Source: a virus
Length of the DNA: 25,416 bases
Strand: one strand, 5' to 3'
Virus record (IMG/VR): IMGVR_UViG_3300032240_000522
Span: 1-25,416 of that record
Shown here: one piece after another, positions 1-25,416 of the stretch
Layout of the letters: every line of letters starts with the position of its first letter
How positions within the stretch are numbered: the stretch's first letter is position 1
Made by a program: the position numbers and the translations under genes
Notes under the pieces: model-generated
The model's input: the letters and a program-made list of their open reading frames with translations, nothing else
What the model was told of the DNA's origin: nothing
The model's database searches: none

Positions 1-1
1 C

Positions 2-400
2 GTTGCTTCAGCTCTTCAGATGGCTGGTGTTCTTGACTACACCCCTGCTCTTAACTCAAACAATCTTCAGGTAGACGACACTGGTAACACTTTCGCTGGT
101 GTTCTTAACGGTCGTCTAAAGGTATACATCGATCCATACGCAATCGGTGGTAACTATCTAACTGTTGGCTATAAGGGTTCTTCAGCGTTCGATGCTGGTC
201 TATTCTATTGCCCATACGTTCCTCTACAGATGGTTCGCGCTGTTGATCCTTCAAGCTTCCAGCCAAAGATCGGCTTTAAGACTCGTTACGGCATGGTAGC
301 AAACCCATTCGCTGAAGGTCTTACTAAGGGTGCTGGTCGTGCTGGCCAGATTAACTCTAACGTTTACTACCGTAAGGTAATCGTAAACAACCTAATGTAA
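2..400 (+). CDS. 23: Major capsid protein gp23, C-terminal part (5' end outside window)
   Basis: The reading frame is open from the window edge (VASALQ precedes the first ATG at 20), so this is the last ~132 residues of a longer protein, not a short gene. The text (ALQMAGVLDYTPAL, later FKTRYGMVANPF and a YYRKVIVNNLM end) matches the C-terminal part of T4-type gp23, which builds the hexamers of the head. Codon use is richer in GTT/GCT/CGT than the following gene, as expected for a very highly expressed protein. It is followed at once by a strong UUCG-loop terminator. The ATG at 20 is an internal methionine. Confidence 0.9.
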   Translation, partial: VASALQMAGVLDYTPALNSNNLQVDDTGNTFAGVLNGRLKVYIDPYAIGGNYLTVGYKGSSAFDAGLFYCPYVPLQMVRAVDPSSFQPKIGFKTRYGMVANPFAEGLTKGAGRAGQINSNVYYRKVIVNNLM

Positions 401-435
401 TATTAGGAAGAAGACGGTTTCAAGCCGCAAACTTT

Positions 436-464
436 AAGAGGGGTCTTCGGATCCCTCTTTTTTT
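436..464 (+). terminator. Rho-independent terminator after gp23
   Basis: A 10-bp stem (436-445 with 450-459, one G-U pair) is capped by a UUCG tetraloop closed by C-G and followed by a T run. This is a textbook intrinsic terminator and isolates capsid transcription from the next gene. Confidence 0.93.
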
Positions 465-465
465 A

Positions 466-473
466 TATAAATA
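466..473 (+). promoter_or_regulatory. T4-type late promoter TATAAATA
   Basis: An exact TATAAATA, the T4 late promoter element recognised by gp55, lies directly after the gp23 terminator and 18 bases before the chosen start of the next gene. There is no -35 hexamer, as expected. The predicted transcript start (~480) falls on the upstream ATG, which supports the start at 492. Confidence 0.85.
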
Positions 474-491
474 GTTGAAATGGAGAATGCT

Positions 492-1013
492 ATGACAGCT
501 ATAGATCAAACGCCATCAAATAAGAATTTTTTAAGTCCTCTTAATTTTAGATTTCAAATTAAGAAAACACCTTATACAAACTTTTTTATTCAAAAAGTTA
601 ATATACCAGCTATAAGTTTGCCAGACGCTATAACTCCAACACCATTTATTGATTTACCATTTCCAGGTGATCACTTAAAATATGGTGAATTGAATATAAC
701 ATTTAAAGTTGATGAAAATTTTACAAATTATATGGAAATAAACAATTGGATTGTTGGAATAGCTCAAGAAAGTAGCTTTGATGCTTATAACCTCATTTCA
801 AGCCAACCATCTTATACAGGTAATGGTGTATTTTCAGATATAAGTTTGTTTATTTTAGCTAGTACTAAAGTTCCAAATTACGAAATTTCTTTTATCGATG
901 CTTATCCTAAAGCTCTCAGTGATCTTGTTTTTAATACTACAGACACAGATGTAAATTACGTACAAGCTTCCGCAACATTTAAATATAGTAGATACGAAAT
1001 TAACAAAATATAG
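492..1013 (+). CDS. T4-like virion structural protein, probably gp19/tail-tube-related
   Basis: 173 residues beginning MTAIDQTPSNK. The body (NFLSPLNFRFQIKKTPYTNF, then SLPDAITPTPF, then LPFPGDHLKYG) resembles virion proteins of T4-like marine and freshwater phages that I associate with the gp19 tail-tube fold; that assignment is from memory of family patterns. Start choice: an in-frame ATG exists at 480, but it coincides with the predicted transcript start, whereas ATG 492 has GGAG at 482-485 at the right distance. The late promoter fits a structural role. It could instead be another baseplate or tail protein of the same fold. Confidence 0.6.
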   Translation: MTAIDQTPSNKNFLSPLNFRFQIKKTPYTNFFIQKVNIPAISLPDAITPTPFIDLPFPGDHLKYGELNITFKVDENFTNYMEINNWIVGIAQESSFDAYNLISSQPSYTGNGVFSDISLFILASTKVPNYEISFIDAYPKALSDLVFNTTDTDVNYVQASATFKYSRYEINKI

Positions 1014-1014
1014 C

Positions 1015-1042
1015 TTGACTTTTACCGTAGGTATAGTATACT
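1015..1042 (+). promoter_or_regulatory. Sigma70-type promoter for uvsY operon
   Basis: TTGACT at 1015-1020 and TATACT at 1037-1042 are separated by 16 bases, immediately after the stop of the virion gene and upstream of uvsY. The TTGACTTTT -35 wording recurs at several other promoters in this window. Confidence 0.75.
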
Positions 1043-1070
1043 AATAATTATTTGTTTGTGAGATTTTGCA

Positions 1071-1505
1071 ATGAAAATTGAAGATATACTAGATAATTGG
1101 AAAGAAGATTCCAAAATAGATAGAACAGAACTTGGAGATGAAGCTTTAAAAATACCTAAGCTTCATCACAAATATTATCAAATTTATGTTAGTGAACGTT
1201 TATCTTTAAGATCTTTAGAATTTGAAATGAAACAACTAAAGTTAGACAAATACGAGTTTTATACTCAAGGACCGAACGAAGAAACTCAAGCTAAAGGTTG
1301 GAAAATACCAGCAAAGGGTTTAATTCTTAAAGCTGATATACCAATGTATATGGATGCTGACCCAGAGATTATTAAGCTTTCTCTTAAAATTGGGTTACAA
1401 CAAGAAAAATTAGAACTTCTAGAATCTATAATTAAATCATTTGGTAATAGAGGATATAACATTAAAGCCGCTATTGATTGGCAAAAGTTTACTATGGGGG
1501 CATAA
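1071..1505 (+). CDS. uvsY: UvsY-like recombination mediator
   Basis: 144 residues starting MKIEDILDNWKEDSKID, similar to the start of T4 UvsY (137 residues). UvsY loads the UvsX recombinase onto gp32-covered single-stranded DNA during recombination-dependent replication. The protein is helical and basic throughout, with the family's central segment and a helical C-terminus (SIIKSFGNRGYNIKAAIDW). It overlaps uvsW as TAATG, the same pairing seen in T4 relatives. It is expressed from the sigma70-type promoter just upstream. Confidence 0.85.
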   Translation: MKIEDILDNWKEDSKIDRTELGDEALKIPKLHHKYYQIYVSERLSLRSLEFEMKQLKLDKYEFYTQGPNEETQAKGWKIPAKGLILKADIPMYMDADPEIIKLSLKIGLQQEKLELLESIIKSFGNRGYNIKAAIDWQKFTMGA

Positions 1506-2962
1506 TGGAAAAAATTTATATCCGTAAAATAAACGAAATATATAACAAAATAGAATGCGAACCTAGCACAGCTTATGAATTGAATGACTATTTTACTTTT
1601 GATGTTCCAGGTGCAAAATTTATGCCTGCTTACCGTAACAAATTTTGGGACGGTAAAGTCAGGCTTTTTCAATTATTGACAGGTTATATTTACGGTGGTT
1701 TAAATCGATATGTAGAAGAATTTGCCAATTCCCGTAATTATGAAATTGAATTTTCTGACGAATTTTCTTCCGACGAATTTTCAGTAAAAGAAGCCAAAGA
1801 ATTTATAGAAACTTTAAAAATACCAGAAAAATATCAAGTAAGAGATTATCAGTTAGAAGCATTTGTACATGCTGTTCGCGAGCGTAGAGCTCTTCTTTTA
1901 TCACCGACTGCGTCAGGTAAGTCATTTATAATCTATCTATTAACGAGGTACTATCATGCACGAACTCTTATTATTGTGCCAACTACTTCTCTGGTTAGTC
2001 AACTTGCCTCTGACTTTGCTGACTATGGGCTTGTATCTGATCGGTTCGTTCATAGAATCTTTGCTGGACAAGATAAACAAACGGATAAACCAATTACCAT
2101 CTCAACCTGGCAGTCTATATATAAAATGCCTAAAGAATTTTTCAAACAATTTGATGTGGTCATAGGTGATGAAGCTCACTTATTTAAAGCGAAGAGTCTT
2201 ACTAGCATCTTGTCTAATCTTGATAGTTGCAGATATCGCTTTGGATTCACAGGTACTCTTGACGGCACTCAAACTCATAAGCTTGTCCTTGAAGGTTTGT
2301 TTGGTCCTGTCAGAAAAGTTACTACAACTGCTGAGCTAATTGATCAGAAACATCTAGCAGATTTTAAAATTAAAATCATCGTATTATCTTATCCTGAAGA
2401 GGTAAGGAAAATGATAACACGTGCAGCAGATTATCAAGCTGAAATGGATTATATTGTAAAATTAGAAGCTCGTAATAAATTTATTCGTAACCTCGCGCTA
2501 TCGCTCGAGGGCAACACATTGTTGCTTTTCCAGTTTGTAGAAAAACATGGAAAAGAATTATTCTCTAAAATAAAAGAAGAAGCTACTGGTCGTAATGTAT
2601 ATTATGTTTCTGGTAGTGTGGAAGGAGAAGAACGTGAAGAAATTCGTAAAATTGTGGAAACAGAACAAAATGCTATTATCGTTGCTAGTTATGGAACTTT
2701 CTCCACAGGTGTTAATATTCGTAATTTGCACAATGTTATATTTTCTAGTCCTTCCAAATCTAAAATTAGAAATCTACAGTCAATTGGTCGTGGACTACGT
2801 AAGTCCGACACTAAAGATAGTGCAACGTTATATGACATTGCCGATGATATGAGTTGGAAAACAAAGAAGAACTTTACTTTGCTCCACTTTATGGAAAGAG
2901 TAAATATATATAATGAAGAGAAATTCGAGTACAAGATCTTTAAGGTTAATCTTAAGGTCTAA
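1505..2962 (+). CDS. uvsW: UvsW-like DNA/RNA helicase
   Basis: 485 residues, close to T4 UvsW in size. An SF2 helicase that unwinds branched DNA and R-loops and helps switch origin-dependent to recombination-dependent replication. Visible motifs: the N-terminal UvsW domain (FWDGKVRLF, ~47-55), Walker A SPTASGKS (133-140), DEAH box GDEAH (221-225), motif III FTGTLDG (~248-254), and motif VI QSIGRGLRK (~425-433). Start: ATG 1505 overlaps the uvsY stop (TAATG) and follows a GGGGG ribosome site at 1496-1500; an upstream TTG extension at 1478 is not needed. Confidence 0.95.
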   Translation: MEKIYIRKINEIYNKIECEPSTAYELNDYFTFDVPGAKFMPAYRNKFWDGKVRLFQLLTGYIYGGLNRYVEEFANSRNYEIEFSDEFSSDEFSVKEAKEFIETLKIPEKYQVRDYQLEAFVHAVRERRALLLSPTASGKSFIIYLLTRYYHARTLIIVPTTSLVSQLASDFADYGLVSDRFVHRIFAGQDKQTDKPITISTWQSIYKMPKEFFKQFDVVIGDEAHLFKAKSLTSILSNLDSCRYRFGFTGTLDGTQTHKLVLEGLFGPVRKVTTTAELIDQKHLADFKIKIIVLSYPEEVRKMITRAADYQAEMDYIVKLEARNKFIRNLALSLEGNTLLLFQFVEKHGKELFSKIKEEATGRNVYYVSGSVEGEEREEIRKIVETEQNAIIVASYGTFSTGVNIRNLHNVIFSSPSKSKIRNLQSIGRGLRKSDTKDSATLYDIADDMSWKTKKNFTLLHFMERVNIYNEEKFEYKIFKVNLKV

Positions 2963-2975
2963 TATATTTCATGGG

Positions 2976-2993
2976 CACATATGTGATTATACT
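2976..2993 (+). promoter_or_regulatory. Possible weak promoter with palindrome before gp55
   Basis: A perfect 10-base palindrome CACATATGTG (2976-2985) lies two bases upstream of TATACT (2988-2993) in the 60-base gap between uvsW and gp55. No good -35 hexamer is present, so use would need an activator or a different sigma factor. The arrangement resembles an operator against a -10 element. Low certainty. Confidence 0.3.
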
Positions 2994-3022
2994 GTGTTTT
3001 TCAGAAAAGTCAAGGGGTAAAA

Positions 3023-3571
3023 ATGGCGAAGGCAAGAAATTATATTAATAATAAAACTCTTTATGCAGCAATGATTCAATATAAAAATTCATTGAGAGAA
3101 GCTGAAAAAGAAAACAAAATTAGTCCTCAAGTACCAAATTATATCGGTCAATCTATTCTTTTGATATGTAATAATTTGGCAAAGAAGCCTAACTTTTCAG
3201 GATATACATATAAACAGGATATGATTTCTGATGGTATTATTGATTGCGTCGCCGCTGTGGATAATTTTAATCCAGATAGAACAAACAATCCTTTCGCGTA
3301 TTTTACACAGATTGCTTGGAATGCATTTATTAGAAGAATTCATAAGGAAAAGAAACAAACATATATTAAGCATAAGAATTTCGAGAACAGTTTTCTTATG
3401 AATTCAATGTGGCAAGATGGGGATAATATTCATCTTAAATCTAATGAATATTCGAATGATGTTGTACGATCTTACGAAGACCGCTTGACTAAAGTGAAAA
3501 AGAATAGTAAACTAAGTGGAGTTGAAGTATTTTCAGTTATAGAAGACGAGGTAATTACAGATGAAGAATGA
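3023..3571 (+). CDS. 55: Late-transcription sigma factor gp55
   Basis: 182 residues, near T4 gp55 (185). It directs host RNA polymerase to TATAAATA late promoters, working with the sliding clamp. Diagnostic stretches match the T4 pattern: YINNKTLYAAMI at the start, NFSGYTYKQDMISDGI (~70-85), NNPFAYFTQIAWNAFIRRI and HKEKKQ. The acidic C-terminus (VEVFSVIEDE) is in the place of the T4 clamp-binding tail. AGGGG at 3013-3017 serves ATG 3023. One cognate promoter is visible at 466-473. It overlaps the next small gene by 11 bases. Confidence 0.9.
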   Translation: MAKARNYINNKTLYAAMIQYKNSLREAEKENKISPQVPNYIGQSILLICNNLAKKPNFSGYTYKQDMISDGIIDCVAAVDNFNPDRTNNPFAYFTQIAWNAFIRRIHKEKKQTYIKHKNFENSFLMNSMWQDGDNIHLKSNEYSNDVVRSYEDRLTKVKKNSKLSGVEVFSVIEDEVITDEE

Positions 3572-3755
3572 ACATTTAATCCCAGTCAATATTATTGATT
3601 TGGCAGAAAAAATTAAAGATGTTTCAATTAGAGAAAACGAACGTAATAATTATGTTCTTCGTTTGGAAACAACAGCTTCATTTATCAACGAAGCACTTAT
3701 GAAACATAGATCCCAAAAGCCTGTTGTAAAACCAAATACGAGAATGTACCGTTGA
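3561..3755 (+). CDS. Small helical protein of unknown function between gp55 and gp47
   Basis: 64 residues, mostly helical and charged (ENERNNYVLRLETTASFINEALMKHRSQK), with no membrane segment and no motif I recognise. GAGGT at 3548-3552 serves the ATG at 3561. It is translationally coupled on both sides: it overlaps gp55 by 11 bases, and its stop TGA lies inside the TTGA that starts gp47. Conserved small ORFs of this kind are common next to gp55 in T4 relatives; no role can be assigned. Confidence 0.75.
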   Translation: MKNEHLIPVNIIDLAEKIKDVSIRENERNNYVLRLETTASFINEALMKHRSQKPVVKPNTRMYR

Positions 3756-4816
3756 AGATTGCTCTGATTACAGATACACATTGGGGAGTTCGTAATGATC
3801 ACATCGCCTTCATGGATAATTCAAAGAAATTCTTTGATGAGATCTTTTTTCCATATATTAACAAAAACAGTATTCGTACTGTTATCCATCTTGGTGATCT
3901 TGTGGATCGTCGCAAGTATATCAATATACATACTGCTCGGCGTTTAAGACAAGATTTTCTTGACAGGCTCTCCGACTGGGAGCTTGATGTACACTTCATT
4001 GCTGGTAATCATGATACTTACTTTAAGAACACTAACACGGTTAATGCGCTCCGCGAACTCGTCATAGACAAATATGATTTCAAAGTTCATGATATGCTTC
4101 CTATGGAATGGACTTTTGATGGAACAAATGTGTTAATGTTACCTTGGATTTGTGATGAGAACAGAGAGGCAAGTTTACATGCAATCAGAAACACTTCCGC
4201 CCAAATCGTCATGGGACACTTGGAGCTCCAAGGCTTCGAAATGTTTCGTGGGTCTATTGTCTCACATGGTGATGATCCCAGTTTATTTGATCGTTTCGAT
4301 ACTGTTATGTCTGGCCATTATCACCATCGCAGTTCTCGTGGTAATATTCATTATCTTGGTAGCCATGCTGAGTTCACTTGGTCTGATTACTCCGACCCAA
4401 GAGGGTTTCACATATTCGATACGGAGACGAGGGCGTTAACCTTTGTGGAAAATCCATATAGGATGTTTAGAAAAATTTGGTACAATGATAGAGATGCTAT
4501 GTTCTTAAATTCTGATATAGACTATACACAATATAAAAATTCTATGTTGAAAGTTATCGTTACTGATAAAACAAATCCAGCTTGGTTTGATAAATTTATC
4601 GAGAATCTTGAAACTGAAACTCCTTTAGATATTCAAATTGTAGAAGACCATCTTAATCTAGCTCTTGAAGATGATTCTGATATTGTTAATGAGGCGGAAT
4701 CAACACTAGACATTTTTAAAAAATACATAGAAAATGTTGATCATAAAAATATAAGTAAAGAAAAATTAGAAAACAAAATCGTAGAATTATACAACGAGGC
4801 TTTGACAATCGAATGA
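3752..4816 (+). CDS. 47: gp47-like recombination endonuclease subunit (Mre11/SbcD type)
   Basis: 354 residues (T4 gp47 is 339). The nuclease subunit of the gp46/gp47 complex resects double-strand ends for recombination. Calcineurin-like phosphoesterase motifs are in order: DTHWG (D8, H10), GDLVDRR (48-54), GNHD (85-88), a GH in MGHLELQ, and GHYHH. The start is a TTG at 3752 overlapping the preceding stop; the N-terminus MKIALITDTHWG begins exactly where the family begins and no in-frame ATG lies upstream, so the TTG start is well supported. It joins the next gene by ATGA. Confidence 0.93.
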   Translation: MKIALITDTHWGVRNDHIAFMDNSKKFFDEIFFPYINKNSIRTVIHLGDLVDRRKYINIHTARRLRQDFLDRLSDWELDVHFIAGNHDTYFKNTNTVNALRELVIDKYDFKVHDMLPMEWTFDGTNVLMLPWICDENREASLHAIRNTSAQIVMGHLELQGFEMFRGSIVSHGDDPSLFDRFDTVMSGHYHHRSSRGNIHYLGSHAEFTWSDYSDPRGFHIFDTETRALTFVENPYRMFRKIWYNDRDAMFLNSDIDYTQYKNSMLKVIVTDKTNPAWFDKFIENLETETPLDIQIVEDHLNLALEDDSDIVNEAESTLDIFKKYIENVDHKNISKEKLENKIVELYNEALTIE

Positions 4817-5277
4817 AAAGAGTTTCTTTAAAAGCAGATCAATACAGAACAGATGAAAGAATAATTCTGTTTAAAGATATGGAAACTGGAATGATACAAT
4901 CTGGTAAACATGTTTATATTGATGGACCATGTAAAAGCGTTTATGAAGTCGACGAAAAAATTGGTGAATGGAGAATTGTTTGGTTAGAAACAGATTCTCC
5001 TGTTCGTGCTATTAGAGATGATGAAGAATATATCCCTGGAAAAATTAAAATACGTGTTGACACTAAAGCAATAAGAGATAATTGCAAATATAATAAATCT
5101 AAAGAACATGAAAAATTTCATAAAATATTGCATGTAAATAATAATGGTGATATGCAAAGCGTTATGATTGTAGAAATAAATGGTCCTTCACGTGTGATAT
5201 ATGATCCAAATAATAAAGAACATACTGTTTGGATCGAAACAAATTCTGAAATAAAAACAGTGGATGTGATAACTTGA
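4813..5277 (+). CDS. Unknown protein with two internal repeats, between gp47 and gp46
   Basis: 154 residues, probably all beta. Two repeats of ~40 residues are visible: GMIQSGKHVYIDGPCKSVYE ... IVWLETDSPVRAI (~26-68) and GDMQSVMIVEINGPSRVIYD ... TVWIETNSEIKTV (~113-151). Both share MQS/IQS, a (D/N)GP(C/S) turn, VWxET(D/N)S and a closing hydrophobic strand. No catalytic motif is seen. It is coupled to gp47 (ATGA) and to gp46 (its TGA lies in the TTGA start), so equal synthesis with the nuclease complex is likely. A role as an accessory subunit is inference only. Confidence 0.75.
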   Translation: MKRVSLKADQYRTDERIILFKDMETGMIQSGKHVYIDGPCKSVYEVDEKIGEWRIVWLETDSPVRAIRDDEEYIPGKIKIRVDTKAIRDNCKYNKSKEHEKFHKILHVNNNGDMQSVMIVEINGPSRVIYDPNNKEHTVWIETNSEIKTVDVIT

Positions 5278-6980
5278 TTATATTTCGTAAACTTAGATGG
5301 AAAAACCTTTTATCTACGGGTAATATTTTTACAGAAATAGATTTGAATACACATAATACAACTCTTATTGTTGGTGAAAATGGGGCGGGTAAATCAACAA
5401 TTTTAGACGCCTTGTCTTATGTGTTGTTTGGGAAATCTTTCCGTAAAATTAACAAACCTCAATTACTTAATTCTATTACTATGAAAAATTTAGTAGTAGA
5501 AGTAGAATTTAATATCGGTAGTAAAGAATATAAAATCGTTCGCGGTATTCGTCCTAATATTTTTGAAGTGTATCAAAATGGATCTCTTCTCAACCAATCG
5601 GCTGAGATGAAAGACTATCAAGAAATTCTTGAGAAACAAATTTTAAAAGTAAACCATAAATCTTTCTGCCAAGTTGTTGTTCTTGGTTCAGCAACATTTC
5701 AACCTTTTATGCAGCTTAGTGGTTCTGCTCGGAGAGAAATCATTGAAGACCTTTTGGATCTTCAAATTTTTACGACTATGAATTCTTTGCTAAAAGATAA
5801 AGTTCTCATAAACACAGATCAAGTAAATTCTTCAGTTGCAGAAAAAAAATTGATTGAGAGTAAAATAGCTCTTGCTAAAGAGCATCTTATTGAAATTCAA
5901 AATAACAACGAACAATTAATCAAAGATAAAAAAGATCGTATTGAAGAAACTAATAAACAAATAAACATACTTAATGATAGATATTGGGAACACGAAAATA
6001 AACGTAAAGATCTAGTAGAATCAATTGGTGATCAAGAATCGCTTACTAAAAAAGTAAATAAACTATCTTCTTTAAAACACCAAATTGAAGCAAAGCGTGC
6101 TATAATCGAAAAAGATATTAAATTTTTCGAGAAACACGAGAACTGTCCGACTTGTACTCAATCAATTAGTGCTGAATTTAGAGAAATAACAGTCCATTCA
6201 AAACACAATGAGATTGAAACTATTGATAGTGGTTTAGATCAATTGATTAAACAGTATGAAGAAACAAATGCTCGTCTTAATGAGATTATGGATATTCAAG
6301 CTGAAATTAATAATCAGCGTATGGAAATTAATAGCGTTAAAACTAAAACTACTTCTTTGATTGAGTATCGCGATGAGTTGGAAAAAGATATAGGATCTTT
6401 AAAGAAAAAAGAAAAAACAGAAGATGATAGTAAAATCGGTGAATATGAAAAAAATTTGAAAAATATAGAAAAACAATATAATGATCATATTGAAGAAAGA
6501 TCTATTTTAAACGCTGCAGGTTTTCTTTTAAAAGATGGTGGTATTAAATCAAAGATTGTTAAACAGTATATACCTGTTATCAATCGTTTGATCAACAAAT
6601 ATCTTTCTTCTATGGAATTTATGTGTCAGTTTGAGTTAGACGAAAACTTCAACGAAACTATTAAGTCTCGTTATAGAGACGAATTTAGCTATGCTTCTTT
6701 CTCAGAAGGCGAGAAAATGAGAATTAATCTCGCGATCTTGTTCACATGGAGAGCAGTAGCAAAGCTTCGTAATTCTATTAACACAAATCTTTTGATCATG
6801 GACGAGGTGTTTGATAGCTCTTTGGATGCTAACGGGACAGAAGAATTCCTCAAGATAATAAAAAGCTTGACTTTTGAGACGAATACGTTTATAATAAGTC
6901 ATAAGGGTGATCAGCTCTTTGATAAATTCGAGAAAGTTCTCAAGTTCGAAAAACACAAAAACTTTTCAAGGATAGCATGA
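5274..6980 (+). CDS. 46: gp46-like recombination endonuclease subunit (Rad50/SbcC type)
   Basis: 568 residues (T4 gp46 is 560). SMC-like ATPase partner of gp47. Walker A GENGAGKS (34-41); QVVVLGSATFQPFM (~133-146) as in T4; long coiled coil ~175-420 broken by the zinc hook CPTC (291-294); signature FSEGEK (~475-482); Walker B LLIMDEVFDSS (~510); and a terminal FIISHKGD. The start is TTG at 5274 overlapping the previous stop, with no in-frame ATG upstream and the family N-terminus beginning there. The ribosome site is weak (GGAT), so coupling to the preceding gene probably drives translation. Confidence 0.95.
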   Translation: MIIFRKLRWKNLLSTGNIFTEIDLNTHNTTLIVGENGAGKSTILDALSYVLFGKSFRKINKPQLLNSITMKNLVVEVEFNIGSKEYKIVRGIRPNIFEVYQNGSLLNQSAEMKDYQEILEKQILKVNHKSFCQVVVLGSATFQPFMQLSGSARREIIEDLLDLQIFTTMNSLLKDKVLINTDQVNSSVAEKKLIESKIALAKEHLIEIQNNNEQLIKDKKDRIEETNKQINILNDRYWEHENKRKDLVESIGDQESLTKKVNKLSSLKHQIEAKRAIIEKDIKFFEKHENCPTCTQSISAEFREITVHSKHNEIETIDSGLDQLIKQYEETNARLNEIMDIQAEINNQRMEINSVKTKTTSLIEYRDELEKDIGSLKKKEKTEDDSKIGEYEKNLKNIEKQYNDHIEERSILNAAGFLLKDGGIKSKIVKQYIPVINRLINKYLSSMEFMCQFELDENFNETIKSRYRDEFSYASFSEGEKMRINLAILFTWRAVAKLRNSINTNLLIMDEVFDSSLDANGTEEFLKIIKSLTFETNTFIISHKGDQLFDKFEKVLKFEKHKNFSRIA

Positions 6981-7534
6981 TGTTTGAAACTCTTGTTATA
7001 GATAATTTTTTAGATGAAAATCAACAGATTATTGTAAGAGATAATTTGCTTTCTCGCGCGAAGTGGAATCTTGTTAATGATATGAGTATGAAGGATGATG
7101 CATATCCTTCATATGGATTTGTTCATTTGTTTAATCATCCAGAGCAAGGCATACTTTCTGAATTTTATGAAGCTGTCGTTGATCTTTTTATTCCCAAAAT
7201 AAATTTGGCAGCTAATATAGAAGTTAAAGATGTGTATTATACAAGATCTTTTCTACAAGTTCCTTTAGAAAAGAAATTTTATAAAGACCGTAATAATATT
7301 CATGTTGATGTTCCAGTAAAACATATTGCAGCTGTTTATTATGTTACTGATTCTGATGGTGACACCATAATTTATGAGAATAGAATTGGTGAGGATGTTA
7401 AAGAATTAATTAGACATAAAACAGTAACACCTAAATCAGGAAGATTAGTTATGTTTGATGGTTCTCGTTTCCATTGTAGTAGCCAACCAAAAAAAAGTTT
7501 ACGTTGTATAATTAATTTTGATTTGGTGGTTTAA
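6977..7534 (+). CDS. 2-oxoglutarate/Fe(II) oxygenase (prolyl-hydroxylase-like)
   Basis: 185 residues. The iron triad is visible as H109-x-D111 (NIHVDVP) and H166 (SRFHCSSQ), with R176 as the likely 2-oxoglutarate contact (SLRCIINF); PKSGRLVMFDGSRFH is the standard strand before the distal His. The substrate is unknown. Such enzymes are frequent in T4-like environmental phages. It is coupled to gp46 by ATGA; ATG 6980 is an alternative start with better spacing from AGGA at 6969-6972. It is unrelated in sequence to the TET/JBP-like oxygenase further along. Confidence 0.85.
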   Translation: MMFETLVIDNFLDENQQIIVRDNLLSRAKWNLVNDMSMKDDAYPSYGFVHLFNHPEQGILSEFYEAVVDLFIPKINLAANIEVKDVYYTRSFLQVPLEKKFYKDRNNIHVDVPVKHIAAVYYVTDSDGDTIIYENRIGEDVKELIRHKTVTPKSGRLVMFDGSRFHCSSQPKKSLRCIINFDLVV

Positions 7535-7692
7535 TGCAGCGTTTGTGGCGGCTATGGGCTAAAGCTTTGGGTAGAAAAGAAGGTATTACAGATAGAGAGT
7601 CTGATAAAGTAGCTATTATCCGCAGTATTATTGTGATATCATATATCATTACTAACATGTTTATCATAGCAGGAGTTATACGACATTGGTAG
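7534..7692 (+). CDS. 52-residue single-pass membrane protein
   Basis: Small ORF starting at the TAATG overlap with the oxygenase stop. It begins MQRLWRLWAKALGRKEGITD and has one hydrophobic segment at ~28-49 (IIRSIIVISYIITNMFIIAG) before a short RHW tail. The basic amphipathic N-terminus plus one transmembrane helix looks like a small inner-membrane protein; I recall similar WRLWAKALG proteins in T4-like cyanophages. Its stop overlaps the next gene by 7 bases, which supports it being real. Function unknown. Confidence 0.75.
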   Translation: MQRLWRLWAKALGRKEGITDRESDKVAIIRSIIVISYIITNMFIIAGVIRHW

Positions 7693-7880
7693 CAAATAAT
7701 CAAACATGGGCTGTTCAGATAGAGCAAGATCCTGAAACTGGAGAACTTCTTATGCCTTTTCCTCCTGATTTACTTTCGCAAATGGGTTGGGCTGAAGGAA
7801 CAGACCTATCTTGGATAGATAATGAAAATGGTACTTTTACTTTAAAGGAAAAGAAAAATGGAACTGGTGAAACCGAATGA
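7686..7880 (+). CDS. AbrB/MazE-like small protein
   Basis: 64 residues with the pattern WAVQIEQDPETGELLMPFPP, then LLSQMGWAEGTDLSWID and FTLKEK: the layout of swapped-hairpin AbrB/MazE DNA-binding domains (strand, P-x-LL-x-x-GW-x-x-G-x-x-L, strand). The start is a TTG at 7686 overlapping the previous gene, with AGGAG at 7671-7675; the next in-frame ATG would remove half of the domain. It overlaps peptide deformylase by 23 bases. It may be a small transcription regulator. No toxin partner is apparent next to it. Confidence 0.65.
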   Translation: MVANNQTWAVQIEQDPETGELLMPFPPDLLSQMGWAEGTDLSWIDNENGTFTLKEKKNGTGETE

Positions 7881-8397
7881 CCCTATTCTTAGCAGCGTAT
7901 GCGAAAGTTTTAACTTCTCAAATCCTCCTTTTGATCCCATTGAGTTTGCGCAGGACTTGGTTAAGTTCATGTATGACAGGAATGGTATCGGCATTGCTGC
8001 CAATCAAGTGGGAGTACCTTATCGCATATTTGCTATGCGTGGCTCCCCTGAGAATTTTGTTTGTTTCAACCCGAAAATAGTACAACCTTCAGAAGCAGTT
8101 GTTTCTTTGGAAGAAGGGTGCTTGACTTTTCCAGGTTTAACGGTTAAGATAAAAAGACCTCAGCATATTCGTGTTCGTTTCACGAAACCAAACAATGAAA
8201 CTATTACGAGACAGTTTACAGGAATGACTGCTCGTATTTTTCAACACGAACTAGACCATCTAGATGGAATTGTTTTTTATAATCGAGCGAACAGATTCCA
8301 TCGCGATAAAGCACTTGAAAAGTGGCGACGTGGAGACGTTTCCACCCTAAACTATAACACGGATCTTAGCTCATATGAATATCTTTTACATCGATAA
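7858..8397 (+). CDS. def: Peptide deformylase
   Basis: 179 residues. Removes the formyl group from the N-terminal methionine of new proteins. All three family motifs are present: GIGIAANQ (43-50), EGCLT (86-90) whose Cys binds the metal, and HELDH (130-134) with two metal-binding His and the catalytic Glu. EGCLT in place of EGCLS is seen in other phage and organellar enzymes. It overlaps its neighbours on both sides. The same genome carries an initiator tRNA (23281-23355), so both ends of the formyl-methionine route are represented. Confidence 0.95.
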   Translation: MELVKPNDPILSSVCESFNFSNPPFDPIEFAQDLVKFMYDRNGIGIAANQVGVPYRIFAMRGSPENFVCFNPKIVQPSEAVVSLEEGCLTFPGLTVKIKRPQHIRVRFTKPNNETITRQFTGMTARIFQHELDHLDGIVFYNRANRFHRDKALEKWRRGDVSTLNYNTDLSSYEYLLHR

Positions 8398-8911
8398 AGA
8401 CCCTATGCAAGCCGCCGAATGGATGGTGGATAAACATGTTGTAAAAATGATTCTCGAGAGCGCCCAGTTGCTCTCGACAGCCCATCGTGTTCTTGATGGT
8501 GAACAATATATTGGAAAGGTTAATGGTCGCAAACATACATCTTGGATTCTTCCTGATGCACGAGAAAATGTTTTGTATTCAGCAACTCACATCAATCATC
8601 CATCAGCTGTTTGGTGTCGTACTTCTGTACAAAACTATGACTGGCTTGTTGATCATTTCTTTGCTTTGATGCGCGAATACACTTATCGTTACGATAAAAC
8701 TCATAAATGTTATGGCGAAATTTCTTATATGCTTCAGTCTCCTCCTAAAAATCTTAAAGATTGGGATTGGACGCCGATGCCATCATGTATGGCAGAAGAA
8801 TATATTATTTCCGAAGACCCCTTGACTAATTATCGAAATTATTATAGAATAGGTAAAGCTAGTATGCATAAGTGGAAAAAACGTCAACCTCCGGAGTGGA
8901 TTAATGCGTAG
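8375..8911 (+). CDS. Conserved phage protein of unknown function
   Basis: 178 residues, no signal peptide or membrane segment. It has the wording of a widespread phage family I know only as hypothetical: MNIFYIDKDP, DKHVVKMILESAQLLSTAHR (~19-38), HINHPSAVWCRTSVQNYDWL (~73-92), EYTYRY and a closing YRNYYRIGKASMHKWKKRQP. Conserved His, Asp and Trp positions suggest an enzyme, but I cannot name its reaction. It overlaps peptide deformylase by 23 bases and the next gene by 8. Confidence 0.8.
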   Translation: MNIFYIDKDPMQAAEWMVDKHVVKMILESAQLLSTAHRVLDGEQYIGKVNGRKHTSWILPDARENVLYSATHINHPSAVWCRTSVQNYDWLVDHFFALMREYTYRYDKTHKCYGEISYMLQSPPKNLKDWDWTPMPSCMAEEYIISEDPLTNYRNYYRIGKASMHKWKKRQPPEWINA

Positions 8912-9107
8912 TTGGGAATGGGACTGGTTTATTGGCTGGACTGGTGCAGCAGTAATTATTCTAGGTCTTGCGTTTACCATTTATAATGGTGTGCTTGACT
9001 CTAATCAAAAGTACTACGCATCTATGGATAAGTGTATCGCTGCTGGTGGCACATTTATTCCTATGGCTAGTGGTGACGCAATTTGTATGATGGGAAATAA
9101 GCAATGA
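8904..9107 (+). CDS. Small membrane protein
   Basis: 67 residues. One hydrophobic helix at ~10-28 (GWTGAAVIILGLAFTIYNG) followed by a short outer part with two cysteines (KCIAAGGTFIP, DAICMMG) that could form a disulphide in the periplasm. The N-terminal MRSWEWDWF resembles small membrane proteins of T4-like phages. Overlaps both neighbours (ATGC/TAG before, ATGA after). Function unknown. Confidence 0.7.
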   Translation: MRSWEWDWFIGWTGAAVIILGLAFTIYNGVLDSNQKYYASMDKCIAAGGTFIPMASGDAICMMGNKQ

Positions 9108-9517
9108 GTTTTTATACAGACGTAAAAGAATTTCACGAAGCATTCGGTCAACGTATTGGCGAAAAGCCAGAGCTTCCTAGCGCAGAGGAACGCTGTCTTC
9201 GAATTCGATTGCTTGAAGAAGAATTTGAAGAATATATGGCAGGAGAAGGAAAGGATGACATTGTCGAGATTGCCGATGCACTTGCTGACATTATCTATAT
9301 TGCTTGTGGCACTGCCGTTTCTTACGGCATTCCTTTGGACGATGTTTTTGCTGAGGTGCATCGAAGCAATATGGCAAAGCTTGTCGATGGAAAGGTGATC
9401 CGTCGCGAGGATGGTAAAATTCAAAAGCCAGAAGGATGGACTGCTCCTGATATCAGAAGCGTATTAGAAAAGTCACACCTAAAATATATTTGTAAAATTG
9501 CTTCAATTACGCTATAA
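9104..9517 (+). CDS. MazG-like nucleotide pyrophosphohydrolase
   Basis: 137 residues. All-alpha NTP pyrophosphohydrolase (MazG/PRA-PH-like) with the metal-binding series RLLEEEFEEYMAGE (~36-49) and DDIVEIADALADIIYIACG (~51-69), then the typical SYGIPLDDVFAEVHRSNMAKL. These enzymes hydrolyse nucleoside triphosphates; in phages they are proposed to influence nucleotide pools or (p)ppGpp. The extended C-terminal KIQKPEGWTAPDI is also typical of the phage form. Its stop TAA lies inside the -10 of the next promoter. Confidence 0.85.
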   Translation: MSFYTDVKEFHEAFGQRIGEKPELPSAEERCLRIRLLEEEFEEYMAGEGKDDIVEIADALADIIYIACGTAVSYGIPLDDVFAEVHRSNMAKLVDGKVIRREDGKIQKPEGWTAPDIRSVLEKSHLKYICKIASITL

Positions 9518-9518
9518 T
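9490..9518 (+). promoter_or_regulatory. Sigma70 promoter of the DNA-modification cluster
   Basis: TTGTAA (9490-9495), a 17-base spacer and a perfect TATAAT (9513-9518). It overlaps the end of the MazG-like gene and precedes the TET/JBP-like gene by ~40 bases. A palindrome at 9528-9543 sits over the predicted transcript start. Confidence 0.7.
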
Positions 9519-9527
9519 AGTTGCATA

Positions 9528-9543
9528 TATAACTATAGTTATA
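9528..9543. promoter_or_regulatory. 16-base perfect palindrome, possible operator
   Basis: TATAACTATAGTTATA is its own reverse complement. It begins about 10 bases after the -10 element and ends before the ribosome site AGGAG (9548-9552), the usual place for a repressor site. It could instead form a weak AT hairpin in the leader. Confidence 0.5.
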
Positions 9544-9558
9544 GCATAGGAGAAAATC

Positions 9559-10863
9559 ATGGTTGAAGTTTTGGTAAGAAAAAAGATTGCTTCAGAAGAA
9601 GTTCTTGGAACTTTTGTTAGTAATAATTATTACGATCGTGTCATTGAAGATGATTGTGATCTTTATGCGGAGTCAATTGATGGCACTCTTACTGAAGATA
9701 ATATTATTTTCAAGTTTCGTAAAAACACATTTACAAAAGAAGAGTGCGATGCAGCATATGCTGGTTTGAGAGAAGCAGCAACAGAGTCACAAAATCGTGG
9801 TATGGCTGCTGGTCCTCGTGGCGATCAGCTAGGTCAGGAAGGACGTGGTAATCGCGATTGGGTTACACCAGAACAAATTGAAATTCTTTCTTTTCTTGCC
9901 CGACCTCTCAATACATTTGATGATGGCACTACTGTTGAATCTATCCGTGAAAGTCACAAAGGACCATCAAAAGAAGAAACACGTGGACAGGTTTGGCTTC
10001 GTTCAGAGGTAACTAAGCTTTATCCTGAATATCATGGCTGGTTTGAAAAGTGGCTTTCTAACGCTGTGAAAATGCCTCGTGAGCAACAAATTCATGACGC
10101 TGGTTTTATTGTTAAAAATTACATTTCAGATACAAATTATGCCCAGTCTGTGATGTCTGGTATTGCTGGGTATTTCGATCGTTATCCTCGTATCCCACAT
10201 GGGCGTGCTTGTGCATATAACGAAAAGAATCCAGAAAAGTTTGCTCTTTCATATCCTTATCTTCATAAGCTTAATGATCAATTTCGCGAACTGATTCCTA
10301 ATAGATGGAAAACACAAAATGAACAAGCCAACAGACTTGACGATAGATTCCGTATCGATGGCACTGTGTTCACTACTCTTACTGTCAATCACAATTGGCG
10401 GACAGCCTGTCACCGCGATGCTGGGGATCTCACTACTGGCTTTAGCAATATATGCGGCATTACTGGCCAAGAGGGTAAAGGCTGGAGGGGTGGTCAGTTT
10501 ATTCTCCCTGAGTATCGTATTGCAATTAATCTCCAGCCTGGTGATATGTTACTCGTTAATAATCATGAAGGGATTCACGGCAACGACGAGCTTATCGGTG
10601 ATGAAAATGATCGCATGACTATTGTTGCCTACTTCCGTGAAAAAATGGTTGATCTTAAGTCTTGGGATTACGAAAATCTTCGCAAACAATATGTTGAAGA
10701 GCGTCGCCAAAATAAAGATCATAAATTCCACCGTCCTCTTTGGAATGGTGTTTCACCAGGAATGTGGGAAGACCAAGAGTGGTTTGACTATATGAAAGAT
10801 CATAACATGCCAGATCCGTATGCACAAAAAGTTGCAGCAAGTCTTGAGGATTTCTTCTCTTAA
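9559..10863 (+). CDS. TET/JBP-like 2-oxoglutarate/Fe(II) dioxygenase
   Basis: 434 residues. The core is at ~260-365: VNHNWRTACHRDAGDL with H285 and D287, the strand WRGGQFILPEYRIAINLQPGDMLLVNN (310-335), distal H340 in HGN, and R352 in RMTIVAYF as the likely 2-oxoglutarate Arg. The HRDAGD plus GG-x-x-x-LP-x-Y layout is that of TET/JBP enzymes, which oxidise the methyl group of thymine or 5-methylcytosine in DNA. N- and C-terminal regions (1-200, 365-434) are not assigned. It heads the modification cluster, has its own promoter, and joins the next gene by TAATG. Thymine is the likelier target given the neighbours; that is inference. Confidence 0.85.
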   Translation: MVEVLVRKKIASEEVLGTFVSNNYYDRVIEDDCDLYAESIDGTLTEDNIIFKFRKNTFTKEECDAAYAGLREAATESQNRGMAAGPRGDQLGQEGRGNRDWVTPEQIEILSFLARPLNTFDDGTTVESIRESHKGPSKEETRGQVWLRSEVTKLYPEYHGWFEKWLSNAVKMPREQQIHDAGFIVKNYISDTNYAQSVMSGIAGYFDRYPRIPHGRACAYNEKNPEKFALSYPYLHKLNDQFRELIPNRWKTQNEQANRLDDRFRIDGTVFTTLTVNHNWRTACHRDAGDLTTGFSNICGITGQEGKGWRGGQFILPEYRIAINLQPGDMLLVNNHEGIHGNDELIGDENDRMTIVAYFREKMVDLKSWDYENLRKQYVEERRQNKDHKFHRPLWNGVSPGMWEDQEWFDYMKDHNMPDPYAQKVAASLEDFFS

Positions 10864-11549
10864 TGTGTGGTGTTCTTGGCATTGCCATTAGAAACTTTTC
10901 AGAGAAAGATCACGATTTAGTTCGTGGTCTTTTCATTCAATCTATGATCCGTGGTAAACATGCGACTGGTGTTTCGTATGTGAAAAATGGTCGTGTAAAT
11001 ACAATTAAAGAACCAACACCTGCTAATGAGTTCATTATGAAGCAGGATCTAAACGAATGGAGAAATGAAGATGGAAATCTCTACTGTATTGGGCACATTA
11101 GATATTCAACTTCTGATCTGCGTTATAATCAGCCTATGTCTAGCGATAAACTATCTATTGCCCATAATGGTGTCATATCTCAAGAACCACCTGAAACTTG
11201 GGAAGACAAATATAAACTCAGAACAGAAACCTCAAACGACTCAGAGCTTGTTCTGCGAGCGATGGAAGAAAATGTGAATCCTCTTCAACATTTTGAACCT
11301 GCTTCTATGGCAGTTTGTGCTTTGTACAATGATAAAAGAATTGTAGCTTTTCGAAATGCAGAACGACCATTATATTATGCTTATGATGTAAATCATATTG
11401 TATTTACTTCAACTGAAGATATTGCCAAAAGATCTAACTTGACTAATATTCAAAAAACTAGTATGCTTACTATGTATACTGTTGAACATTTCCAAATGAA
11501 CGCTGTTCATGATATTTTAAGAAATTCCGACGCAAAGGATTTGCAATGA
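10863..11549 (+). CDS. Class II glutamine amidotransferase
   Basis: 228 residues. N-terminal nucleophile hydrolase of the GATase-6/7 type: catalytic Cys2 in MCGVLG, then GKHATGVSYV, IGHIRYST (~78-85), SIAHNGVI (~96-103) and NDSELVL (~121-127). These domains release ammonia from glutamine and hand it to a synthase domain; here no synthase is fused, so a separate partner, most likely the amidoligase next door, would use it. It is coupled by TAATG to the TET/JBP-like gene and by ATGA to the amidoligase. Confidence 0.9.
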   Translation: MCGVLGIAIRNFSEKDHDLVRGLFIQSMIRGKHATGVSYVKNGRVNTIKEPTPANEFIMKQDLNEWRNEDGNLYCIGHIRYSTSDLRYNQPMSSDKLSIAHNGVISQEPPETWEDKYKLRTETSNDSELVLRAMEENVNPLQHFEPASMAVCALYNDKRIVAFRNAERPLYYAYDVNHIVFTSTEDIAKRSNLTNIQKTSMLTMYTVEHFQMNAVHDILRNSDAKDLQ

Positions 11550-12466
11550 ACAAATATGATAGAAGTACATTCACCTATGGTTTTGAAATCGAGTGGGGTG
11601 ACATTGATCGTAATATGTCAATCCCTCCAGAACTTGGAGCTTGGGAATTTTGTGAGACAGATATTATCAATTTGCGCGAACCTTATCGTGGTCTTGGATC
11701 AGACCCAAAAGGTGTGAATCCTCCTGTTGGTGGTGAAATTAACACCAAGCCAACAAAAACTTGGCAGGAACAAGTTGATAATATCATGAAGCTTCATGAC
11801 ATGTTTGTTGAACATGGAACACCTCCTACTGCTGGTTGTGTTAATCATGGTCACCTTCATATTCATGTTCCAGGATTGACAGAAGATATTGAAGCTCTAA
11901 AACGTCTTTCGCTTTATCTTCGTGACAATCAGCACATGACTATTGATAGTTGTTATCAATTTAGAATTTATCCTAACATGGAAATGACAAAAACTGCTAA
12001 GACATATCTTAAGCATGATGGTGGGCGTATTATGCCTGATTGGCTAGGCACAAACCTAGGAACAGTTCCTGTTGATTTTGATGATTGGATCCGTGTGCAT
12101 TGTTGTGGTAAAGATACTAAGACGCAGTCTCGTCCTTTCAGGTATGGTATTCATAGCTATGCTTTGAAAAATTCAAAAACAATCGAGTTTCGTTGTTTTC
12201 GTAGCTCAATTGATCGTTGCGAAATTGAAGATTGTTTCAAGTTTGCAACTGAATGGATTGATGCAGCATTGAACAATGGTCCTGACGTGCAAGAAATTTT
12301 GCTAGCTAACGATTATAAGTTCCCTCCTTTTGAATACGATCATGAAATGTATCTTGGTTGGGAAAAAACCAAACATGAACGTACTGATCGTAACCTTGAT
12401 GATGAAACAGCCGAGAAGCTTGGTCTTAACAAGCTTGGCAAGTCTCGTAAATTTCTTTCAGTATGA
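11546..12466 (+). CDS. Amidoligase (glutamine-synthetase/GCS-like COOH-NH2 ligase)
   Basis: 306 residues. Shows the pattern of the phage amidoligase family: FTYGFEIEWGD at the start, VGGEINTKPTKTW (~61-73), CVNHGHLHIHVPGL (~97-110), then RYGIHSYALKNSKTIEFRCF (~199-218). The acidic and His positions in FEIE, GGE and HLHIH are the metal/ATP ligands of this fold. Such enzymes join a carboxylate to an amine using ATP. Placed between a glutamine amidotransferase and an acetyltransferase, it most likely amidates or conjugates an intermediate or the modified base. The actual substrate is unknown. Confidence 0.8.
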   Translation: MNKYDRSTFTYGFEIEWGDIDRNMSIPPELGAWEFCETDIINLREPYRGLGSDPKGVNPPVGGEINTKPTKTWQEQVDNIMKLHDMFVEHGTPPTAGCVNHGHLHIHVPGLTEDIEALKRLSLYLRDNQHMTIDSCYQFRIYPNMEMTKTAKTYLKHDGGRIMPDWLGTNLGTVPVDFDDWIRVHCCGKDTKTQSRPFRYGIHSYALKNSKTIEFRCFRSSIDRCEIEDCFKFATEWIDAALNNGPDVQEILLANDYKFPPFEYDHEMYLGWEKTKHERTDRNLDDETAEKLGLNKLGKSRKFLSV

Positions 12467-13116
12467 TCTATAAAACGCTTGACAAAACCGAATATTTAAG
12501 CTATCATAATACCCTGGTTGGGAAAGACAAGAAGTTTTCCAAAGTAGCCATGGGAATGTGGAACTTTATGAAAGCTTGGGAAAAATGGCCACCCAGAGTT
12601 TTAGAGGAAAACGGTGAGATACTTTCCGTTTGCTTCATGAAACTTTCTAATCAAGCGAAGACAAAAGTACTTTTTATTTCTAATATCTTTACTCCGACTC
12701 CTGGTCGTGGTAAAGGTTCTGCTAGAGAAATGTTACATCGTAACATTCTTGAGGCGGTTGAATTGGGAGCCAGAACTATTCGGTTAGACTGTAACCGTGC
12801 AGCTCTTGGTTTCTATGATAAACTTGGAATGACATATTGGGGAACCACTATTAGTCATTCTATGTTCTGTGATTTACCTATTAACAGCAAAGGAGTCGAA
12901 TGCTTTAACACAACAAAAAACATGTCTGCAGTAGAAATCTTTAATGCATATAGCCCAGAACTCAAAGCCGCAAAGTTAAAGTGGATATCTAAAAAAGTCA
13001 AGAAACATGAAAAGTATGACTTTGGACATCCATCGCGTTACAATGAGTTTATGTCGCTGCAAGTTTTCAAAACACTAGAACCAAACGAGAAGGATCTCAA
13101 CAATGTTAAACTTTGA
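12463..13116 (+). CDS. GNAT-family N-acetyltransferase
   Basis: 217 residues. Acetyl-CoA-binding motif A is visible as ISNIFTPTPGRGKGSAREML (~73-92), with the R-x-x-G-x-G/A loop GRGKGSA, followed by AVELGARTIRLDCNRAALGFYDKLGMTYWG, the motif B region with the classic FYDKLGM. N- and C-terminal extensions are unassigned. In this cluster it could acylate an amine placed on the modified base. Coupled by ATGA to the amidoligase; it overlaps the next gene by 14 bases. Confidence 0.85.
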   Translation: MIYKTLDKTEYLSYHNTLVGKDKKFSKVAMGMWNFMKAWEKWPPRVLEENGEILSVCFMKLSNQAKTKVLFISNIFTPTPGRGKGSAREMLHRNILEAVELGARTIRLDCNRAALGFYDKLGMTYWGTTISHSMFCDLPINSKGVECFNTTKNMSAVEIFNAYSPELKAAKLKWISKKVKKHEKYDFGHPSRYNEFMSLQVFKTLEPNEKDLNNVKL

Positions 13117-14548
13117 ACCCAATAACTGGTACGTATACATCATCAATAACAATCGCACTAACTGGCTCTATGTTGGTTTGCATAATCAACAGACAAAGGC
13201 ATACACTCATTCTTCTAGTAGTGTAATGCTTCAGGATGCTATTGATAAGGGTGAAACTTCTGATTATATTGTTTGGAAAGGAACAAATAAGGAAAAGGCT
13301 CATGCACTTGAGACTTATTTGATTAACCTTGCCAAGGACAATGGTTATAACGTCTACAACATGAATAGTGGTGGTGGTTATAAGGGTGGTGCTCGTCAAA
13401 ATATTTTGACACCTGAAGATTACAACATTGGTGAAAACATTATTCTGCATAAAGTTTTCCCAAAATCTATTGATACTGATGATGAGGTTGAGGTGAATGA
13501 ACGCCTTCAAAATCTGGCGCGAGAAGTTCGTGATCTCGTTGCAGATGTAACAGATGGTAATCATAATCCTCATTACCTTGTTTATGAGCCTATCGATAAG
13601 ATCATTGATTTGCCATTTTTGCAAATTCGTATCAATGCTGTCGATAGAGATAATGTTGACCGTGTTATTGAGTCCATGGACATGGATATTAAGAAGGCAG
13701 AACGTCTAGTTGAGGCTGTTTCTATCGTTCGTTTCAAGAGCGGTCGTCTTCTTCGTGTTGATGGCACAACTACAGTTTATGCTATCAAGGAGTTAAATAA
13801 GTGGAAAACAGTTCCAGTTGTTTACCTTGATTCTGAATTGTTTAACGACAATGAAACATATATGGAAGTTTATGCAACATTGCGTAATCGTCCAGAAAAG
13901 CATAAGGGCGCGAACGATCCTAAGAAAGAACTGAAAGCTCGTATTCGCAACTTCCATAATGCAAATCCTGATCTTTTCGCGCGAAGCCCCGAAGATTTCG
14001 GTAAGAAGTTTATGGCTCTTTTCAAGGGGTCGTATTCTGAGCGTTCTATGCAATCAAATTTGAATGTTTATATCAAGAACATCAATGATCGAAATAGTCG
14101 TGGTGATAATTGGTTAGACTATAACATTGATGAAGGTAAACTTCTTGATTGGATTTCATACAAAGTACGTTTGATGTTTGAGCGTTCTGAATGTACTCGT
14201 ATCGCTGTATCTGCTCTCGAGCGCGAGGGCGTTGCTAACCCAATGAATTATTTTGGTAATGGCCCCAGCGGTAAAACTACTTCAGTAATTCTTGCGCATC
14301 ACACTTCACCTGCTACTGAAGATCGAGAAAATTATCACTTCGAGCGTATGACAAATGCTCTCACTGAAGCTGGTTATTCTCTGGATAATACGAAGCAAAT
14401 GTATGGGTATACTCCTTTTGTCAGCAAAATTACTGGGAAGAAAATTTTCGTAGTTTTCCTTCCTTGTCGTGTTGATACAAAAGCGGGTATTGACGAGAAT
14501 TTAATTCTCAGTAAACTTTTTGATGAACAACATCTCATTGCAGCGTAA
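13103..14548 (+). CDS. GIY-YIG-like plus ParB-like two-domain protein
   Basis: 481 residues. The N-terminal ~95 residues read as a GIY-YIG-type fold: NNWYVYIINN (~7-16), WLYVGLHN (~21-28), a helix with AHALETYLINL and YNVYNMNSGGG. After a linker, ~170-260 looks ParB/sulfiredoxin-like: INAVDRDNVDRVIESM, LLRVDGTTTVYAIKEL and KTVPVVYLD, the usual strand-DGxxRxxA-helix order but with TT in place of the basic residue. The remainder (NRPEKHKGANDPKKELKARI onward) is unassigned. ParB-like proteins accompany several predicted phage base-modification operons, so DNA binding or recognition of modification sites is plausible. Confidence 0.65.
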   Translation: MLNFEPNNWYVYIINNNRTNWLYVGLHNQQTKAYTHSSSSVMLQDAIDKGETSDYIVWKGTNKEKAHALETYLINLAKDNGYNVYNMNSGGGYKGGARQNILTPEDYNIGENIILHKVFPKSIDTDDEVEVNERLQNLAREVRDLVADVTDGNHNPHYLVYEPIDKIIDLPFLQIRINAVDRDNVDRVIESMDMDIKKAERLVEAVSIVRFKSGRLLRVDGTTTVYAIKELNKWKTVPVVYLDSELFNDNETYMEVYATLRNRPEKHKGANDPKKELKARIRNFHNANPDLFARSPEDFGKKFMALFKGSYSERSMQSNLNVYIKNINDRNSRGDNWLDYNIDEGKLLDWISYKVRLMFERSECTRIAVSALEREGVANPMNYFGNGPSGKTTSVILAHHTSPATEDRENYHFERMTNALTEAGYSLDNTKQMYGYTPFVSKITGKKIFVVFLPCRVDTKAGIDENLILSKLFDEQHLIAA

Positions 14549-15515
14549 GCAAGATTTCATAAACTGGTATCGCTGGTCGCTTTCCATCAAGGATTGCGAT
14601 CCAGCGATATTCATGACCAATTACTTGTTCCGTAGATTCGAGCATAACAGAGAACAAAAGCTCTGGATATCTTGGATCTACGGCACAACGTATTTCCTTC
14701 CAACAACATGGGTGATTTGGAATGAGTTTCCAGACTTCGAACTCGTCGGTGTTGAAAGACTCCGAGAATGGAATAATAACAATTACAAACGGCTCCGTTA
14801 CCAAACTGACACCAAATGGAATAAAGGTCATCTTCCAGCCCAGTTCGAGTCCTACAAGCAATGGGTTGGTGATAAAACTCAACGGGAAACATTTCAACCG
14901 TTCCTCACAGGATCTCCCACAGAAAACTTCGAACACCTCTGGTTAGAAGTAAAGACAAATTTCCATAAGTTTGGTCGCTATTCTACTTGGTTTTATTTAC
15001 AAACACTAAAACAGTGTTGTGATATGCCAATCGAACCAACCAACCTTATGCTTGATGATTATGATGGTTCAAGGTCTCACCGTAATGGTTTGCTCATGGC
15101 TTTAGGTCTTGATGAATGGTATGATCAAAAACTTACTGAAAGTCAGTTAAACTATATTGATGGTCAGGCATATTATATTTTGCAAGAAGTTAAACAGGAA
15201 TTTCCTAACACTGATTATTTTGATATGGAAACCTGTTTGTGTTCGTTTAAGAAACTATTTCGTGAACGTAATGGTAGATATCTCGGTTATTATCTTGACC
15301 GTCAAGCAGAAGAAATTTCTAAATGTCAAAAAGATGGTTGGGATGGTATTGACTGGCAACCACTTTGGGATTCTAGAGTAGAAACTCTAGAAAATAAACT
15401 GTTGACTAATCGTATAGATAATAGTAGAATGAGTCTATACTTAAAAAATAACATACTAGACGCTACTGGCTTATTTACCAAATCATATGATAACCTTGAG
15501 GAGTTTTTTAAATGA
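14520..15515 (+). CDS. Alpha-glutamyl/putrescinyl-thymine pyrophosphorylase-like protein (clade 2 type)
   Basis: 331 residues. RRFEHNREQKLWISWIYGTT (~38-57), VIWNEFPDFELVGVERLREW (~64-83), NNYKRLRYQTDTKWNKGHLP and FESYKQWVG are the wording I associate with aGPT-Pplase clade 2 proteins, predicted DNA-glycosylase-fold enzymes that displace the phosphate of 5-phosphomethyl-uracil with an amine. The second half carries YDGSRSHRNGLLMALGLDEW. It begins within the preceding gene (29-base overlap) and is followed by the matching P-loop kinase, overlapping by 4 bases: the expected partner for this chemistry. The start may instead be ATG 14523. Confidence 0.7.
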   Translation: MMNNISLQRKQDFINWYRWSLSIKDCDPAIFMTNYLFRRFEHNREQKLWISWIYGTTYFLPTTWVIWNEFPDFELVGVERLREWNNNNYKRLRYQTDTKWNKGHLPAQFESYKQWVGDKTQRETFQPFLTGSPTENFEHLWLEVKTNFHKFGRYSTWFYLQTLKQCCDMPIEPTNLMLDDYDGSRSHRNGLLMALGLDEWYDQKLTESQLNYIDGQAYYILQEVKQEFPNTDYFDMETCLCSFKKLFRERNGRYLGYYLDRQAEEISKCQKDGWDGIDWQPLWDSRVETLENKLLTNRIDNSRMSLYLKNNILDATGLFTKSYDNLEEFFK

Positions 15516-16060
15516 AAGTTATTGCGATTGGTGGCGAGCCTGGAGCAGGTAAGTCGACACTAATGCGTCGGCTGATTGAAGACATTAAAGCTGTTCCGAA
15601 ATATAATGAGTATAAGCTAGTTCCATATCTTCAGTATTTCGAAATTTTTATTCTTGGTAAATATGAAGAAGGTGAAGTATTTTCTGGCACCGATCGTATG
15701 AGTATGGCAGTTCAACCAGAAGCTATTAAGTTTCTTACGTACTTGCCCGAAAACGCTATTGTTCTTTTTGAAGGCGATAGACTTTTCACAGCATCATTTC
15801 TAGAACATTGTGTTGAGAAATACGATACAAAAATTGTTTATCTTAAAACTACTAAGGATATTCGTTCTGATAGGTATAAGGAACGAGGTAGTGAACAAAA
15901 TGAAACTTGGCTTCAAGGTCGCGAAACTAAGATCGCAAATATCCTAACAAATATGACATTGATGTTTAATATTGAAACGTTCGAGAATAATAATCTCGAT
16001 CAGCAACAGGCTGTATATAAAAGGATTTTAAGTTATGTTCAACAACCCGTTCACGAATAA
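15512..16060 (+). CDS. P-loop kinase, probable 5-hydroxymethyl-uracil DNA kinase
   Basis: 182 residues. Walker A GGEPGAGKST (7-16) at the very N-terminus; DRMSMAVQPEAIKFL (~61-75); IVLFEGDRLF (~83-92) as the Walker B-like acidic strand; and R-rich lid segment IRSDRYKERGSEQNETWLQGRETK. The protein is the size of a small nucleotide or DNA-hydroxymethyl kinase. Kinases of this kind phosphorylate 5-hydroxymethyl-uracil in phage DNA to set up nucleophilic substitution. The position directly after the aGPT-Pplase-like gene (ATGA overlap) and downstream of a TET/JBP-like enzyme supports that role over nucleotide kinase. Confidence 0.75.
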   Translation: MKVIAIGGEPGAGKSTLMRRLIEDIKAVPKYNEYKLVPYLQYFEIFILGKYEEGEVFSGTDRMSMAVQPEAIKFLTYLPENAIVLFEGDRLFTASFLEHCVEKYDTKIVYLKTTKDIRSDRYKERGSEQNETWLQGRETKIANILTNMTLMFNIETFENNNLDQQQAVYKRILSYVQQPVHE

Positions 16061-16391
16061 AACGCCATATCAAGTAAAGTATGGTTTGCCTCCAGAAGAT
16101 AATTTACCCACAGATATTTCATATAAATATGCTGAGGATCAGATTATTGCAGATTTCAAAACCTATATAGATAAGACATATGGTCAGCACTATAAGACCA
16201 GAAAAGATTCTATCGAATGTTTTGATGCGTGGATTGCTTTAGATGATGCTACTCCTACTTTCAGAAATACAGCCCTGAAATATCTTTGGCGTTACGGTAA
16301 GAAAAACGGTAGCAATAAAGACGACTTGATGAAAACTTTGCACTACACATTGATGTGTTTATATAACGACCACTATAAGGATGATAAATAA
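16035..16391 (+). CDS. DUF3310-like small protein
   Basis: 118 residues. The C-terminal ~60 residues (CFDAWIALDDATPTFRNTAL, then KYLWRYGKKNGSNKDDLMKT) follow the DUF3310/phage small kinase-associated pattern, in which NALKYxxRxGxK is followed by a helix of DLxKAxxYL. The N-terminal half (YQVKYGLPPEDNLP) is unassigned. It overlaps the kinase by 26 bases and the glycosyltransferase by TAATG. Function is not established for this family. Confidence 0.65.
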   Translation: MFNNPFTNKTPYQVKYGLPPEDNLPTDISYKYAEDQIIADFKTYIDKTYGQHYKTRKDSIECFDAWIALDDATPTFRNTALKYLWRYGKKNGSNKDDLMKTLHYTLMCLYNDHYKDDK

Positions 16392-17245
16392 TGGAAATTA
16401 ATATACCTATTGAGGATTTGAAGGCACGTAAACTTTTTATTGCCACACCTATGTATGGTGGTCAGTGCGCAGGAATGTTTGCTAAATCTATATCAGATCT
16501 TTCTGCACTTTGCGCAAATTATGGTATCCCCCTTCAAATGTATTTCTTGTTTAACGAGTCATTGATTACTCGTGCAAGAAACTATTGTTGTGATGAGTTT
16601 ATGCGTTCAGATGCATCTCATCTTATGTTTATTGACTCTGATATCGGTTTCAATCCTCAAGACATTATCGCAATGATGGCTCTTCAGGCTCAGGATGAAG
16701 AGAAGTATGAGATCATCGGTGGTCCTTACCCAAAGAAATGCATTAGCTGGGAAAAGATTAAGGCTGCAGTTGATAAGGGTGTTGCTGATGATGACGCTAA
16801 TGTTCTTGAAAAGTTCGTTGGTGACTTTGTGTTTAATCCAAAGGGTGGTCAGCAGAGTATTGCTATCGGTGAGCCTTGTGAAGTTCTAGAAATCGGTACT
16901 GGTTTCATGATGATCACAAAGAAGGCTATGCAAAGATTTGCTGATACATACCCTGAATATCTATACCGCCCTGATCATGTTCGCACTGAACATTTTGATG
17001 GCACACGTGAGATTATGATGTTCTTTCAGGCTGAAGTTGATCCTGAGACAAAGCGTTACCTTTCAGAAGATTATTGGTTTTGTCAAAAGGCTCAGAAGGC
17101 AAATATTAAAACTTGGCTCTGTCCTTGGATGAAATTGCAGCATGTTGGCACCTATATCTTTGGTGGCTCACTTGCTGATTTGGCATCAATTGGTGCTGCT
17201 GCAACTGCCGACCCTGGTAATTTGGGCGGCAAAAAGAAGAAGTGA
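16391..17245 (+). CDS. GT-A-fold glycosyltransferase
   Basis: 284 residues. KLFIATPMYGGQCAGMFAKS at the start, NESLITRARN (~55-64), and the DxD motif in HLMFIDSDIGFNPQDI (~76-91) are typical of family-2-like GT-A glycosyltransferases; EIGTGFMMITKKAM and SEDYWFCQKAQKANIKTWLC supply the acceptor-side acidic pair (ED). LQHVGTYIFGG follows. No signal or membrane segment, so it acts in the cytoplasm. It may glycosylate the modified base, since it is last in the cluster and coupled to it; an envelope or protein target cannot be excluded. Confidence 0.75.
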   Translation: MEINIPIEDLKARKLFIATPMYGGQCAGMFAKSISDLSALCANYGIPLQMYFLFNESLITRARNYCCDEFMRSDASHLMFIDSDIGFNPQDIIAMMALQAQDEEKYEIIGGPYPKKCISWEKIKAAVDKGVADDDANVLEKFVGDFVFNPKGGQQSIAIGEPCEVLEIGTGFMMITKKAMQRFADTYPEYLYRPDHVRTEHFDGTREIMMFFQAEVDPETKRYLSEDYWFCQKAQKANIKTWLCPWMKLQHVGTYIFGGSLADLASIGAAATADPGNLGGKKKK

Positions 17246-17259
17246 ACAGGAGATAGATT

Positions 17260-17913
17260 ATGAAGATTGATACGAATACAATCAATGTGCTTAAGAATTT
17301 TGCTAAGATCAACCCTTCCATTATTATTATGGAAGGTAATACTTTGAAGACAATTTCTCCTTCAAAGACAATTATGGCAAAGGCGAATGTTACAACTGAG
17401 TTTGGTAAGAGATTTGCGATTTATAATCTTGATCGGTTTATCTCAACGATGAGCTTGTTCCAAAATCCTGAACTTGACTTTACAGATAGGTATGTTCGTA
17501 TTTCTGATAATAAGACAGAAACAAAGTATACATATGCTGATGAAGCCACAATCGCAAAGGCTCCTGAGAAGGAACTTACTCTTCCTTCTATCGACGTTAG
17601 CTTCCGTCTCACTAATGAGAACTTGAAGGATGTTGAAAAGGCTGCTGGTGTTCTTGGTCTTCCAGAAATCGTTATCTTTGGGGATGGCTCAAAGGTTTAT
17701 TTCCAGGCTGCTGATACAAAGAATCCTTCTGGTGATATTTACGCTATTGAAACTGGTGAAACTGATAAGACCTTCAAGGCTATCTTTAAGTCTGAAAATA
17801 TCAAGATTATCCCAGGTGATTATGATGTGAGTATTTCTTCTAGAGGTATTTCTCACTTTAGGGGAACTGAAGCTGAATACTGGATTGCTGTTGAATCCAG
17901 CTCAACTTTCTAA
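17260..17913 (+). CDS. 45: Sliding clamp gp45
   Basis: 217 residues (T4 gp45 is 228). Trimeric clamp that tethers gp43 polymerase and, in T4, activates late transcription with gp55. The family pattern is clear: TINVLKNFAKINPSIIIMEG at the start, FAIYNLDRFISTMSLF (~48-63), IPGDYDVSISSRGISHFRG and the terminal YWIAVESSSTF. AGGAGA at 17248-17253 is a good ribosome site. It is followed by the gp44, gp62 and regA genes in the T4 order. Confidence 0.93.
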   Translation: MKIDTNTINVLKNFAKINPSIIIMEGNTLKTISPSKTIMAKANVTTEFGKRFAIYNLDRFISTMSLFQNPELDFTDRYVRISDNKTETKYTYADEATIAKAPEKELTLPSIDVSFRLTNENLKDVEKAAGVLGLPEIVIFGDGSKVYFQAADTKNPSGDIYAIETGETDKTFKAIFKSENIKIIPGDYDVSISSRGISHFRGTEAEYWIAVESSSTF

Positions 17914-17914
17914 G

Positions 17915-17943
17915 TTGACTTTTGACTTGGGAGGGACTATAGT
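17915..17943 (+). promoter_or_regulatory. Sigma70 promoter for gp44, overlapping a terminator hairpin
   Basis: TTGACT (17915-17920), a 17-base spacer and TATAGT (17938-17943). The -10 element lies in the loop and first stem bases of the terminator hairpin at 17929-17950. Confidence 0.65.
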
Positions 17944-17957
17944 TCCTCCCACTTTTT
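17929..17957 (+). terminator. Terminator after gp45
   Basis: A 9-bp stem, GGGAGGGAC with GTTCCTCCC (one G-U pair) and a TATA loop, is followed by ACTTTTTAT. It would attenuate read-through from the abundant clamp gene into the clamp-loader genes, which then have their own promoter within the same hairpin. Confidence 0.8.
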
Positions 17958-17975
17958 ATATTATGGAGATATATT

Positions 17976-18917
17976 ATGAACGAAGAATTTCTTTGGGTCG
18001 AGAAGTATCGCCCGAAAACAATTGATGACACCATCCTTCCTGTTGATTTGAAAGCAACCTTTCAACAGTTTGTTGATCAAAAAAATATTCCCAATCTCAT
18101 TTTGTCTGGTAGTGCTGGTGTCGGTAAAACGACAGTAGCTCGTGCTATGCTTGAAGAGCTTGGATGCGACTACATCGTAATTAACGGATCTATGAATGGA
18201 AACATCGACACTCTCCGAAATGAGATACTCAATTTCGCTTCATCGGTATCTCTCTCTGGTGGACGAAAGTACGTTATCCTCGATGAGGCTGACTATCTCA
18301 ATGCAAACTCTACACAACCAGCCCTACGTAACTTCATGGAAGAGTTTTCCAGAAACTGCGGCTTTATCCTTACTTGCAATTTCAAGAACCGAATTATTGA
18401 ACCATTACATTCTCGGTGCTCTGTCGTAGACTTCAAGATAAGCAAGAAGGATATGGCCAAGCTTGCTATGCAGTTTATGAAGCGAGTCAACTTTATTCTT
18501 AATACTGAATCTATTAAGTATGAATCAGCCGTAATTGCTGAGGTGATTCAGAAACACTTCCCTGACTGGCGTCGTGTTCTTAATGAGTTGCAGCGTTACT
18601 CGGCTACAGGGAACATTGATTCTGGTATCCTTGCTAATATGCAAGAAACTAGTATTCGTGAGTTAATAGGCTATATGAAGGATAAGAACTTCACTGAAGT
18701 GCGTAAGTGGGTAAAGAATAATACTGATACAGATGTTAATAATCTCTACACTCAATTTTATGAAACTGTCGGACAGCTTTTCACACCAAGAGATATTCCC
18801 GTTGTTGTTAGTTTGATCGCTAAGTATCAGTATCAGAATGCATTCGCTGCAAATTCTGAAATAAACTTTGCTGCTTTTATAGGCGATATAATGATGGAAA
18901 ATTTGGAGCTTGTCTAA
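17976..18917 (+). CDS. 44: Clamp-loader large subunit gp44
   Basis: 313 residues (T4 gp44 is 319). AAA+ ATPase that opens gp45 and loads it on primer-template junctions. WVEKYRPKTIDD at the start, Walker A GSAGVGKT (45-52), Walker B ILDEAD (101-106), sensor 1 LTCNF (~132-136) and the SRC motif (146-148) that supplies the arginine finger. GGAG at 17965-17968 serves the ATG. It is coupled to gp62 by TAATG. Confidence 0.95.
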   Translation: MNEEFLWVEKYRPKTIDDTILPVDLKATFQQFVDQKNIPNLILSGSAGVGKTTVARAMLEELGCDYIVINGSMNGNIDTLRNEILNFASSVSLSGGRKYVILDEADYLNANSTQPALRNFMEEFSRNCGFILTCNFKNRIIEPLHSRCSVVDFKISKKDMAKLAMQFMKRVNFILNTESIKYESAVIAEVIQKHFPDWRRVLNELQRYSATGNIDSGILANMQETSIRELIGYMKDKNFTEVRKWVKNNTDTDVNNLYTQFYETVGQLFTPRDIPVVVSLIAKYQYQNAFAANSEINFAAFIGDIMMENLELV

Positions 18918-19393
18918 TGACTTTTTTAGACGTAACTCTGGAACCTCGTGTAGAACCTAAAGTTGAAGAAGAATATGTAAAGCCGAGATATAATTGGCTT
19001 TATGAGAACAATATCAACTCAGGTAAAACTCTAATTGATCTAAACAAACAGCAAGAGTTTGAGTATAATAAGTGGAGAACAAATAGCTCTCTTTCTAATC
19101 ATTATGATACAGTTATTCTAGCAAATGAGATGAATATAAACTATCATTTGTCTGATGAAATGCATTACCATTATCTATTTTATTCTGTTCGGAAAAAGAA
19201 AAGATATGGTAAGAAGAAAACTAAAGAAGACGAAGCTTTGCAAAAGCAACTTGAGCAGGAGCAGAAGCTTGTCCACCTAATTCAAAGTTATTATAAATAT
19301 AATACTGTTCGCGCGAGAGAGGCGTTGAAGCTTCTTTCAAAAGAACAAATTGATTTTATAATAAAAAAACAAGAAAAAGGTGGAGCAAAATGA
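18917..19393 (+). CDS. 62: Clamp-loader small subunit gp62
   Basis: 158 residues (T4 gp62 is 187). Non-ATPase subunit that pairs with a gp44 tetramer. The recognisable core is HLSDEMHYHYLFYSVRKKKR (~73-92), which matches the T4 SDEAHFNYL...GKRYGKW segment. The N-terminus is divergent. Position between gp44 (TAATG) and regA (ATGA) is the T4 order, which supports the call strongly. Confidence 0.85.
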   Translation: MTFLDVTLEPRVEPKVEEEYVKPRYNWLYENNINSGKTLIDLNKQQEFEYNKWRTNSSLSNHYDTVILANEMNINYHLSDEMHYHYLFYSVRKKKRYGKKKTKEDEALQKQLEQEQKLVHLIQSYYKYNTVRAREALKLLSKEQIDFIIKKQEKGGAK

Positions 19394-19791
19394 ATGAATT
19401 ACTGGATAAGTTAATTGAGGTGAAGATCGCAGAAGAAGAAGATTTTTTAAAGATTAAAGAAACTTTAACTCGTATCGGTGTTGCTTCGCGTAAAGAAAAG
19501 AAACTGTATCAATCATGTCATATTTTCCACAAGCAAGGTAAATATTACATCGTCCATTTTAAAGAGATGTTCGCGATTGATGGTAAACCTTCTAACTTCT
19601 CAGATGAAGATAAGGGTCGCCGTAACAAGATAGCTGAACTTCTCCAGGACTGGGGGCTATTAAAAGTTATAGAGAGCGAAAGTATTACTGATCCTTTAGC
19701 ATCTATGAGTCAAATTAAGATTATCAATCATAAAGAAAAAGATGATTGGACTCTTGAAGCTAAGTATAATATGGGTCGTAAAAAAAAGTGA
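19390..19791 (+). CDS. regA: RegA translational repressor
   Basis: 133 residues (T4 RegA is 122). Binds the start regions of early phage mRNAs and blocks translation. FLKIKETLTRIGVASRKEKK (~20-39), LYQSCHIFHKQGKYYIVHFK (~40-59), and LLQDWGLLKVIE closely follow T4 RegA. It is coupled to gp62 by ATGA; in T4 RegA represses gp44 and gp45, so feedback on this operon is likely. Confidence 0.95.
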   Translation: MNELLDKLIEVKIAEEEDFLKIKETLTRIGVASRKEKKLYQSCHIFHKQGKYYIVHFKEMFAIDGKPSNFSDEDKGRRNKIAELLQDWGLLKVIESESITDPLASMSQIKIINHKEKDDWTLEAKYNMGRKKK

Positions 19792-19805
19792 GGTAATTAT
19801 TTGTT

Positions 19806-20162
19806 ATGAGAATGCCGTGGACAATTCAAAGAAAACCTGCTACACCAGCCGAAGAACAGATAGAGCGTATTAAAGCTCTTCTGTTCCCTCCTCTTAAATT
19901 GCAAGAAGAAATGCAGAGAGATGGAACGACAATCAAGTTCCATATTGATTATTCTGCAGATTCGAATCTAGATGCTGCTCTTATGGACCTTCAAGAAGGC
20001 TATAATGATCCAGCTGCTCAGAAAACAATTCTTGATGTTATCAAGAGGCTAAATAAACTCCGAACGATGTTAGAAGCATACGCTCAATTAGATAAAGACG
20101 CAAAATACATATTAGTCGAGAATTTGGAGCAGGATTTGGATGTCACAGCAGCAGAAAATTGA
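19806..20162 (+). CDS. Unknown protein downstream of regA
   Basis: 118 residues, helical and acidic, beginning MRMPWTIQRKPATPAEEQIE. A segment LNKLRTMLEAYAQLDKDAKY (~82-101) looks like a coiled or helical pair. No catalytic motif or membrane segment. It overlaps the next gene by 23 bases. In T4 relatives this position before gp43 is often taken by small conserved ORFs; no role can be given. Confidence 0.75.
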   Translation: MRMPWTIQRKPATPAEEQIERIKALLFPPLKLQEEMQRDGTTIKFHIDYSADSNLDAALMDLQEGYNDPAAQKTILDVIKRLNKLRTMLEAYAQLDKDAKYILVENLEQDLDVTAAEN

Positions 20163-20340
20163 CATAAAAGAATTCATGGAAGCTCTTGAAGAGATGATAG
20201 ATTCACGCGACGATATGTGGTTCGAGCAGAAATACTGTAATACGAACAAGTTTCTATATATTAAAGAGCATCGCTACTCTCCTGCGAAAAAAAAGGTACA
20301 AGATTATCTCGAAAGAATAATCGAGTCATCAGAAAAATAA
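20140..20340 (+). CDS. Small unknown protein
   Basis: 66 residues, highly charged and helical (DIKEFMEALEEMIDSRDDMW, then KKKVQDYLERIIESSEK). GGAG at 20125-20128 and AGGA at 20131-20134 lie upstream of the ATG within the previous gene. No recognisable domain. Coupled to the preceding ORF and followed by a promoter, so it closes this transcription unit. Confidence 0.7.
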   Translation: MSQQQKIDIKEFMEALEEMIDSRDDMWFEQKYCNTNKFLYIKEHRYSPAKKKVQDYLERIIESSEK

Positions 20341-20343
20341 CTG

Positions 20344-20371
20344 TTGACTTTTTCTCCCAATAGGCTATACT
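20344..20371 (+). promoter_or_regulatory. Sigma70-type promoter
   Basis: TTGACT (20344-20349), 16-base spacer, TATACT (20366-20371), upstream of the gene at 20395. Its -35 extends as TTGACTTTTT, like others in the window. Confidence 0.75.
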
Positions 20372-20394
20372 AGGTCTACGGTTGGAGAAAAACA

Positions 20395-20757
20395 ATGACG
20401 ATGCACCTTCTACCTGCATACTATACTACTACGAAAACCTCTTCTCGTAAAGCCAAGCCCAAGCCACCATCAAAACACGATGCTTGGCTCCTAAAAAAAG
20501 GTCTTCACCTTAGCCAAATAAAGTCAAAAAAAGGTGTTGACAAAAACTGGAAAAAAGCGTATACTGAGTCTATGATGGTTGATCGAAGTGATTACGTCTC
20601 CTCTGGTTTTGGAAACGGTCGTACTTCGAAGCCAGCAGAAAAGGTATATAGCGGTGAGCGCAAGCTCCTCGGTATTGCTACCATGCACAAGTCTAATATG
20701 GTTCCTGTGTTTGCTAAACAGGATGCTGAAGATATCGCTCGGATGAGGAGAGGTTGA
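20395..20757 (+). CDS. Basic protein of unknown function
   Basis: 120 residues, strongly basic (KTSSRKAKPKPPSKHDAWLL at ~18-37; KSKKGVDKNWKKAY). The C-terminal half (RKLLGIATMHKSNMVPVF, ending DAEDIARMRRG) resembles a conserved phage ORF I know only as hypothetical. Ribosome site GGAG (20384-20387). A consensus promoter lies inside the gene (20537-20565), so a shorter product from ATG 20571 is possible. The charge suggests nucleic-acid binding; that is inference. Confidence 0.7.
   Translation: MTMHLLPAYYTTTKTSSRKAKPKPPSKHDAWLLKKGLHLSQIKSKKGVDKNWKKAYTESMMVDRSDYVSSGFGNGRTSKPAEKVYSGERKLLGIATMHKSNMVPVFAKQDAEDIARMRRG
20537..20565 (+). promoter_or_regulatory. Consensus-like internal promoter
   Basis: TTGACA (20537-20542), exactly 17 bases, TATACT (20560-20565), inside the preceding coding region. 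It is the best -35 match in the window. It would drive the downstream small genes at 20757 and 20948, or a shorter form of the host gene. Confidence 0.5.
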
Positions 20758-20948
20758 TGATGAATGTTTCTGATAAACTATCTAAGGTAAATGATACCGT
20801 TACTGTTAACATCTATGATAATGGTTTTATGATAGAAGTTAGTGGACGTGATCATGATGATGAATGGTCGCAAGCCAAGATCGTGTGTTCCGATCTTGAT
20901 ATTGTTAATGCTGTTCTTCAAGAAATCGTGAAGATGGATAAGTCATAA
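20757..20948 (+). CDS. Small unknown protein
   Basis: 63 residues from ATG 20757 (TGATG overlap with the previous stop); ATG 20760 is an equally good start. The ribosome site GGAGAGG (20747-20753) is strong. Text: NVSDKLSKVNDTVTVNIYDN, then GFMIEVSGRD and VNAVLQEIVKMDKS. Probably a small alpha-beta protein. No match recognised. Its stop overlaps the next ATG (TAATG). Confidence 0.7.
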   Translation: MMNVSDKLSKVNDTVTVNIYDNGFMIEVSGRDHDDEWSQAKIVCSDLDIVNAVLQEIVKMDKS

Positions 20949-21124
20949 TGGATAACAGTGTTCAAATCCAACTTCAAGATATAAGTGGTAATTGGCGGAC
21001 TTGGCAAATTATCATTAATTATTCTCAGGATGTAATTTCTGAGATGCGACAGTTGCAGTCTCACTATCCAGATCAGAGGGTGCGGGCTGTCGATATGAAC
21101 GGAAAAATTGTTGACATTCTTTGA
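20948..21124 (+). CDS. 58-residue unknown protein
   Basis: ORF starting at the TAATG overlap: MDNSVQIQLQDISGNWRTWQ, then QDVISEMRQLQSHYPDQRVR and a closing AVDMNGKIVDIL. Its strand-helix-strand order and the VRAVDxxGxIVDIL end are reminiscent of small conserved phage proteins seen in T4-like cyanophages. The overlap with its neighbour and good codon use support it being a gene. Function unknown. Confidence 0.7.
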   Translation: MDNSVQIQLQDISGNWRTWQIIINYSQDVISEMRQLQSHYPDQRVRAVDMNGKIVDIL

Positions 21125-21132
21125 AAAAGGTG

Positions 21133-21161
21133 TTGACTTTTTTCTAAAACTACGGTACAAT
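21133..21161 (+). promoter_or_regulatory. Sigma70 promoter
   Basis: TTGACT (21133-21138), 17-base spacer, TACAAT (21156-21161), upstream of the HTH gene at 21193. A second TATACT follows at 21161-21166 but at poor spacing. Confidence 0.7.
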
Positions 21162-21192
21162 ATACTAAATAATGAACCTAACGGAGAATTAA

Positions 21193-21447
21193 ATGACTAA
21201 GACTGATCGCGTTTTTGAAGCCCTTGTTGTTAACGGTGAACAGCTCACTGCAAAGCAACTCTCTGCTCGTTATGATATTGCTAATCCTCATGATGCTGTT
21301 TACCAAATTCGCATGAGTGGTTACCCGATCTATCTTAATAAGCATACGGATACCAAGGGTCGCGTTACACAGAAGTATCGCTTTGGTACTCCATCACGTA
21401 AGTTGATTGCAGCTGGCTACAAAGCCATCGCTGCTGGTCTCGTCTAA
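21193..21447 (+). CDS. Small helix-turn-helix protein
   Basis: 84 residues. Winged-helix-like pattern: TKTDRVFEALVVNGEQLTAK, QLSARYDIANPHDAVYQIRM (recognition helix region ~24-43), SGYPIYLNK (wing), then KYRFGTPSRKLIAAGYKAIA. It resembles the small HTH proteins common in T4-like marine phages. GGAG at 21183-21186. It has its own promoter and terminator, so it is a single-gene unit with high output. Likely a DNA-binding regulator or architectural protein; targets unknown. Confidence 0.8.
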   Translation: MTKTDRVFEALVVNGEQLTAKQLSARYDIANPHDAVYQIRMSGYPIYLNKHTDTKGRVTQKYRFGTPSRKLIAAGYKAIAAGLV

Positions 21448-21471
21448 GTTTCCCCTCATAAAGGGATTCGA

Positions 21472-21500
21472 AAGGCGGGACTTAGGTTCCGCCTTTTTTG
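21472..21500 (+). terminator. Terminator after the HTH gene
   Basis: A 10-bp stem AAGGCGGGAC with GTTCCGCCTT (one G-U pair) and a TTAG loop, running into six T residues. Confidence 0.92.
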
Positions 21501-21504
21501 TTGT

Positions 21505-21534
21505 TTGACATTGTTGGAAATTAGTTGAAACAAT
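21505..21534 (+). promoter_or_regulatory. Possible promoter for the tRNA operon
   Basis: A perfect TTGACA (21505-21510) is followed 18 bases later by AACAAT (21529-21534), a 4/6 match to the -10. It is placed just after the terminator and upstream of the structured leader and first tRNA. Confidence 0.5.
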
Positions 21535-21787
21535 CGAAAGGTTGTTTCTTCATGGAAGCATTGTGCACGGTGCTTCTTTGTAGAAACAACTTATTAGGTG
21601 TGGTGTTATGGAAAATTGCAGTGTTCCTGCACAGCGCACAGTCAATGGGTCCTCTGTCTAGCTAGCACGGCCAATACTGAGTTGTAATCGAAATAGGAGT
21701 CATGACCTGAAATAAGATTACAGATTAAAGCGAACGGTATGGCGGTCTATCCATATCCATAACATGACATCACTCCTAATAAGTATT
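21535..21787 (+). ncRNA. Structured leader before the tRNA array, no coding potential seen
   Basis: About 250 bases without a plausible gene. Helices: an 11-bp stem 21539-21549 with 21582-21592 enclosing GAAGCA/TGCTTC (21555-21560, 21571-21576); an 8-bp perfect pair CCAATACT (21671-21678) with AGTATTGG (21782-21789), whose last two bases are the first two of tRNA-Lys. Inside it, GTAATC/GATTAC (21684-21689, 21716-21721) and TAGGAGT/ACTCCTA (21694-21700, 21772-21778) are mutually crossing, hence a pseudoknot or a switch. I do not recognise the family. Confidence 0.45.
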
Positions 21788-21864
21788 GGACTCCTAGCTC
21801 AGTTGGTTAGAGCATCGGACTTTTAATCCGTGGGTCCTGGGTTCGAGTCCCAGGGAGTTCACCA
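21788..21864 (+). tRNA. tRNA-Lys(TTT)
   Basis: Complete cloverleaf: acceptor GGACTCC/GGAGTTC, anticodon loop CTTTTAA, T-loop TTCGAGT, encoded CCA. First tRNA of the array. Confidence 0.97.
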
Positions 21865-21870
21865 TAATAC

Positions 21871-21945
21871 TGGCGTATAGCTCAGCGGTAGAGCACTGTC
21901 CTGATAAGACAGGGGTCAATGGATCGTAACCATTTACGCCAACCA
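21871..21945 (+). tRNA. tRNA-Ile(GAT) with unusual T-loop
   Basis: Acceptor TGGCGTA/TACGCCA, D-stem GCTC/GAGC, anticodon stem CTGTC/GACAG with loop CTGATAA, encoded CCA. The T-loop reads ATCGTAA instead of TTCRANN: positions 54 and 58 are exchanged (A54, T58). Confidence 0.88.
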
Positions 21946-21949
21946 GTAA

Positions 21950-22026
21950 CGGAGATTGGCTCAGTCTGGTAGAGCATTCGCTTTGGGAGCGAAGGGTCGC
22001 AAGTTCGAATCTTGCATCTCCGACCA
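21950..22026 (+). tRNA. tRNA-Pro(TGG)
   Basis: Acceptor CGGAGAT/ATCTCCG, anticodon stem TTCGC/GCGAA with loop TTTGGGA, T-loop TTCGAAT, encoded CCA. Confidence 0.97.
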
Positions 22027-22032
22027 ATCCCC

Positions 22033-22077
22033 GCCATCCCGATACGTCGGTTGGCACCTCCAGTTTCCGGACTGGAG
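22033..22077 (+). other. Two tandem hairpins between tRNA-Pro and tRNA-Ser
   Basis: Hairpin 1: CCGA-TACG-TCGG extended by GCCA/TGGC (22033-22055). Hairpin 2: CTCCAGT/ACTGGAG with a TTCCGG loop (22058-22077). No tRNA fits. They may be processing spacers or remnants of a lost tRNA. Confidence 0.5.
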
Positions 22078-22086
22078 ACTTATAAC

Positions 22087-22176
22087 GGAAGAATGGCCGA
22101 GTGGTTGATGGCTCTAGTCTTGAAAACTAGCATACCTGCAAGGGTATCGTGGGTTCGAATCCTACTTCTTCCGCCA
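22087..22176 (+). tRNA. tRNA-Ser(TGA)
   Basis: Acceptor GGAAGAA/TTCTTCC, anticodon stem CTAGT/ACTAG with loop CTTGAAA, long class II variable arm (ATACCTGCAAGGGTAT), T-loop TTCGAAT, encoded CCA; 90 bases. Confidence 0.97.
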
Positions 22177-22182
22177 TAATAT

Positions 22183-22260
22183 CCTCTGTTGGTGTAGCGG
22201 TCAAACATACCCGCCTTTCAAGCGTGGAGAGCATCGGTTCAAATCCGATACGGAGGACCA
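22183..22260 (+). tRNA. tRNA-Glu(TTC)
   Basis: Acceptor CCTCTGT/ACGGAGG, anticodon loop CTTTCAA, T-stem ATCGG/CCGAT with loop TTCAAAT, encoded CCA. The anticodon stem has one C-T mismatch. Confidence 0.9.
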
Positions 22261-22265
22261 AATAA

Positions 22266-22341
22266 GGACCATTAGCTCAGCTGGTAGAGCAGGAGACTCT
22301 TAATCTCTTTGTCGCAGGTTCGATCCCTGCATGGTTCACCA
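22266..22341 (+). tRNA. tRNA-Lys(CTT)
   Basis: Acceptor GGACCAT/ATGGTTC, anticodon stem GGAGA/TCTCT with loop CTCTTAA, T-loop TTCGATC, encoded CCA. Second lysine tRNA in the array. Confidence 0.96.
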
Positions 22342-22350
22342 AAATAATGC

Positions 22351-22379
22351 TTGACTTTTGGTACTAAATAAAGTATTAT
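22351..22379 (+). promoter_or_regulatory. Sigma70 promoter for the lipoprotein gene
   Basis: TTGACT (22351-22356), 17-base spacer, TATTAT (22374-22379), inside the tRNA array directly upstream of the lipoprotein gene. It also could feed the downstream tRNAs. Confidence 0.75.
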
Positions 22380-22407
22380 AGTAATACGATAAAGTTTGGA
22401 GGTTAAT

Positions 22408-22686
22408 ATGCATAAGATTCTAATCGCGGTTGTAGCTACTCTTTCTCTTGCTGGTTGTACTGCTAGAGAGCAGCAGATTTTGGCCGCTGGTACTGTCGGT
22501 GCTGTTGCTGGTGCAGTCATTGCTAATGAGGTTAATCAGCCTCGTCCAGTTTATGTTGAAGAACGTAGACCTGTATATTACGAGGAACGTCGTCCTGTTT
22601 ATGTAGTACCTCCTCGTCGGCCACAATGTTTCTCCACTTGGGAGAACACTCATCGTGGTATGGTAGAACGTAGAGTCTGCCGATAA
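22408..22686 (+). CDS. Small lipoprotein with tyrosine/proline repeats
   Basis: 92 residues from ATG 22408, which has TGGAGG at 22397-22402. Signal peptide MHKILIAVVATLSLAG with lipobox LAGC, so Cys17 would be lipidated. Next comes a glycine/alanine-rich segment GTVGAVAGAVIANEV (~28-42, glycine-zipper-like), then three RRPVY(V/Y)-type repeats with EE between them, and a C-terminal region with two Cys (PQCFSTW ... RRVCR). Probably anchored to the inner face of the outer membrane; possible roles are superinfection exclusion or envelope change, both inference. It has its own promoter. Confidence 0.82.
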   Translation: MHKILIAVVATLSLAGCTAREQQILAAGTVGAVAGAVIANEVNQPRPVYVEERRPVYYEERRPVYVVPPRRPQCFSTWENTHRGMVERRVCR

Positions 22687-22693
22687 AGTTTAT

Positions 22694-22770
22694 TCGCTTG
22701 AACCCGAATAGGTATCGGGACCTGACTGTTAATCAGGCCACTGTAGGTTCGAATCCTACCAAGCGAGCCA
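22694..22770 (+). tRNA. tRNA-Asn(GTT)
   Basis: Acceptor TCGCTTG/CAAGCGA, anticodon stem CCTGA/TCAGG with loop CTGTTAA, T-loop TTCGAAT, encoded CCA. Position 8 is A instead of the near-universal T, and the D-stem is CCCG/CGGG instead of GNNC-like. Confidence 0.93.
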
Positions 22771-22776
22771 AATATG

Positions 22777-22851
22777 CCCGATTAGCTCAGCGGTAGTAGC
22801 GTTTCCTTTACACGGAAAATGTCGGCGGTTCAATCCCGTCATCGGGTACCA
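22777..22851 (+). tRNA. tRNA-Val(TAC)
   Basis: Acceptor GCCCGAT/ATCGGGT, anticodon stem TTTCC/GGAAA with loop TTTACAC, T-loop TTCAATC, encoded CCA. The D-stem has only three clear pairs. Confidence 0.94.

Positions 22852-25416: not shown

Follow-up and report, generated by a model that had tools for sequence, protein, structure and literature searches.

The window analysed here, the whole stretch of 25,416 nucleotides of virus record IMGVR_UViG_3300032240_000522, carries seven overlapping open reading frames in the same orientation, running from 9559-10863 to 15512-16060, with a DUF3310-like and a glycosyltransferase-like gene to their right (Table 1). The phage sequence stems from an environmental sample. 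The original prediction had placed here, in a T4-like phage, a co-oriented overlapping gene run with a TET/JBP-like dioxygenase, a P-loop kinase and an aGPT-Pplase-like protein. The reading frames at the claimed positions, the dioxygenase, the transferase (as a member of the ADDT family) and the T4-like affiliation (gp23, gp19, uvsY, uvsW, gp55, gp47/46, and gp45 are present) were all borne out, but the gene set described as complete has gaps: the genes for the glutaminase, the ligase, the acetyltransferase, and the ParB-like protein, which lie in between, are not part of it. Family identities, catalytic residues, the conserved gene content, its mutual exclusion with a TET-associated glycosyltransferase, and the missing pool-level front end were established by sequence and structure comparison.

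Table 1. Genes of the modification operon and its right flank, with the evidence for each assignment.
Product	Position	Strand	Evidence
TET/JBP Fe(II)/2-oxoglutarate dioxygenase, 434 aa	9559..10863	+	PF12851 Tet_JBP (Pfam), 67.5 bits vs cut-off 34.9, E 1e-18; H285-x-D287, H340, R352
Class-II glutamine amidotransferase (glutaminase) domain protein, 228 aa	10863..11549	+	PF13522 5.7e-12, over cut-off; Cys2 nucleophile
Amidoligase-like carboxylate-amine ligase, predicted glutamine-synthetase fold, 306 aa	11546..12466	+	predicted fold and weak PF12224 matches of relatives
GNAT acyltransferase, 217 aa	12463..13116	+	PF00583 3.6e-6, 27.7 bits vs cut-off 20.7
GIY-YIG / ParB-like protein, 481 aa, accessory	13103..14548	+	PF01541 0.0032, below cut-off; ParB-like part by eye
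Amino acid:DNA transferase (ADDT) family, 331 aa	14520..15515	+	PF18724 ADDT (Pfam), 84.5 bits vs cut-off 26.2, E 1.2e-23; start codon uncertain (TTG 14520 or ATG 14523)
P-loop kinase, 182 aa, GEPGAGKS Walker A	15512..16060	+	PF18751 Ploopntkinase3 (Pfam), 50.7 bits vs cut-off 27, E 2.1e-13; PHROG_800 5.8e-17
DUF3310-like protein	16035..16391	+	PF11753 8.1e-5, 23.0 bits, under cut-off 24
Glycosyltransferase-like protein	16391..17245	+	PHROG_1574 1.2e-58 (unknown function); PF03452 0.002, below cut-off

The iron ligands H285, D287, and H340 and the 2-oxoglutarate-binding R352 of the dioxygenase are present in 49/49 members of its family and can be aligned with TET2. The best structural matches of its AF2 model are TET2, CMD1, CcTET, and NgTET1 (Z 16-18); the top 16 matches listed all belong to the TET family (Z 15.9-17.9, rmsd 3.0-5.5, 215-292 residues aligned), followed by an AlkB-type match at Z 14.1. 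This fits a TET-type double-stranded beta-helix enzyme, for which oxidation of C5-methyl pyrimidines in DNA is predicted. When the TET proteins of phages Cr30 and S-CBWM1 served as queries against viral contigs, they retrieved Cr30 and S-CBWM1 only.

The transferase family also takes in M6 gp51 (1.4e-46) and a protein of phage SeSz-1. Six positions (N88, F137, G152, E237, C241, and W274) are common to the window ADDT and those of M6 (gp51), SeSz-1, Cr30, Simon, L095, and L102, and are invariant throughout the 18 window-type and six other proteins compared, M6 gp51 being one of the latter. No residue discriminates window-type from classical ADDT at a threshold of 17/18 versus 5/6, and a sequence search for an ADDT relative with a solved structure found none. 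For the kinase, the predicted 5-hmdU DNA kinase type stood in part: the protein has a Walker A motif and shares PHROG_800 with M6 gp54 (2e-39), to which it aligns with an hhalign probability of 96% in a comparison whose E-values refer to five sequences, but PF18748 (HMUDK), which M6 gp54 matches at 7.7e-18, is not among the 22 Pfam families matching the window kinase at E up to 0.05, and PF18751 is found instead. By sequence, the window kinase is a sister family to Pfam HMUDK within one PHROG, and a hydroxymethyl-pyrimidine DNA kinase is predicted. The kinase alignment (A4) includes M6, Saguaro, Cr30, and Melnitz sequences, so that only the matches to Simon and SeSz-1 are independent of it. 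The window kinase is closer to a protein of mycobacteriophage Saguaro, which has 7-deazaguanine genes as neighbours and no TET, than to M6 gp54, a point against the pathway proposed below. Matches of the kinase in a defence library are weak and Walker-type.

Residues C2, R80, N102, G103, and D126 of the glutaminase, which we take to be the N-terminal cysteine and glutamine-site residues of class II glutamine amidotransferases, are kept in 52/52 sequences. The ligase itself matches no Pfam (PF12224 searched up to E 1), PHROG, or NCBIfam family, and its family profile has no match in the PDB. Weak PF12224 (Amidoligase_2) matches occur in 26 of the 31 members of its alignment, the best at 3.8e-4 and 20.9 bits, under the cut-off of 22. 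Its AF2 model (pLDDT 91.9) matches the GS/GCS superfamily in all 50 structural matches listed, among them YbdK-type 1tt4 (Z 10.7, rmsd 4.3 over 212 residues) and GS (Z 10.0). Seven residues invariant in the 31 sequences (E14, E16, E64, H103, H105, E214, and R216) presumably correspond to the acidic ExE and ExR strands of this fold. Relatives and predicted fold together thus suggest a glutamine-synthetase-fold carboxylate-amine ligase. The ParB-like gene, detected by profile in 14/29 non-redundant glutaminase-type loci, is exchanged or absent in relatives.

Related loci show what else can occupy the position after TET, a variable slot whose conserved right border is the DUF3310-like gene. Of 96 TET loci, 27 were excluded as incomplete, and removal of redundancy from the 69 complete ones left 41, in which the slot holds kinase plus ADDT (33), a TET-associated glycosyltransferase (TAGT; 6), or a gene called u22 (2), and is never empty. 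Kinase and ADDT are both present in 33 of these loci, both absent in eight, and never found singly, a conservation that excludes chance. The Fisher tests on these loci ignore kinship, and some loci share one contig, e.g., L002 and L083. Since 78 of the 131 loci of the window family were found solely through the ADDT search, counts anchored on TET are fairer, and these give 20 loci with kinase plus ADDT, eight with TAGT, and two with u22 among 30 complete loci (22/52 excluded as incomplete). On the TET tree, 11 cassette changes are needed for five types, indicating that the decorators swap while TET stays. Such alternation fits a hydroxymethyl-pyrimidine that is made in DNA and handed to alternative decorators. 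The glycosyltransferase-like gene at the right flank accompanies every cassette type. The u22 protein of L109 has no PDB, Pfam, or PHROG match; by eye, it looks glycosyltransferase-like.

We consider it probable that this operon converts a pyrimidine of finished phage DNA into an amine-type hypermodified base through TET, kinase, ADDT, and tailoring genes. TET would hydroxylate a DNA base at its C5 methyl group; this base is most likely thymine, and the product would then be 5-hydroxymethyluracil. The P-loop kinase would phosphorylate the hydroxymethyl group, and a nitrogen nucleophile would then replace the phosphate by way of ADDT. Glutaminase, GS-fold ligase, and GNAT would supply or cap this nitrogen through amide formation, resulting in a larger group that probably blocks restriction. 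To our knowledge, no chemistry is known for any member of the window family. A TET-started, amine-linked DNA modification was predicted earlier and, as far as could be checked, has not yet been shown; the core of TET, transferase, and kinase is already annotated in print, and the new part is the glutaminase-ligase-acetyltransferase tailoring set.

These tailoring genes track the ADDT subtype of the window. In the non-redundant set the glutaminase is present in 29/29 loci with window-type ADDT and 0/12 others, the association holding despite altered gene order in L120, L127, and L129; it is found in 0/4 loci with classical ADDT and is kept in the five of 29 window-type loci without ligase, and GNAT accompanies 27/29. 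Such a constant glutaminase partner brings in ammonia as an alternative to a free amino acid as nucleophile for ADDT. Because of this distribution, we tentatively suggest, with more doubt than confidence, that window-type ADDT might draw ammonia from the glutaminase and form 5-aminomethyluracil from the 5-hydroxymethyluracil that TET has produced in DNA, whereupon ligase and GNAT would acylate the amine, perhaps with an amino acid; in the absence of a residue that discriminates the ADDT subtypes, this idea is without active-site support. Conversely, glutaminase, ligase, and GNAT might form a separate peptide, metabolite, or protein-tagging system, inserted by accident next to a TET, kinase, and ADDT that modify DNA. 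Glutaminase genes do occur in LUZ24-like Ab22 and CW02, in the latter together with an amidoligase and ATP-grasp genes, although neither phage has TET, ADDT, or any credible kinase; this also counts against the main reading. Still, the strict association with one ADDT subtype and the position of a ligase homologue between ADDT and kinase in phage Simon make accidental insertion unlikely.

The identity of the base is the second point on which the proposed DNA hypermodification can be read differently. As originally predicted, the window, which is the only available part of this phage genome, contains neither a C5-methyltransferase (PF00145, 0/1) nor a thymidylate-synthase-type hydroxymethylase (PF00303, 0/1), and both were likewise found in 0/20 related records, six of them of 110-162 kb, for which no completeness estimate is given. 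The searches did find the controls, namely the Melnitz C5-methyltransferase, the PF00303 genes of M6, SeSz-1, and Simon, and the thymidylate synthase of Cr30. A C5-methyltransferase profile is also absent from the 131 window-family loci, and PF00145 from four complete T4-like TET phages (Cr30, DLP_6, C48C1, and S-CBWM1), PF00145 defining the scope of this search and placing a host methyltransferase or a C5-methylase of another family outside it. This absence favours thymine as substrate. Cytosine is favoured by Asp290, an aspartate in 49/49 family members, which aligns with NgTET1 Asp234 and CMD1 Asp350; these hold the N4 of 5-methylcytosine, and thymine O4, according to the available text of the CMD1 paper, cannot pair favourably with Asp350 (PMC7854593). 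TET might then oxidise 5-methylcytosine provided by a host methyltransferase or an unrecognised phage methylase, with kinase and ADDT acting on 5-hydroxymethylcytosine. A separate, Melnitz-type TET clade is indeed paired with a C5-methyltransferase in 60/61 loci and has a kinase of the window family in 19/42 loci with enough downstream sequence; the window kinase by itself (tblastn) picks up Melnitz-type kinases. Separate kinase counts were made with a profile that included the Melnitz sequence. However, ADDT occurs in 0/71 Melnitz-type loci, and this together with the missing methyltransferase makes the cytosine route, in our view, rather improbable. A family search assigned nothing to the 427-aa neighbour in Melnitz. 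Position 360, Arg in 49/49 window-family members and 4/4 named TETs, and Asp (46/49) or Gly (3/49) in methyltransferase-paired TETs, was ruled out as a thymine marker: R360 aligns with the 5-methylcytosine-contacting Arg of CcTet and CMD1, 5-methylcytosine enzymes in which it is described as contacting O2. That TET enzymes can act in demethylation and that one protein of the operon is ParB-like and nuclease-like at its N-terminus might suggest a TET directed at host or competitor DNA marks, building no modified base and having kinase and ADDT as unrelated neighbours, but the strict alternation of kinase plus ADDT with TAGT or u22 and a TET clade devoid of methyltransferase render this highly improbable. 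As to the original interpretation, a TET/JBP-started hypermodification completed by kinase and transferase is supported by gene content, exclusive swaps, the missing pool-level hydroxymethylase, and the TET fold, while both thymine, the likelier, and 5-methylcytosine are candidate bases.

If true, phages would possess a thymine dioxygenase that acts on finished DNA as a counterpart of JBP in trypanosomatid base J synthesis, and this would link the eukaryotic chemistry to phages. A single front end would serve several decorators, amines as well as sugars, and hypermodification would be uncoupled from the nucleotide pool and the replication machinery. Amine- and amide-bearing DNA bases would also be useful handles for enzymatic labelling.

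Among known systems, the phage 5-methylcytosine TET/TAGT systems, reportedly described by Burke et al. in 2021, also use TET/JBP to make the hydroxymethyl handle, and TAGT occurs in sister loci of the window as well as beside TET in DLP_6 and S-CBWM1; in the window, however, a C5-methyltransferase is missing, and kinase and ADDT replace the glycosyltransferase. In phages M6, ViI, and phiW-14, the route leads from 5hmdU over a 5hmdU kinase and an amino acid:DNA transferase to tailoring by PLP or radical-SAM enzymes. With M6 and the ViI-like SeSz-1 the window shares the PF18724 family, and with M6 the kinase PHROG, whereas it has TET/JBP in place of the PF00303 hydroxymethylase and differs in its tailoring genes. 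The DNA of M6 and ViI is described as T-hypermodified (PMC6449724). Caulobacter phage Cr30 resembles the window in having TET, ADDT, and P-loop kinase, but neither glutaminase nor ligase was found in a 25 kb stretch, and it carries an additional myo-inositol-1-phosphate synthase gene and its own thymidylate synthase. The system predicted for Rhodococcus phage Tonitrus, consisting of ParB, TET/JBP, aGPT-Pplase2, and 5-hmU kinase, likewise combines TET with an ADDT/aGPT-type transferase and a P-loop kinase, but no glutaminase or ligase is reported in the available part of that paper (PMC11955845). The CmoX/CmoY carboxymethylcytosine system resembles the window in that a phage DNA base is tailored by amide formation with an ATP-dependent ligase, that some CmoY relatives have a glutamine-hydrolysing domain, and that ParBc neighbours occur; unlike the window, it has a carboxylate handle added by a Cx-SAM enzyme and an asparagine-synthetase-like rather than GS-fold ligase (PMC12783734). 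Within about 8 kb, phage Simon (PQ683277) has a PF00303 gene, ADDT, a DAO-type FAD oxidase, a ligase homologue (25%, 1.5e-19), and an HMUDK-type kinase; it differs from the window in its hydroxymethylase front end and oxidase, and no TET and, within a 14.9 kb stretch, no glutaminase was found. This places a ligase relative in a classical 5hmU gene cluster, and the exchange of hydroxymethylase for TET before the same kinase-ADDT-ligase back end, which emerges when Simon is compared with window-type loci, is directly testable.

T4-like genes are recognised by family models on both sides of the operon in the 25.4 kb window, with gp23, gp19, uvsY, uvsW, gp55 and gp47/46 to its left and gp45 to its right, which confirms the T4-like assignment of the original prediction. 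Beyond gp45, 16 tRNA genes of different specificities lie within 3.1 kb (21788-24883). As also predicted, the gene run between a MazG-like gene (named by eye) and gp45 is co-oriented throughout, with neighbours overlapping by 1 to 29 bases. The predicted dioxygenase, kinase and transferase are all present, but the glutaminase, ligase and GNAT genes in the operon middle had been overlooked.

Genes of the putative hypermodification operon and its right border
Gene	Position	Strand	Basis
TET/JBP dioxygenase	9559-10863	+	Pfam Tet_JBP over cut-off
Class-II glutaminase	10863-11549	+	family model
GS-fold ligase	11546-12466	+	predicted fold and relatives; no Pfam match
GNAT	12463-13116	+	family model
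GIY-YIG/ParB-like	13103-14548	+	
Amino acid:DNA transferase (ADDT)	14520-15515	+	Pfam family
P-loop kinase	15512-16060	+	PHROG_800, PF18751
DUF3310-like	16035-16391	+	
Glycosyltransferase-like	16391-17245	+	

The ParB-like protein and its counterparts in two viral contigs (L113:4169-5671; L114:2584-3921) have ends that resemble interchangeable nuclease domains, of the GIY-YIG type or, as judged by eye, HNH; it might be a nuclease cutting DNA without the modification.

The dioxygenase was rightly read as TET/JBP-like, since besides the profile match its AlphaFold2 model (pLDDT 80.5, pTM 0.68) is nearest to TET structures (Foldseek: CcTet 9e-9, TET2 3.4e-8, NgTET1 4.6e-8). In a second structural comparison the first 16 rows are TET2, CMD1, CcTET and NgTET1 (Z 15.9-17.9), with AlkB-type enzymes lower (14.1). 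Retention of the Fe ligands (two histidines and one aspartate) and of the 2OG-binding arginine is complete, at 49/49 window-family, 49/49 Melnitz-type and 4/4 named-phage TETs. Public labels for such TETs can mislead ('SNF2 DNA repair protein', or placement near the PHROG 'queuine tRNA-ribosyltransferase').

The window kinase shares PHROG_800 with M6 gp54, which matches the Pfam 5-hmdU DNA kinase model and which we take to be the assayed M6 kinase. A profile of 17 window-family kinases alone recovers M6 gp54 (4.6e-9, an E-value from a five-sequence test; hhalign probability 96%). The proposed 5-hmdU DNA kinase type holds at this level, but the Pfam model that the window kinase hits is a sister one, PF18751, instead of PF18748. 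Closer than M6 gp54 to the profile is a kinase of this family in mycobacteriophage Saguaro (4230-4772). Its neighbours are ParB, que genes, a gene resembling queuine tRNA-ribosyltransferase, and the terminase, and no TET was matched; it is labelled terminase small subunit, a misleading name also given to PHROG_800 and to 5hmU-type kinases in public annotations. The protein predicted as aGPT-Pplase-like falls by profile search into the Pfam ADDT family, together with M6 gp51 (1.4e-46) and a protein of ViI-like SeSz-1; an excerpt of PMC6449724 describes thymidine hypermodification in M6 and ViI via the 5hmdU-kinase route.

Comparable loci were collected from viral contigs by ADDT search (80) and TET search (52), 131 in total including the window's own. 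By profiles built in this analysis, 96 besides the window's carry TET, of which 69 are complete to the right border and 41 non-redundant. Among these 41, the glutaminase accompanies 29/29 window-type ADDTs (580-656 bits) and 0/4 classical ones (127-170 bits), GNAT occurs in 27/29 window-type loci, and the ligase in 24/29 and in no locus without glutaminase. Glutaminase catalytic residues are conserved in 52/52 sequences. The ligase model (pLDDT 91.9) matches GS/GCS-type enzymes (Foldseek best 2.3e-3), namely YbdK-type 1tt4 (Z 10.7, rmsd 4.3, 212 aligned), plant glutamate-cysteine ligase (10.2) and GS (10.0), and 26/31 sequences of the ligase alignment weakly match Amidoligase_2. Within about 8 kb, phage Simon carries a PF00303 gene, ADDT, a DAO-type oxidase, a ligase homologue (25% identical to the window ligase, 40% to that of L014), an HMUDK-type kinase and HMUDK_hel, with no TET found; this cluster provides an independent link of the ligase to DNA hypermodification. 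Against a DNA-only role of the middle genes, glutaminase genes occur in Ab22 and CW02, and an annotated amidoligase in CW02; both lack TET and ADDT, and the sole kinase-profile match in Ab22 is weak (7.5e-4, 13 bits).

We infer a pathway in which TET would convert a base in DNA to its 5-hydroxymethyl form, the kinase would phosphorylate it, ADDT would install an amine, and ligase, glutaminase and GNAT would tailor this as an amide. A bolder version, in which glutaminase-derived ammonia is the ADDT nucleophile and directly gives 5-aminomethyluracil, seems unlikely; in Simon, the FAD oxidase could yield the same amine out of an amino-acid adduct. Systems of TET, transferase and kinase were reportedly predicted by Iyer et al. 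in 2013. The annotation of phage Tonitrus, as excerpted from PMC11955845, already has this core, one survey found TET/JBP absent from jumbo phages (PMC7824862, excerpt), and Wen et al. (2024) name 5-NmdU and N-alpha-GlyT in their title as DNA hypermodifications. The core is already annotated, but a limited check of titles and abstract openings, confined to open-licence literature, turned up no paper on a glutaminase/ligase-tailored TET pathway.

The predicted lack of a thymidylate-synthase-like hydroxymethylase or cytosine methyltransferase was borne out in the window (PF00303, which takes in dUMP/dCMP hydroxymethylases, 0/1; PF00145, C5-methyltransferases, 0/1) and extends to 20 related records (0/20 each; six of 110-162 kb, no record with a completeness estimate). 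The same searches recovered PF00303 in Cr30, SeSz-1 and M6 (3/7 control records) and Simon (1/3), and PF00145 in Melnitz (1/7). Among the complete T4-like TET phages Cr30, DLP_6, C48C1 and S-CBWM1, PF00145 is absent from all four and PF00303 occurs in Cr30 only (3.9e-113, scoring like ordinary TS). In contrast, where the sequence before a Melnitz-type TET spans 1 kb or more, a C5-methyltransferase lies directly upstream in 60/61 loci. There are thus two TET settings, one methyltransferase-coupled and one methyltransferase-free with kinase and ADDT or a glycosyltransferase. Our profiles found ADDT, glutaminase, ligase, GNAT and TET-associated glycosyltransferase (TAGT) in none of 71 Melnitz-type loci. 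Melnitz-3 (4010-8090) and loci L140-L210 combine C5-methyltransferase, TET, a 427-aa gene without recognised family and a kinase, probably a cytosine hypermodification operon that differs from the one in the window. The complete phages DLP_6 and S-CBWM1 have TET and TAGT with no PF00145, PF00303, ADDT or kinase match, and are predicted to carry a base J-like sugar on hydroxymethyluracil.

The window TET probably acts on thymine rather than cytosine, because no methyltransferase was found and the ADDT relatives belong to thymidine-modifying phages. Against this, its Asp290 aligns with NgTET1 Asp234, CMD1 Asp350 and TET2 Asn1387, and methyltransferase-coupled TETs carry the equivalent Asp in 49/49. 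According to excerpts of PMC7854593 and PMC11040006, these residues hold N4 of 5mC, CMD1 Asp350 cannot favourably pair with thymine O4, and CMD1 transfers no glyceryl to T.

Behind TET, kinase and ADDT occur together in 33 of the 41 non-redundant loci, neither in 8 and one alone in none; TAGT (family u2, Pfam TET-Associated Glycosyltransferase, 6.3e-18) occurs in 6, never with ADDT, and u22 in 2. Restricting the sample to the 52 loci recovered by TET search alone, of which 22 were left out as incomplete, gives kinase and ADDT in 20, TAGT in 8, u22 in 2 and no empty slot. Mapped onto a TET tree of 42 rows, the cassettes, of five types, require 11 changes (approximate, with 8 forks open) against a minimum possible of 4 and a shuffle average of 16.3. 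Well-supported branches force 6 or more changes of the largest type, so decorators were repeatedly exchanged behind a retained TET. The kinases of L095 and L098 are 74-76% identical to that of the window and their ADDTs just 31-32%, so here the transferase was swapped beside a retained kinase. L120, L127 and L129 have the rearranged order glutaminase-GNAT-ADDT-TET-kinase, the set being otherwise the same except for the ligase.

Genes without recognised family also occupy the decorator slot, u22 (L109:11302-12722, within a 141 kb record), which resembles a glycosyltransferase by eye, and u23 (L096:1356-2767). Both Cr30 (L132:17293-18474) and one uncultured phage (L102:4958-6082) have a myo-inositol-1-phosphate synthase gene adjoining TET and classical ADDT, where an inositol-derived decoration is possible.

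Follow-up and report, generated by a model that had tools for sequence, protein, structure and literature searches.

Phage PaMx11 reportedly uses glycine and a flavin enzyme to make 5-aminomethyl-dU, which it then acetylates. Loci of the PaMx11/M6 type encode a transferase of the ADDT family (amino acid:DNA transferase, PF18724), an adjacent P-loop kinase and a GNAT enzyme alongside. All three are shared by the locus described here, which lies in a window of viral DNA (the whole stretch analysed, 25,416 nucleotides). The two types differ in their 5hmU source, which is a TET/JBP enzyme in the window versus a dUMP hydroxymethylase in the known type. They also differ in that the window's loci have an added class II glutamine amidotransferase (GAT) and a GS-fold amidoligase (AML); no flavin lyase was found there, and the window ORFs scanned hold no FAD-enzyme domain next to ADDT. 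The base 5-aminomethyluracil is itself a phage base (PMC11550810).

Other described systems share parts of this gene set. Phages of the LUZ24/phiEco32 kind (Iyer 2009-type) encode a class II GATase with an Amidoligase_2-like enzyme nearby, but LUZ24 has an ATP-grasp enzyme, a COOH-NH2 ligase and a gamma-glutamyl cyclotransferase and is without ADDT. Its GATase is also a longer protein, with 26-30% identity to GAT over the N-terminal part. The ORFs scanned around the cassette in the window include no ATP-grasp enzyme or gamma-glutamyl cyclotransferase. The CmoA/CmoX/CmoY carboxymethylcytosine system (PMC12783734) resembles the predicted chemistry in that it forms an amide bond on a DNA base at the expense of ATP and often has a ParBc protein nearby, yet it acts on cytosine, has its carboxyl handle on the base and uses an AMP-forming asparagine-synthetase homologue, not a GS-fold ligase. 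Finally, in sister phages the slot that lies between TET and DUF3310 is filled by cassettes pairing TET with a TET-associated glycosyltransferase, with glycosylation in place of the kinase/ADDT/amide chemistry predicted for the window.

The cassette and its gene products

The cassette is laid out as follows (coordinates in the window; Pfam scores with their cut-offs).

9559..10863, + strand: TET/JBP 2OG-Fe(II) dioxygenase (PF12851 Tet_JBP, 67.5 bits, cut-off 34.9)
10863..11549, + strand: GAT, free-standing class II (Ntn) glutamine amidotransferase, 228 aa (PF13522 GATase_6)
11546..12466, + strand: AML, GS/GCS-fold amidoligase (carboxylate-amine ligase) by predicted fold, 306 aa
12463..13116, + strand: GNAT1-family acyltransferase, 217 aa (PF00583, 27.7 bits, cut-off 20.7)
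13103..14548, + strand: GIY-YIG and ParB-like protein (PF01541 below cut-off; ParB by sequence reading)
14520..15515, + strand: ADDT clade A (ADDT-A), amino acid:DNA transferase (PF18724, 84.5 bits, cut-off 26.2)
15512..16060, + strand: P-loop kinase (PF18751 Ploopntkinase3, 50.7 bits, cut-off 27)
16035..17245, + strand: DUF3310 protein and glycosyltransferase-like protein (weak PF11753 and Anp1 matches)

The markers of a thymine-hypermodification pathway are present, namely an ADDT above cut-off, an adjacent kinase and a TET/JBP enzyme as 5hmU source. The cassette is carried by a T4-like phage, and a role in DNA modification is strongly supported. An earlier, sequence-only reading had proposed that an amidotransferase, an amidoligase and a GNAT enzyme follow the dioxygenase with 4-base overlaps. 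The three genes are indeed real and in that order, as intact, co-directional and coupled ORFs. The overlaps are of 4 bases for GAT/AML and AML/GNAT (ATGA), but the dioxygenase and GAT share 1 base (TAATG). At its other end, the GNAT gene overlaps the GIY-YIG/ParB gene by 14 bases. The earlier reading ended before the second half of the cassette (the GIY-YIG/ParB protein, ADDT and kinase, 13103-16060).

Homologues keep the same gene order in dozens of contigs (identity 43-94% for GAT and 49-92% for AML), so the GAT/AML arrangement is not due to chance. The GIY-YIG/ParB protein is optional: it occurs in 33 of 75 distinct ADDT-A loci, and in sister cassettes it is absent or has another protein of ~517 aa in its place. 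The DUF3310 and glycosyltransferase-like genes form a constant right edge, seen whether or not the slot variant has ADDT.

The individual enzyme identities hold up well. GAT matches PF13522 at 46.2 bits (cut-off 27) and carries the full class II set: the N-terminal Cys, the Arg of RYST, the oxyanion Asn-Gly of HNG and the Asp of TND. In an alignment of 13 homologues Cys2, Arg80, Asn102-Gly103, Asp126 and a C-terminal DLQ are invariant, and the closest solved relative is PurF. The Pfam match of the GNAT enzyme likewise agrees with its label. AML from the window has no Pfam match; in its family, 9 of 12 proteins reach PF12224 (Amidoligase_2) with scores under the cut-off (best E 0.005). The AlphaFold (AF2) model of AML (pTM 0.81) resembles the fold of glutamine synthetase, YbdK and glutamate-cysteine ligase, with Z about 10 over 170-215 residues. 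Because of this match the label of amidoligase, given here by modelled fold and not by a Pfam match, appears to be correct. E14, E16, E64, H103, H105, E214 and R216 are invariant in the family. Sequence profiles of ADDT and AML matched no solved structure.

The kinase has an intact Walker A motif (GEPGAGKST). PF18724 also matches the transferases of Vi01, M6, PaMx11 and PhiW-14, and a residue comparison with these revealed no clear or decisive loss or change of substrate residues in ADDT-A, which may therefore still use an amino acid. In bacterial genome contigs, ADDT-A did not turn up. Window-type GNATs and PaMx11 gp48 are relatives at the superfamily level only, too distant for a transfer of substrate.

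Linkage, co-variation and natural swaps

Linkage was counted in the 75 distinct ADDT-A loci whose upstream sequence spans 3.6 kb or more. GAT and TET are present in all 75, GNAT in 73, the kinase in 72 and AML in 61. Conversely, none of the 67 GAT loci with room is without ADDT. GAT was absent from 56/56 distinct loci of ADDT clade B (ADDT-B) with TET and kinase visible; what these have in its stead is a SAM-methyltransferase-like protein or a PLP-type enzyme (identities by sequence reading). The GAT profile was run on four ADDT-B or ADDT-free records without a positive control alongside, and the same profile does match in the L088 record. Seven apparent ADDT-A loci without GAT were dismissed: four (L003, L038, L040 and L347) are second divergent copies or match other ADDT clades weakly, and the other three (L063, L255 and L276) begin right at the end of a contig. 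The linkage to TET, ADDT and kinase throughout the sampled loci upholds the proposal that these genes act in tailoring a modified thymine; as had also been suggested, the end product is probably something other than plain glutamyl- or putrescinyl-thymine.

On the other hand, a single ammonia-to-amide unit made up of GAT and the amidoligase is not supported, as each is found without the other and GAT distances follow those of ADDT, not AML. In 14 of the 75 loci GAT is present and AML is not, and among these no AML was found in whole records, 110-147 kb long. Phage Simon and L083, a locus with AML, GNAT1, a PLP-type enzyme and ADDT-B, have AML but no GAT. Distances correlate for ADDT-GAT (r 0.83) and AML-GNAT (0.80), but only at 0.32 for GAT-AML, with cross pairs at 0.21-0.32. 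With TET distance held fixed, the values are 0.73 for GAT-ADDT, 0.48 for KIN-ADDT (KIN, the kinase) and -0.07 for GNAT-ADDT. About 10 changes in AML presence fall on the ADDT tree (a quick build with long branches), and the GNAT family switches together with AML in 8/8 independent pairs (p = 0.008). GNAT families were defined by identity clustering; a single-linkage split had lumped all rows and was discarded. The better grouping is thus GAT with ADDT, and AML with GNAT as a separate swap unit. Such co-variation is not proof of contact, because neighbouring genes are inherited together; no GAT-ADDT, GAT-AML or AML-GNAT fusion was found in 363 loci.

Phage Simon (PQ683277) provides a natural gene swap. 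It is syntenic with PaMx11 (identities of 40% for AADT, 42% for the FAD enzyme, 51% for the kinase and 51% for TS), and a gp47-like protein is seen only in these two among the loci compared. Its cluster reads AADT-FAD-AML-LMWPc-kinase, with AML and LMWPc exactly at the position of the PaMx11 acetyltransferase gp48. The Simon AML (AML-prime) belongs to the same superfamily as that of the window (25% identity, E 1e-19) and likewise sits within an ADDT/kinase cluster, but this cluster has the flavin route, no TET and LMWPc in place of GNAT, and no GAT was found in the Simon record. The pair of AML-prime and LMWPc also stands beside GAT and ADDT-A in L150/L157. Since the same pair accompanies both, GAT with ADDT-A would take the place of the glycine-AADT and flavin enzyme, pointing to the same amine.

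Candidate routes to the modified base

We consider it somewhat more probable than its negation that the cassette equips phage DNA with an acylated 5-aminomethyl-uracil, with GAT feeding ADDT-A while AML and GNAT acylate the amine. The chemical steps that we infer begin with the TET/JBP enzyme, which would oxidise DNA thymine to 5-hydroxymethyl-dU, and the P-loop kinase, a predicted 5-hydroxymethyl-dU DNA kinase, would turn this into 5-phosphomethyl-dU. GAT, the predicted ammonia source, would hydrolyse glutamine and pass the ammonia to ADDT-A, which would use it to displace the phosphate and yield 5-aminomethyl-dU. The logic would be that of PurF, in which ammonia passes from a class II amidotransferase to a transferase and pyrophosphate is what the latter displaces. 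AML would then use ATP to join a carboxylic or amino acid to the amine, and the matched GNAT1 would cap the amine or acetylate the AML product. The calculated monoisotopic neutral masses are 257.101 for 5-aminomethyl-dU and 299.112 for its N-acetyl form; were glutamate the acid, they would be 386.144 for the glutamyl and 428.154 for the acetyl-glutamyl form. The acylation unit would be separate and exchangeable: sister phages would use GNAT3 alone, or AML-prime with LMWPc and a glycosyltransferase.

An unlikely, though better surviving, alternative is the chemistry of the sequence-only reading. Here, ADDT would first attach an amino acid, for example glutamate; the carboxylate of this residue would then be amidated by the amidoligase with ammonia from GAT, and GNAT would acylate an amine. 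Class II GATases do adjoin amidoligases in other phages, LUZ24 and UFV-P2 among them, and, as the LUZ24 enzyme accompanies its amidoligase without ADDT, a GAT-AML partnership exists in other phages. The adjacency of GAT and AML in the window, with their 4-base overlap, and the absence of a clear loss of substrate residues in ADDT-A fit as well. The retention of GAT where AML is missing, and of AML where GAT is missing, argues against it, as does the low GAT-AML correlation.

Less likely still, ADDT-A might attach glutamine or another amide-bearing amino acid, with GAT as a glutaminase or transamidase trimming the DNA-bound residue before AML and GNAT act. The tie of GAT to ADDT-A is consistent with this, and ADDT relatives elsewhere reportedly use amino acids. 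Yet the catalytic set of GAT is standard, free glutamine is the usual substrate of class II GATases, and we know of no precedent for one acting on a DNA-bound residue. A role in modifying cell-wall precursors or peptides, suggested for phage amidoligase/GATase pairs such as that of phiEco32 (PMC10580990), with adjacency to DNA-modification genes incidental, is very improbable here: ADDT, kinase or TET occurs in nearly every AML- or GAT-seeded locus unless a contig end cuts it, AML replaces the acetyltransferase inside Simon's PaMx11-like thymine cluster, and the slot is otherwise filled in sister phages by a TET-associated glycosyltransferase (PF20691) or another ADDT clade.

Proposed exchangeable acylation units in T4-like phages

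Returning to the acylated 5-aminomethyl-uracil, a puzzling string of genes resolves into two working units with testable roles, and a new way of putting an amine on DNA is predicted. We give about even chances to its broader form, in which PurF-like amination on polymer DNA, followed by an amide made by a GS-fold ligase, constitutes a second 5-aminomethyl-dU route, independent of glycine and flavin, that feeds plug-in acylating units. The deposited phage Simon and the sister cassettes serve as natural gene swaps. If this is true, many environmental T4-like phages would share an aminomethyl handle and build their base modifications on it with exchangeable acylation units.

Cassette layout and enzyme identity

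The replication and recombination genes of this 25.4 kb virus record form a T4-type backbone, with UvsY, UvsW, a sliding clamp, its clamp loader and RegA. A single co-directional cassette is flanked by MazG and a DUF3310/clamp block:

9559-10863, co-directional: TET/JBP dioxygenase (TET); passes the Pfam cut-off
10863-11549, co-directional: class II glutamine amidotransferase (GAT); passes the Pfam cut-off
11546-12466, co-directional: amidoligase (AML), assigned by fold; without a Pfam match alone
12463-13116, co-directional: GNAT acyltransferase; passes the Pfam cut-off
13103-14548, co-directional: GIY-YIG/ParB protein
14520-15515, co-directional: amino acid:DNA transferase (ADDT); passes the Pfam cut-off
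15512-16060, co-directional: P-loop kinase; passes the Pfam cut-off

The note concerns three of these genes, GAT, AML and GNAT. Neighbouring genes overlap by 1 (TET/GAT), 4 (GAT/AML), 4 (AML/GNAT) and 14 bases (GNAT/GIY-YIG-ParB). GAT keeps the full class II residue set and resembles PurF. At or near its C-terminus (11538-11546), all aligned homologues share an invariant Asp-Leu-Gln, which could be a docking tail. For AML, 9 of 12 relatives touch Amidoligase_2; its structure model has the glutamine synthetase/YbdK/glutamate-cysteine ligase fold (Z about 10), and its invariant acidic, histidine and arginine residues are typical of that superfamily. The ADDT family profile also matches in PaMx11, a phage known for modified thymines, and in Vi01, M6 and PhiW-14. 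M6, ViI and phi W-14 are named as modified-thymine phages (PMC6449724). Residue comparison of ADDT-A, the clade found here, gave no proof of a changed substrate.

Elsewhere, a small, weakly matching second 2OG-Fe(II) oxygenase-like protein (6977-7534) lies upstream of the cassette and is absent in many relatives. Sixteen tRNA genes (21788-24883) form an array, and within it lies a tripartite tricarboxylate transporter receptor of the TctC type (PF03401; 23376-24329).

Linkage and co-variation

Linkage scans were seeded separately with AML, GAT and ADDT-A, and the best 80 loci per scan were taken, so that the sample consists of related phages and is not random. Of the distinct ADDT-A loci listed, 75 have 3.6 kb or more of upstream sequence; in these, GAT and TET occur in 75 each, GNAT in 73, the kinase in 72, AML in 61 and the GIY-YIG/ParB protein in 33. 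None of the 67 listed GAT loci with room lacks ADDT, and GAT was found in none of the 56 distinct listed loci of the other clade (ADDT-B) with TET and kinase visible.

Distance matrices, compared over up to 84 loci, correlate strongly for ADDT-GAT (0.83) and AML-GNAT (0.80), and weakly for the cross pairs ADDT-AML (0.24), ADDT-GNAT (0.21), GAT-GNAT (0.21) and AML-GAT (0.32). With TET distance held fixed, GAT-ADDT stays at 0.73 and GNAT-ADDT is -0.07. AML is gained or lost about 10 times on the ADDT tree. Clustered by identity, GNATs form four groups: those of 48 and 14 loci always occur with AML, those of 20 and 2 loci never do. AML and GNAT family switch jointly in all 8 independent pairs compared (p = 0.008). 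These correlations and joint switches define two units, GAT with ADDT and AML with GNAT. Conserved gene order and common descent can give the same signal as functional coupling; for AML and GNAT, the repeated swaps argue against this.

Natural gene swaps and a predicted route

GAT occurs without AML at L057, L064, L151, L154, L182 and other loci; an AML profile search of the whole 110-147 kb records of GAT-only loci gave no match, and matched immediately in sister records. Conversely, L083 has AML, GNAT1, a PLP-type enzyme and ADDT-B without GAT. Phages Simon (PQ683277) and PaMx11 correspond gene for gene in AADT, flavin enzyme, kinase, gp50, thymidylate synthase-like enzyme and HD protein (34-51% identity), but Simon carries AML and LMWPc at the exact position of the PaMx11 acetyltransferase; GAT was not found in the Simon record. 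The same kind of pair, AML-prime with LMWPc, lies downstream of GAT, with ADDT-A, in the T4-like slot of L150 and L157. At these loci (L150 2649-3746, L157 7669-8763) a GT4-like glycosyltransferase and the LMWPc phosphatase-like protein, which also adjoins AML in Simon, replace GNAT. In Vibrio phage 2.275.O, whose record has no ADDT, a distant AML homologue (L006, 7896-9005) adjoins 7-deazaguanine genes and a protein that carries the annotation nucleophile aminohydrolase; ligases of this family may act in the modification of a different DNA base.

The PaMx11 route, according to Lee et al. in 2022, reportedly leads to 5-aminomethyl-dU and its acetyl form. If Simon's AML acts on this glycine/flavin-route amine, and if the related AML-LMWPc pair likewise functions beside GAT and ADDT-A, the same amine probably comes from GAT and ADDT-A. 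Their product is then probably 5-aminomethyl-dU, with ammonia as the nucleophile. PurF, in which ammonia from a class II amidotransferase displaces a phosphate leaving group without ATP, is the chemical model. In the predicted route, GAT-derived ammonia and ADDT-A would yield 5-aminomethyl-dU, AML would form an amide on its amine and the GNAT paired with that AML would then cap the result; where GNAT3 stands by itself, without AML, it would acetylate the amine directly. CmoY is a precedent for amide ligation on a DNA base (PMC12783734).

A variable slot

Among relatives fetched by TET similarity, the backbone is constant and the stretch from TET to DUF3310-glycosyltransferase varies, holding this cassette, an ADDT-B set or a TET-associated glycosyltransferase. 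A glycosyltransferase-like protein (16391-17245) is kept beside the slot with or without ADDT, and Cr30 and DLP6 have it too. All of these phages may use it to attach a sugar, or it may have nothing to do with modification. Inositol-phosphate-synthase-like genes near ADDT (L038 4922-6082, by sequence reading; L003 13293-14474, annotated, in Cr30) suggest inositol-related tailoring. ADDT-B has one of two companions: across L286-L363, a conserved SAM-methyltransferase-like protein (~270 aa, no Pfam match) occurs in 41 of 56 distinct loci, and other ADDT-B loci carry a PLP-type enzyme. Such variation is the pattern expected for exchangeable DNA-modification modules, and the ADDT-B branch, with either partner, would be a second tailoring branch of the same slot.
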